Source of the DNA: Thalassia testudinum
Taxonomy: Eukaryota > Streptophyta > Magnoliopsida > Alismatales > Hydrocharitaceae
DNA: 64,000 nt
NCBI GenBank assembly: GCA_037157565.1
Contig: JAZHRO010000003.1
Location: 42,173,001-42,237,000, forward strand
Reading direction: 5' to 3'
Shown here: piece after piece, positions 1 to 64,000 of the stretch
Numbering within the stretch: the stretch's first letter is position 1
How the letters are laid out: each line of letters starts with the position of its first letter
Translations under genes and position numbers: made by a program
Notes under the pieces: generated by a model
Told to the model about the DNA's origin: nothing
Database searches by the model: none
What the model saw: only the letters and a program-made list of their open reading frames with translations

Positions 1-409
1 CAACGAAGTCCGCAGCTTGGGCAATCGACGAAGAGCGTTCTGTGGGCGCACGCGAGAGCAGGGCGGGACTGATAGTCCCACATTGGCAATCTACGAGGCG
101 CAGGTATGGTTTAAATTGATTTTGTGTTATTCACTTGTCGCCTCCGAAAGCACAGGGGTGAGGTCCCTCACCTTACCCACGCTCGCCTCGTCCGCAGTTT
201 CACCTCGCGGATTTGGCAGGATCCGATTCGACCTTATCTGAGCACACCTCGCGCATCACCCTCACGCCGGTGCGCCTGGTCCCGGGTGCGCTACCCGACC
301 CGATTACCCGCGGCTCTGGGAGAGCGTCCTGTGAGTGATTCTTAGAGAGAGAGAGACGCGCAGGTAGAGGGACAGGGTAGGTTTTGCTCCCTTGTGCAGG
401 CAAGCTGAG

Positions 410-680
410 AGTTGAAGAGAAGCGACTTAGCCGCAAGGAAGAAGAAGAGAAGAAGCACAAAAAGAAGCCTTCGCAGAAGAGAGAATGAGCAGAAAAAGAA
501 GAAACTCTGAAGAAGAGGCTGAGCAAGGCAGAGAAGAAGATGAAGAAGAAAGGCTGCAGAGAAGAAACAGAAGACCAAGGAAGAAGAAGGAAGAAGAGAG
601 AGACTGCAGAGAAAGAAAGGTCAAGATAGAAGAGAAAGAAAGCAAGATCAGAAGAAGAAGAATAATCAAAGAAGGGAAAA
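410..680 (+). repeat. GA-rich purine tract inside P-like LTR
   Basis: About 270 bp are almost all purine on the plus strand (GAAGAAGA-type runs with few pyrimidines). The same block recurs at 29,335-29,660 in the P1 3' LTR and as CTTCTT on the plus strand at 33,840-34,035 in the minus-strand P2 LTR. It lies in the transcribed part of the LTR. The open frames across it (K/E/R-rich) are low-complexity by-products. Confidence 0.8.
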
Positions 681-689
681 CACTTTTAA

Positions 690-715
690 GACGTCTGATC
701 TTGTGATCAGACGTC
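690..715. other. Perfect 11-bp inverted repeat
   Basis: Arms GACGTCTGATC (690-700) and GATCAGACGTC (705-715) flank a 4-nt TTGT loop. The site sits directly after the GA-rich tract and before the U5 motif. Other P LTR copies keep the ACGTCCAATTTT flank but not a perfect hairpin. Confidence 0.7.
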
Positions 716-949
716 CAATTTTACTCTTTTGCCTGGATTACTTTTTAAATGCATTTGAATTAAACTTTTGAGTAAATTAGAGTGTTCAATTACATTTGAG
801 ATTAGTAGTAAATTCCGATTGCTCCCTGTGTTCGACCTCGGATACTCCGATTTTCGAGTAATAAAAACTTTTATTTGTTGACAACGCTTGATCACCTATA
901 CTACGATGCAATAACTGTTAAAACACGATCGAGCAAGTGCGCTTCAACA

Positions 950-1623
950 CTAGGGAAGTCCATTAATGACCAAGAGATGTTCATCCGAAAAATGCTCAGT
1001 AATAGGTCTGGATGGGTCAATGACCGATGAAGGGAGGCGAGACAAATGGTCAGCTACTAAATTCTACTTTCCTGCCTTATCGCAAATTTTAAGATAGAAT
1101 TCTTGCAACAGCAAGATCCATCAAATTAATCTCGATTTCGCATCCTTCTTCGTAAGTGCCTCACTATAGTGTGATCCGAGTAAATAATGACGTGGGATCC
1201 CAAGAGCTATGATCTGAATTTCTCCAAATCAAATACTACAGCCAACAGGCGTTTCTCCGTAATCGTGTAATTACTCTGAGCGTCGTCCAATGTCTTGTTG
1301 GCTTAATATATTACCACCATTTTCCCATTAATTTTCTACCCTAGCACTGCTCCTACTGCGTAGTCAGACGCATCGCACATGATCTCAAAGGGTTGAGACC
1401 AATCAGGGGATTATAGGATTGGAGCTTAGGTTACTCGGTCACACAGAATTTCAAATACGTGAATGCACTCACTGGTCATCTCCAAGGGAGTGTCCTTTAG
1501 TAGAAGATTCGTCAAGGGGCACGTGATCTTTGAGAAATCAGATATAAATCATCGATAGAAATTGATGTGCCCCAAAAATGATCAGATATCTTTGACCGAG
1601 GAAGGCATAGATAATTTGGAAAT
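950..1623 (-). pseudogene. Antisense pol fragment (RT connection and RNase H), broken
   Basis: Read on the minus strand this resembles the end of RT through RNase H of the other elements here. Near 1,600 a segment matches the [14 protein letters not shown] region, around 1,360-1,390 the CDAS-type RNase H region follows, and near 950-1,080 the segment that precedes integrase. Stops and frameshifts leave no long frame. It is bounded by the P-like LTR end at 949 and the S-type LTR at 1,624, so it is a remnant of an older minus-strand Athila-type element cut by two insertions. It overlaps in content with P2 pol and therefore is not P2's missing part. Confidence 0.7.
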
Positions 1624-2870
1624 TGATGCGGGAAAAGCGTGATTTAAAATTAGGGTTTTTAAGTCATTGTAACATGCCAATTCACAATCGCTTTTTCAAT
1701 TTATAAACTTAGCGATGGTTTCTAGGGTCGACCAAGGAGGCAAGAATGCACTTTAAATACTCTCGCTTGACATTAGGGAAATCAACTTTCCTTTTTCATT
1801 TTTGAATATAAGATTCTTTTTTGTTTGAGTTTAGAAATAATGAGATGACAACGAAATAGAAAGCAGTAAAAGGCTACACCTAACTTGCTAAAGCTTAAAA
1901 CCTAAGTGAAAAAGTAATTCTCTTTCCAAGCTCACCCTAGGTACGTGAAGACCTAGGGTAATTGGAGAAAGTGTGTGAATGCACTAAAGTAAAAACCAAC
2001 AATTTAAATGAAACCAAGAATTTTAGAAGAGGCAACTTTATATATGGAGAAAAGTATTTACAAAATCACTAGTAGAGGAATGCTTCTACTACTAGAATTC
2101 AGAATACAAAAATTGAAAAAGAAACACTAATCCTCCTGTGATGATGGTGAAAAGGAGAAGATCCTTGCTCCAACTGTGGCTACTCCCATAGTTGAAAAGG
2201 GTTTCTTCTTCTCCTTCCTTGAAATGCTCCTCCAAGTTGGTAAGATCCTTCTCCTGGCAAACCCTAGATAGGGCGTGCCCTTACTCCTCCAAGGGTGGAA
2301 AAATTCCACCCACAAGAACTCTCCTAGGGTGGGCATGCACCACCCTTAGTATCTCCTCCTAGAGTCCTCCTTGCCTGGCTAGTCCTCTGGTTGGCGTGGA
2401 CACAAGAGAGAAGAGAAGAGAGGAAGGCACCAAGGGGGCAGAGTGTCCCCTTAATCTTCTTCTTCTCCTTCTTCTCTTTGCCGGCTATGAAGGGTGGAAT
2501 ATGGTGGGAATGTGATGAATGAATGGAGCCAAAGGTGTCCTTTTTTGGTAGTAGGGTAGGTCTTTTTATAGGAGTGTGATTGCATAGCAATCATAGGTCT
2601 TAATTGACCTAGATTAAGCTAGAACTTAGCATAAGTTAGGATTATTCATGCATGCATAAGCATTATCTGCATCTTTGCTGCTTTACTTTAGCTATGCATA
2701 AAATAATTTTATAATGTGTTGATTAAGTGCATTATGTCGATTGCAAGCAATAAGCTGATTAGGAGCTAGATCTGGAGTTGGATCTGGAGCAGGATCTAAA
2801 GCTGGATCAGGAATAACGGGTGTTGCAGTAGAGCTGGAGCAGGAGGCTCAGATTAGATGTAGGAATAATG
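1624..2870 (-). mobile_element. S-family LTR, minus strand, partial (right limit uncertain)
   Basis: This is homologous to the S solo LTR at 52,172-54,416 from its first bases (TGATGCG) through the ATCCAAGGAGG-type block, the ACCTAGGG/CCTAGAG block, the GAGGAATGCTTCTAC block and the CTTCTTCTCCTTCCTTGA block. The edge at 1,624 is the LTR's 3' terminus in minus orientation. Orientation is supported by a TATAAAAAG box read on the minus strand (2,562-2,570), about 940 bp from that terminus, as in the solo copy. Upstream U3 sequence fades into GGAGCTGGATC-like repeats near 2,760-2,860. I could not find the 5' terminus or a right-hand GAAAT target duplication, so it is probably truncated. Confidence 0.65.
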
Positions 2871-4907
2871 ATGTAAGGGAGTTAAGGTTTGCTATTCTAT
2901 TAAGTAGGAATAAAGCAATAAAATGTGAAGAGCTTAGGTCCATCCTAGCCCTAGGATAGCCTAGAGACTTCCCCAAGCCTTAGCCACCCTTAGATTAGGT
3001 CACAACACCCTAGGAAGCCCTAAAACCCTACTTCTAACCCTTCTCTAGATGTCCAGATAAGTATTAGGACGTCCAAGACCCTTAGCCAACACCCGCACAC
3101 CTTAAACCCACTTCTGCAGTGTTATTGGACATCCAGACACTTTGTGAGCGTCCAATTTCTACAGAATACCAAAAATAGAACCTAGATTTTCCCCTGACTC
3201 ATATTGGATGTCCAGAACTAAAGTCTAGACTTCTGATCTTTTAGTATAAGTCGTCTGATCACATTTTTGGACGTTTGGTACCAGTCTCCAATCCCTGTTT
3301 TGAGATTCAAGCCTTGATTTTGGATCTCTAGCTCCCTAGACCTAATCCCAACCCCATAGGAACCTAAATTAAGGTGTCCTAACCCTAGTACATCACCTCT
3401 AGACCTACCTAAGGACCTAATTAGGACCTCACCAAACCCAATTGGCTTAGATCAAAGTCAATTACCTTCACCTAAGTCAAATGGACTCATTGAATCCAAT
3501 TGAGCTTAGATCTCAACCCACACAAGTTCAATTGGACTTGGTGAGAGTCCAATTAACCTAAACCCAACCTAATTGAGTTATTTCACTCTCAACTAGGTTC
3601 ATGCTCATTCAATTAAACTTGGGTTGAGTTTAATTGCAAATTCCCCTTATCAATTAGGGTTTGTAACCCTAATTCACGACATACACCTACCTAAACCCCT
3701 TAGACCTAACCTAAACCACCTAGCCACATAGAGCACGACCACACACACACACACACACACCCATTCACGCACACACACTTCTCTAGAGTTCTCTAGAACT
3801 GTCTTGAAGTGGTGCCACCTCTTGGTTTCCAAATTTAGCAACCAAGAGGCATTCAAATTGAGATCCACATTTTTTGGATCTCAAAACCACCTCTATCCTC
3901 TCATGGCCGGCCACTCTTGGGCTTTCTCTAGAGAGTTCCACACCTCTCTAGAGAGAATCCCTTATGTCTATAAAAAGACCTAAGGGGTGGCCATTTGCAC
4001 CCATTCACTTCCTTGGCTCCATTCACATCCACCTCCACTTAGGCTAGCCACTCCATCTCCACGAGTTCACCACCACCATGAAAGACACCATGCCGGGATG
4101 CTAGATCACTTCTCTCTCTCTCCAAGGGCCAGCCTAAGCTCCGTTGGCCGCCCCTCATTCTCCTCCCGACCACTCCAAGGCCATCGAAGACCACCTCTGA
4201 ATGCCATTTTGTTCTGCTAGATCTAGATTCGTAGTTTAATCTCTTCATAGTTTTACTGCTTAGTAGCGTAGTCCTTATTCTCCCCAAATGATGCATGCAA
4301 AATCCCCTCATAGATTCTTCTATGCAATCATTTTCTAGTAGCTAGATTTATATTTTAAGCATTTCTATACAAGCTTTCTTCTACGTTTCATGTTGCAAAC
4401 ACCTCTCCAAATGAATGAATGAAAGATGCATTTTTATATATATCTCTATATGTTTGAAATCACTATGAGCTTAATGATTGCCATCCTATTTGCGCGATTC
4501 AAGTTGCCTGTTTTCAATTGTTTATCTATTCCGCAACAAGCATGTCATTTCCTGAAAATATAGAAATCTAACAATAGACGCATTTTCTGTAAACAGTCAC
4601 CACCTCACTAGAATCGTGTGTACAGAAATTCACACGTTCACCTTTGTGATTTATTTAACACATGCGCACGTAATCAGACTTCATAATAGAAGTGGTGAAA
4701 TCTTAATCAGGAGATTGGAAACCGGCGTGCGATTTTAAACAGAGTAGAGCAGTATAAGATCAAATTCTAAAGTAGAACAAACACCTCCCAGAGACGAACG
4801 ACTGGAACTCAAGTCTCATTATCTTTTAAATATCTTTGTTTGATTGTATTGCACACTATACTACGATGTTTTCCTACAAAAAAAATGCACTCTACGACAC
4901 CCAAACA
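2871..4907 (+). mobile_element. T-family 5' LTR, plus strand (start uncertain)
   Basis: The right edge is well supported: the sequence ends ...CCAAACA at 4,907 and a tRNA-Asp-type PBS starts at 4,910. A plus-strand TATA box is at 3,969-3,977, about 930 bp before the end. U3 holds several GGAYRTCCAGA-like words (3,049-3,280), repeated CAATTGRRCTTRG words (3,490-3,640) and a (CA)n run at 3,739-3,760. The left limit is a guess: the S LTR, in opposite orientation, meets this one head to head and I see no clear TG terminus. No second copy of this LTR is in the window. Confidence 0.5.
3969..3977 (+). promoter_or_regulatory. TATA box of T LTR
   Basis: TATAAAAAG lies in a GC-mixed context (gtctataaaaagacctaa). 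It is the same word, reversed, as in the S LTRs. Function is inferred from position in U3, not shown. Confidence 0.5.
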
Positions 4908-4909
4908 AA

Positions 4910-4929
4910 TGGCACCGTTGCGGGGATGC
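4910..4929 (+). other. Primer binding site of T element (tRNA-Asp type)
   Basis: TGGCACCGTTGCGGGGATGC starts 2 nt after the LTR end. Plant tRNA-Asp gives TGGCGCCGTTGCCGGGGA, so this is a mutated match: G to A, and C to G. Confidence 0.7.
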
Positions 4930-5390
4930 AACGCCATTTTCTTTGATTTCAATCTTTTAAACTATCACTGACAAATCTCTCTCTACTTTGTTTTTGATGT
5001 GCAGGAGAACACGGAAGAAAAATAGGATCTGTGCACACAACGAGCGCGGCAAAGAAAAAGCAGGTGCACATCATCTCCCCTTTAGATTAGGTTTCCTTTT
5101 GAACCTTAGGAGTAGATTTACTTTCCGCAATTTCTTTTGAAAAAAAAATATATATTTATTCATTTTCATGAAGAAAAAAGAAAAAGAAATTAAATCTAGA
5201 TTAGGTTTCTTTTTCAATCCGAGGGTAGTTTGAGAAAGCAAAAAGAAAGAAAAAAAAAATATATATATATATTTGTGAAAATCCCTTGAAAAAAAAATTT
5301 GCAAAAGTGTTCAAAAAAAAAATTTTTTTTTTGGTGGAAGGCTTGATTTCAAACCCAAACCCTCTATAAAAAAGTCTTTCCACCATCTTC
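4930..5390 (+). repeat. T element leader remnant with 114-bp tandem duplication
   Basis: The first 100 bp resemble the leader of Q1, including a pyrimidine-rich GTTTTTGATGTGCAG followed by GAGAAC. From 5,083 a unit starting TAGATTAGGTTTC is repeated imperfectly at 5,197 (period about 114 bp). Each copy contains long A runs and a (TA)n stretch, and A/T tracts continue to 5,330. No coding sequence is seen. The unit ends abruptly at the P1 LTR stub. Confidence 0.55.
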
Positions 5391-5461
5391 TAACTATATT
5401 ACAACGCTTTATTTTAAAACACAATTTCGCCTTGTAAACATTTTGGTGTCGTTGTCGAGGA
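5391..5461 (+). mobile_element. P1 5' LTR stub and degenerate PBS
   Basis: ACTATATTACAAC from 5,391 to the terminal ...TTGTAAACA at 5,440 matches the last about 50-60 bp of the P1 3' LTR (ending at 29,952). Everything upstream of that in the 5' LTR is missing. The PBS at 5,444-5,461, TGGTGTCGTTGTCGAGGA, is the tRNA-Asp PBS with mainly C-to-T and G-to-A changes, consistent with deamination of methylated DNA. The truncation means P1 has no visible left target duplication. Confidence 0.75.
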
Positions 5462-6545
5462 GCAACAGGCAATTTAGAAATCTTGATTACAATTGCTGAT
5501 TTGGTACTAACTTGATATATCTCTTTTGTTGTGATTGTTTTAGGGGAGAAGATTCAAAGGAAGATGGCCGCACAGCAAACACGCCCGGGGCAGGTAATTT
5601 CTTAGTAGTCCCTTTTCTTAAGCCCCTCATTCTAAAAAGGAAAAAACATGATCAAAACAATTAGGGCTACATGTTTTCCATCTCTAGTTAATTCACCAAA
5701 GTTGCCTGATTTGATTTCAACAACAAATATTGATTTGTGCACCCATTTAAGGTACTTGGGCTACCACCTTCTTGCTTGAGCCCTAGATACCATATTTTGG
5801 TAACTAAATTCGACCAAAATTAGAGCCAAATTAAGGATTTCAATTTAGGGTTTTAGAGACATGCCTTCATAAGCAAGAATCGACTTTCCAAAAAGAGGTG
5901 TGCCTAAGCCTTGGTTGAAGAAACTTATTCAAGAAAACCCTAAAAATTCAGGCTCTTAATCTCACTTGAACCCTAAAAGAAAGGACTTAAAACTTCTCAA
6001 AGGGAAAATAGGTGAAGTTGACCCCCTTGTTGGGTCAACCAAAATTGTAATTATTTCACTTTTGCACTCAATACATCTAAAGTTCAAGTGAAATCTTAAG
6101 CACCTTTGCTCTTAAAATAAAACTGGTAGACTTAAGAGGTCAAGGTCCCCATTTTGGTCTACCTGGAATATCAGTGATGAGAGGTCGGGTGGGGGAAATC
6201 CTATAACTCGTGGGACGCTCTACCGTGTAGGGGTCTTTGCAAGACTCTCCCTCTCTGGCTGCCCAGGTATTTCTCAGGTAGACGGCTTTCTGACTAAGGG
6301 GTATCATCCACCCCAAACCTCTATAGTCATCAAAATTTTTGGGTGTCTTGATTGGGTCCAGCACATTCTACTCTCATCCAAACCATCGGTGCATGTTTGT
6401 TAGGAGGTCCTTAAGACCATCCTTGAGACCTCCTTTAATGATTCACTCTCGCCGAGGCCAGGCCTCGACATCCGTGTTTGTGCAGCAACCCCACCACATA
6501 GACATCTCTGATTCATCAGAACCCAATTCTCCTTCTTCCATCATC
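5462..6545 (+). other. P1 untranslated leader
   Basis: About 1.1 kb lie between the PBS and gag. A pyrimidine-rich TTGTTTTAG at about 5,536-5,543, followed by GGGGAGAAG, resembles a 3' splice site. The segment with CCCTAGATACCATATTTTGG (5,781-5,800) recurs in the leader of P2 at about 33,130-33,180, which allowed P2's deletion to be mapped. No coding sequence is apparent. Confidence 0.6.
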
Positions 6546-8455
6546 ATGGCACAACCAGTAGAAGAAGAGAATAATCTTGAGAACCAACTCCAGCGCTTGA
6601 ATGATTTATATCAAGCCTTTGTAAACCCGCCGCAGCGTCCTATGATGCGAGATCGCTACAATCCCACTGCGGTGGTGATCGAACCTCGAGTCCAAATCCC
6701 AGCTAGAGGTCCTGATTCTGAACTCATGCCCAACATGATTCATGCTATTCCAAAGTTTCATGTGCTTAATTCCAAGGATCCCTTCCAACACATCAAACAA
6801 CTCAAGCATCTGGCCCAGACCTTCGGGTCAGATGTCCAAAATCGAGATACTCTTCTCATGAAGATGTTCTCCTTCTCTCTCATGGGCAAAGCAGCTCATT
6901 GGTATCAGACTCAAACATGTCCAATCAACACATGGGTTGAACTACAATCTGAGTTTTTGAAAAAGTTCTTCCCAGTTGGTCGGACGTGACACCAGATTAC
7001 ACACTTCACCCAGCAATCTGGAGAACCTCTTCATGAAGCATGGGACAGTTTCCTGGATCTCATGTGAAAGTGCCCCCATCATGGAGTTCCTAAATGGGAA
7101 CAAGTCAGTCTTTTTACCAGGGACCCCGTGAAGATATCTACTTATTCATCAATGCAACCTGCAGAGGAAATATCATGGGTGAAGACACTGTGTGGGAGAT
7201 TCTAGAGAATATGTGTGAAAACTCCATCAATAATGACTCCATGGGCTTATTCTATCGGATGAAAGCCCACGCATTAACGAATCCAAGGGGAGCACATGAG
7301 ACGCAGGGCTTGTCCACACCCGTCGACTTGGAATTGATGGCCAGTCGGTTGGACAAGGTCTCTATCATCGACAAGAAGGTGGATAAGCTGACTCAACATC
7401 TGCAGCGAGCCACCTCTGTGCAAAACCCGTTTGCACAACCGCCTTTTGGGAGGGAAGCTATGCATAACATCTATCACCAATCTTCTCAGTGGATGGACCT
7501 GTATCCACCCCCGTCTGACTCTAGGACTGGAGGAAACTCCGATCCAACCTACTCTAGTTGGGGGAAATCTGAACCCTCATACTCTGACTTTCCTGAGGTT
7601 CCTCAAACCTACGAGGACCTCAACGCCATCCAGAATGACCCATTTTCTAATACCTATAACCCTGGATGGCAGAATCATCCCAACATCCTGTGGGTGGGAA
7701 ATAATCAGAATCAAAGACCACCATATCAACCTCGTCCACAAGATCCTCGTCCATATCAGCCGCCTCAGCCTCGGCCCAACCCTACCCATCAATCTGGGCC
7801 AACTCAAATAGATCAAATGACTCTTATCCTTCAGACTCTGGCTGACATTCAGAAGACAAATGCGGCTATGCAAAAATAGCACAAGGATGAGATCACAGAG
7901 GTACGAAATCAACTCGCCTAGATGGCGAATTCCCGCCAATCTGGCACACTCCCTTCGCAACCTCTACCGAATCCAAATAACGTGCCGAACCAAAGGTGTG
8001 TTATGAACCCAAATCCAGGCCAAGCCCACATGATTTATCAAGCCCCTTCTATTCCATCACCCGACGGGATGGAAGCTTCGACATCGTATGTGAGATTTCA
8101 GCAGCAGCCACCCATTTTACCAACTTCGAACCAAAGCCAGGCAAGGCTGAATTTTGTAACAACCCGTAGCGGCAAAACAACATAAGACCCACATTATCCA
8201 AGCCACTTTCAGCCTGGTAGTAGCCCAAGCCCTAGGATAGTTATCCAGGATACCCCTGTCCCAGAATAAGAACCTGGACCTATTCTAGAGGAACCATCCA
8301 AGGTTCCATTTCCCAAGGCCTTAACCAAGGGAAAGAGGACAAATAAACTCGTGGCTCCTGAGGAGGATCTGGTCAAGCTCTTTGAACAGGTCCATATAAA
8401 CATCCCCTTGATGGATGCAATCCGCTACATACCGGCATACGCATGATTTCTGAAA
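6546..8455 (+). pseudogene. gag: P1 gag, broken
   Basis: This encodes the capsid polyprotein of an Athila-type element. The likely start is the ATG at 6,546 (MAQPVEEEN), although the frame is open upstream from 6,339. The conserved retrotransposon gag core is visible: PKFHVLNSKDPFQHIKQL, LLMKMFSFSLMGKAAHWY and FLKKFFPVGRT. The frame is cut by TGA at 6,987-6,989 and resumes in another frame from 7,094, with TAG at 7,877 and at about 7,919, then TAA at 8,183. The C-terminal half is P/Q/N-rich (PYQPRPQDPRPYQPPQP). No CCHC zinc knuckle is seen. The gag tail runs into protease in one frame, as expected for a gag-pol fusion. It is not functional as it stands. Confidence 0.85.
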
Positions 8456-8458
8456 GAC

Positions 8459-11400
8459 GTGTGTACACCCAAGCATAAATTACGAACCAAAGGTAGGAGT
8501 CCGATCATACTGTCAGAGCAAGCCAGCTTTGCAATTTTGAGTAAACTCACACCTAAGGCAAAAGACCCAGGTACTCCCCTGATTTCCTGTACCATTGGTG
8601 ATACCCAACTTGACAGAGCTTTATTAGATCTAGGAGCCTCCATAAACCTAATACCTACATCCCTCCTTCACCACCTTGAGGAATCTGAGCTTAAACCGAT
8701 AGAGGTGACATTGCAGTTGGCTGACCGATCTATTAAGTCACCTAAAGGAGTTCTTGAGGATGTCTTTGTTAGGGTGCAGGATTTCTATTTCCCAATGGAC
8801 TTTATAGTCTTGGATATGGATGCTCCAAAAAACCCGAGGGATCTACCAATTATACTAGGGAGACCCTTTCTGGCCACTACTAGGGCCAATATAAATTGTG
8901 AGGAGGGCCAAATTGAACTAAAATTTAGGAACCAAACACTAAAGATTGACATCTTTAAGGCCCAACAAGGGATTAATTACAGTGTTATAGAATAGATATG
9001 TGATATCAAGGCTATGGTTGATGATCCATATATTGAGGACAACCTGACTACTTCCAATCAACCACAAGAGGATCAAAACCTGCAATCAGAGGAGTCCGAA
9101 CCTGACCTAGATACACCCATAACTCCTTCCCTTGCTTCTAATACATACTCTGAACCGCCTGCTACTGCTGATAACCCTGTTCTGGAACTCAAGCCTCTTC
9201 CCGACCATCTAAAGTACGTCTTTTTGGGTTCCAATCAGACATTTCCTGTGATTATCAACTCCAGACTCACACATGACTAGGAATCCCATCTAATTACTGT
9301 TCTCTAGCAACATCGTAGAGCCATTGGATGGACTCTTGATGATTTGACTGGTATCAGCCCCTCTTACTGCACACATCATATCTACACCGAAGAAGGCACA
9401 CGACCTTTTTGTGAAATGCAGAGACATTTGAATCCTAATCTGCAGGAGGTCATGAAAAGGGAGATCATCAAGTGGTTAGATGCAGGGATCATCTAACCAT
9501 CTCCTACCATCGGTGGGTGAGTTCAATCCAAGTTGTGCCTAAGAAGGCACGACTCATCGTGATCACGACTGAAACTGGAGAAATCATACCAACCCGTGTG
9601 GCAAATTCATGGAGAGTCTGCATTAATTACAGAAGTCTAAATTCCTCCATGAAGAAAGATCATTTCCCGCTACTGTTTATTGATTAGATCCTCGAGAAAC
9701 TAGCGGAAAATAGGTTCTTCTGCTTTTTAGACAGGTACTCCAGTCATAACCAAGTGGCAATCCATTTTGAGGACCAAGAAAAGACCACTTTCACCTGTCC
9801 CTTCGGGACGTACGTGTTCCAAAGGATGCCATTCGGTCTCTACAATGCATCCGCTACTTTTCAGCAATGCATGCTTGCCATATTCTCAAATATGGTAGGT
9901 GATTATCTGGAAGTCCTCATGGATGACTTTTCAGTATTCGAAGAATCATTTGACGATTGCCTCCTGCACTTGGTCTGAATCCTCAGGCGATGCATTGACG
10001 TCAATCTGGTTCATTCCTGGGAAAAGAGCAATTTCATGGTGCCTGAAGGAGTTGTCCTGGGACATCTAATATCAGAAAAAGGCATCCAGGTCAATCAAGC
10101 CAAGGTGAACTTGATTTCCAAACTCCCTATGCCTAGCTCGATCAAGGGCATCCGATCTTTTCTGGGGCACGTCGATTTTTACGTCGATTCATTCCTAATT
10201 TCTCAAAGACCTCGCCCCCCCTGACCACTCTACTTTCTATGGATGTACCTTTCAAAATCTCCAAGGAATGCACTCAAGCATTTGAAATCCTCCATGATCG
10301 AGTTACCCAAGCTCTGATCCTATAGTCCCCTGATTGGTCTCAACCTTTTGAGATCATGTGCGATGCATCTGATTTCGTTGTAGGAGCAGTACCTGGGCAG
10401 AAAATTGACGGGAAACCCGTGATCATCTACTACGCTAGCAAGACACTTGACGAGGCTCAGCGTAACTACACAGTTACTAAGAAAGAGCTACTAGCCGTAG
10501 TATTTACCCTGGAAAAATTCAGATCGTATCTCCAAGGTTCTTATGTTATCATTTACTCAGATCACACTACTGTGAGGCATCTCCTTGCAAAAAAGGATGC
10601 AAAACATCGATTAATCTGCTGGATCTTGCTATTGTAAGAGTTTGACCTCGAGATTCGCGACAAAGCAGGAAAATAGAACATGGTAGCTGATCACTTGTCC
10701 CGCCTTCCTTCTGAGATCATCGACCATTCCAGACCCATCATGGAACATTTTCCTGATGAGCACCTCCTGACTATCAATACAGGGCTTCCATGGTTTGCTG
10801 ATATAGTAAACTACCTGGCATCACATCAGATCCCATCCAATTGGCCGAAGGCCAAGAAGGACAAATTACTTTCCGATGCCAAGTATTACTTCTAGGAAGA
10901 CCCATATCTTTTCCATATCGGAGCTGACCAGATCATTCGACGATGTGTCGCGGAAGCAGAAATTCAGGACATATTGTCCTTCTGCCATGACCAGGCATGC
11001 GGTGGACATTTCTTAGGTCATAAAACCACAGTGAAAATCCTCCAGTGCGGCTTTTATTGACCCACGATTTTCAAAGATGCATACAATCACTGTAAGGCAT
11101 GCACTCGTTGCCAAACCTTAGGCAACATGAGCCATCGTGATATGATGCCCTTACAGCTGATTCTCATATGCGAAATCTTCGACGTGTGGGGGATTGATTT
11201 TATGGGACCCTTTCTTATTTCGGACGGCTTCGAGTACATTCTACTCGCTGTTGACTACGCATCCAAATGGATCGAAGCCATTCCGACCCGAACCAATGAT
11301 CATAAGCTGCTTCTCAAATTCATTCATCAGAACATCCTTTTCGCGATTCGGGATTCCACGTGTTATAATCTCTGATGGAGGACCCATTTCACTAATGCTC

Positions 11401-12077
11401 AGTTCAGTTCACTGATGACCAAATACGAGGTGTCATACTAAATCTCTACTCCTTACCACCCCCAAACTAATGGTCTAGCTGAGCTATCAAATCGGGAGAT
11501 CAAGAAAATCCTCCACGTTACTGTTTGACCTAACAGGAAGGACTAGTCATCCCGACTTCCGGAAGCTTTGTGGGCTTACAGGATCGCCCACAAAACCCAA
11601 TTAGGTATGTCTCCCCTCAGATTGGTGTACGGGAAGGCATGTCACCTCATCGAATTGGAGCACAAGGCCTATTGGGCAGTACGGAATTGCAACCTAGATC
11701 TTTCTAAGGCAGGAACCCACAGAAAGCTTCAAATGAGCGAGATCGATGAATTACGCCACGACGTGTATGAGAACTCGCGCATTTACAAAGAGTAGGTTAA
11801 GGTCTTTCACGACAAGCACATATCCAGAAAGATCGTTCATCCTGGTCAAAAAGTCATACTCTTTGATGCCAAGCTTAAATTATTCCCAGGAAAACTGCGA
11901 TCAAAATGGATCGAACCCCACCTCGTCCAACGAATTTTTGGAAATGGAGCCATCGAGATCAGTCCACTCAACCATGATTCAGAACCCTTCATCGTGAACG
12001 GTCAGAGACTCAAGCCGTTCATTCACTTGACCGATACAAAGTTGGCTGAGATATCCTTTACCCTTCATTCTCCCTGA
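8459..12077 (+). pseudogene. pol: P1 pol (PR-RT-RNase H-IN), heavily broken
   Basis: Domains in order: aspartic protease about 8,459-8,995 with ALLDLGASINLIP (DLG instead of the usual D-T/S-G); a linker ending SEPPATADNP; RT about 9,320-9,990 with LMDDFSVF near 9,916; RNase H about 10,340-10,640 with MCDASDF and KKELLAVVF; integrase with an HHCC knuckle (HDQACGGHF...CKACTRC, 10,985-11,110) and a core with WGIDFMGPF near 11,190. The tail ends VNGQRLKPF and stops at TGA 12,075-12,077. The reading frame changes at least twice (frame of 8,459; of 9,472; of 10,356) and is split by many stops, so no polyprotein can be made. P2 pol is the closest relative in the window. Confidence 0.85.
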
Positions 12078-13689
12078 GCTCATTGCGCCCAGCTGATGGC
12101 GTAAAACTCAACGCTTAACGGGAGGCAACCCGTCATTTTTGAAAAACTCGAAACCTTTCTTAACATTCTTACGCTGAATTCATATTGTATTTTAGGGTTC
12201 ATCCATTAGAAGAGCCGACCCCACCTTAGGTACTCGTACCCGAGTTTTGAAATTGTTCGCAACAGTCACCTCGACTCGTTCGCCCACCCAAAATCTATTC
12301 TAATGAATGATCTAAGCGGAACTCGAACCCACCTAATTTATAATAGGGACATTACAAATTGTTGGCATGGGGGTTATGAAAGTGCAAAATGCCGTGAAAA
12401 CTCATCTCACAAGAAAAGGTTTCAACAAAAAAATCACATATCACAAAAACACCAAAAAAAATGAAAAAATTCTTGAAAAGAATAAAAAATTATGAGGGGA
12501 GAGAAAATTTTGAGGCCATACAAATCATGAGGAGAAAAAGGGGAAAAGTGAAAAATGTCAAAAAAGGAGACAAAATGAAAAGAAAAAAAGAAGAGATAGT
12601 CATTAGTAAGAAATTAAGGGTTTAATTAAGTTCTAGACCATATCAAGAAAAAGAAAATGAAAAGAGAAAAAGTGCTAATGAGACACAAAAGAGATTAGTA
12701 GGAATGCTAATCTTGAGCCTCTTGGGGTAGACTCCTAGGCTTAAAAATTTAGGTATCCGCTAAGATCTGGATAGTCCTCAAGAGGTTGGGGAAAATGTGA
12801 AGCTTCAGTATTAGGTCTAAGGCTTAGGGAGTATTCGACCTCGTTAACTGACCTCTGGTTTGCGGGACTCGGTAACCTAAGAACCCCAATCCACACAATC
12901 TAGTTCAGTGCGCATAAGTATCAAAATTACACAAAAGTGTTTAATTGTTCTAAAAAAGTCGCCTAGATTAGGAGCGGCCGATCAACACAAGTTGATTTGG
13001 ATGAGTTCCCGGCGTGGAGAGGTGGGAAATTCCTCTCAAATATGCACAATAGCATATTGTCTCCTCAATGCTTGTCTCCTAGGATATTTATATATCCTAC
13101 TGGGGGCATGTAAGCACCCTGTGCTAGTTCAAATGCCATGGGCGGCATTATCACGAAATGTCAATTGCCAGGGTCTGGATTTAGCTAAAGCACACCATGG
13201 GCGGTAGTATCTCGAAATCTCGAAAGCTAGGGTTCTGGGGGTTGCCATGGGCAGTGCTATCTTGAAGCATCTATTGCCAAGGACCCTTCAAGGATTGATG
13301 ATGGGGACTAGGAATCTGATACAGACCGTGTTGAGAAGCCAATCCGAAGCTACAAATAAAAAGAAAAGAGAGAAAACTCTCCAAACAAAGAAAATCCTCT
13401 GTCTCTCTCTTACAAAAATGCACTGCATACTGAACCGAGGCTAAAATATGTACAAGCACGGGTGCTTTAATCGCGGAGTCCAACGAACCTTAGGATAGTT
13501 CCTGTGAGCCTTAAAAACCTTAGCGGCGAACTGAGGCTAGAGCTGGTCAGGTTTGGATCTTGGTTGATACTTGAGTACCTCTAGGCCTCCTATCGGCATT
13601 CTAAGGTAATCAAAAAGAAAAAAACACTCATCATAATTTTTTGAACATCAAGGAACTCATGGTCTAGAATCAAAGTTAAAACCTTAAAA
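12078..13689 (+). other. P1 3' non-coding region
   Basis: No credible reading frame is seen. Positions 12,360-12,700 are A-rich with many AAAAGA runs. I find no envelope-like gene, which some Athila elements carry here. Confidence 0.6.
13136..13287 (+). repeat. Three imperfect tandem units, about 50-59 bp
   Basis: Units begin CCATGGGC at 13,136, 13,195 and 13,245. Each continues with a (C/T)TATC-type word, then CGAAA or TTGAAG, then a (T)GCCAGGG / GCTAGGG / GCCAAGG word. It lies in the P1 3' non-coding region. I do not see it in Q1, R1 or Q2. Confidence 0.7.
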
Positions 13690-13726
13690 TTTTGCTAAGG
13701 GACTAGCAAAAGCTAGGCATGCGGTA
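13690..13726 (+). promoter_or_regulatory. P1 pre-PPT hairpin and polypurine tract
   Basis: Arms TTTTGCTA (13,690-13,697) and TAGCAAAA (13,704-13,711) enclose a 6-nt loop. The PPT region AGGCATGCGGTA (13,715-13,726) follows and abuts the LTR start. Relative to Q1 the G run is broken by a C. The PPT primes plus-strand synthesis during reverse transcription. Confidence 0.7.
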
Positions 13727-13799
13727 TGTTGGGAACACCATCATGAGCCCTAACTAGCTCATTTTGACCCAGAAAAGAGAACAAAAGCTCATACATAAC
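13727..13799 (+). mobile_element. P1 3' LTR, left piece
   Basis: It starts TGTTGGGAACACCATCATGAGCC. The same start, in minus orientation, ends the P2 LTR at 36,194 and the P3 LTR at 50,716. It is cut at 13,799 by Q1; the LTR resumes at 27,264 after the duplicated target ATAAC. Confidence 0.9.
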
Positions 13800-14169
13800 T
13801 GTTTTCACCTCAAAACACGCCTGTAATAACGCCTTCTTGTGCTATTTTCTAGCATTAACATTGCATAATAGGATCCTGTAATCGCATTTGTAAAAACGCT
13901 TGCATGCATGCATTTAATCAAGAGAAGAAGAGGAGTGAAACAATGGCTTGCATAGTTACATTTTATCTCAAGTGCCTCCTTGCAAATTCCACCTCTTTTT
14001 ATTTTTTTCTCTCTTGATTTCTTCTTTTCTTCTTCCCGCGGCTGCACTTCTTCCCGCAGCAGCTGCATGCATTTACTCCACGTCACTTCTCCCTGCCAAC
14101 GCCGCTCCCTACAGCTGCAACTCCCGCACCCTCTCCCTGTTGCAGCCGGCATACCACTCTCTCCTCCTC

Positions 14170-14190
14170 TATAAGAAGCTGCAGCTTCTT
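14170..14190 (+). promoter_or_regulatory. Q1 TATA box overlapping an 18-bp palindrome
   Basis: TATAAGAAG (14,170-14,178) sits in the position of TATAAAAAG in the Q solo LTR (44,051). It overlaps the perfect palindrome AAGAAGCTGCAGCTTCTT (14,173-14,190), repeated exactly in the 3' LTR at 25,313-25,330 and imperfectly in Q2. Promoter role is inferred from position. Confidence 0.55.
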
Positions 14191-14305
14191 CCTCGCGAGA
14201 AGGGCGGCTGCACAAAAACAAAAAAAACCCACAGCCACCTCTTCCACCGTCTTCCCCTCCCATACGTCGGCCCTCCGTCGAGGAGACACCCGACGAGCAG
14301 GAGAA

Positions 14306-14334
14306 CCCACTGTGGTGCTCACCACCACAGTGGG
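14306..14334 (+). other. Q LTR leader hairpin, 12-bp stem
   Basis: Arms CCCACTGTGGTG (14,306-14,317) and CACCACAGTGGG (14,323-14,334) enclose the loop CTCAC. It is about 136 bp after the TATA box, so it would lie in the transcript leader. It is also present at 25,446-25,474 (identical), 58,091-58,119 (same stem, loop CACAC on the minus strand) and 44,205-44,234 (stem kept with two paired changes). Confidence 0.9.
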
Positions 14335-14929
14335 AACACCACCGCCCAGCTCTTCAACGAGCAGGTGGGCGTGGTGTCTTCTTTTCTTTTCATTTTCATC
14401 TCCACGCCATTACTGCCGCTTCAAGGTCCGAAGATTGAAGCAGCAGCAGCAGCAGCCAAACCGCGGCGGCGGCAGCAGCAGCAGCTCCCCTCTCTCCTCT
14501 GCGACCTTCCCAGCAGGCGCTCAGCCCTCCGTGCGCACCTGCAGGGCACTTCTCCGCTCCGTCCTCTGCTCTGTCGCCTCTGCGCTTGCACCCGCGACCG
14601 GCCGCTGCGCACACTGCAGCGGCCGGCCAGGCCCTCTCGCCGCCCCCTGCCAACCTCCGCACCCCTTTGCGACCGCCCGTAGACCCTCCTCCACGTTCGC
14701 TCCTCCGCACATCGCCCGCTCATCGTCTTCGCGTCGGCCTGCAGAAACCCTACGCGAAGGCGCGCGCCCGCACCTGCCGTTTCCAGACGTCCGCTGCCTT
14801 CTCCAAACAACGCGACTCCAGACGTCCGCCGCCGTGAGCAGACATCTTAACTCGCGCGTCCGCTCTCTCTCTGTCTCCAGCTCTCTCTCTGCTGATCTCT
14901 CCCGCCCGCTCCCGCTCTCTCTCACGTAT

Positions 14930-15430
14930 TCTCTCTCTCTCTCTTTTTTACTCACTAATAGACACACACTCACAGCAACTCACACACACACACATTCACC
15001 GACGCACACACACCTATACCAACACATACACACACACTCACACACTTATAGTAACATTTATATAAATATATATATACATACATACATATATATATATATA
15101 TACATAGTATATCTATATAGTTATGTATACATACACATATATATAATATATATACATATATATATATATATCTACTTATATATACATCTATATACTTATA
15201 CATATACTTATATATATATAGACATATATACTTATATACATATATATATATACATATCTATATACATATATATATACATATATATAGTAATATATATATA
15301 TATACTTATATACATATATATAGACATATATATCAATATATATATATCTATACATATATAACTATACATTTATATATATATATAGATATATTTACTTATA
15401 TACATACATATGTACATATATTTTCATGTT
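14930..15430 (+). repeat. Microsatellite series (CT)n-(CA)n-(TA)n
   Basis: CT-rich sequence (14,860-14,945) passes into CA-rich (14,960-15,045) and then TA-rich with interspersed C and G (15,056-15,420). The same order occurs in the other three Q LTRs: 25,970-26,565; 44,960-45,600; and, reversed, 57,000-57,560. Reading frames here translate to YIYI/HTHT repeats and are not genes. Confidence 0.9.
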
Positions 15431-15444
15431 ATTTATTATACGCT

Positions 15445-15488
15445 GTATCGCGGGAATATCTGCACCAGTTGCTGATATTCCCTGATAC
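15445..15488 (+). other. Two-part stem-loop in Q LTR with conserved loop
   Basis: The inner stem is GGGAATATC (15,452-15,460) with GATATTCCC (15,474-15,482). The outer stem is GTATC with GATAC, separated by a small asymmetric bulge (GC against T). The 13-nt loop contains GCACCAGTTGCT. It sits just after the TA-rich tract. All four Q copies keep it; the 3' LTR has one G-to-A change in the inner stem. Confidence 0.85.
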
Positions 15489-16120
15489 ACGCGTACAAAA
15501 AAGCATGGTCCCATACATCATCCATCCTCCATCCACACTCCACGCGGCACCTAGTCGTGTTGGTTCGTCTCTCTAGACGTTGACTGACTCGACATAGTGC
15601 TACACTCCATCGTCACCTCCACCCCCACCCCTTTATATATATACTACATATAAATATATATCTATAGCTACTATATTTACTTTCTATCTGTTAGCTTCCT
15701 TCTTAGTAAAAAGATAAGAAAGGTATAAAAGTGAAAAGATAATCTTTGATTTGCAGGTACCCCGTCTTGCGAGTAGCAAGGCGTGTTTTAAAACTCTATT
15801 TTGGCTAAAAGCCAAGGACACAATTTTGAGGGTGTGCCTCAAGAACAAGGATTACCATAAAAAACCTAAATAAGAAAAACACCAAAAACACAATAAACGA
15901 ACGGAAGAGACGCGTTTTAAGGAAAACGTAGAAACTCGACTTTAACCCCACTTCCCTGAGTTCGACCCTGGGCTTGAAAGTGATAAGATAAAATCAATTA
16001 GGCCAGGTTAAAAATTTTGTAAAGAGATGGTTAGGTCCAAATTAGGTTAACCACTATACACATTTCAACGATAAAAATATCATATTAACAACCTATTCGG
16101 GCCGACCCATCACACTTTTC

Positions 16121-16138
16121 TGGCGCCGTTGCCGGGGA
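16121..16138 (+). other. Q1 primer binding site (tRNA-Asp)
   Basis: TGGCGCCGTTGCCGGGGA is an exact complement of the 3' end of plant tRNA-Asp including CCA. It starts 8 nt after the LTR end (spacer CACTTTTC). It is the only unmutated PBS in the window. Confidence 0.93.
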
Positions 16139-17606
16139 AGTGCGCCTTCGAGTAAGTTTCTATCCAAATCCTTTCAATTTTTCTCTTCCCTCTTCACAGG
16201 TATTGTTGTTTTTGGTGTGCAGGTGAACTTGGTGGAAGGAGAAGGAAAGCAGACGAAGTCGGAAGCGAGCGAAGATCCAAGGCGAGAACGAGAGAGTGAA
16301 GACACCGACACCGCATTGGAGCTTCGCACACATTACCGAACAAGTAGGTTTTCCTTTCTTACCAAACTAGGATTAACTTGCCACCTCAATAAAAGAATAA
16401 AAAAAATAAATAAATAAAAACTAGAAAATTTTCTTGGGATTTCTTGGGGCAAGTGGATTAAAATTCACTTGTTTGATTGGTTGTCTTCACTCCCACTGCC
16501 CCGGGATTTCCCGCCACACTTCACATAGTGAAAATCCGAGAATCTTGATTCTTGGATTTTTCGTCGTGGGAAGTATTCTTTGAGGCAAAGAAAAAGATTT
16601 CTTGCATCCCTCTTTTGCCTCGCTTATCTTTAATTCAGGATCACATTTTTGGTGGGGAGACTTGGAATTGAGTTAATTCCAACCTCACCACAACTTTTCA
16701 ACTTGCCTGTGATTCGATCCTGAATACTTCAACACCAACAACTTTATTTTATTTATCTGTTGGTTGAGCCTTGTGTGGACATTCTTCTTGGTGATTGGGA
16801 GCACTTGAATTTAAGTGCCTTGTCTTCCTTTCACATTGATATAAAACTGATTCGTGCATCCACACTTAGAAATCTCCATTTAGGGTAGCCCATTGCATTT
16901 TAGCATGCATTAACTAACTAATAATTGAAGAAGGGTTTCTTGGGTTTTAGAAGGAAAACCTGTATTTTTGCAAAAACCCAAAGATTGGTTGAATTGGTAA
17001 TTAAGCAAAACCGTAAAATCCATACTACTTAAGGCTGAACTCTCAAAAAATCATTCACCAATAAAAACTTCAATTCGGGGAGATTTCCCCGTTGCATGCT
17101 TGTTTTACACACTCTGAAAATCAATCACTTGGGCATTACCCGTAAACAACGCCCTTCACATTCCAAAAGCACTTGACCCTAAGCATCTAATTAAAACTGG
17201 TAGTAACTTGACCCTTTTTAAGGATTGGAGGTCTAACTACCTGCGTGTAGCGGCTACGTGCTAGTGAGAGTTCCCGCGTGCTATCGGGTGTCTAAGACTG
17301 GGGCAAACGGCCTTTCAATCTGGCCCGATGGTTCCACGGTGCTCGCATTCGATTCCGTAGTTCGTGATAGTAGGTAACTTAGATCTTTAGGTCTAAGGGC
17401 ACACTGTAGAGGTTAGGAACTTGACTGTATTGATTTGTAATCAAGTGTACCTTTGCGGCGTCATTTCTCTCATCCCTTTTCCCTTCTCATCTCCCCAATT
17501 CTTCCTGCGGTAGTGCATGTTTGGGAGGAGGTCACAAAACCCTAAACTATTTGAATTGACTGATAAATCTAGAAAATAAGTCGAATCATCCTCCTCCTCC
17601 ACAAAC
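16139..17606 (+). other. Q1 untranslated leader
   Basis: About 1.5 kb without a convincing gene. TTTTTGGTGTGCAG ending at about 16,222, followed by GTGAAC, looks like a 3' splice site and has counterparts near 5,003 (T element) and 5,543 (P1). A 66-codon frame at 16,217-16,417 follows it but has no recognisable domain. Before gag there is a block (17,221-17,350) with counterparts in the P1 and P3 leaders. Confidence 0.6.
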
Positions 17607-19572
17607 ATGGCTGCACGCCCACCCCCAAATCCCGAGGGAGGAAACCGCCCTCAGAACCCACCAGGTTGTGGAGCCTTAGATCCAATAACCCGCCTCCAAG
17701 CCCAAATGGAAATGTATAATGAGCAAATCGAAGCCATTCGGGAAACATTGGAGGAGATGCAGAACCCTCCCGAACGGGAGGAGCCTAGGTCTCTTAGCTC
17801 TTATCAGAATCCCGCTGCTACAGAGACCATAGGACAAATTTGGGTCCCCATGGGCAGGGACGACTTTGAATTAAAACCAAACATAATTGGCCTAATCAAT
17901 TTTCACTTTCATGGTCTTGCAAGTGAAGACCCATTTCTCCACTTGGAAGACCTAACCCGACTTGCTGAAACCGTTAAACCAAGAAATGTCGGGTTATCTA
18001 TAGTCCTCATGAAGATGTTCCCGTTTTCATTACGGGATAAAGCGTCGCAATGGTTACGCACCCTTGGGAGAACCATCCACTCTTGGGAAGAGATGCGAAC
18101 AGCGTTTCTCAAGAAGTTCTTCCCAATCGGGCAGACCAATGCGCTTCGCCGTGCTATCACTTCATTTACGCAACAAAACGGTGAAAATTTCATGAGGCAT
18201 GGGAGAGGTATAACAACCTCCTCAGGAAGTGTCCGCACCACGGTCTGCCTAAGTGGCATATAGCCTAGATTTTCTACTATGGGCTAAATGAGACTTTGAA
18301 GCAGATTGCAGACACTTCCTGCGGAGGGAACTTTATGAATAAAGACGAGAATGGAGCATTCGAGCTGTTTGAAAATATGAGTGAAAACTCGATGAACAAT
18401 GCTTCCATTGTCGCCTTTAATCGTACCAGCCAGCCCCGAAATGTCCACGAAGTTGACATGGGACCCTCCCATTCATCCACTGATCTAAGCCTTATTGCAC
18501 AAAAACTGGATGAAGTCTCTGTCATGCACAAGAAGCTGGACGAGCTTCTGGCCAACCCCGCCCAATCTATGGCAAACACCACCTCTTCACCACTTCGTCA
18601 CAATCCAAGTTCTTCTAATACCAGGCTTATCCCGAGAAACCCCATTAGACCTTCCTTACCGAGTGTCGCGCCAAGCGACTCAGTAAGTCATGTGGAACTG
18701 GCTCTGCGACCCAGTATTTCGACACGGAGGACCAACCCTCCGTGTGCTCGGACGCATATCTACATGCGGATGCATCTTCTGGCATAGAAGACGCTTGCGC
18801 CCTGGGGAACAACCCGTTCTCTGCCACTTATAACCCAGGGTGGCATAATCATCCGAACTTCGCATGGTCCAACAACCCGCAGCGCCAAAACCCCGCGGGT
18901 GGACCAATGCGACCGTCCGCACCCGTCATCCCAAGGGTCCAGTTTAATCCTATGGCAAATCCGCCATCAGGCCCTTGCATACCACAAACTGAACACGCAT
19001 CAAGCCCTCTTGACAAATTGATGCGAATGATGACAGAAATGTCAAAGTGCCATGAAGAGAACATGACCTCTCTTCAGCACCAATTGGCGCAGCAGAACGC
19101 CGAGATCAGTCAACTACGCATGGCGACTCGATCTCAGGGCACTCTTCCTGCCCAACCTGTTCCAAACCCACGAAATTTCATACCCCGTGGTTCTCAACCA
19201 CAGGTACGACCTTCTCAGGGACAGGTTAATCAAGTTCTGCAAGCTCCGAGCATTCCACCGGGATTTCAGGCTAATCCTACTGTAGCACAACACTCTTATG
19301 TCCCCATTGCAAGCCCTCCTCCACCGTATGATCCCACTGGACCCGCATCGTCCAATGCTATCACTACAAGGAGCGGTAAGCAGACCGTCGATCCGCCTCG
19401 ACCTGATCCTGGCCCGTCTGCTTCTTCGCCCTCTCATTCGGGATGCATACCGCATTCACGAGAGGATGATGCACCAAAACTTGTGCCATAATCAGTCCCA
19501 TTCCCTGAGGCTCTACTAAGGGAGCCAAAAGGCAAAAAGAAAAATACACAGGCCTTTGACAACCTACGTAAT
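17607..19572 (+). pseudogene. gag: Q1 gag, two frameshifts
   Basis: The capsid polyprotein starts MAARPPPNPEGG at 17,607. The core is FHFHGLASEDPFLHLEDL, LMKMFPFSLRDKASQWL and FLKKFFPIGQTNALRR. A probable 1-nt loss near 18,188 shifts the frame; the expected continuation is readable in the next frame, with TAG at 18,266-18,268. A second shift near 18,690 moves to the frame that contains NNPFSATYNPGW and the P/Q/N-rich tail. TAA at 19,489-19,491 is the last stop; beyond it the frame is open into pol, so gag and pol were originally one frame. No CCHC knuckle is seen. Confidence 0.88.
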
Positions 19573-22500
19573 TTGTTCAGGGATGTAGAAATCAAGGTAC
19601 CCCTGCTCGAGGCAATCGACCACATACCTACTGTCGCTCGATTTTTCAAAGACTACACAACACCCAAGCGACAGTCAAAGAAGACTAAGAATCCGATGGT
19701 TCTCTCGCCTCATGCGAGTTGTGCTATACTGTCAAACTTACCCCCGAAGCAGAAAGATCCGGGCACACCACTGATTTCCTGTAGCATCCAAGGCTGCAGT
19801 TTTAACCGTGCCCTACTTGATCTAGGATCTTCCATCAATCTCATACCGACCATCATGCTCGAAAAATTTTCCTTGGGAAATCTGAAACCCACCCCTGTCA
19901 CGTTACAGTTGGCAGATCGTTCTGTCAAAATCCCGAAGGGTGTGGTGGAAGACGTGGTGGTTAGGGTCAACAATCTCTGTTTTCCTGTTGACTTTCTTGT
20001 TTTAGATATGGAAGTTCCTAGTTCACTTTCTGATTGTCCGATCATCCTCGGTCGACCTTTCTTGGACACAGCCCGCGCCCACATCGACTGCGAGTCGGGG
20101 TGTATTGAGATTGCCGTTGGATCTGAGAAGCTCAAGCTTAACATATTCAAGGCAGCCAAGAACTTTGATTGCGGTTGCATCGAGGATGACACGTCTGACG
20201 AGGACATGGCCGTCAACGCATGTATCAGACTAATTGGGACCTATTCAGACTGCTGCGGATTACCTATAAACACTGATGACTGCCTGACCAACACATACTG
20301 TGACGTTCCCCAATCCCTCCCTTGTCCAGTACCTTCTCCTGGCCAGACTTCTGATAAGGTTTTCTCCGCTTCCCATACCTCGTGGTCTGAGTCATATCCG
20401 GGCTACTCACCGTCGGTCCACACTCATGAAGACCGAATTGCCCTTTCTTCCCCGCCAAATCAGGAGGATTTACAAATCCACACTAGGACCTTGAGCCCAT
20501 ATACTTCTCACTGGGGCTATTCATTTTTGGATCCATCTATCCAAGAAGCCCCTCTTCTTGGCCAATCTGAAGGCCAGTTTCTTCCTCCTAACTTGTTCTC
20601 CTACCCGTCTGGGACACTCTCGTCCCAAGAAATGCCAGATCCTTCCCCATCCACTCCCGAGCTAAAAGTGCTGCCTAATACACTCAAGTATGTTTTCCTG
20701 GGACCAAATGAAACGCTCCCTGTAATCATCAGTTCAAAATTAACCATGGAGCAGGAGTGCAAACTAACTAAGGTCCTCCTAGAACACAAGGCAGCTATTG
20801 GATGGCCTTTATCAGACTTATTTGGTATTAGCCCCTCCTACTGCACTCATCGTATATATACAGAGGAGGAGGCTCGACCTTCTCGCGAGATGCAGCGACG
20901 TCTCAACCCTAACATGCGGGAGGTCATTAAGAAGGAAATCATTAAGTGGCTAGATGCGGGTATAATCTACCCGATCAGTGATAGCCCCTGGGTGAGTCCG
21001 ATTCACGTTGTGCCCAAAAAGGCAGGACTCACCATCCGTGTCAATGACAGGGGCGAATCCATCCCTACATGGAGTCCTACATCTTGGAGAGTGTGTGTAG
21101 ATTATAGGAAACTCAATGCTGCAACCAAGAAAGATCACTTCCTGCTACCATTTATTGACCAAATCCTGGAGCGGTTAGCGGGAAATAAATTTTTCTACTA
21201 CCTAGATGGATTCTCAGGATATAACCAGGTGGCAATAAACCCCCGAGACCAAGAGAAAACCACTTTTACCTACCCTTTCGGCACCTTCACCTTTAGAAGG
21301 ATGCCGTTCGGACTTTGTAACGTGCCAGCAACTTTCCAAAGATGCATGCTGGCGATATTTCATGACATGGTGGGTGACTTTCTCGATGTCTTCATGGATG
21401 ACTTCTCAGTCTTTGGACCATCTTTCGATGAATGTCTTGCCAACCTGACTCGCATCCTTAGGAGATGTATTGATGTAAACCTCGTGCTTTCCTGGGAAAA
21501 AAGTCATTTTATGGTGCACGAGGGAATTGTTCTGGGACATATCATCTCCGATAGAGGTATCGAGGTTGACAGAGCTAAGCTCGACGTCATTGCTAATTTA
21601 CCTGTGCCTGATTCTGTCAAACGAATCCGCTCCTTCTTGGGACACGTCGATTTCTATAGGAGATTCATCAAAGACTTCTCCAAAATTTCTCGACCCTTAA
21701 CTCATCTCCTATCAACCGACGTGCCCTTCGACATGGGCCCCGACTGTATACAAGCATTCATGCAGCTGCGTAACGCTGTCACCAAGGCCCCTGTTCTCCA
21801 GCTGCCTGATTGGTCCCTCGACTTTGAACTTATGTGTGACGCTTCAGACCTTGCAGTCGGAGCCATCCTGGGACAAAGACGCGATAGACACCCCTTCGTG
21901 GTATACTACGCCAGTAAGACGTTGGACGAAGCCCAGCGTAATTATACTACCACTGAAAAGGAACTACTGGCAGTCGTCTTTGGGCTGGAAAAATTCCGTT
22001 CTTACCTTCTGGGCTCTCACGTTATTGTTTTCACTGATCATGCGGCCATTCGCCATCTCATGCACAAGAAGGATGCCAAGCCTAGACTGATTCGTTGGAT
22101 CCTTCTGCTCCAGGAATTTGACATTGAGATTCGCGATAAGGCTGGAGCCCAGAATGTTGTGGCTGATCACCTTTCCAGACTGGACCCTGACCATATTGGA
22201 CTTACTCTGCCAATTAATGAAATTTTTCCTGATGAGCACCTATTGGCAATAAATGTGGCAAGTGGACTGTGGTATGCCGACATTGCCAATTACCTTGCTT
22301 CTGGATCTCTTCCACATGGCTGGCCTAAAAACCAGCGCGAGCGTCTCATGGCAGAAGTAAAGTATTATTTCTGGGATAATCCACTTCTTTTTCGGATAGG
22401 TGCTGATCAAATCATCCGTCGCTGTATTCCTGACAGTGAGTTCCCCAGTGTGCTATCCTTCTGCCACGATCAGGCTTGTGGAGGCCATTTCTCTGGGAGG

Positions 22501-23556
22501 AAAACTGCAGCCAAGGTGTTGCAGTGCGGTTTCTTTTGGCCCTCCCTTCACAAGGACACACACACTTATGCTAAGCATTGCACTAGGTGCCAGTCGTTAG
22601 GGTCAATGGCACGTCGTGACATGATGCCCTTGCAACACATCCTAGCTGCGGAAATCTTCGACATCTGGGGAATTGACTTCATGGGTCCCTTTCCTCCATC
22701 CAACGGCTTCGAATTCATCCTCGTGGCCGTCTACTATGTTTCGAAATGGATCGAGGCTATTCCCGCGCGTCGTGCTGACCATGTTATCTCCACCCGATTC
22801 GTCAAGGACCACATCTTTGCGCGTTTTGGGATCCCTCGGGCCATTATCTCGGATGGAGGAAGCCACTTTACCCATTCTTCTTTTCGGGCACTTCTGAGGA
22901 GGTTCAGAGTCCACCATCATATCGCATCCCCGTATCATCCTCAGACGAACGGCTAGGCGGAAGTGTCAAACCGGCAAATCAACCAGATTCTCCAGAAAAT
23001 GGTTCGGCCTGACGGTAAGGGTTGGTCCGACAAGCTGACTGACGCACTTTGGGCGTATCGGACCGCCTTCAAGGCTCCCCTTGGTATGTCTCCATATAGA
23101 ATTGTTTACGGGAAGCCTTGTCATTTGCCCGTGGAGTTGGAACATCGCGCTTATTGGGCAGTTCGCCAATGTAACCTCGACCCAGACTTGTGTGGTCGAG
23201 AAAGGAAACTCCAACTCCAAGAGCTGGAAGAGCTCCGTCGTGAAGCCTATGATTCTGCTCTAACCTTTAAACAGCGCACTAAGGCTTTTCGTGACAACCA
23301 TATTCGGCGGAAGGAATTTGAGCCATCTCAGCAAGTTTGGCTCTATAATGCCCGACTCAAATTCTTTCCTTGGAAATTGAAGTCCAAATGGACTGGTCCT
23401 TTCCTGGTCTCAAGACCATTCCCCAATGGGGCCATCGAGATCGAAGATCCCAAATTTGGGCGTAAATTTACGGTCAATGGGTAGCGTTTGAAACCCTATC
23501 TGACTCATGAACCTGCCCCCGTTGGAGAAACCGTTGCCTTGCTGGAGGGTAACTAA
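19573..23556 (+). pseudogene. pol: Q1 pol (PR-RT-RNase H-IN), two late stops
   Basis: A long open stretch (to 22,956) covers protease (ALLDLGSSINLIP, Asp codon at 19,819), RT about 20,870-21,600 (FMDDFSVF, MDD codons 21,394-21,402), RNase H about 21,820-22,190 ([30 protein letters not shown]) and the integrase HHCC knuckle and core (WGIDFMGPF; catalytic Asp codons at 22,675 and 22,852). TAG at 22,954-22,956 falls two codons before the catalytic Glu (22,960). A second TAG is at 23,482-23,484; the original end is TAA 23,554-23,556. In AVYYVSKW, Tyr replaces the Asp seen in Q2 (AVDYVSKW). RT could be intact, but integrase is not. Confidence 0.93.
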
Positions 23557-24900
23557 TTTTTTGACTCATTCTGAGTCCAGCTGGGGACATTAAATTCAGC
23601 ACTTGTTGGGAGGCACCCTAACAGCACTCACCATCCACCATCACTTTTCACACCTCTATCGCAATCACTTCACTTTTCTCTTCACCACCCACCATCCACC
23701 CACCCTTCCACCCTGATCTATACCCTGAACCTCAGCTCTTGTTACCCGATCTTCCATCCTTCCTCTGCCTTTCCCTGCATGCATATGAGGACATAGCATT
23801 GTTTGGCATGGGGGGGTGGATAGGCATCCATAGGATCCGGGTATGTTATGGTATCATACAGTTCCCACCTATTTATAAATATGCAAGAAAAAGAAAAAAA
23901 AAATATATATATATATATTATAATAAATGGTGTTTAGTAATGATCTTGAAGCTGAAACAAAAAGGCAATAAGTGTTTATGGATATTCAACCTCTGTTTTG
24001 AAGACTTTCCAGGCCACAAAAGCTTGATTCGCTCAGGCTCGGCTTAATTCACTTAAAGCATTGACAAAATAAATCAAGATCTCTCCTAACTAATGATGTA
24101 TTCTTGTACCTGAGACACAAGTACAAGATCCGTTGGTTTACTTTTACTTGAGAGCTTAAGTAAACTTGGTTCACACTACACATATCAGGAAAGACCAGGT
24201 GAACATAAGATCCAACCCTAGTGTTCATTAGGGAAGGTGGACTCCTTACCTGTGCGCGCAGGTAGACTTTTTATCCCAGGCTTTAGTCTTGTGTTTAGGA
24301 GCGACTCTTTCCACCAAAAAGAAACTCTCCCACCAAAAAGAAAAAAAGTGTGCTCTTTCAAAATGTGTTGTAAGAGATATACTGACATATGTTTCAAAAA
24401 AAAAAAAAAAAAAAGAGAAAAAAAGAGTTGTCAAAAAAAAAAAAAAAGATGTTGCAAAAGAGTCAGTATATCTCATAAATGTCTGTATAATTTGTTTTTC
24501 GGTGAGCCAAAAAAAAAATAGAAAATGGGAGTTGAGTTTTCCGTCATCATCTTAAGGGTCAATTCGAAGACATGAGCTGAAACTGGGACCAACCTGTACT
24601 TAAAAATTCGTGAAACCCTGGGATTGAGTCTTAATGTTCATCTGGTCAGTCTTGATCCTTCACTATGCACAAACCATAACCTCTTGAGCTCTCGAGTACG
24701 GCAAAAACCTCCTGGGTCCTGGAAATCGTACTTAAGGTTTAAATATCAAGAGTCCTGGTTAGTTGAGAGATGATCTATGTCATGTGAGACTTAAAGTACT
24801 GGTAGTCTTCTTTACAATTGATTCTCACAATATTCGATAGTAAACACACCTATATCACCTCAGAAGAAAATCTTCAGCTTAAGATCATTTCTAAATACTA
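23557..24900 (+). other. Q1 3' non-coding region
   Basis: 1.3 kb with no coding frame. It contains CACCATCC-rich sequence (23,620-23,720), a (TA)n run near 23,900 and long A tracts (24,396-24,450). The counterpart in Q2 (58,668-59,943) aligns along its length. No envelope-like gene is seen. Confidence 0.75.
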
Positions 24901-24939
24901 TTTTGCTAGGGACTAGCAAAAGATAGGCATGGGGGTATA
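24901..24939 (+). promoter_or_regulatory. Q1 pre-PPT hairpin and polypurine tract
   Basis: Arms TTTTGCTA (24,901-24,908) and TAGCAAAA (24,914-24,921) enclose the loop GGGAC. Then comes AGGCATGGGGGTATA (24,925-24,939) directly before the 3' LTR. Confidence 0.85.
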
Positions 24940-27258
24940 TGTTTGCACCTCAAAACACGCCTGTAATAACGCCTTCTTGTGCTATTTTCTAGCATTAACA
25001 TTGCATAGTAGGATCCTGTAATCGCATTTGTAAAAATGCTTGCATGCATGCATTTAATCAAGAGAAGAAGAGGAGTGAAACAATGGCTTGCATAGTTACA
25101 TTTTATCTCAAGTGCCTCCTTGCAAATTCCACCTCTTTTTATTTTTTTCTCTCTTGATTTCTTCTTTTCTTCTTCCCGCGGCTGCACTTCTTCCCGCAGC
25201 AGCTGCATGCATTTACTCCACGTCACTTCTCCCTGCCAACGCCGCTCCCTACAGCTGCAACTCCCGCACCCTCTCCCTGCTGCAGCCGGCATACCACTCT
25301 CTCCTCCTCTATAAGAAGCTGCAGCTTCTTCCTCGCGAGAAGGGCGGCTGCACAAAAACAAAAAAAACCCGCAGCCACCTCTTCCACCGTCTTCCCCTCC
25401 CATACGTCGGCCCTCCGTCGAGGAGACACCCGACGAGCAGGAGAACCCACTGTGGTGCTCACCACCACAGTGGGAACACCACCGCCCAGCTCTTCAATGA
25501 GCAGGTGGGCGTGGTGTCTTCTTTTCTTTTCGTTTTCATCTCCACACCATTGCTGCCGCTTCAAGGTCCGAAGCTTGAAGCAGCAGCAGCAGCTCCCCTC
25601 TCTCCTCCGCGACCTTCCCCGCAGGCGCTCAGCCATCCGCGCGTGCCTGCAGGGCACTTCTCCACTCCGTCCACTGCTCTATCGCCTCTGCCCTTGCACC
25701 CGCGACCGGCCGCTGCGTGCACTACAGCGGCCGGCCAGGCCCTCTCGCCGCCCCCTGCCAACCTCCGCACCCCTCCGCGACCGCTCGCAGACCCTCCTCC
25801 ACGTTCTCTCCCCCGCGCATCGCCCGCTCATCGTCTTCACGTCGGCCTGCAGAAACCCTACGCGAAGGCGCGCGCCCGCACCCACCGTTTCCAGGCGTCC
25901 GCTGCCTTCTCCGGACGACGCGACTCCAGACATCCGCCGCCGCGAGCAAACGTCTTAACTCGCGCGTCCGCTCTCTCTGTCGCCCGCTCTCTCTCTCTGC
26001 TGATCTCTCCCGCCCGCTCCCGCTCTCTCTCTCTGCTGATCTCTCCCGCCCGCTCCCGCTCTCTCTCACGTATTCTCTCTCTCTCTCTTTTTTACTCACT
26101 AATAGACACACACTCACAGCAACTCACACACACACACATTCACCGACGCACACACACCTATACCAACACATACACACACACTCACACACTTATAGTAACA
26201 TTTATATAAATATATATATACATACATACATATATATATATATATACATAGTATATCTATATAGTTATGTATACATACACATATATATAATATATATACA
26301 TATATATATATATATATCTACTTATATATACATCTATATACTTATACATATACTTATATATATATAGACATATATACTTATATACATATATATATATACA
26401 TATCTATATACATATATATATACATATATATAGTAATATATATATATATACTTATATACATATATATAGACATATATATCAATATATATATATCTATACA
26501 TATATAACTATACATTTATATATATATATAGATATATTTACTTATATACATACATATGTACATATATTTTCATGTTATTTATTATACGCTGTATCGCGGG
26601 AATATCTGCACCAGTTGCTAATATTCCCTGATACACGCGTACAAAAAAGCATGGTCCCATACATCATCCATCCTCCATCCACACTCCACGCGGCACCTAG
26701 TCGTGTTGGTTCGTCTCTCTAGACGTTGACTGACTCGACATAGTGCTACACTCCATCGTCACCTCCACCCCCACCCCTTTATATATATACTACATATAAA
26801 TATATATCTATAGCTACTATATTTACTTTCTATCTGTTAGCTTCCTTCTTAGTAAAAAGATAAAAAAGGTATAAAAGTGAAAAGATAATCTTTGATTTGC
26901 AGGTACCCCGTCTTGCGAGTAGCAAGGCGTGTTTTAAAACTCTATTTTGGCTAAAAGCCAAGGACACAATTTTGAGGGTGTGCCTCAAGAACAAGGATTA
27001 CCATAAAAAACCTAAATAAGAAAAACACCAAAAACACAATAAACGAACGGAAGAGACGCGTTTTAAGGAAAACGTAGAAACTCGACTTTAACCCCACTTC
27101 CCTGAGTTCGACCCTGGGCTTGAAAGTGATAAGATAAAATCAATTAGGCCAGGTTAAAAATTTTGTAAAGAGATGGTTAGGTCCAAATTAGGTTAACCAC
27201 TATACACATTTCAACGATAAAAATATCATATTAACAACCTATTCGGGCTGACCCATCA
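24940..27258 (+). mobile_element. Q1 3' LTR
   Basis: 2,319 bp, TGTTTGCACC... to ...GACCCATCA. The outer parts match the 5' LTR with a handful of point differences. The GC-rich block (25,560-25,960) differs much more, by roughly 30 substitutions over about 430 bp plus a missing CAG/CGG-rich segment. At about 25,993-26,062 a 36-bp unit (GCTGATCTCTCCCGCCCG...) is duplicated in tandem, whereas the 5' LTR has one copy. TATA is at 25,310-25,318; the leader hairpin is at 25,446-25,474. Confidence 0.95.
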
Positions 27259-27263
27259 ATAAC

Positions 27264-29952
27264 CAACTGGAGGTCCTAACTCAATGAATAACCATTCTGA
27301 GAGAAAAATAACAAACAAGGGGTAAAACTGTAATTTTACCATTACAGTACAACAACGGGTTTTCTCATGAGCTAAAAACAGGTGAAATGATCTTAACGAG
27401 ATAAAAAGTGGGTTAGTTCAAACAAAAAAGGGTTCATGTGAATTCTGGGAATTAAATGACTTCTTGTAACCCTAAAATTAACCCACTTGATTTAAAAAGG
27501 TTCTGGTTAAGAAAAAATTCACGTAAACCCTCTAAAAATCATAGAAAAATATTCTCTAGGGTTTATAACCGTCAATTTGGCCCTTAGAACCTATTTTGAC
27601 CTAGAATGGGGTCTAAGACAAATATTTGCCCTAAATTAAGTTTTACGTAAATTACCTAGTCAAACGTGGTCAAACCAAAAATCCAACTTCACCATTGGAT
27701 TCCTTAGGTTCAAATTAGGTTTGTACCAAAATTTGGACCTAAGGGGAATTCATCTTGACCCACTTTGCAAATAGGTCCAACCCAGTTACATTTCTACCCC
27801 CATATTTCAAAAACCCTTACAATTGACCACCTATCTTTTTCATCATTCCTTGCAATTAGGTCCCTCTACCATTATAGCGGAGGGAATCCTACTCAAGAAA
27901 GAATTCAAGGGCAATTTCTCCCTGATCTCTCAGAGAATCCCCTTCAAAATTGAAAAGGGAGATTCTCTGAGAAATCTTCTCCAGTGTGAACCTAATTTGA
28001 GGCCCAGTTTGGTACCCAATCTCTCATGTGAACGCATGAGATATTTGGGTCTCTTTCAAGTTTCCATCTCTGATGAACCTCCCTTACTTAGAAGCTTGGC
28101 TTCCAAGCACAAAACCATCCTCAGAGGCCTATTTAAGCAAACCCAAATCTCCCTGCATCTCCCAAGCTTGAAATTGGCCGGAAACACCCCTCAAATTCGT
28201 CTCTCTTCCCCTCCAGCCAGTTGGCTCATCAACCTCCAGCGACTTCCCTCTCTCTCCCTCGTTGCTTAGCCATAATACTAGTGGCAGCTTCCTCTTCCTC
28301 CTGCTCGTCTTCATCGCGTCGCACCCGCCAATGCCTCTGCATCCCCTTCGTCCTCGCCGATCTCCCCCACTAAGCGCCTTCGTCTTCGACGTCGGTGATA
28401 TGAGCTAGCTGCCATCCCTGCCTCCCCTTTCATCTCTTTATGCCCAGATAAGTTCCCTCTCCCTTCTACTCCTTTTTCCTGTCTTTATCTCTCAAAAACA
28501 CCCCTCGACGCACTCCACCACCATCATCCCCTTCACCTCCGGCCAGACCTTCGACGAGGCATCCCCATCGCTCTGCACCTCCATCCACCTCACCAACCAC
28601 CCCATAAGCTCCGCAACACCTCACTGAATGTAACCCCTCACTCCATACATGCCATCACTCAACAACAAGGGCCCCCGTACACACCCAGACACACGGCCAC
28701 AGGTTGCCCTAGGCACGTGCACTCAGGCAGTTCTACGCCACGCCGACCCCCGCAGTATACTCGTCCTGCCTCAATGAAGCCTCCTGAGCATTCTGACGTG
28801 GTTGTGAGGCCGTTTGCATGATTGTAGTTCCGAAGGGTTGCTACCATTGACGAACAGCAAGGAGCTCGCTTGCAAGCTCTCTCCAGGCTCCGCCCGCTCC
28901 AGGCTTGTGTCCCAGGTGTGCGGAAGCCCCTCACACATGCACTCACACCCTTGATTAGAGTCAACAACCTTCGCAGCAGCTATAATTGAGCGCTCAACCT
29001 CTGCAAGCGCATGCAAAACGAAGGTTGGACATTTAGTCCCACCTCAGAAGAGAGAGACCGCCTGCACCTGCATAAAAGGCAAAAGTGCATAGGCCCTTAT
29101 CACCTCAGTTACCACGGGGTGAGGTCCCACTCACCCTTCACCGACCTCATCCGTGACTTTGCCTTCGCAGACTTGGCCTGACCCGACCTGACTACACTCC
29201 TCGCTGACCACCGCACGCCGATGGGCCTGGTCCTGGGCACGTACCCGATCCAATTGCCCGAGAAAGTAGCTCTAGGAGAGCGAACCTAAGAGAGAAGAGG
29301 AGAAAAGAGCACACGTGGGTAAGGGTAGGTTTTGCTCTGTAGGAAAAAGAAGAAAAGGAAGCCAAGGGCTAAAGCCAAGGAAGAAAAAGGAGGAGGCCAA
29401 AGAGGAAGCTAAGGAAGGAGAAGAGAAGGCTGAAGTGGAAGGAGCTAAAGAAGAAAGAGAAGGAAGGACTGAAGGCAGAAGAAGAAGGAGCCACCAAAGA
29501 AAGAGAAAGAAGGAACTGAAGGAAGGAAAAGGCTGAAGAAGAAGGCAGAGGAAAAAAAAAGGCTAAGGCACGAAATCAGAAAAAGAGAGAAAGAAGAAGA
29601 AAGGAAGTAGCTGCCAGAGACTGAGAAGAGAAGAGAAAGAGAAGAAAGAAGATCAAGCACTGTAGCATCCACATTTTAAGGCATCAGATTCACAAATCAA
29701 ACGTCCAATTTTTATGCTTATTCACATACATTGATATTCTATGCTTACATTTATCTTTTTGCACTATAACTCTGGTTTTTATTGTATATTATATTCAATT
29801 TCTCAAGTTGTGCTCTTGATTTCTAAATCCTAATTTGCATCCTGTGTTCGACCTCGGACTTAAACTTCGAGTAATAAAATCTATTTGTTTTCAAAGCGAT
29901 TTCGACTATATTACAACACTTTATTTTAAAATAGGATTTTGCCTTGTAAACA
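27264..29952 (+). mobile_element. P1 3' LTR, right piece
   Basis: This continues the LTR begun at 13,727. It aligns in reverse with the P2 LTR (33,508-36,194) and the P3 LTR (48,248-50,716). A TATA-like TATTTAAG is at 28,130-28,137 (P2 has TATAAAAAG at the same place). Two hairpins precede it, a CpG-rich and then GA-rich tract follows (29,335-29,660), and U5 carries GTGTTCGACCTCGG (29,844-29,857). It ends TTGTAAACA. The next five bases, GATCT, would be the target duplication, but the left copy is missing. Confidence 0.88.
27928..27972 (+). other. Long U3 hairpin of P1 LTR
   Basis: Perfect outer arms TCTCAGAGAATC (27,928-27,939) and GATTCTCTGAGA (27,961-27,972) enclose a near-palindromic centre (CCCTTCAAAATTGAAAAGGG). 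It is 160-200 bp upstream of the TATA-like box. P2 and P3 LTRs have a hairpin at the same place with different arm sequence. Confidence 0.85.
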
Positions 29953-32921
29953 GATCTTTCTAGATATGTGCTTGGCGTGAAACGCCCAAATCCGTTCTTT
30001 GTAAGTTTACGAGTTCTCATACGTTGCGTAATTCATCGATCTCGCTTGTTTGAAGCTTTCTGTGGGTTCCTGCCTTAGAAAGATCTAGATTACACTTCCG
30101 TACAGCCCAATAGGCATTGTGCTCCAACTTGACAGGGAGGTGACATGCCTTCCCGTACACCAATCTGAAAGGAGACATGCCCAATTGGGTTTTGTGGGCG
30201 GTCCTATAGACCCACAAGGCTTCCAGAAGTCGGGATGACCAATCCTTCCTGTTAGGTCAGACAGTGACCTGAAGGATTTTCTTGATCTCCCAATTCGATA
30301 ACTCAACTAGACCGCTAGTTTGGGGGTGATAAGGAGTAGAGATTCGGTACGACACCCCGTATTTGATCATCAGTGATCTGAACTGAGCATTTGTGAAATG
30401 GGTCCCTCCATCAGAGATAATGGCACGTGGAATCCCAAACCGAGAAAAGATGTTCTGATGAATGAATTTGATTACCACCTTATGATTGTTGGTTTGAGTC
30501 GGAATGGCTTTGATCCATTTGGACACATACTCAACAACGAGAAGAATGTATTTGAAGCAGTCCAAAATAGGGAAGGGTCCCATGAAATCAATCCCCCAGA
30601 TGTCGAAGATTTTGCATACGAGAATTGGCTGTAAAGGAATCATATCGCAGTGGCTCATGTTGACCAAGGTCTGGCAACGAATGCATGCCTTACAATGATC
30701 GTATGCATCTTTGAAAATCGTGGGCCAATAAAAGCCACACTGGAGGACTTTTGCTGCGGTTTTATGTCCAGAAAAGTGTCTGCCGCAGGCCTGGTCATGG
30801 CAGAAGGACAAAATGTCTTGAATTTCTACTTCTGGGATGCACCATCTAATGATCTGATCAGCACCAATGCGGAAGAGGTACGGATCTTCCCACATGTTGT
30901 ACTTGGCATTGGAAAGGAATTTGTCTTTCTTTGCCTTTGGCCAATCGGACGGGATCTGATGTGATGCCAAGTAGTTTACTAAATCAGCAAACGAAGGAAG
31001 TTCCGTACTAATAGTCAGAAGGTGCTCATCAAGAAAATATTCTGTGATGGGTCCGGAAGGGTCGATACTGTCAGAAGGCGGGATAAGCAGTCAGCTACCA
31101 TGTTCTGCTTTCCCACTTTATCACCAATCTCGAGATCAAATTTTTGCAATAGTAAGATCCAGTGGATTAGTTGAGGTTTTGCATCCTTCTTCACAAGGAG
31201 GTGCCTCACTGTAGTGTGATCTGAGTATATGATAACACAGGAACCCAAAAGATATGATCTGAATTTTTCCAGGGCAAATACTATGGCTAGCAACTCTTTC
31301 TCAGTAACTGTATAATTACGCTGAACCTCGTCAAGTGTCTTGCTAGCGTAGTAGATAACCACGGGTTTCCCATCTTTTTTCTGCCCAAGTACCGCTCCTA
31401 CAGCATAATCAGATGCATCGCACATGATCTCAAAGGGTTGAGACCAATCAGGAGACTGCAGGATAAGTGCTTGGGTAACTCGATCACGCAGGATTTCAAA
31501 ATCCTGAGTGCACTCCTTAGAGATTTCAAAAGGGACATCCTTAGATAGAAGATTAGCCAGGGGGCACGCGATTTTTGAAAATTTGGGAATGAATCGATGG
31601 TAAAAATCGACGTGCCCCAGGAAGGATCGGATGTCTTTGACCGAGCTAGGCATAAGGGAGTTTGGAAATCAAATTCACCTTGTCTCAATCAACCTGGATT
31701 CCTTTTCCAGAGATGAGATGTCCCAGGATAATTCCCTCAGGTACCATGAAGTGGCTCTTTTCCCAGGAAAGAACCAAGTTCACATCTATACACCACCTGA
31801 GAATTTGGACCAAGTGAAGAAGGCAATCATCAAATGATTCACCGAATACCGAGAAGTCATCCATGAAGACTTCAAGGAATTCACCTACCATATCTGAGAA
31901 TATGTCAACCATGCACCACTGAAAAGTAGTAGGTGCATTGCAGAGACCGAACGGCATCCTTTGGAATGCATATGTTCCAAAGGGGCAGGTGAAGGTGGCC
32001 TTCTCTTGGTCCTTGGGATGGATTGTGACCTGATTATAACTAGAGTACCCATCCAAAAAGTAGAAGAATCAATTTCCCGCTAGTTTCTTGAGAATCTGAT
32101 CAATGAACGGTAATGGTAAATGATCCCTCTTTGTGGAGGAATTGAGTCTTCTGTAATCAATGTAGACTCTCCATGAATTCTCTATACGGGTCGGTATGAT
32201 TTCTCCGATTTCAATCGTGATGACGGTGAGCCTTGCCTTCTTAGGCACAACTTGGATTCGACTCAGCCACCGACTGTCGGAGATCAGGTAGATGATCCCT
32301 GCATCTAACCACTTGATGATCTCCTTTTTCACGACATCCTGCAGATTTGGATTTAGGAGTCTCTACATTTCACGGGATGGCCGTGTGCCCTCTTCAATAT
32401 ATATGTGATGTGTGCAGTATGAAGGGCTGATACCAGTCAGATCATCGAGAGTCCATCCAATGGCTCTCTGATGCTGCTGGAGAATAGAAATCAAGCGTGT
32501 TTCCTAATTAGGTGTGAGTCAAGAGTTGATAATTACAGGAAACGTCATATTGGAACCCAAAAAGATGTATTTGAGATTATCAGGAAGAGGCTTTAATTCC
32601 ATCACTGAGTTGTCAGTAGTAGCGGGTGCTTCAGAGTGGATGTCAAGGGCAAAGGAAGGAGCTATAGGTGTGTCTAGGTTGGGTTCGAACTCCTCTAATT
32701 ATGGGTTTTGATCCTCTTGTGGTTGATCAGAAATAGTTGGGCTTTCCTCGATACATAGGTCGTCAACCACAACCTCAATATCATAAATCTATTCTATAAC
32801 TCCGCAATTAATTCCTTGTTAGGCCTTAAAGATGTTGATCTTTAGTGTCTTGCCCCCAAATTTTAATTCAATTTGGCCCTCCTCACAATTGATATTGGCC
32901 CTAGTAGTAGCCAAAAAGGGT
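29953..32921 (-). pseudogene. pol: P2 pol, N- and C-truncated, broken
   Basis: Minus strand: the end of protease (RPFLATTRANINCEEGQ-like region, about 32,920-32,790), a linker, RT about 32,340-31,690 (WLDAGIIYLISDSRW; QRMPFGLCNAPTTF; FMDDFSVF near 31,860), RNase H about 31,500-31,100 ([23 protein letters not shown]), and the integrase HHCC knuckle (HDQACGRHF...CKACIRC) and core ([18 protein letters not shown]). It ends at the sequence before ISRK, exactly at the P1 LTR. Several stops and shifts separate segments of up to 237 codons. It is close to P1 pol. Confidence 0.85.
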
Positions 32922-33486
32922 CTTCACCTGTATTGTCCTTTTTAGGAATTTAGGTCCCTCTTTTAGTGTTCAAATGAATTTAAGAGCCTGATTTTAGGGT
33001 TTTGTTTAAATAGATCAATTCAATCAAGGTTTAGGCACACATTATTTAGAAAGATCAATTCTTGATTAAGCAAGTGTGTCTCTAAAAACTGGAATCCTTA
33101 ATTGGCTTTGCTTTGGTTCAATTTAATTTGTCAAAATATGGTACCTAGGGCTCAAAAAAGAATGTAATATCCCTAGATACCTTAGCTTCAAATGGGTGCA
33201 TAGATCAGGGTTTGGATGTTATCTAAATAGAATGTATCAAATCAGGCACTTGATGGTTAATCTAAGAATATAATGCAAGTAACCCTAATTGATTTTTCCC
33301 TTTTTTAGCTTTTTTTCAGAATTAGGGGTTTAGAAGAAGGTAGATGGAGTTTACCTGTCCCTGGAGTGGTTGATGTGCGACTGATCTTTCTTTAATGAGT
33401 CCCTAAAATAGATCACAATCGAAAGAGATGTAGCAAGTTAGAATCCAACCTGATATTGCATTCAAGAGATCTAAATTGCGCGTTGC
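32922..33486 (-). other. P2 leader fused to protease by deletion
   Basis: Minus strand matches the P1 leader (about 5,465-6,075) up to about 32,925, then jumps directly to protease sequence. The junction is near a short CAATACA word present in the P1 leader, so a microhomology deletion is plausible. About 2.8 kb present in P1 (rest of leader, gag, most of protease) is absent. Confidence 0.75.
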
Positions 33487-33504
33487 TCCCCGGCAACGGT
33501 GCCA
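33487..33504 (-). other. P2 primer binding site (tRNA-Asp type)
   Basis: On the minus strand TGGCACCGTTGCCGGGGA; one G-to-A difference from the exact tRNA-Asp complement. It starts 3 nt after the LTR end. Confidence 0.9.
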
Positions 33505-33507
33505 AAA

Positions 33508-36194
33508 TGTTCTAGCGATAAATTGGTGTTTTAAAATAACTTCGTTGTAATATAGCCAAAATAACGCTCAAACAAATAAATTTATTACTCGAATGAAAGC
33601 CCGAGGTCGAACGCAAGGAGCAATATGGAAATTTCAAACTCAAGGTCACAATTTGAATAAAAAATATAAGATATTGCAATAATAATAATGTCAAATCTCA
33701 ATGTGCAAGAAGAATGGAGTAAAATGGTGATTTGAATCACTAGTTACTCCTTAAAATGGCAAATAGAACTCAATAGATATAAATATGAAATGATCTCAGT
33801 TGTCTGAATATCTAATGAGACGTCTTAAACGTCTAATGAATAGTGCTCTGATTTCTTCTACTTCTTCTTTCTCTCTTCTACTTTTCTTCTTCTTTCTCTA
33901 CTCTTCTTTTTCTTCTTTACTTCTTCTACTTATTTACCTTTCTTCCTCTTCTTTCATCTCTACTTGTGTGGCTCCTCTTCTTCTCTTCTGCCTTGTCTTC
34001 TCTTCTACCTTCAGTTCTTCTTCTTCATTGGCCCTTCTAATGTACAAGGGGAAAGGCTTCTGCAAATTCGACTAAGTGTGGAGAACACTGAAGAGCAAAA
34101 CCCCCTGCCCCTGCACACTCTCTCTTTCCTTCTCTCGCTGGGATTCGCCCTCCCAGGGCCAATATCAGAATAGTCGGGTTATTGGGTAGGCGCACACCTA
34201 GGTCCAGACTCACCGGTAGTGGGTGGTGAGCGAGGAGTGAAGGCTTATGTGGGTCGGGTGCACTAGGTCTGCGGGGTATATGTCGCGGACGAGGCATGTG
34301 AGGGGTGTGAGGGACTCACCCCTAGTGTTTGAGGCAATAATCCCCAAATACAAATTCAATTTATGTGGGCACAACCTCTCCTTCTCTTCCAAGGTGGGAC
34401 GAAAGTCCCACCCCTCTTCACACTACGTAGCAACAAGGCCCTTCCTTCAATTGCCGCAGCTCACGTGGTCAAGGCATCCAATTGACCACCTGGGGCAGTG
34501 CTTGAAGCGAATCTGCACAACTTGAGACTTCCACCTAGGGCTATCAAGACTTCGAATGAGCTTAAAGCTTCCTTGAAGCTCTTCGTTAATGCCGGCTAAG
34601 GGGTATACCTAAAATCCAAGAATACAAGCGCTAAGCCCCAGTTAAAACATTCTAGAGGATTGTTGGTGGATGAGGAATGAAGTGGTGGCGGTTTTGTAGC
34701 ATGGGAGTAGGTGTAGTGGCTAGACGAGGTCGGGAACAATGACGGAAAGGTGGGTTGTTCGGGGGTGAGTTTGGGTGAGTGAGAGGATGAAATAGGAGAG
34801 GGTTTTTGTGCGGGAAGGTGAGGCAGAGGTTTTGGGCTTGTCGGCAAGGTGGATGGAGGTGCATAGTAGTGGAAACACCTCGCCGGAGGAGTAGCCGAAG
34901 CGGACGACGAAGAGGGTGGTCAGTGAGATACGACTGTCAAAATGAAGCGTGGTCGGTGTGGTTGTGAAGAAGAGATGATAGGGAACTTATCTAGGTGATT
35001 GGCAGATGAAGAGAGGTAGGAGCGACATCCGTTGCGGTATGGCCGACGTTGGAGACGAAGATGACTCGAGTGAGAAGGAAACGGCGAGGAAGACGGAGGG
35101 AGAGACGGCCGCTGGTATTGTGGATGGACGATGAGGGTGGTCAGAGGGTATTGCCAGAGCTTGAGGAGCCCTTCGACCGGATTAGGAGAAAGGAATTTAG
35201 GGTAGATCTAGTCGAAATCGAGCTCAAGGAGAACGATTTGATCTAGAGGTCTTTTTATAGGCCTTTAGAGGAGGTTTTGGGCTTGGGAAGCTTGGAAAGC
35301 TTCACCGGAGTTGGGAATTTTTTGATACCCAAATCTCTCATGCATTCGCATGAGGGATTGGGAAGGTTTTGAGGCATGGGATTTGGCTCAAAAGGAAGGG
35401 AATTCCTTGACGAACTTCCCTTTCAAATTTGAAAGAGATTCGTCAAGGAATCAAGGAGTTCTTGCTAATTTTGGGTCGCCGGTGCATGTAAGAGTAGGAT
35501 TAATGGTGGAAGAGACCTATTTGTAAAAATGATGATAAAGTTAGGGTCTTTTTGTAATGATTTTGAAAGTTAAGGGCATAAATATAATCAGACAAGACCA
35601 AGTTGCAAACTAGGTCAAGACAATTTTAGCTTGGGTCCAAATTTTGGTACAAACCTAATTTGGATCTAATGAATCCAATGGTGAAGTTGGATTTTGGTTT
35701 TGACCACGTTTGACTAGGTAATTTATGCAAAAACCCAAATTAGGGTAAATGTCTGTTGAGACTCTATTTTGGGCCAAAACGGGTTCTGATGGTCAATTTG
35801 AAGGTACCAAACCCTAGATAATATTTTTATATGAATTTTAGAGGGTTTAGGTAAATTTTATCCTAACCAAAACTTCAATTAATTAAGTGGGTCTGCTTTT
35901 AGGGTGTCAAAGGTCATTTAATTCTCAAAACACGTGCAAATCCTTTTCTGTCTGTTCTAACCCACTTGTTATCCTTTTAAGACCATTTGACCCTTAATTA
36001 ACCCTTAAGAAAACTTGTGGTTGTACTGTATTCAAGTTATGATGGTAAAATTATAGTTTTAACCCTGGTTTCTTGCCTTTCTCTAAGAATGCTAATGCAA
36101 TGAATTATGACCTTCTAAAAGTTATGTAGGAGCATTTAAAGACTTAATCAGATAAAATTGAGCTAGTTTATGGCTCATGATGGTGTTCCCATCA
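33508..36194 (-). mobile_element. P2 5' LTR
   Basis: 2,687 bp; on the minus strand TGATGGGAACACCATCATGAG... to ...CGCTAGAACA. TATAAAAAG on the minus strand (35,251-35,259). A U3 hairpin lies at 35,402-35,451 (arms ATTCCTTGACGAA and TTCGTCAAGGAAT around the palindrome CTTTCAAATTTGAAAG) and a second at about 35,332-35,366 (CTCATG...CATGAG). The GA-rich tract appears as CTTCTT at 33,840-34,035. The U5 motif is at 33,601-33,614. Confidence 0.9.
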
Positions 36195-36625
36195 CTAACC
36201 CACCTCAAGACCCAAACCCTTATGCCTCTACAAACTTTGTCACCTTGAGATATGGAAAGCAAACCCAGGACCCTAAATTACCTTCTAGATGCCAAAACCC
36301 TAGGGAACTTGAGAGAGAAGAGGAGATTGAAGAAGACAATAAGGCCCAGGGACCAGAAATTGAAAATACCACCCATATCCCGTTCCCTGAAGCCCTATTG
36401 AAAACCAAGAAGAAGAAAACCCTAGATAGCAACGAGGAGCTCCTCGATTTATTCAAGAACGTAGAGATCAATATTCCGCTTCTCAATGCTATTAATCATA
36501 TCCTGGCTTACGCTAAATTTTTGAAAGAACTATGTACCCAAAAGTGTAAGCCAAGAGAACTCGCTCTGAGGAAGGTGATTCTCTCTGAGCAGGCAAGTTC
36601 TGTGATCCTACATTACCTTCCTTAA
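36195..36625 (+). pseudogene. gag: R1 gag tail and start of protease region
   Basis: Open from the P2 junction to TAA at 36,623-36,625. It encodes the polar gag tail (NFVTLRYGKQTQDP, the homologue of TTRSGK in other copies) and the conserved LLDLFKNVEINIPLLNAI segment that precedes protease. The frame continues after the stop into protease, so gag and pol were one frame. The capsid core is absent. Confidence 0.82.
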
Positions 36626-39600
36626 AAGAAGAAAGATCCAAGTGCCCCCTTGATCTCATGCATTATTAGGGAATACAGTTTTGATAAGGCACTGTTGGAT
36701 CTAGGTGCATCCATCAACCTAATCCCAACGTCTCTTTATGAGAGGTTTGGGTTAGGTAAACTCAGGCCAACCTCAGTAACGCTACAATTAGCAGACCGAT
36801 CGGTCACCACACCGAGAGGCGTTATTGAGGATGTAATTGTCAAGGTGAAGGATTTCTATTTTCCTGTAGATTTTCTCGTCCTTGACATGGATGTACCTAA
36901 TGATTTGAGGAACACACCCATCATTCTAGGGCGTTCGTTCCTAGCTACCGCCAAGGCCAACATAAACTGTGAAAGTGATAGTATGGAGATCGCCTTTAGG
37001 GATAAGAAGTTAACTCTAGATATTTTTAAGGCGATAAGAGGATTTGAGGATTATGGATTCATTGAGGAGCTCAAGGATCAGGATCTTGATACTTGTATGA
37101 AAATCAGTGCACTCAAGGACTCCACCAGCTTTAGCGAACCCAACCCACAACCCTCCAAGGTAGACCTGCCACATCCTAAAGAGACTGTTGATTTTGTTCA
37201 TTCCCAGCCTCTTCCACTGGATCGTCCTGATGAATCTTCATCAGCATCCTCCCTACCTTCTATTCTAAACCCACCCCAATTGGAATTAAAACCATTGCCC
37301 AAAAATTTGAATTATGAGTTCTTAGGACCTGAAAAGATGCTCCATGTGATTATTAGTGCTGATTTGACTAAGGAGCAAGAATCGAGGTTAATTAAGGTCC
37401 TTAAGAACAACAAGGAGACAATTGGTTGGACCATCCATGACCTTAAGGGGATCGAGCCATCTTATTGTAATCATCGTATTTTCATGGAAGATGGATCCCG
37501 TCCTTCTCACGAAATGCAAAGGAGACTAAACCCAAACATTCAAGAAGTGGTCAAGAAGAAGATAATCAAGTGGCTCGATGCTAGGATTATTTACCCAATC
37601 TCGGATAGTCCGTGGGTTAGCCCCATTCAGATTGTTCCCAAGAAGGTGGGAATAATCGTTACGACTAACGAAAATGGGGAAACCTTCACCACTCGTTCAA
37701 CTTTTGCTTGGAGAGTCTATATTGACTATAGGAAGCTGAACACAGCCAGTAAAAAGGATCACTTTTCCTTGCCATTCATCGATCAAATCCTTGAAAGTTT
37801 AGCTGGGCAAAAATACTTTTGCTTCCTGGATGGTTATTCGAGATATAACCAAGTCCCTATCCATCCTGAAGACCAGGAAAAGACAACCTTCACATGTCCC
37901 TACGGAACCTTTGCATTCCATAGAATCCCTTTTGGGCTTTGCAATGCACCTGCGACTTTTTAAAGGTGCATGCTGGCCATCTTTTCTGACATGGTGGGAG
38001 ATTGTATTGAGGTATTCATGGATGATTTCACTATTTTCGGAGATTCTTTTGAGTCTTGCCTAGCTAACTTGGAATTGATCCTCCAGAGATGCATCAAAAC
38101 ACGGTTGGTCCTTAGCTGGTAAAAGAGCCACTTTATGACTCAGGAAGGCATTGTCTTGGGTCATGTGGTCTCTAGTCGAGGTATTGAGGTTTATAAAGCT
38201 ATGGTGGATGCTATCTCTAGACTTCCTCCACCCACATCAGTAAAATAGATCCGCTCTTTCCTTGGGCATGTGGGTTTTTACAGAAGATTCATTAAGAACT
38301 TCTCGAAGGTTTTTCGGCCCTTAAGTAACCTTCTGGCCAAAGACACGTTGTTCGAGTTTGATGAATCATGCCATAAGGCATTTGATTTATTAAAAACGGC
38401 AGTCACCTGTGCCCCGATGTTACAACCACCGGTTTGGACAGCCCCATTTGAGATTATGGCTGACGCATCTGATTATGTCCATGCGGCTGTCTTGGGTCAA
38501 AAGATTGAGAAAAAGCCCTCTGTGATTTACTACGCTAGCATGACTCTGGACGAGGCCCAGAGGAACTACACCGTTACTAAAAAAGAATTGCTAGCCATAG
38601 TTTTCGCTTTAGAAAAATTCAGGGCTTATCTGTTAGGTTCTCGTGTCATCATCTATACCGACCACTTGACCTTGAAACATCTCTTGGCCAAAAAGGATGG
38701 CAAACCCCAGCTTATTCGCTATATTCTACTACTTCAAGAATTTGATCTTGAAATCAGGGATAAAGTCGGGGCACAAAATGTAGTGGAGGATCCTCTCGAG
38801 AATCCTAACTAATTCTCCTCATCCGGATGTCCCGATTTCTGATACTTTTCCGGATGAAACTATCCTTATAGTCTCGGGTATCCGAACCTCCTGGTTTGCA
38901 GATATTGTCAATTATTTGGCTGTTGGTCAAATCCCCCAGGATTGGACTAAACAACAACGGGATAAACTTGTGTCTGAGGCCAAATATTATTTTTGGGACG
39001 ATCCCGAGCTGTACCGCATAAGCACAAACCAGATTATTCGTCGTTGCATCCCGGAAATCGAGTTCCATAGCATACTTGAGTTCTGCCACACATCTACTTG
39101 TGGTGGACACTTTTCTAGGAAAAAGACGGCAGCAAAAATCTTGCAATCTAGATTCTATTGGCCGTCATTATTTAAGGATGCCTAGGAATTCTCAAAGTCA
39201 TGCACCCGATGCCAGACACTCAGGAACATGGCTAAGAGAGATATGATGCCCCTGAACCCAATACTTTCCATCAAAATTTTTGACATTTGGGGCATCGACT
39301 TTATGGGACCCTTCCCTCCTTCATTTGGACACCAGTATATTCTGGTCACTGTTGATTACGTGTTCAAATGGATTGAGGCAATTCCCACCCAGACCAATGA
39401 CCATAAGGTGGTCATCAATTTTGTGAAGAAAAATATCTTCAGTTGGTTCAGGTTTTCTTGGGCAATTATTGGTGATGGTGGCACACATTTCACTCATGCT
39501 CAGTTTCGGAATGTATTGGGGAAATACAAGGTGAATCATCGGATTTCCACACCTTACCACCCTCAGACAAATGGACAGGCAGAGGTCTCCAATCGGGAGA

Positions 39601-40178
39601 TCAAAAACATTTTGTAGAAAATCGTTAGGCCTGATAGGAAGGATTAGACCCAAAAGCTAGATGATGCTCTTTGGGCCTATCGTACGACATACAAAATGCC
39701 TATCGATATGTCTCCGTTCCATCTAGTGTTTGGTAAGGTGTGTCACTTACCCGTAGAACTTGAACACCAGGCATTTTGGGCCATCAGGAAATGTAATTTT
39801 GACCTTGAGTTTGCCGGGAAAACCAGGAAACTCCAACTATCTGAGTTGGAGGAGCTTCGAAATGATGTTTATGAAAATGCTAGAATCTATAAGGCAAGGA
39901 ACAAAGCTCTCCATGACCAAATGATTTCACGAAAGAGCTTTGAGTCGAACCAGAAGGTCTGGCTTTTCGATTCTCGATTGAAGCTTTTCCTCAGAAAACT
40001 CAGGTCTAAGTGGGACAACCCGTTCATTATTGAGTAGATTTTCCCTAACGGAGCCGTCGAAATCTCTGACCCAAAGACGAGTAATATCTTCAAGGTCAAC
40101 AGATAGCGTCTCAAACCCTTTGTTGACCATGTGCGCCCTAAACCTGTCTCAGACAAGGTTGCTCTTATCTTGCCTTAA
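36626..40178 (+). pseudogene. pol: R1 pol (PR-RT-RNase H-IN), broken
   Basis: Protease with ALLDLGASINLIP (about 36,690-36,730); RT about 37,500-38,250 with FMDDFTIF near 38,018; RNase H about 38,450-38,770 ([22 protein letters not shown]); integrase HHCC (HTSTCGGHF...SCTRC) and core ([29 protein letters not shown]). In-frame stops are at 37,961, 38,120 and 38,246. A frameshift lies near 38,800. More stops fall near 39,183, 39,615, 39,650, 40,035 and 40,105; the original end is TAA 40,176-40,178. Most of the TAGs replace CAG. The first 437 codons after 36,650 are uninterrupted. Confidence 0.88.
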
Positions 40179-41531
40179 CCACTGCGGGCCGATCATCGCC
40201 CAACTAAAGCACTAAACTCAACACATGTAAAGAATGTTCCAAGCTGACCAGAGTCTCATGGAAACCAGGTGCCATTCCTCCACTTCTACTCTCCTGCATG
40301 CTTTCATTTTTAATAATAAGGATATTGCAATAGATAAGAATGGGGGGTGGAAATATCTTATAATCTTTTTGTCAGCTGTAACAGTAATTTTCTTTTTTTT
40401 ATTCTATTAAAAAAAATTAGAATTAGGAGACGAAAACTTAGGCATTAGGAGTTGCAAACTTTAGTAATTGATACTTTGAAACCTAAATACTTAGACTCTT
40501 CAGGCCTTCGGGCTTAATTAGCCCGGGTGTTCACTCGAATGTGGACTTAGTCTCGAGTCCTCGTCAATTAAAATTCATTTTAATTTGGTAAATAAATTGG
40601 GATGATAAGTATGCAACTTATCAACCAATCCTCTGATTTGGGGGGACTTTAAGCCTAAGCATCTACACACCTTTCTTGCACTGACTCACTTTTCGGTGGT
40701 TTCTTCGGAAATTGGGTAGCTAATGAACTATCTAGGGTGGTATGGCTGGCAAGTTGTCGGTAGTAACAGCTCATCGGCCGGTTGTCCAGAGCCAGTCACA
40801 AGACCATTTTCATTGTACTGCCTTTAGGTAAATCTTAGATCAAGAAAATCACATACTTAAAAAAAAGAGAAAGAGAGAGAGACAAAAAAGAGAAAATAAT
40901 AATAATAATAAAATCATACTTCACCGCACGAGTATGGCTGGCAAGTTGTCGTGAGTAATAGCCCATTAGGCGATTGTCCAGAACCCAACTCACAAAAAAA
41001 AATGCACAATAATTTGCAAAACACTTAGGGAAGAAGCAGGGAAGTAGAATAAATTGAGGAGATATACACTGGGTTCGCCCTTGTATTGACCTCATAAATA
41101 AAAAAAGTAGGGAGAAAGCTACCGTTTGAAAAGATAAACCTCTAGGCAAGGTCACCTAGGGTCGTAGAAACCCGAAGTCTGTTTTAACGGCCGCCTAGTG
41201 AAACTTTCATTATTTTCACTAGATGATTAGAACTTGCAATCCTTTTCGAGTCTTGGGCAGGTCAGGTAGCCGTAAAAAGTTATCCCAAAACTCTCAAACT
41301 CTAAAAGTATAAATAAAAAAATTAGAAAAGAAGAAAAATAAGAAAAAAAAATTTTGTATCTTCTCTTCTCAAATAAGGTGAGGGCTTGGATGGTCTACAT
41401 TCTGGCAGACACCCGGGCACTGTTGAGTTTTTGTAATTAGGTCTTGGGGTTGAGATTTTCTAAAGCAATCGACGAATTTTGCCTAAATACTCAAATCCTA
41501 ATTCTACTTTTATACATAGCATTTAGGTTAA
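40179..41531 (+). other. R1 3' non-coding region with two direct repeats
   Basis: No coding frame is seen. A 61-bp segment starting GTATGGCTGGCAAGTTGTCG occurs at 40,740-40,800 and again, imperfectly, at 40,932-40,993. Both copies continue with a TAATAGCYCAT / GTTGTCCAGA-like pattern. A/GA-rich sequence lies between and after them. Confidence 0.7.
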
Positions 41532-41568
41532 TTTTGCTAGGGACTAGCAAAAAGTAAGCATGGGGGTG
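41532..41568 (+). promoter_or_regulatory. R1 pre-PPT hairpin and polypurine tract
   Basis: Arms TTTTGCTA (41,532-41,539) and TAGCAAAA (41,545-41,552) with loop GGGAC are identical to Q1. They are followed by AAGTAAGCATGGGGGTG up to the LTR start. Confidence 0.85.
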
Positions 41569-43302
41569 TGATAAATACACATGAATTCATGATAAATTGC
41601 TTATTTATGATAGTTCCTAGGCTTAGCATTGCATATCATGCTATAAATACTGCATAACATCCAATGCATGGCATTTAGGATAGTTGCATGTTTTGTATAT
41701 TAATTCCTTCATTTTATATGGCCAAGTTGCAATGCGATGTCCTTATGGACTTCGGATGAAAAATTTGACAGTATAGATGGATCCGAAGTGACGATCGCAA
41801 TCTAACAACATAGAAATCACCTCAATCCGAGCACCGTGGCATCCTCTACAAGTAATGAAGGGTGGACGGTCTAGATGTTGCCATGTGGCACCATCTGGAA
41901 CGCCCAAAGCCACCTGCCACATCTCCAAAGGCTGCCCGTCAAGTGATCTTAGCCGTTGGATGAAAATCCAACAGCTGAGAGGCTGCCCTCACCACGCGGC
42001 CGCAATTCCTATTCGTGACACACCTACGGATGTGGCGCAACTTTAAGGATGAGCGCTCTCAAAGAGCGAGCACAAGATCGAGCCATCATTCGTCGCACCC
42101 GCTATGATGCCAGCTGCAATTGGGCCACCCGATCTCGATCGAGTGGTCGAGATTCCCCACACGCGATCCAACGTCGCCCACCGACGCGAACGCGCACGCC
42201 AGATCACACGCATGCCATTTTAGGCGTGCACTTAAATCGACCGTGAGCAGCGCCCGCCGTCTAGTCCTCACAATCGCGCGAGGTGCACAATTCATATCAA
42301 AGTGCGCATGATCTGCGGGCGTTCCTCACCTGTGCAATGCCTCATCCAACGGCTGCCAACGCATGCGCTGGCGGTGCAAATTTCAAATGCTAGCAAGCAC
42401 GCGCCCTCCTCTCACAATCATAGCCGTCCATGCCTGATCCAACGACTAACGATCTCCGCACCTACAACAGTTGCAGTCGAGTGTTCAAGCACCAGCCAAG
42501 GCATGTGTATGCTTTAGCGACATGTCTAGAGGGTCTTTAGTGACATCTTAAATGTCACTAAAGGCCCGTGCACACAAACCACCTCCATTCCACCACTATA
42601 TAAACACCCCTACACCCCCTATTCCAAAGCATCTCTACCTACTCTACTCCCACCTACTCCTAAGCTTTAGCAAGCCTATCAATGCGCCATTAGAGCTTAC
42701 TCTCAAGCTCCCAAGGCTCCAATTAGTGTAGCGAACCCCCGCCTCACCAAATATTTCTCCATCTTCCCATCCCCATTCATAGGCGCCTTGGACCCATCCT
42801 CCCACCACCATTCTTGTAGCAAATCATCTCAGCCTCCTCACCTCCATTCCAGAGCTACGCTGAAGCTTTCCTCAACCCAACATCCTCCTGCATCTCACCT
42901 CCGTCGTCCCGCTCCTCACCTCCTTTGTTCGAGCTTCCACCAGGCGCCGTCATCTCACCAAACAACTGCTTTAGGAGATTTCTTCTCACCTCCATCGCTT
43001 TTTATGCTTTCGTAGATTATTGTAATAGACATTCATGATATATATCATATTTGTTCCATATCTCTTGTGATTTATTTTTCTTGTCTTCTTCTTTCAAAAA
43101 CACAAAAAATAAAAAAACCCTAAAACACCAAAAAGAAACAAATCGAAGCGCAATTTTCATACAAAGTAAACATCGCTTCCCTGTGTTTCACTCGGGACTC
43201 CCTTGGAGTTTCGGTATAAATTTTATTTGATCATGAGTTTTGCAACTACGACGATGGGTTACTTGTAACATCGATTTCAAACACGCAAAACCCATGCGAT
43301 CA
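41569..43302 (+). mobile_element. R1 3' LTR
   Basis: 1,734 bp, TGATAAATACACATG... to ...CATGCGATCA. TATATAAA is at 42,597-42,604. A perfect hairpin lies just upstream (42,536-42,562). U5 carries a TGTGTTTCACTCGGG motif (43,182 onward), the counterpart of GTTCGACC in other families. No second copy is in the window, so its edges rest on the PPT and on the resumption of P3 gag at 43,303. Confidence 0.8.
42536..42562 (+). promoter_or_regulatory. Perfect inverted repeat upstream of the R1 TATA box
   Basis: Arms TTTAGTGACAT (42,536-42,546) and ATGTCACTAAA (42,552-42,562), loop CTTAA. It ends 34 bp before the TATA box. A third, partial copy of the word (TTTAGCGACATG) is at about 42,513. The position suits a transcription factor site; binding is not shown. 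Confidence 0.6.
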
Positions 43303-43678
43303 TAGGGTTATATGAGTTAAAGAATGTATCATTCTGTATGGCGTGGAGATCCTTGCAAGTCTGAGGAGCTCCAGAGTAATTAGAGTATGAGGGTTCAGAG
43401 ATCCCCAACTAGAGCAAGATGGTTCAAGGTTTCCTTCGAAACCAGGGTCAAACGGGGTTGGATACGCATCCATCCCCTGATATGCATGGTGGTGAATGTT
43501 ATGCATGGCCTCCCTTCCTAAGGGCAGATGTGCATACGTGTTTTGTTGAGAGGAGGTGGCTCTCTGTAACTGGGGAGTCAATTCGTCCACCTTCTTCTCA
43601 ATAATAGAGACCTTATCCAGGTAACTAGCCACCAACTCCAAGTTGGCGGATGTGGATAGGTCAGGTGTTTCGTGTGCC
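43303..43678 (-). pseudogene. gag: P3 gag, C-terminal piece
   Basis: Minus strand: DKVSIIEKKVDELTPQLQRA and LGREAMHNIHHHAYQGMDAY match P1 gag, then a Tyr/Pro-rich tail ending at the R1 LTR in the region of the NTYNPGW motif. It is contiguous in sequence with 46,289 onward once the solo LTR is removed. Frame is lost near the tail. The rest of P3 (protease onward) is beyond R1 and not seen. Confidence 0.8.
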
Positions 43679-46288
43679 TGATTGCACCGCAAAAATACAC
43701 CTGCAATTGTGTCGTCTTGTGCTATTTCCTAGCATTACCAATGCATATTAGGTTTCCATAGTCGCATTTGTAAAAATACATGCATGCATGCATTTAATTG
43801 AGAGGGGAGGAGAGTGAATAAAATGGCCTCGTAATTCACATTTTCCTCAAGTGCTGCCTTGCAAAATTTCCATCTTCATTTTTATTTCTTTTTTATTTTT
43901 GACTTTCTTCCCACGGCTGCAATGCATGGCAACCTCTTCCTCCTCGTGCCATGCTCTGCAACACCTCTCCCTGCCAGCCGCATGCAGCCTCTCCCTGCAA
44001 GCCATGCCCAAGCCATGCACAGCTAGGGCATGGCCGTGCATGCGTTCTTCTATAAAAAGAGGGCGGCTTCTTCCTTTGCAAGGGGCCTAGTCCTCCACAC
44101 AAAAATCCAATAGCAACTTCTCCTCTTCTCCAGGTTGTCCCCTCCCCTCTCCCTCCATACGCAGGCCCTCCTCCTCTGAGGAGACACTCTGCGAGCAGGA
44201 GCACCTCACGGTGGTGCACAACCACCACCGTGAGTCCACCACCACCCAGCTCACCAAAGAGCTAGTGGGCGTGGTGGTTCTTTCCCTGTTTCTTCGTTTG
44301 AAGCACCTCCGCCATTGCCACAAAGATTCAAGCTTTGAAGCTCAACCGGCCACTGCACAACCCTGCAACAGCAGGCCGAGCTCCACAGCAGCAGCAGCGC
44401 ACGTAGGCACCAACGCGCGCCTGCAGGTGCCCTTGCCTCCCTCTCCGCGTGCCCTGTCACGCTCTCTCTTCTGCTCGCAACCAACTGACGCATTCCTCTT
44501 CCACGTGCGTGCCAGCCACAAGCCACCCGCACTCACAGCACCGTCCGCTCCCAGTTGCGCGACTCGCCCGGCCACTGTAGCCACTGTTCACACGTTTTTG
44601 CGGAACACTGTGGCTACAATGGGGTGACCGGTAAGTTTCTCACTTATCCGATCACCCAGCGCGCCGCAACCGGCCAGCTCCCGCGTCCCGCACCGAGTTC
44701 GCTCCAGCGCCCGCCCACGCGTCTGCGTGCGTCCTCTGCCAACGCCTGCCCACTTCAGCGTCTTCGCCCGCATACGCTCACCCGCCCGCATGCGCCTGCG
44801 TGAGCCCGCTCCAACCCTTCATGCAGCGCTGTGCGCTGCAATTCCACTCTCCATGCTCACTCCCTCCCAGCGCGCACGTCCTCGCGCACATACGCACCTG
44901 CGCGTGAAGCCATCAGACGACGCCCTAAGTGCTGTAGATGCCTTAAACCCTCCAACCTTCACTCTCTCTCTCTCTCGCACAGCACTCTCCCTATCTCTCT
45001 CTGCAAAAACACATACACACACATTCACACTCCCATACACACACACACCTACCTATACACTATATATATATATATATACTTATATCTATACATATAATGG
45101 TATCTATATACTTAAGTATTAGTATACATACATACATACATATATATATATATACTTATATAAATATATATATGCATATATCTATATATATATATATATA
45201 TATATTAGAACCTATATAACTAATTATTAGTATACATATATACATATACTTATATATGTATACATATATATATACATATATATACACATAAACTTATATA
45301 TATATATATACACAAATATACATACATATATACAAATATATCTATAACTATATATACATACATATATATATATATATACATTTATATACATATATCTATA
45401 CATACATATATTACTATATACATACACATATATAGATATACATCTATATAGTATTATATACATACATATACATACATATATATATACACATATATATATA
45501 CATATATAACTACATATATATACCTATATATTTATAACCATATATATATAAATATAAACATATAGATATATTTACATATATACACATATATATTTTCACA
45601 TTATTTACCATACGTGGTATCGCGGGAATATCCGCACCAGTTGCTGATATTCCCCGATACACGCATACAAAAAGCGTGTTCGCATTCATCTTCCACCATC
45701 CATCCTACACTCCATGCGGCACCTCATCCTGTTGGTTGCGTCTTTCTAGAAGATGACCAACTCGACACCGTGCTACACTCTATCTCAACCTCCACCCCTA
45801 CCCCTTTATACATATATAGTATATACATATATATCTATACTATATTTACCTTATTTCTATTTCTCTTGCATGCCCATAAAAAGATAAAAAATATATATAA
45901 AAGAGACAAGATAATCTTTGACTTGCAGGTACTCCGTCTTGCGAATAGCAAGACCCATTTTGGAACCCTGATTTGGCTCAAAGCGAAGAACCTAATTTTG
46001 AGGGTGTGCCTCAAGGACCAAGATTATCAGAAAAAAATCTTAAATAGAAAAACACCAAAACCACAATAAACGAACGGAAGAGATTCGTTGTAGGAAAGGC
46101 ATAGAAACTTGACTTGTAACCCCACTTCCCTGAGTTCGACCCTGGGCCTAAAAGTGACCAAGATAAAATCAAGTAGGCCAGGTTAAAAATTTTGTAAAGA
46201 GATGGTTAGGTCCGAGTTAGGTTAAACACTATACACACTTCAACAATAAAATCACCATATTAACACACCTATCCGGGCACGACCACCA
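43679..46288 (+). mobile_element. Diverged Q-family solo LTR
   Basis: 2,610 bp, TGATTGCACCGC... to about ...CGACCACCA. It follows the Q LTR layout throughout: U3 start, TATAAAAAG (44,051-44,059), leader hairpin (44,205-44,234), GC-rich block, CT/CA/TA microsatellites, stem-loop (45,617-45,660 region), and U5 motif (46,132-46,146). P3 gag flanks both sides in continuous order, so it is a solo LTR left by LTR-LTR recombination. The right edge is uncertain by a few bases and I cannot confirm a target duplication (left flank GTGCC). Confidence 0.88.
44205..44234 (+). other. Q solo LTR hairpin with paired substitutions
   Basis: Arms CTCACGGTGGTG (44,205-44,216) and CACCACCGTGAG (44,223-44,234), loop CACAAC. 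Compared with Q1 (CCCACTGTGGTG / CACCACAGTGGG), stem positions 2 and 6 changed on both sides: C:G became T:A, and T:A became G:C. Confidence 0.88.
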
Positions 46289-47027
46289 TCCCATGCATGT
46301 TTGTCAATGCACGGGTAGTCGTCCAGTCAAATATACCCATAGACTCATTGTTTATGGAGTTCTCGCACATGTTATCGAGAATCTGCCAAATGGTGTCTTC
46401 ACGTTGGCCCATGACATTGCCTCCATAAGCTACATTGACAAATAATCTAATGTCCTCACAGAGTCCTGGGTAAAAAGACTAGACTTGTTCCCATTTAAGA
46501 ATTCCGTGATGAGGGCATTTCCACAAGGGATCCAAAAACTGATCCCATGTCTCATGAAGTGGTTCTCCAACATTCTGCATGAAATGAGTGATTTGGTGCC
46601 TCAAGGCATTAGCGCGATCCACCGAGAAGAATTTCTTTAGGAATTTATCTTGTAGTTCCTCTTAAGTGTTGATTGGTCAAGTCAAAGATTGATACCAATG
46701 GATAGCTTTATCCATCAAAGAGAAGAACATCTTCATGAGCAAGATATCCCGATTTTGAACAGGTGGCCCAAAAATTTGGGCCAAATGTTTTAATTGTTTG
46801 ATGTGATGGAAAGGGTCTTTGGAGCTCAATCCATGAAATTTGTGGATCTCATTGAGAAGGTTTGGCTTCAATTCTGTATCAAGTCCTCCAACCGAGATTT
46901 GCACCCTGGTTCGATAGCCACCGTCGTGGGATTGAAATAACCTCGCATGAAATAAATCAGTGAGATGCTACAACTAATTCTGCAGGTCTGGTGCCTGGCA
47001 ACCTCCTTTAAGGTCATGGTTCCCCAT
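46289..47027 (-). pseudogene. gag: P3 gag, N-terminal piece
   Basis: Minus strand from a probable ATG at 47,027 (MGNHDLKGG). The core IHKFHGLSSKDPFHHIKQLKH and DILLMKMFFSLMDKAIHWY is clear at 46,904-46,677. Downstream the frame is lost, but DNA similarity to P1 gag continues to the solo LTR. Stops and shifts make it non-functional. Confidence 0.8.
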
Positions 47028-48226
47028 GGAAGCAAAGGATGGAGAACTAGGCTCAAATGCGGAATGATCGGAAGAGGTGTCGATCTGATTGTAAAGGGAC
47101 CCAAATAATTGAGTTGGGGTTTGTCCCCGACGACAGTGAATTGCTAATGGAGGTCTCAAGACTGGTCTTAAGGACCTCCTCCCGTACGTGCACTACAGAG
47201 TCAAATGAGGGACTGAATGTATCTTGTAGCCAATCAAGGCACCCAAAAAAGATTGGATGACTATGGTAGTTCGAGGTAGATAGACCTCTAGATCAGAAAC
47301 TCACCTACCCACCTGAGAATTACTTGGGCAACTAGGAAGGGAGAGCCCCGTAAAGACCCTTGTGCGGTAAAACGTCCCCATCGATTACAGGGTTTCCCCT
47401 ACCCGACCTTCCTTGTCACAACGATTCCAAGTAGACTAGAATGTGTGAGTTGAGACCTAAGTCTACCAATTTTAATCCTGCTTGTGCCTTGAATTTCACT
47501 TGAATTTAGAATTGATTTGAATTGTGACCTAATTTGGAGGTTGGTTGATTAACAAAGTGAACCAATTTCACCTAACCTGCTCTAAAGTTGAGGATGAAAT
47601 TTGGGTCAATGCACCCAAATCAACCTGAATTAGTTCTCAAATAGGTTATTAGGTCCCAAATTTTAATGATCCAAGTGATTATAGAGCCTTGATTTTAGGG
47701 TCAATTGTTAAGATCAATCCAAACAAAGGCTTGGGTAGCGCACAATGTGGGAATATATTTCCTTTCTAAGTAGGCAAATGTGTACTAATTCTTGAAACCC
47801 TAATGTCAAAACCCTATTTTGGCTCTATTTCCATGTCCAATTACTTCAAAAGATGGCACCTTGGGCTCAAACAAGAAGGTGAATAGCCCAAGGAGCGTTA
47901 TGTCCCTAATGGGTGCAAGTATAAGGATGGGGATCTCTAATCAAATCAAATCTGATTAAATCATGATAAAGCAGGAAACTTTCACCTTGATGATGTTAAC
48001 TAGGAAAAATAAGGCAAATTTGAATCCTAATTGATTTGTTTCCTTTTCAATCTTTCCAAAAGAGGAGGGGATTATGGAAAAGGGAATAGTGGTTACCTAC
48101 CCCTGGTGTGGTTGCTTGAGCGGTCGATCTTTGTGATGGTTCACCTCTCATCAACACAACAAAAGTGATAGAGCAAGTTAGAATATAGTCAAAATAAGCA
48201 CGATTAGTGGCCAAAATGAGTGTTGC
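47028..48226 (-). other. P3 untranslated leader
   Basis: Minus strand counterpart of the P1 leader (5,462-6,545), including the block with CACTTGAATTT near 47,490-47,510 and the segment near 47,860 containing a TTTGAGCCCAAGGTGCC word. No coding sequence is seen. Confidence 0.65.
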
Positions 48227-48244
48227 TCCCTAGCAACGGTGCCA
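48227..48244 (-). other. P3 primer binding site (tRNA-Asp type)
   Basis: Minus strand TGGCACCGTTGCTAGGGA, three changes from the exact tRNA-Asp complement, starting 3 nt after the LTR end. Confidence 0.85.
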
Positions 48245-48247
48245 AAA

Positions 48248-50716
48248 TGTTGATAGCGAATTTCCATCGAATTAAAATATGATTGTCATAGTATAGTAAC
48301 GAAAATCGAATCAACACTTAAAATTTATAAGCTTAAGAAATGTGAGTTTCCGATGTTCGCAGGGAGCAAAATTGTGCAATTCAAGCACTAATTTATGATT
48401 TAAATATGAGCACAATAATAAATACATATGCAATGAATATATTCTCAATAATAAATAAGACTTTAATGTTCCAATGAATCACAAAATAAATGAAGTAATA
48501 GGCTAAAAAAGTGGTTTTTAACACTTAAGCATACACAACCTTAATCAACACTTAATCTCTTTTCTCAAATAAAGCCCACGTCAAACGTCTGTAAAGAACC
48601 ACAGATGGCTTAAGTTTTGAAATCAGACTTAAGTATGATCGTCTGATGGATCTTTTCAAAACAAAACCCCTTTTATCCCTTTCAGTAAACCAATCCTCCT
48701 TCTCTCTCTTTCTTTCCTCTATAAAGGTAATTGGATCAGGGGCCCAAACCCGTGTGCATGTGAGTGCAAGCAAGGGCATGTGTTTGGGCATGTATATGGG
48801 GACCTAACCCCCATGTACGAAGGCAAGTAGGTAACACACACAAAACCTTAAGTAGGCATTTCAAAAACAAAAAGCCCCAATGTGGGACCATCTTGAGCTT
48901 AGTTCCTTCGCTATTACAACTAAGTATGGTTCTTCAAATTGAAGCTGTTGTTGTTGATCTTTCTTTAATCCAAAGCCCAGGAGGCTTCCTTAGAGTGGCC
49001 ACACTGACTAGAAGTGGAAACGAGGGACGTGACGTACGGATGGCGACGAACGGTGTCGGAGAAGTCCTCGACGATGGTGAGAAGCTAGAGACAATAATAC
49101 AGGCTTAAAGCCCCAATTAAAAAGCTCAAAAAGGATCGTCAGAGCACGTAGAGTCTGGTGGTGAGGTGTATTGGGTGTTTGTGAGCATAAGGTGACCGGC
49201 CGAGGTCTGTGATGGTGGTGGTGTGGTGTGAAGGTTGGCCGGAGAAAATATGAACCAAAACCTTCAATAAATTGAGGGATTTTGGTCGTGGAGTCAAGGT
49301 GGAGGTTTTGGTGGTAGTGGCGTGTTTTTTAGTGGAGTGAGGTGAAGGCGCAAACTCACTAGAGTTGCACCAAAGGTAAAGAAGAAAGGGAAGGAACGAG
49401 AAGATGAGTAAGTTTAACCTAAATCTAAGGAGCCTAACAGATTCTAGGAAGGGAGAGAAAGAGATTGGGGGACATATCGAGGAAAGAGAAGGAAAGACCA
49501 CATCCGATGGTGGCCAGTCGGATGTGGAGAAGATAAGGTCAACAGTGAGCAATGGTGAGGATGAAGGGGTTGGAGGTGTCCTTGCTTTGACTGGAAGGTT
49601 CACAAAGATGAGAGGAAGATGTTGGTGGTGCTCGTTGGCTGTGAGCATGCACAGAAGAGGTGGTCAGGGGAGGCTCATTGGAATACGTGAGAAGGTGGCC
49701 GAAGATGAGGGAGAAGTGGTTTTCTCAGCCAATTCACAACTAAGGAACTTGTGGAAAGCTAGGAGAGCTTATATAGAGGTGTTTCTGAACCTCAATTGCC
49801 AAGAATTCACAAGGCTTCTTCAAGGTTTTGGCAACTCCAAATTTGGAAGTCACAAGCTTTGCTGGAGCTATGTACTCCAAGTTGGGATTTGGGAGTTGGT
49901 TTAAATGGAGGAGGATCTCCTTCTAATCAATCCCTCCAAATTTGGACGGATTTGATTGAGAATCAAAGGAGAAATCTCTGATTGAAGTCAGTGGTGAGTG
50001 GGTTTGTAGGAGTTGCTGACTTTCCTCTTTGGTAGAGAGGAAAGAGATGATGGAAGGACCTAGATGTAAGAAAATTCAAAAGGTAGGGGGCTATTGGTGA
50101 TAGATAGAGTCTTAGACTGAAATGCAAACTTGGTCAAGATGGACTCTAATTGGAATCAAATTTTGAGATTAGCCTAATTTGGACCAAAAGAATTTAATGG
50201 TGAACTTAGATTTTGGTTTTGACCACATTTGACTAGGTAAATTACACATAAGCCCAAGACAAGGCAAATTCCCGCCTGAATCTCTATTTTTGGTCAAAAT
50301 GGGTTTTGATGGTCAAAGTGAAGGTACCAAACATCTTAGAATACTTTTTAATGATTTTTAAGAGGTTTAGATTGAATTTATTTCTACCAAAATCCTTTCA
50401 ATTTGAGTGAGGTTGTTAATTAGGGTTTCTATTTAATAATTTAATCTGCAAAATACATGAAACCCTGATTCAGTTAGCTTAGGCCTATTTCTTGATCTTT
50501 TAAGTTCAGTTGACCTTTGATTAAGCTCTGATCAACCCCTTAGTTAATCTACTTTAGTGATTAGATGTTAAAATAGCAAAATTAACCCATGTTCTTGTCT
50601 TCTTCTTAAATGCAATTCAAAATAGAGTTATGATCTTCTGATGAATATTTAGGAGCATTTATTACTGCAGTTAGGCTAATTTAAGCTTATTAACACCAAT
50701 GATGGTGCTACCATCA
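48248..50716 (-). mobile_element. P3 5' LTR
   Basis: 2,469 bp; on the minus strand TGATGGTAGCACCATCATTGG... to ...CGCTATCAACA. TATATAAG on the minus strand (49,768-49,775). The U3 hairpin is at 49,916-49,972 (outer TCTCCTT/AAGGAGA, middle AATCAATCC/GGATTTGATT, centre CCAAATTTGG). The GA-rich tract is much shorter than in P1 (near 48,690-48,720). It interrupts U pol at 50,716/50,717; the other end of P3 is not recovered. Confidence 0.87.
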
Positions 50717-52171
50717 TTTTGCCCAAGGATAGCCCCTACTGCATAATCAGAGGCATCACACATGATCTCAAAAGGGTGAGATCAATCCAGGGGTTGCAGT
50801 ATTGGTGCCTTGGTGACCAGATCATGAAGTGTTATATAGGCATGAACACAATCATCAGAGATCTGGAAGTCTAAATCCTTAGAGAGGAGATTGGTAAGAG
50901 GTCAGGCTATCATAGAGAAGTCCACTATAAAGCCGAAACCAACATGTCCGAGAAAAGATCTAATCTATTTAACTGAGGAAGGTAATGGCAGGTTAGATAT
51001 CAATTTTACTTTCATAGGGTCAACCTCAATTCCTCTCTCAGAAACTAAGTGACCTAAGGCAAGTCCTTCTAGTACCATGAAATGTGACTTCTCCCAAAAA
51101 AGTACCAAATTCACATTAATACATCTCTGTAGGACCTTAGTCAGGTAGGCTAAGCAAGTGTCAAATGTACTGCCAAAGACTAAAAAGTCATCCATGAAGA
51201 CTTCTAGGCAATTACCTACCAAATCAGAGAAGATCGCAAACATACACCGCTGAAAAGAAGCAGGTGCGTTGCACAATCCAAAGGGCATCCTACGAAAAGC
51301 AAAGGTTCCATAGGGGCAAGTGAAGGTCATTTTCTCCTGGTCGCCAAGGTGAATTACCACCTAACTATAGCATAAATAGCCATCCAAAAAGCAAAAGAAT
51401 CCATTCCCTGCCAATCTTTCTAGCATTTGATCAATGAAGGGTAATGGGAAATGATCTTTCTTCATGGCTTGGTTGAGCTTGTCGTAATCAATACATACTC
51501 GCCATGAGATTGCAATCCATGTTGGAATGACTTCTTCAGACTCAGTGGTTAAGACGGTAAGTCCAGCCTTCTTAGGCACTACATAAATAGGACTCACCCA
51601 CTAACTATCAGATATGGGAATGATAATTCCATTGTCTAACCACTTAATCATCTCATTCTTAACCATCTCTTGAAGTGTCGAGTTCAGTCTACATTGTGGC
51701 TGCCTAGTAGGTCTAGATCCTTCTTCAATGAAAATCCTATGAGTGCAATAAGAAGGACTAATGCTAGTTAAATCTGCCAAACTCCATCCTATGTCCTATC
51801 TAGGACAAAAATGAGTCAAGATTCCTGATCAGAAGTTAAGTGAGAGTTAATAATCACAGGAAAAGTCTGATCTTGTCCTAAGAAGACATACTTAAGTGAA
51901 TCAGGAAGAGCTTTAAGTTCAACAAGAGTAGAATTAGGGGAAGGATTAGGAGAGGTCTCAGAAGATCCTAAAGGCACTAAAGGAATTGGACGTAAGTCCA
52001 AAGTGTTGCTATCAAGTGCCTCAGGAAGAGTCAAATCAAAAGTCAAAGGGAATTGAGGTTCTAAAGTGAGTGACTCAATCAAGGTATCCTCAACAATCTT
52101 ATACAAAGAATCCAAGGAACAGATTTCCTCGATCAAGCTACAAGATGGTCCCTTTTGAGCTTGAAAAATAT
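50717..52171 (-). pseudogene. pol: U pol: protease tail, RT and start of RNase H, broken
   Basis: Minus strand: from the S solo LTR edge, the end of protease (DIFQAQKGP), a linker (LDSNTLDLRPIPLVPLGSSETS), RT about 51,760-50,970 (VPKKAGLTVLTTE; RRMPFGLCNAPASFQRC; FMDDFLVF near 51,190) and the beginning of RNase H, cut at 50,717 by P3. Stops break it into segments of 78-131 codons; one, at 51,361, is a stop where other copies read N-Q-V. The remaining RNase H, integrase and 3' LTR are not adjacent. Confidence 0.83.
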
Positions 52172-54416
52172 TGATGCGAAATACACATGATTTGTAAAAG
52201 TAGGTTTTTAACGTCGTTGTAACACGCGAATTCGCATACGCTTTTAAATTTATATCCTAGATAGGGGAGTATCTAGGGTCATCCAAGGAGGAAAAAATTG
52301 CAATTCAATTCTCTTGCTAAAAACACATCTCAACTTTCTTTTTGGTATTTTAAATATGTATATTTTTTTGTGTTTTGAAATAATACAGGCAAAGTGCGAA
52401 TTGTGACGAAAGAGTGCTTACACCTAAAATGCTAAGCTAAAACTTAAGAGATTAAAAAGTCCACTACCTAAGCTCACTCTAGGCAAGTGGAGGCCTAGAG
52501 TAATTAGGGAGTGGAAGTAGAATAAGTGCTAGAACAACAGTAACAATTGCAATAGAAAACTAAAAAGAAGGCAATTTGATTAACTAGAATTTATGTTCTT
52601 TTCAAGGACAAGTAGAGGAATGCTTCTAATAGAAATAAAAAAAATTTAAAAGAAATAAAAGAAACACAAATCCTCTTACAAAAATTGGTGAAGAAGGGAG
52701 TCTTCTTGCTCCAAGCCTAGCTGCTCCTTGGCTTGTAAAGAGGGCCTCCTTCTTCTCCTTCCTTGAGATCTCCTCCAAGGTGGGTGCTACCACCTTCAAT
52801 GCTCTCCTCCAAGGGGTGGGTGTGCACCACCCTCAAAAGCTCCTCCAAGGTGGCGTGGACCACCTTCAAGATCTCCTCCAAAGATCTTCCTTGCCTGGCT
52901 TCTCCTTTGGCTGGCGTGGGCACAAGAGAGAAGGGAAGAGGGGAAGGCTCCAAGGGAATAGAATATCCCCTTAATCTTCTTCTTCCTCTTCTCTCTTGGG
53001 CGTGGGCTTCTAGGTAGAATATGAGGGTGAATTTTCTAGCCAAGGATGCCTTGAATGGTGGTGGGTAGTGGTCTTTTTATAGGGTAGGATGGGGGGTTAA
53101 CGTGCCTCTTGAAATGGAGGGCTAAGATGGAAGGATGGAGGTGGTTGGGGATCCTATGGCTAAGGGCATTTGGCGCCAACCCAAGGGACTCCTAGGAGGT
53201 GGTTATGAGTGGTGACACCCCTTGAAGTTGGCGCCAAAATAGCTTCTAGAATGGGGTCTTAGGTGGTGTCAAGAAAGGTTCTAGAAGGAGGGGTTATGTG
53301 GAGGGTGGAGATGGATTTAAGGGGAGATGTGTGGTGGAGATGAAGGGGATTTTTGGAGGGAAAAGTGGCACCAACATGGGGGTAGTTAGGGTGGTTTTGG
53401 CACCACTTTTAGGTGTCTTTTGGAGGTGGTGGGTAGGCTAGGTTGGGCAAAGTAGGTTAGCTTATGTGGAGCTTAGGTGGAGCTAGTTGGGTGGAGTTGT
53501 TAGGTGGGTTTTTGGGGTTGTACAAGCCAAGGAAGTTGGAGCATAGCTAAGCTAAGCTAAGCTAGCTTAGCTAATGGAGGAGTAGAGGAGGAGGTATTGG
53601 AGCTAGGGTTTGAAGAGAGGAGCTGGTTCTGAAGAATCTGGAGCTGAAGTGGAGCAGGCAGCTACTGAAGAGGTCAACATGGGGCTACTCTAGCTGGCTT
53701 AGCTTGCTAGTTCTTTGCTAGCTACTAAGCCAAGCTAAAGTGAGCTGGCTTCTTTTGAATGGAGCTGAGGTGAGCTGGGTCTGGTGCTCCCGGGGAGGAT
53801 TGAGCTGGTTGAGACAGCTAAGGTAGCTTAGCTCAATTAGCTTGAGTTAAGTTGGGTCCCCAGGAGCTGGACTTGAGCTTCCTGAGCTAGGATGAGTTCT
53901 TCTTCAGCTAGCTGGAGTTGAGTGGAGCTGGATGTAGCTGGATCTGAGCTGGGGTGAACTATCAACTCAGCTGAGCTAGCTAGAGCTCCCTGTCGACTAG
54001 TGGGAGCTGAGATGAGCTAAACTCAGCTAAGTTGAGCTAGATCTGAGCTGACTTGAGCTAGGGTGAGCTAAGATGAACTCTCTTGAGCTACCATTTAGCT
54101 GAGATTAGTTGAATGGAGCTGGGATGAGCTAACCCTAGTTCAAGTGAGCTAAGTTCCAGATGTGGTGAGCTAGATCAAGCTGAGTTCCAGCTAGTCTGAA
54201 CTCCTTCACCAATTGCCTTCTTGAGTGCTAGGGTTTTAGGGATCTGTATATCATCCCTAACACTCAAAAAAACACATGAAAATAACAAAATAAAATGCAA
54301 TGCATGCCTAACCTAGTTAATGCCTAAATGCAGCCCAAAAACCCATTTGCAAAGTAAAATCCTAAGAGCTAGGTTTATTTTAGTGCATAAGAATTATGAT
54401 AAACTGGCGTTTATCA
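52172..54416 (-). mobile_element. S-family solo LTR with perfect target duplication
   Basis: 2,245 bp between exact AATAT repeats (52,167-52,171 and 54,417-54,421), ends TG and CA. Protease sequence of U reads continuously across the two flanks. Minus orientation is inferred from the TATAAAAAG box on that strand (53,073-53,081) and the T-rich terminus TTTCGCATCA. It has no PBS, PPT or coding sequence inside, so it is a solo LTR. Confidence 0.88.
53540..54190. repeat. GAGCT-rich degenerate array in S LTR
   Basis: Dozens of GAGCT/AGCT words at irregular 5-20 bp spacing (GAGCTGAGATGAGCTAAACTC style) with no fixed unit. It lies in the U3 part (minus orientation) of the S solo LTR. A shorter, weaker version (GGAGCTGGATCTGGAGC style) is in the other S copy at 2,760-2,860. 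Confidence 0.85.
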
Positions 54417-54421
54417 AATAT

Positions 54422-56301
54422 CTATTTTCATCTTATGATCTCCAAACTTTAACTCTAGTAGGCCCTCCTCACAATCTATGGTCGCCTTGGCTGTTACCAA
54501 GAAAGGTCTTCTTAGTATGATTGGTGTGTTCTGTATATCCTCAGGTACTTCCATGTTAAGGACAATAAAATCCATAGGAAAATAAAAGTCCTTGACCTGC
54601 AATATAACATCTTCCAACACTCCCCGAGGCATCTTAACTGATCGGTCAGCTAATTGCGAAGAAACCTCAATTGGCTTCAGATTACGAACCTCGAAATGAG
54701 TCAAAAGGGAGTTTGGAATAAGATTTATGGAAGCACCTAAGTCAAGTAATGCACTATTAAATGTGTTGTTTCCTATCATACAGAAAAGTAGAGAGTGCCT
54801 TGATCTTTCTTCTTAATAGGGAGGTTAGAAATGATGGAACTCACTTGTTCTGACAAGATAATAAGATTACTCCCTTTCTAGTTTCTTTCCTTACGCTTAG
54901 GTGTACATAGGTCTTTCAAAAACTTAGCATAAGGCAAAATGTGGTGGATCTCATCCAACAAGGGGATGTTTATGTGGACTTGCTTAAAGAGTTTAAGCAA
55001 GTCATCCTCAAGAGCCACACTAGATTTCTTCTTTTCTTTACTCTTCTTCCCTAAAGCCTCCAGAAAAGTCACTGAAGTGGTAGTAGGAGGATTGATCCTA
55101 GGTCCAGAAGAGTTAGGACCAGGAGGTGAATCAAATGAATGAGTGGAAGGTCTAGGTTGGGGTGTAGAAGTAGGAAATGGTGGATCAACTGTGCTTCTAC
55201 CACTCCTAGTAGTAATGGCATTCAAATCAGCTTGACTCGTAGACTGTAAATCAGGATCAGGCAGAATAGGTGGTTGTGGATCAGAATAGGAAGTAGTAGG
55301 ATTAGAAAAGAGTTCAAGTTCATGCAAGGTTTGTGAAATGAGATGTGCTTGACCTTGCATGGGAGGTCTAGAATGTGCTTGAGATGGGAATGAATGTGAT
55401 TGACAGGACTCCATCAAGTGTGTTAGTTGCACTCTCATCTCAACTAATGCTGCATCCTGTCTTTGCTACATAGCAATATTTTGTTGCTGCATGTCAGCAA
55501 GTGCTTTCATGATTTACCCCAACTACTCATCTCGTGTAGGCCCAAATTGAGAGTATTGGGTGGGCCTTGGTTGGGGCTACTGGTAGGCACGTGGTGAGTA
55601 TCCGTGTTGTGGTGGTTGTGGTGGAGGTGGTGCTTGAGTCAGGTTTCGAAGTGGTGGTGTATAAGGTTGTTGATAATTTGATCTTTGTTAATTTCTTGAC
55701 CACGAGAAATTTGGATGATTATGCCATCCAGGTTTGTAGATTTGTGAAAAAGGGTTGTCCTAAATGGCATGGAGCTCCTCCAAAGCTCCAGGAAGTGCAG
55801 GGAAGTCAGAATATGGTGGTGGTAAAGGATAGTGCAATCAATAGTCAGAATGTGGTGGTGGTGTCACAAAATGATTATTCACAGTTTTCCTCCCTGTAGG
55901 AAACTGAGAAGAAGTGTGATGTGCTGATGACTGAGAAGAAGATGGCTTCGATAGGAACTTCCACACCTCATCTACTTTCTTCTCTCTTAAGCCCACTTTA
56001 TCTAGCTGACTGGCCACAATCTCTATGTCACATATGCTGGATTGGACTTCATGTACCCTATTATGTGAGTGGGAATGTGAGATCTCCTATTAAAAACACT
56101 CATCGAAGCATTATTAATCGAATTTTCAACCATACCTTCGAAGATCTCGAAGGCAAAATCCTTGTCCTGACATAGGAAATTGCCTCCACATGCAACATCT
56201 ACAAAATCTATGTCATCATGGAGCCTATGGTAGAAGATATGAACCTATTGGCAGTGTGGGACACCATGGTGGGGACATTTCCTAAGAAGCTTGTGGAATA
56301 T
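54422..56301 (-). pseudogene. U gag tail and protease, broken
   Basis: Minus strand: gag remnant from 56,301 (cut by Q2) down to 55,440, with little open frame; then LDEIHHILPYAKFLKDLCTPK and the polar TTRSGRSTVDPPFPTS tail (55,438-54,878); then protease with SALLDLGASINLIP (54,779-54,417) up to the S solo LTR. The protease active site again reads DLGAS. It is the oldest element in the window by nesting: three other insertions cut it. Confidence 0.82.
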
Positions 56302-58628
56302 TGATGGGTCGGCCCGGATAGGTTGTTAATATGATGTTTTTATCGTTGAAATATGTATAGTGGTTAACCTAATTCAGACCTAACCATCTCTTTACAAAAT
56401 TTTTAACCTGGCCTAATTGATTTTATCTTGTCACTTTTAGGCCCAGGGTCGAACACAGGGAAGTGGGGTTAAAGTCGAGTTTCTACGTTTTCCTTAAAAT
56501 GCGTCTCTTACGTTCGTTTATTGTGTTTTTGGTGTTTTTCTTATTTAGGTTTTTTATGATAATCCTTGTTCTTGAGGCACACCCTCAAAATTGTGTCCTT
56601 GGCTTTTAGCCAAACAGAGTCCCAAAACAAGTCTTGCTACTCGCAAGACGAGGTACCTACAAGTCAAAGATTATCTTTTCTTTTTTATGTATTTTTTTTA
56701 TCTTTTTACTAACAGAAAAGCAAATAGACAGAAAGTAAATATAGTATGTATATATATATATATGTAGTATATATATAAAGGGGTGGGGGTGGAGGTGGCG
56801 ATGGAGTGTAGCACTATGTCGAGTCAGTCGACGTCTAGAGAGACGCAACAAACACGACTAGGTGCCGCGTGGAGTGTGGATGGAGGATGGATGATGTATG
56901 GGACCACGCTTTTTTTGTACGCGTGTATCAGGGAATATCAGCAACTGGTGCAGATATTCCCGCGATACAGCGTATAATAAATAACATGAAAATATATGTA
57001 CATATGTATGTATATAAGTAAATATATCTATATATATATATAAATATATAGTTATATATGTATAGATATATATATATAGATATATATGTGTATATATATG
57101 TATATAAGTATATATATATATATTACTATATATATGTATATATATATGTATATAGATATGTATATATATATATCTGTATATAAGTATATATGTCTATATA
57201 TATATAAGTATATGTATAAGTATATAGATGTATATATAAGTAGATATATATATATATATATATTATGTATATGTATATATATTATATATATGTGTATGTA
57301 TACATAACTATATAGATATACTATGTATATATATATATATATGTATGTATGTATATATATATTTATATATGTATATTACTATAAGTGTGTGAGTGTGTGT
57401 GTATGTGTTGGTATAGGTGTGTGTGCGTCGGTGAATGTGTGTGTGTGTGCGTTGCTGTGAGTGTGTGTCTGTTAGTGAGTAAAAAAGAGAGAGAGAGAGA
57501 ATACGTGAGAGAGAGAGAGCGGGAGCGGGCGGGAGAGATCAGCAGAGAGAGAGCAGGCGAGCGAGAGATCGCGGACGCGCGAGTTAAGACGTCTGCCGCC
57601 TCCGGCGGACGTCTGACGCCACGTCATCTGGAGGCGGAGGCAGACGTCTGCAGACGGCGGGTGCAGGCGCGGCTTCGCGTAGGGTTCCTGTAGGCGTGCG
57701 CGAAGGCGACGGGCGAGCGAAGGCGTGGAGGAGCGAGCGTGGAGGAGGTCTGCAGGTGGTCGCGGAGGGTCGCGGAGGAGGGCAGGGGGCGGCGCGAGGC
57801 CGTAGCCGGCCGCTGCAGTGCGCGCGGCGGACGGCTACAGGTGCAACTGCGAGGCGGACAGAACGGAGACGGAGGCGGGGAACGCCCTGCAGATGCGTGC
57901 GGAGGCGGTGAGCGACTGCGGGGACGGTAGCGGAGGAGCGGGAGGACCTGCTGCTGCTGCTGCTGGGCTACTGCTACCATGGCTTCAAGCTTCGAAGCTT
58001 GGAGCGGCGGCAATGGCGTTAAAGAGAAAAAAATGAAGCGAGGGAATGCACCACGCCCACCGGCTCGTCGAAGAGCTGGGCGGTGGTGCTCCCACTGTGG
58101 TGGTGTGCACCACAGTGGGTTCTCCTACTCGCCGGGTGCTTCCTCGACGGAGGGCCGACGTATGGGAGGGGAAAGCGGTGGAGAAGATGGCTGCGGGTTT
58201 TTTTTGCTGCAGCAGCCCCTCTTACGAGGATGAAGCTGCAGCTACTTATAGAGGAGGAGAGAGTGGCGTGCTGGCTGCAGCAGGGAGAGGGTGTGCGAGT
58301 TGCAGCTATAGGGAGCGGCGTTGGCAGGGAGAAGTGACGGGAAGAAGTGCTGCGTGGCTGCTGCATGCAGCTGCGGGAAGAGTGCAGCTGCGGGAAGGAG
58401 AGAAAAGAAGAAATCAAGAGGAAAAATAAAAAGAGGGTGATTTTGCAAGGAGGCACTTGAAGAAAAATGTAACTATCCAGGCGATTGTTTCACTCCTCTT
58501 CCTCTCTTGATTAAATGCATGCATGCAAGTGTTTTTACAAATGCGATTACAGGATCCTATTATGCAATGTTAATGCTAGAAAATAGCACAAGAAGGCGTT
58601 ATTACAGGCGTGTTTTGAGGTGCAAACA
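56302..58628 (-). mobile_element. Q2 3' LTR
   Basis: 2,327 bp; on the minus strand TGTTTGCACCTC... to ...GGGTCGACCCATCA-like end. It has TATAAGTAG on the minus strand (58,242-58,250), the leader hairpin (58,091-58,119), a GC-rich block (57,590-57,960), TA/CA/CT microsatellites (57,000-57,560), the stem-loop (56,925-56,968) and the U5 motif (56,442-56,460). The GC-rich block differs most from Q1. Confidence 0.93.
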
Positions 58629-58667
58629 TATACCCCCATGCCTATCTTTTGCTAGTCCCTAGCAAAA
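58629..58667 (-). promoter_or_regulatory. Q2 pre-PPT hairpin and polypurine tract
   Basis: Minus strand: arms TTTTGCTA and TAGCAAAA with loop GGGAC (58,667-58,647), then GATAGGCATGGGGGTATA to the LTR start at 58,628. Identical to Q1. Confidence 0.88.
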
Positions 58668-59943
58668 TAGTATTAGAAACGATCTTAAGCTGAAGATTTT
58701 CTTCTGAGGTGATACAGGTGTGTTTACTATGGAATATTGTGAGAACCAATTGTAAAGAAGACTACCAGTACTTTAAGTCTCACATGACATAGATCATCTC
58801 TCAACTAACCAGGACTCTTGATATTTAAACCTTAAGTACGATTTCCAGGACCCAGGAGGTTTTTGCCGTACTCGAGAGCTCAAGAGGTTATAGTTTGTGC
58901 ATAGTGAAGGATCAAGACTGACCAGATGAACATTAAGACTCAATCCCAGGGTTTCACGAATTTTTAAGTACAGGTTGGTCCTAGTTTCAGCTCATGTCTT
59001 CGAATTGACCCTTAAGATGATGACGGAAAACTCACTCCCATTTTCTGATTTTTTTTTTTTGTGGCTCACCGAAAAACAAAGTTTACAGACATTTATGAGA
59101 TATACTGACTCTTTTAAAACATCTCTTTTTTTTTCTTCTTTTTTTCTTTTTTTTTTTTTTTTTTTTTTTGGTGGGAGAGTTTCTTTTTGGTGGAAAGAGT
59201 CGCTCCTAAACACAAGACTAAAGCCTGGGATAAAAAGTCTACCTGCGCGCACAGGTAAGGACTCCACCTTCCCTAATGAACACTAGGGTTGGATCTTATG
59301 TTCACCTGGTCTTTCTTGATATGTGTAGTGTGAACCAAGTTTACTTAAGCTCTCAAGAAAAAGCAAACCAACGGATCCTATACTGGTGTCTCAGGTACAA
59401 GAATACATCCTTAGTTAGGAGAGATCTTGATCTATTTTGTCAATGCTTTAAGTGAATTAAGCCGAGCCTGAGCGAATCAAGCTTTTGTGGCCTGGAAAGT
59501 CTTCAAAACAGAGGTTGAATATCCATAAACACTTATTGCCTTTTTGTTTCAGCTTCAAGATCATTACTAAACACCATTTATTATAATATATATATATATT
59601 TTTTTTCTTTTTCTTGCATATTTATAAATAGGTGGGAACTGTATGATACCATAACATACCCGGATCCTATGGATTCCTATCCACCCCCCCATGCCAAACA
59701 ATGCTATGTCCTCATATGCATGCAGGGAAAGGCAGAGGAAGGATGGAAGATCGGGTAACAAGAGCTGAGGTTCAGGGTATAGATCAGGGTGGAAGGGTGG
59801 GTGGATGGTGGGTGGTGAAGAGAAAAGTGAAGTGATTGCGATAGAGGTGTGAAAAGTGATGGTGGATGGTGAGTGCTGTTAGGGTGCCTCCCAACAAGCG
59901 CTGAATTTAATGTCCCCAGCTGGACTCAGAATGAGGCAAAGAA
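58668..59943 (-). other. Q2 3' non-coding region
   Basis: Aligns with Q1 23,557-24,900, including the homopolymer block (T runs on the plus strand at 59,105-59,170), the (TA)n run near 59,590 and the CACCATCC-rich part near 59,800. No gene is seen. Confidence 0.75.
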
Positions 59944-62900
59944 TTAGTTACCCTTCAGCAGGGCAACGGTTTCTCCAACGGGGGCAGGTTCATGAGTCAG
60001 ATAGGGTTTCAAACGCTGCCCGTTGACCGTAAATTTACGCCCAGATTTGGGATCTTCGATTTCGACGGCCCCATTGGGGAATGGTCTTGAGACCAGAAAA
60101 GGACCAGTCCATTTGGACTTCAATTTCCCAGGAAAGAATTTGAGTCGGGCATTATAGAGCCAAACTTGCTGAGATGGCTCAAATTCCTTCCCGGCGAACA
60201 TGGCTGTCGTGAAAAGCCTTAGTGCGCTGTTTAAAGGTTAGAGCAGAATCATAGGCTTCACGACGGAGCTCTTCCAGCTCTTGGAGTTGGAGTTTCCTTT
60301 CTCGTTCACACAAGTCTGGGTCGAGGTTACATTGGCTAACCGCCCAATAAGCGCGGTGCTCCAACTCCACAGGCAAATGACAAGGCTTCCCGTAAACGAT
60401 TCTATATGGAGACATACCAAGGGGAGCCTTGAAGGCGGTCCGATACGCCCAAAGTGCGTCAGTCAGCTTGTCGGACCAATCCTTACGGTCAGGCCGAACC
60501 ATTTTTTGGAGAATCTGCTTGATTTGCCGGTTCGACACTTCCGCCTGGCCGTTCGTCTGAGGATGATACGGGGATGCGATACGATGGTGGACTCCGTACC
60601 TCCTCAGAAGTGCCCGAAAAGAAGCATGGGTAAAGTGGCTTCCTCCATCCGAGATAATGGCCCGAGGGATCCCAAAACGCGCAAAGATATGGTCCTTGAC
60701 GAATCGGGTGGAGATAACATGGTCAGCACGGCGTGCGGGAATAGCCTCGATCCATTTTGAAACATAGTCGACGGCCACGAGGATGAATTCGAAGCTGTTG
60801 GATGGAGGAAAGGGACCCATGAAGTCAATTCCCCAGATGTCGAAGATTTCTGCAACTAGGATGTGTTGCAAGGGCATCATGTCACGACGTGCCATTGACC
60901 CTAATGACTGGCACCTAGTGCAATGTTTGGCATAAGTGTGCGCGTCCTGGTGAAGGGAGGGCCAAAAGAAACCGCACTGCAACACCTTGGCTGCAGTTTT
61001 CCTCCCAGAGAAATGGCCTCCACAGGCCTGATCGTGGCAGAAGGATAGCACACTGGGGAACTCACTGTCAGGAATACAGCGACGGATGATTTGATCAGCA
61101 CCTATCCGAAAAAGAAGTGGATTATCCCAGAAATAATACTTTGCTTCTGCCATGAGACGCTCGCGCTGGTTTTTAGGCCAGCCACGTGGAAGAAATCCAG
61201 AAGCAAGGTAATTGGCAATGTCGGCATACCACGGTCCACTTGCCACATTTATTGCCAATAGGTGCTCATCAGGAAAAACTTCATTAATTGGCAGAGTAAG
61301 TCCAATATGGTCAGGGTCCAGTCTGGAAAGGTGATCAGCCACAACATTCTAGGCTCCGACCTTATCACGAATCTCAATGTCAAATTCCTGGAGCAGAAGG
61401 ATCCAACGAATCAGTCTAGGCTTGGCATCCTTCTTGTGCATGAGATGGCGAATGGCCGCGTGATCAGTGAAAACAATAACGTGAGAGCCCAGAAGGTAAG
61501 AACGGAATTTTTCTAGCCTAAAGACGACTGCCAGTAGTTCCTTTTCAGTGGTAGTATAATTACGCTGGGCCTCGTCCAACGTCTTACTGGCATAGTATAC
61601 CACGAAGGGGTGTCTATCGCGTCTTTGTCCCAGGATGGCTCCGACTGCAAGGTCTGAAGCGTCACACATAAGTTCAAAGTCGAGGGACCAATCAGGCGGC
61701 TGGAGAACAGGGGCCTTGGTGACAGCATTACGCAGCTGCGTGAATGCTTGTATACAGTCAGGGCCCACGTCGAAGGGCACGTCGGTTGATAGGAGATGAG
61801 TTAAGGGTCGAGAAATTTTGGAGAAGTCTTTGATGAATCTCCTATAGAAACCGACGTGTCCCAAGAAGGAGCGGATTTGTTTGACAGAACCAGGCATAGG
61901 AAAATCAGCAATGACATCGAGCTTAGCTCTGTCAACCTCGATACCCCTATCGGAGATGATATGTCCAACAACAATTTCCTCGTGCACCATAAAATGACTT
62001 TTTTCCCAGGAAAGCACGAGGTTTACATCAATACATCTCCTAAGGATGCGAGTCCGGTTGGCAAGACATTCGTCGAAAGATGGTCCAAAGACTGAAAAGT
62101 CATCCATGAAGACCTCGAGAAAGTCACCCACCATGTCATGAAATATCGCCAGCAAGCATCTCTGGAAAGTTGCTGGCACGTTACAAAGTCCGAACGACAT
62201 CCTTCTAAAGGTGAAGGTGCCGAAAGGGCAGGTAAAAGTGGTTTTCTCTTGGTCTCGGGGGTCTATTGCCACCTGGTTATATCCTGAGAATCCATCCAGG
62301 AAGCAGAAAAATTTATTTCCCGCTAACCGCTCCAGGATTTGGTCAATAAATGGTAGCGGGAAGTGATCTTTCTTGGTTGCAGCATTGAGTTTCCTATAAT
62401 CTACACACACTCTCCAAGATGTAGGAGTGCGTGTAGGGATGGATTCGCCCCTGTCATTGACACGGATGGTGAGTCCTGCCTTTTTGGGCACAACGTGAAT
62501 CGGACTCACCCAGGGGCTATCGCTGATCGGGTAGATTATACCCGCATCCAGCCACCTAATGATTTCATTCTTAACGACCTCCCGCATGTTAGGGTTGAGA
62601 CGTCGCTGCATCTCGCGAGAAGGTCGAGCCTCCTCCTCCGTATATATACGATGAGTGCAGTAGGAGGGGCTAATACCAGATAAGTCTGATAAAGACCATC
62701 CAATAGCTGCCTTGTGTTCTAGGAGGACCTTAGTTAGTTTGCACTCCTGCTCCATGGTTAATTTTGAACTGATGATTACAGGGAGCGTTTTATTTGGTCC
62801 CAGGAAAACATACTTGAGTGTATTGGGCAGCACTTTTAGCTCGGGACTTGATGGGGAAGGATCTAGCATTTCTTGGGACGAGAGTGTCCCAGACGGGTAG

Positions 62901-63990
62901 GAGAAGAAGTTAGGAGGAAGAAACTGGCCTTCAGATTGGCCAAGAAGAGGGGCTTCTTGGATAGATGGATCCAAAAATGAATAGCCCCAGTGAGAAGTAT
63001 ATGGGCTCAAGGTCCCAGTGTGGATTTGTAAATCCGCCTGATTTGGCGGGGAAGAAAGGGAAATTCGGTCTTCATGAGTGTGGACCGATAGTGAGTAGCC
63101 TGGATATGACTCAGACCACGAGGTATGGGAAGCGGAGAAAACCTCGTCAGAAGTCTGGCCAAGAGAAGGTACTGGACAAGGGAGGGATTGGGGAACATCA
63201 CAGTATGCGTTGGTCAGGCAGTTATCAGTGTTTATAGGTAATCCGCAGCAGTCCGAATAGGTCCCAATTAGTCTGATACACGCGCTGACGGCCATGTCCT
63301 CGTCAGACGTGTCATCCTCAATGCAATCGCAATCAAAGTTCTTGGCTGCCTTGAATATGTTAAGCTTGAGCTTCTCAGATCCAACGGCAATCTCAATACA
63401 GCCCGACTCGCAGTCGATGTGGGCGCGGGCTGTGGCCAAGAAAGGTCGACCGAGGATGATCGGACAATCAGAAAGTGAACTAGGAACTTCCATATCTAAA
63501 ACAAGAAAGTCAACAGGAAAACAGAGACTGTTGACCCTAACCACCACGTCTTCCACCACACCCTTCGGGATTTTGACAGAATGATCTGCCAACTGTAACG
63601 TGACAGGGGTGGGTTTCAGATTTCCCAAGGAAAATTTTTTGAGCATGATGGTCGGTATGAGATTGATGGAAGATCCTAGATCAAGCAAGGCACGGTTAAA
63701 ACTGCAGCCTTGGATGCTACAGGAAATCAGTAGTGTGCCCGGATCTTTCTGCTTCGGTGGTAAGTTTGACAGTATAGCACAACTCGCATGAGGCGAGAGA
63801 ACCACCGGATTCTTAGTCTTCTTTGACTGTCGCCTGGGTGTTGTGTAGTCTTTGAAAAATCGAGCGACAGTAGGTATGTGGTCGATTGCCTCGAGCAGGG
63901 GTACCTTGATTTCTACATCCCTGAACAAATTACGTAGGTTGTCAAAGGCCTGCGTATTTTTCTTTTTGCCTTTTGGCTCCCTTAGTAGAG
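59944..63990 (-). pseudogene. pol: Q2 pol, one stop and one or two frameshifts
   Basis: Minus strand, least damaged pol of the window. Protease (ALLDLGSSINLIP), RT (FCFLDGFSGYNQ, FMDDFSVF) and RNase H ([30 protein letters not shown]) are in one frame from 63,928. TAG at 61,349-61,351 replaces the CAG of Q1 (GAQNVV). The same frame resumes through the integrase HHCC knuckle, [18 protein letters not shown] and NGQAEVSN, so all three catalytic acids are present. An extra G near 60,194 shifts the frame; the tail reads on to the stop at 59,944. A missing G near 63,993 probably breaks the link to gag. Confidence 0.92.
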
Positions 63991-64000
63991 CCTAGGGAAT

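What the first reader, a model, noticed from the sequence alone, without database searches (positions are those of the whole stretch)
14306..14334. Leader hairpin in Q LTRs kept by compensatory substitutions
A perfect 12-bp stem lies about 130-155 bp after the TATA box in all four Q LTRs. In the diverged solo copy (44,205-44,234) two stem positions changed on both arms (C:G to T:A and T:A to G:C), so pairing is preserved. In Q2 the stem is unchanged but the loop differs (CACAC against CTCAC). Stem kept while loop drifts, plus paired changes, is the signature of a selected structure, possibly in the RNA leader (packaging, translation or dimerisation).
Basis: partly seen in the sequence, partly recalled or inferred. 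Interest (0 to 1): 0.75.

Follow-up and report, generated by a model that had tools for sequence, protein, structure and literature searches.

The report
Conserved three-hairpin leader in plant retrotransposons
A large family of plant jumping genes carries, near the start of its predicted RNA, a cluster of three hairpins whose paired bases change together as the family evolves, which points to a working RNA signal whose exact job is still unknown.

Summary
The hairpin is real and beyond chance. It is the middle one of three tandem hairpins (SL0 14257-14303, SL1 14306-14334, SL2 14336-14377) near the predicted RNA 5' end of a Ty3/gypsy-type plant LTR retrotransposon. The four window LTRs give three independent sequences, since two belong to one element. 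Copies were therefore collected from the 4.26-Gb genome, mostly with probes that leave SL1 out. Between majority states of four lineages, 27 of 30 pair differences keep pairing, 21 two-sided; inside lineages 178 of 193 changed cells are one-sided. Against a tree-based null a covariation score gives p=0.001 for SL1 and SL0's middle stem and 0.002 for SL2; a cruder two-sided-type count is not significant for SL1 or SL2 alone. An SL2 pattern has 27,040 matches genome-wide against 1 for a reversed control. Pol-deleted relatives keep the module. No Rfam family matches it. By folding z-score alone it is not the most extreme LTR stretch. Best reading: a selected leader RNA element, most likely a Gag-recognised packaging signal; that function is inferred and the strand is undecided.

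The parts
13800..16112 (+). Q1, 5' LTR of the first element
24940..27258 (+). Q2, 3' LTR of the same element, 95% identical to Q1
43678..46284 (+). Q3, diverged Q-type LTR, 69-82% identical to the others in the main aligned parts
56302..58628 (-). Q4, 3' LTR of a second element that runs off the right end of the window
14170..14175 (+). TATA-like box of Q1; transcription start inferred near 14200, not mapped
14257..14303 (+). SL0 in Q1: outer stem CTCC/GGAG, middle stem CGTCGG/CCGACG (covaries), inner stem CTCC/GGAG
14306..14334 (+). SL1 in Q1: the reported 12-bp hairpin, loop CTCAC
14336..14377 (+). SL2 in Q1: 16 pairs, 6-nt loop, 3-nt bulge; closing pair mainly A-U, G-C or C-G by lineage
25397..25517 (+). 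SL0-SL1-SL2 module in Q2 (SL1 25446-25474)
44153..44277 (+). SL0-SL1-SL2 module in Q3 (SL1 44205-44234)
58048..58168 (-). Module in Q4, read on the minus strand (SL1 58091-58119, loop CACAC)
15892..15897 (+). AATAAA, candidate poly(A) signal, present in 16 of 16 aligned LTRs; if used, the module lies in R
16121..16138 (+). Primer-binding site, 8 bp after the 5' LTR
19492..22956 (+). Open frame with aspartic protease, reverse transcriptase, RNase H and integrase domains
   Evidence: searched in two pieces

Best explanation
SL0, SL1 and SL2 form one structured module in the leader (predicted R region) of the retrotransposon's RNA, and source elements are under selection to keep it folded. Most likely it is a cis-acting site, bound by Gag, that marks the element's RNA for packaging; if it lies in R it stands at both RNA ends. 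Shown: SL1, SL2 and SL0's middle stem covary between lineages, and pol-deleted elements keep the module. Inferred: that it acts on the sense strand, that it lies in the transcript, and that packaging is the step it serves. My split: selected nucleic-acid structure 0.9, acting as leader RNA 0.75, packaging as main function about 0.4.
For: De novo consensus folding of 6 sequences from five lineages finds all three hairpins; 7 of 42 pairs have two-sided changes, against 0 or 1 when partners are slid by 1-3 columns; shuffles reach the covariation score in 0 of 500 and the count of two-sided pairs in 4 of 500. On 96 distinct of 101 sequences with a tree from unpaired columns, the covariation score has p=0.001 for SL1, 0.001 for SL0's middle stem, 0.002 for SL2 and 0.001 for all. 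SL1 pair 6 is A-T in 49, T-A in 39, G-C in 10, mismatched in 2 and gapped in 1 of 101; SL2's closing pair is C-G in 55, G-C in 21, A-U in 16, G-U or U-G in 4, mismatched in 4 and gapped in 1. Between majority states of four lineages 27 of 30 differences keep pairing. Six pol-deleted elements (12 LTRs) average 100% identity to Q1 in 14280-14339 and 96% in 14340-14399, against 47-75% in the four 60-base windows upstream and 87-88% in the two downstream (found with a probe from 14280-14360). Q1 has no ATG in 14200-15120 against a mean of 5.5 in 500 shuffles, and 14 CAT. BARE2, a parasitic barley element, keeps conserved dimerization and packaging signals (PMC3735527, passages).
Against: No transcript data: start and poly(A) sites are inferred. 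By folding z-score the module is not the most extreme part of the LTR: nine of 73 defined window-strand tests, all within 15000-15539 and mostly in AT-rich repeats, exceed it (one search had mis-sorted these). Antisense folds with lower energy in 6 of 7 modules, and G-U against A-C states do not clearly favour the sense strand. The count of pairs with two-sided types is not significant for SL1 (p=0.18) or SL2 (p=0.64) alone; 87 of 500 shuffles reach the number of further pair types. SL0's inner stem does not covary significantly (p=0.31) and Q4-type sequences carry an inherited C-A mismatch there. In the L073 lineage SL1 is altered in 5 of 5 sequences: a 3-nt bulge in 3, a shorter stem in 1, an extra base in 1. 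ATG depletion is clear in Q1 and L048 (P 0.000 and 0.002), weaker in Q2 (0.016), and not significant by count in Q4 (0.12) and Q3 (0.70). Nothing tests packaging directly; the module lies about 1.7 kb upstream of the PBS, unlike compact retroviral leaders (recalled).
Confidence: 0.58

Rival explanations
1. The module is an RNA leader structure, but its job is translational: stable hairpins near the cap hold back scanning and so separate translated from packaged RNA.
For: SL1 alone folds at about -22 kcal/mol, about 100 nt from the inferred start. The leader is ATG-free for 921 nt in Q1 and 539 nt in Q3. BARE uses distinct RNA pools for translation and replication (PMC3735527, abstract start and passages).
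Against: The hairpins are also kept in pol-deleted elements, whose own translation I did not assess. In Q1 no ATG lies between the inferred start and the stems, so there is no short upstream frame as in known shunts (shunts recalled).
Confidence: 0.25
2. The module serves in R for first-strand transfer or for poly(A) site control, roles that retroviral TAR and poly(A) hairpins have (recalled).
For: A conserved AATAAA at 15892 would put the module in R, present at both RNA ends. Retention in pol-deleted copies fits as well.
Against: It lies about 1.5 kb from the candidate poly(A) signal; the R boundaries are not mapped.
Confidence: 0.2
3. The dyads act as DNA: symmetric protein-binding sites or cruciforms in the promoter-proximal LTR.
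For: SL1 is a perfect inverted repeat and the pairing evidence does not decide the strand.
Against: Three adjacent dyads of different sequence keep pairing, with internal loops and a bulge at fixed places. U-G at SL0 middle pair 3 and G-U at pair 6 are majority states of whole lineages. Three base-pair types at SL1 pair 6 do not look like a sequence-read half-site.
Confidence: 0.1
4. The compensated changes are mutational: template switching within near-palindromes copies one arm onto the other, without selection.
For: SL1 differences between lineage majorities are all Watson-Crick. Pair 6 G-C and A-T differ by transitions at CpG sites on both arms.
Against: Inside lineages SL1 holds 31 unrepaired one-sided mismatches and 10 G-U cells, so correction is not pervasive after insertion. 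G-U states in SL0 and SL2 are not expected from arm copying; bulges and internal loops persist.
Confidence: 0.08

Closest known systems
Retroviral 5' leader stem-loops (TAR, poly(A) hairpin, DIS and psi)
   Same: Tandem stable hairpins near the 5' end of the genomic RNA (papers seen only as search listing with abstract starts; details recalled)
   Different: About 1.7 kb upstream of the PBS rather than near it; no palindromic loop common to all lineages; plant element; function untested
Ty3 gRNA dimerization site DS/PAL6 and structured 5' end (PMC11381356, passages)
   Same: Ty3/gypsy group; structured 5' end carrying cis-acting signals
   Different: Ty3's site is the 6-nt palindrome CUGCAG in the apical part of a short hairpin; SL1 loops here are CTCAC, CACAC, CACAAC and CCACG types
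BARE1/BARE2 dimerization and packaging signals (PMC3735527, passages)
   Same: A plant LTR element in which a parasitic subfamily keeps dimerization and packaging signals, as the pol-deleted Q relatives keep the module
   Different: BARE is a copia element (recalled); no sequence or position comparison was made here
Stem-loop conservation in long R regions (PMC3601003, passages)
   Same: That paper links residual conservation in longer R regions to stem-loops
   Different: It names gammaretroviruses, class III/spumaviruses and lentiviruses; the word Athila has 0 occurrences in its text

Membership tests
Ty3/gypsy LTR retrotransposon | Order protease, reverse transcriptase, RNase H, integrase between two LTRs with a PBS | tested here: met
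Ty3/gypsy, Athila/Tat-like branch | No chromodomain after integrase; PBS TGGCGCCGTTGCCGGGGA as recalled for this branch | tested here: inconclusive
   No chromodomain hit in the pieces searched; PBS found, but its branch assignment is recalled; no tree made; protein hits carry no branch names
Retroelement packaging signal (psi) | Required for selective packaging, bound by Gag | not testable with these tools
   no experiment; inferred only
Kissing-loop dimerization site | Palindromic apical loop conserved in the family | tested here: not met
   GTGCAC at the top of SL1 stands in Q3, Q4 and L067p but is GTGCTC in Q1 and GTCCAC or similar in the L073 type
Selected nucleic-acid secondary structure | Compensatory change beyond expectation from relatedness | tested here: met
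   covariation score; one cruder count not significant for SL1 and SL2 alone
Known Rfam family | Match at the gathering score | tested here: not met
   12 matches with E up to 1, all below gathering, none overlapping 14257-14377

The most novel reading that the evidence does not exclude
The module is a packaging signal shared by autonomous and pol-deleted plant retrotransposons: one RNA structure, kept by compensatory change through several lineages, through which non-autonomous copies capture their helpers' particles. That would make it the structural key to how these elements multiplied in a 4.3-Gb genome.
Probability: 0.3. Interest if true: 0.8.

Novelty: new member of a known kind. Interest (0 to 1): 0.57.

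Why it matters
Cis-acting RNA signals of plant Ty3/gypsy elements are poorly known (my knowledge; the BARE paper says little is known of packaged RNA outside BARE), although such elements fill large plant genomes. A covarying module of about 120 nt with thousands of natural variants is a ready target for Gag binding and RNA probing. It can also help find related LTRs and study how non-autonomous elements are mobilised.

Tried and rejected
Viral contigs: 1 and 38 pattern matches; the loci on disk were compared with the Q LTRs and only a 25-base match in L001 appeared, inside what looks like an ordinary gene (my reading). Rfam: no family. Dimerisation through the SL1 loop: palindrome not kept in all lineages. 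'Stem kept while loop drifts': not seen. L066 looked like a Q LTR without the module; I read it as the first part of the L067 plus-strand LTR, interrupted by an insertion. A hairpin at 14598-14626 is kept in Q1, Q2, Q4 and most pol-deleted copies but not Q3, so it is left out. Strand choice by energy and by G-U against A-C: undecided. Ranking by folding z-score: one search seemed to put the module on top, but an undefined value had spoilt its sorting; redone, nine of 73 tests in 15000-15539 exceed the module's best (-8.47). Counts of paired against unpaired states at SL1 pair 6 over the whole genome were planned (and repeats) but did not complete.

Rows left out: the tree test used 96 distinct of 101 sequences. 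L153-L156 came later and are only. Each probe search scored 40 of its candidates: 40 of 701, 1840 (67), 311 (77), 2305 (84) and 1478 (103). Besides the source copy itself, I fetched 39 of 39 listed Q3-type places, 20 of 39 Q4-type, 20 of 39 L067p-type and 4 of 39 L073-type. Of the 101, the 14 Q1-type and pol-deleted sequences L040-L053 were found with a probe that includes SL1 and parts of SL0 and SL2, so their likeness there is partly by selection. SL0 lies in the other probes, so its constancy inside those sets is partly by selection too.

Full report
What was checked. Random sequence of the same composition gives essentially none. Q1 (13800-16112) and Q2 (24940-27258) are the LTRs of one element, Q4 (56302-58628, minus) is the 3' LTR of a second element, and Q3 (43678-46284) is a diverged relative. 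So the window gives three independent observations. The two paired changes in Q3 have a chance of 0.0007 under random placement. The element encodes protease, reverse transcriptase, RNase H and integrase; the best protein relatives are largely unnamed or plant proteins at about 50-72% identity.

A larger structure. Folding 111-126 bases around each stem gives a second hairpin directly downstream in all four copies; z-scores are -5.0 to -6.5 and no shuffle is as stable. Its closing pair is A-U in Q1, G-C in Q4 and C-G in Q3. Comparison with diverged copies showed a third hairpin, SL0, upstream. RNAalifold on six sequences finds SL0, SL1 and SL2 without being told, and on 12 sequences again, except SL0's inner stem, which that alignment places differently. 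Sliding the partners by 1-3 columns drops pairs with two-sided change from 7 to 0 or 1. Of the shuffles, 0 of 500 reach the covariation score, 4 of 500 the count of two-sided pairs, and 87 of 500 the number of further pair types.

A control that went against me. Among 73 defined window-by-strand tests along the LTR (four sequences, 40 column shuffles each, one further test undefined), nine are more extreme than the module's best (-8.47): all lie in 15000-15539, mostly in self-complementary AT-rich repeats. The module is therefore one of several structured parts of this LTR; its case rests on covariation.

Copies from the genome. The window lies in a 4.26-Gb genome. The next 200 kb to the right were read without selection and gave four leaders: L054 minus, L067 plus, L067 minus and L073 plus; L054 minus is, as I read it, the other LTR of the Q4 element. 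Probes ending before SL1 then gave Q3-type, Q4-type, L067p-type and L073-type places, of which 39, 20, 20 and 4 were fetched. Q3 type, with Q3: 21 of 40 have a perfect stem; pair 6 is A-T in 28, G-C in 10, A-C in 1, gapped in 1. L067p type: pair 6 A-T in 20 of 21. Q4 type: 21 of 21 perfect, nearly identical and so uninformative. L073 type: SL0's inner pair 4 is U-A in 5 of 5, but SL1 is altered: a 3-nt bulge in L073p, L154 and L155, a shorter stem in L153, an extra base in L156.

Test against relatedness. On 96 distinct of 101 sequences a tree was built from 142 unpaired columns, and each stem column was evolved independently on it with its own number of changes, 1000 times. On a covariation score SL1 and SL0's middle stem exceed every simulation (p=0.001), SL2 has p=0.002 and SL0's inner stem p=0.31. 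On the cruder count of pairs with two-sided Watson-Crick types, SL0's middle stem has p=0.003 and all together p=0.013, while SL1 (0.18) and SL2 (0.64) are not significant alone. This is not R-scape, the number of lineages is small, and the null is simple.

Source elements against dead copies. Between the majority states of four lineages 21 differences are two-sided and pair-keeping, 6 one-sided and pair-keeping, and 3 break a pair, all at one SL0 pair in Q4. These are counts over six lineage pairs, so one event can count several times. Within lineages, 178 of 193 changed cells are one-sided (92 mismatches, 68 G-U, 18 Watson-Crick) and 15 two-sided, 10 of them at SL1. I read this as selection for the fold in active elements and decay after insertion.

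Retention without pol. Six elements with leaders about 6.3-6.5 kb apart lack the internal parts 1500-2456, 3189-4065 and 4543-7514, which hold the protease, reverse transcriptase and integrase domains. Their LTRs are about 80% identical to Q1, but 14280-14339 averages 100% and 14340-14399 96%, against 47-75% in 14040-14279 and 87-88% in 14400-14519; the last 500 bases of the LTR are also about 89-96%. They were found with a probe from 14280-14360, so the 100% is partly by choice.

Position. A TATA-like box precedes the module, no ATG occurs in Q1 from 14200 to 15120, and AATAAA at 15892 is present in 16 of 16 LTRs aligned. If these are used, the module is in R, near both RNA ends. None of this was measured. 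ATG depletion is not general: Q4 and Q3 do not show it by count. The strand is not settled: antisense energies are lower in 6 of 7 modules.

Abundance. An SL2 pattern with up to two mismatches occurs 13,494 times forward and 13,546 reverse, against 1 and 0 for the reversed control pattern. Listed rows include a further loop type (TTTCGT and similar) whose SL1 was not examined.

What it most likely does. A selected leader structure kept by elements that have lost their pol domains points to a step done in trans by shared proteins, most simply packaging by Gag. The closest precedent is BARE2 (PMC3735527, passages). Strand transfer, poly(A) control and translation control remain open. Kissing-loop dimerisation through SL1 is not supported, because the palindrome is not kept in all lineages.

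Literature. In the listings I saw no title or abstract start that describes such a module. Most subscription papers are not held, and three papers were seen in passages only, so this absence is weak evidence.

Noticed in passing
24901-24921, 41532-41552, 58647-58667 (minus): A 9-bp perfect hairpin TTTTGCTAG-GGA-CTAGCAAAA stands 18 bases before the 3' LTR, next to a purine-rich tract, in both Q elements and, it seems, in a second family whose pol DNA is about 64% identical. PMC3601003 (passages) calls for a search for a related kind, hairpins that hold the polypurine tract in the loop.
   Followed up: partly
L048-L053: A pol-deleted group with the same internal parts missing in all six copies fetched, sharing ends and leader module with the Q element.
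   Followed up: partly
15432-15502: A stretch of about 71 bases that is about 79% complementary to itself, after the AT-rich repeats; the sense window 15420-15539 has z -9.75, more extreme than the module.
   Followed up: no
14598-14626, 25706-25734: A further GC-rich hairpin (10-11 bp) in the leader, kept in Q1, Q2, Q4 and most pol-deleted copies, not found in Q3.
   Followed up: partly
42535-42563: A perfect 12-bp hairpin about 965 bases into what looks like another family's 3' LTR starting near 41571; possibly an analogous leader hairpin.
   Followed up: no
54977-55003: Another perfect 12-bp stem with a 3-base loop, outside the Q LTRs.
   Followed up: no
15039-15460, 26185-26600, 45040-45600: AT-rich short tandem repeats with strong inverted symmetry inside the Q LTRs; in Q1 they give low-scoring microRNA-like Rfam matches below gathering.
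   Followed up: no
13727-13803 and 27271-27874: Sequence flanking the Q1/Q2 element matches successive parts of a stretch at 36194-35501 on the other strand, so the element seems to be nested in another LTR.
   Followed up: partly
14018-15361: A frame open for 447 codons runs through the Q1 leader, which has no ATG in any frame from 14200 to 15120.
   Followed up: no
L073 and the rows: At least two further lineages of the module exist: the L073 type and, from SL2 alone, a TTTCGT-loop type.
   Followed up: partly
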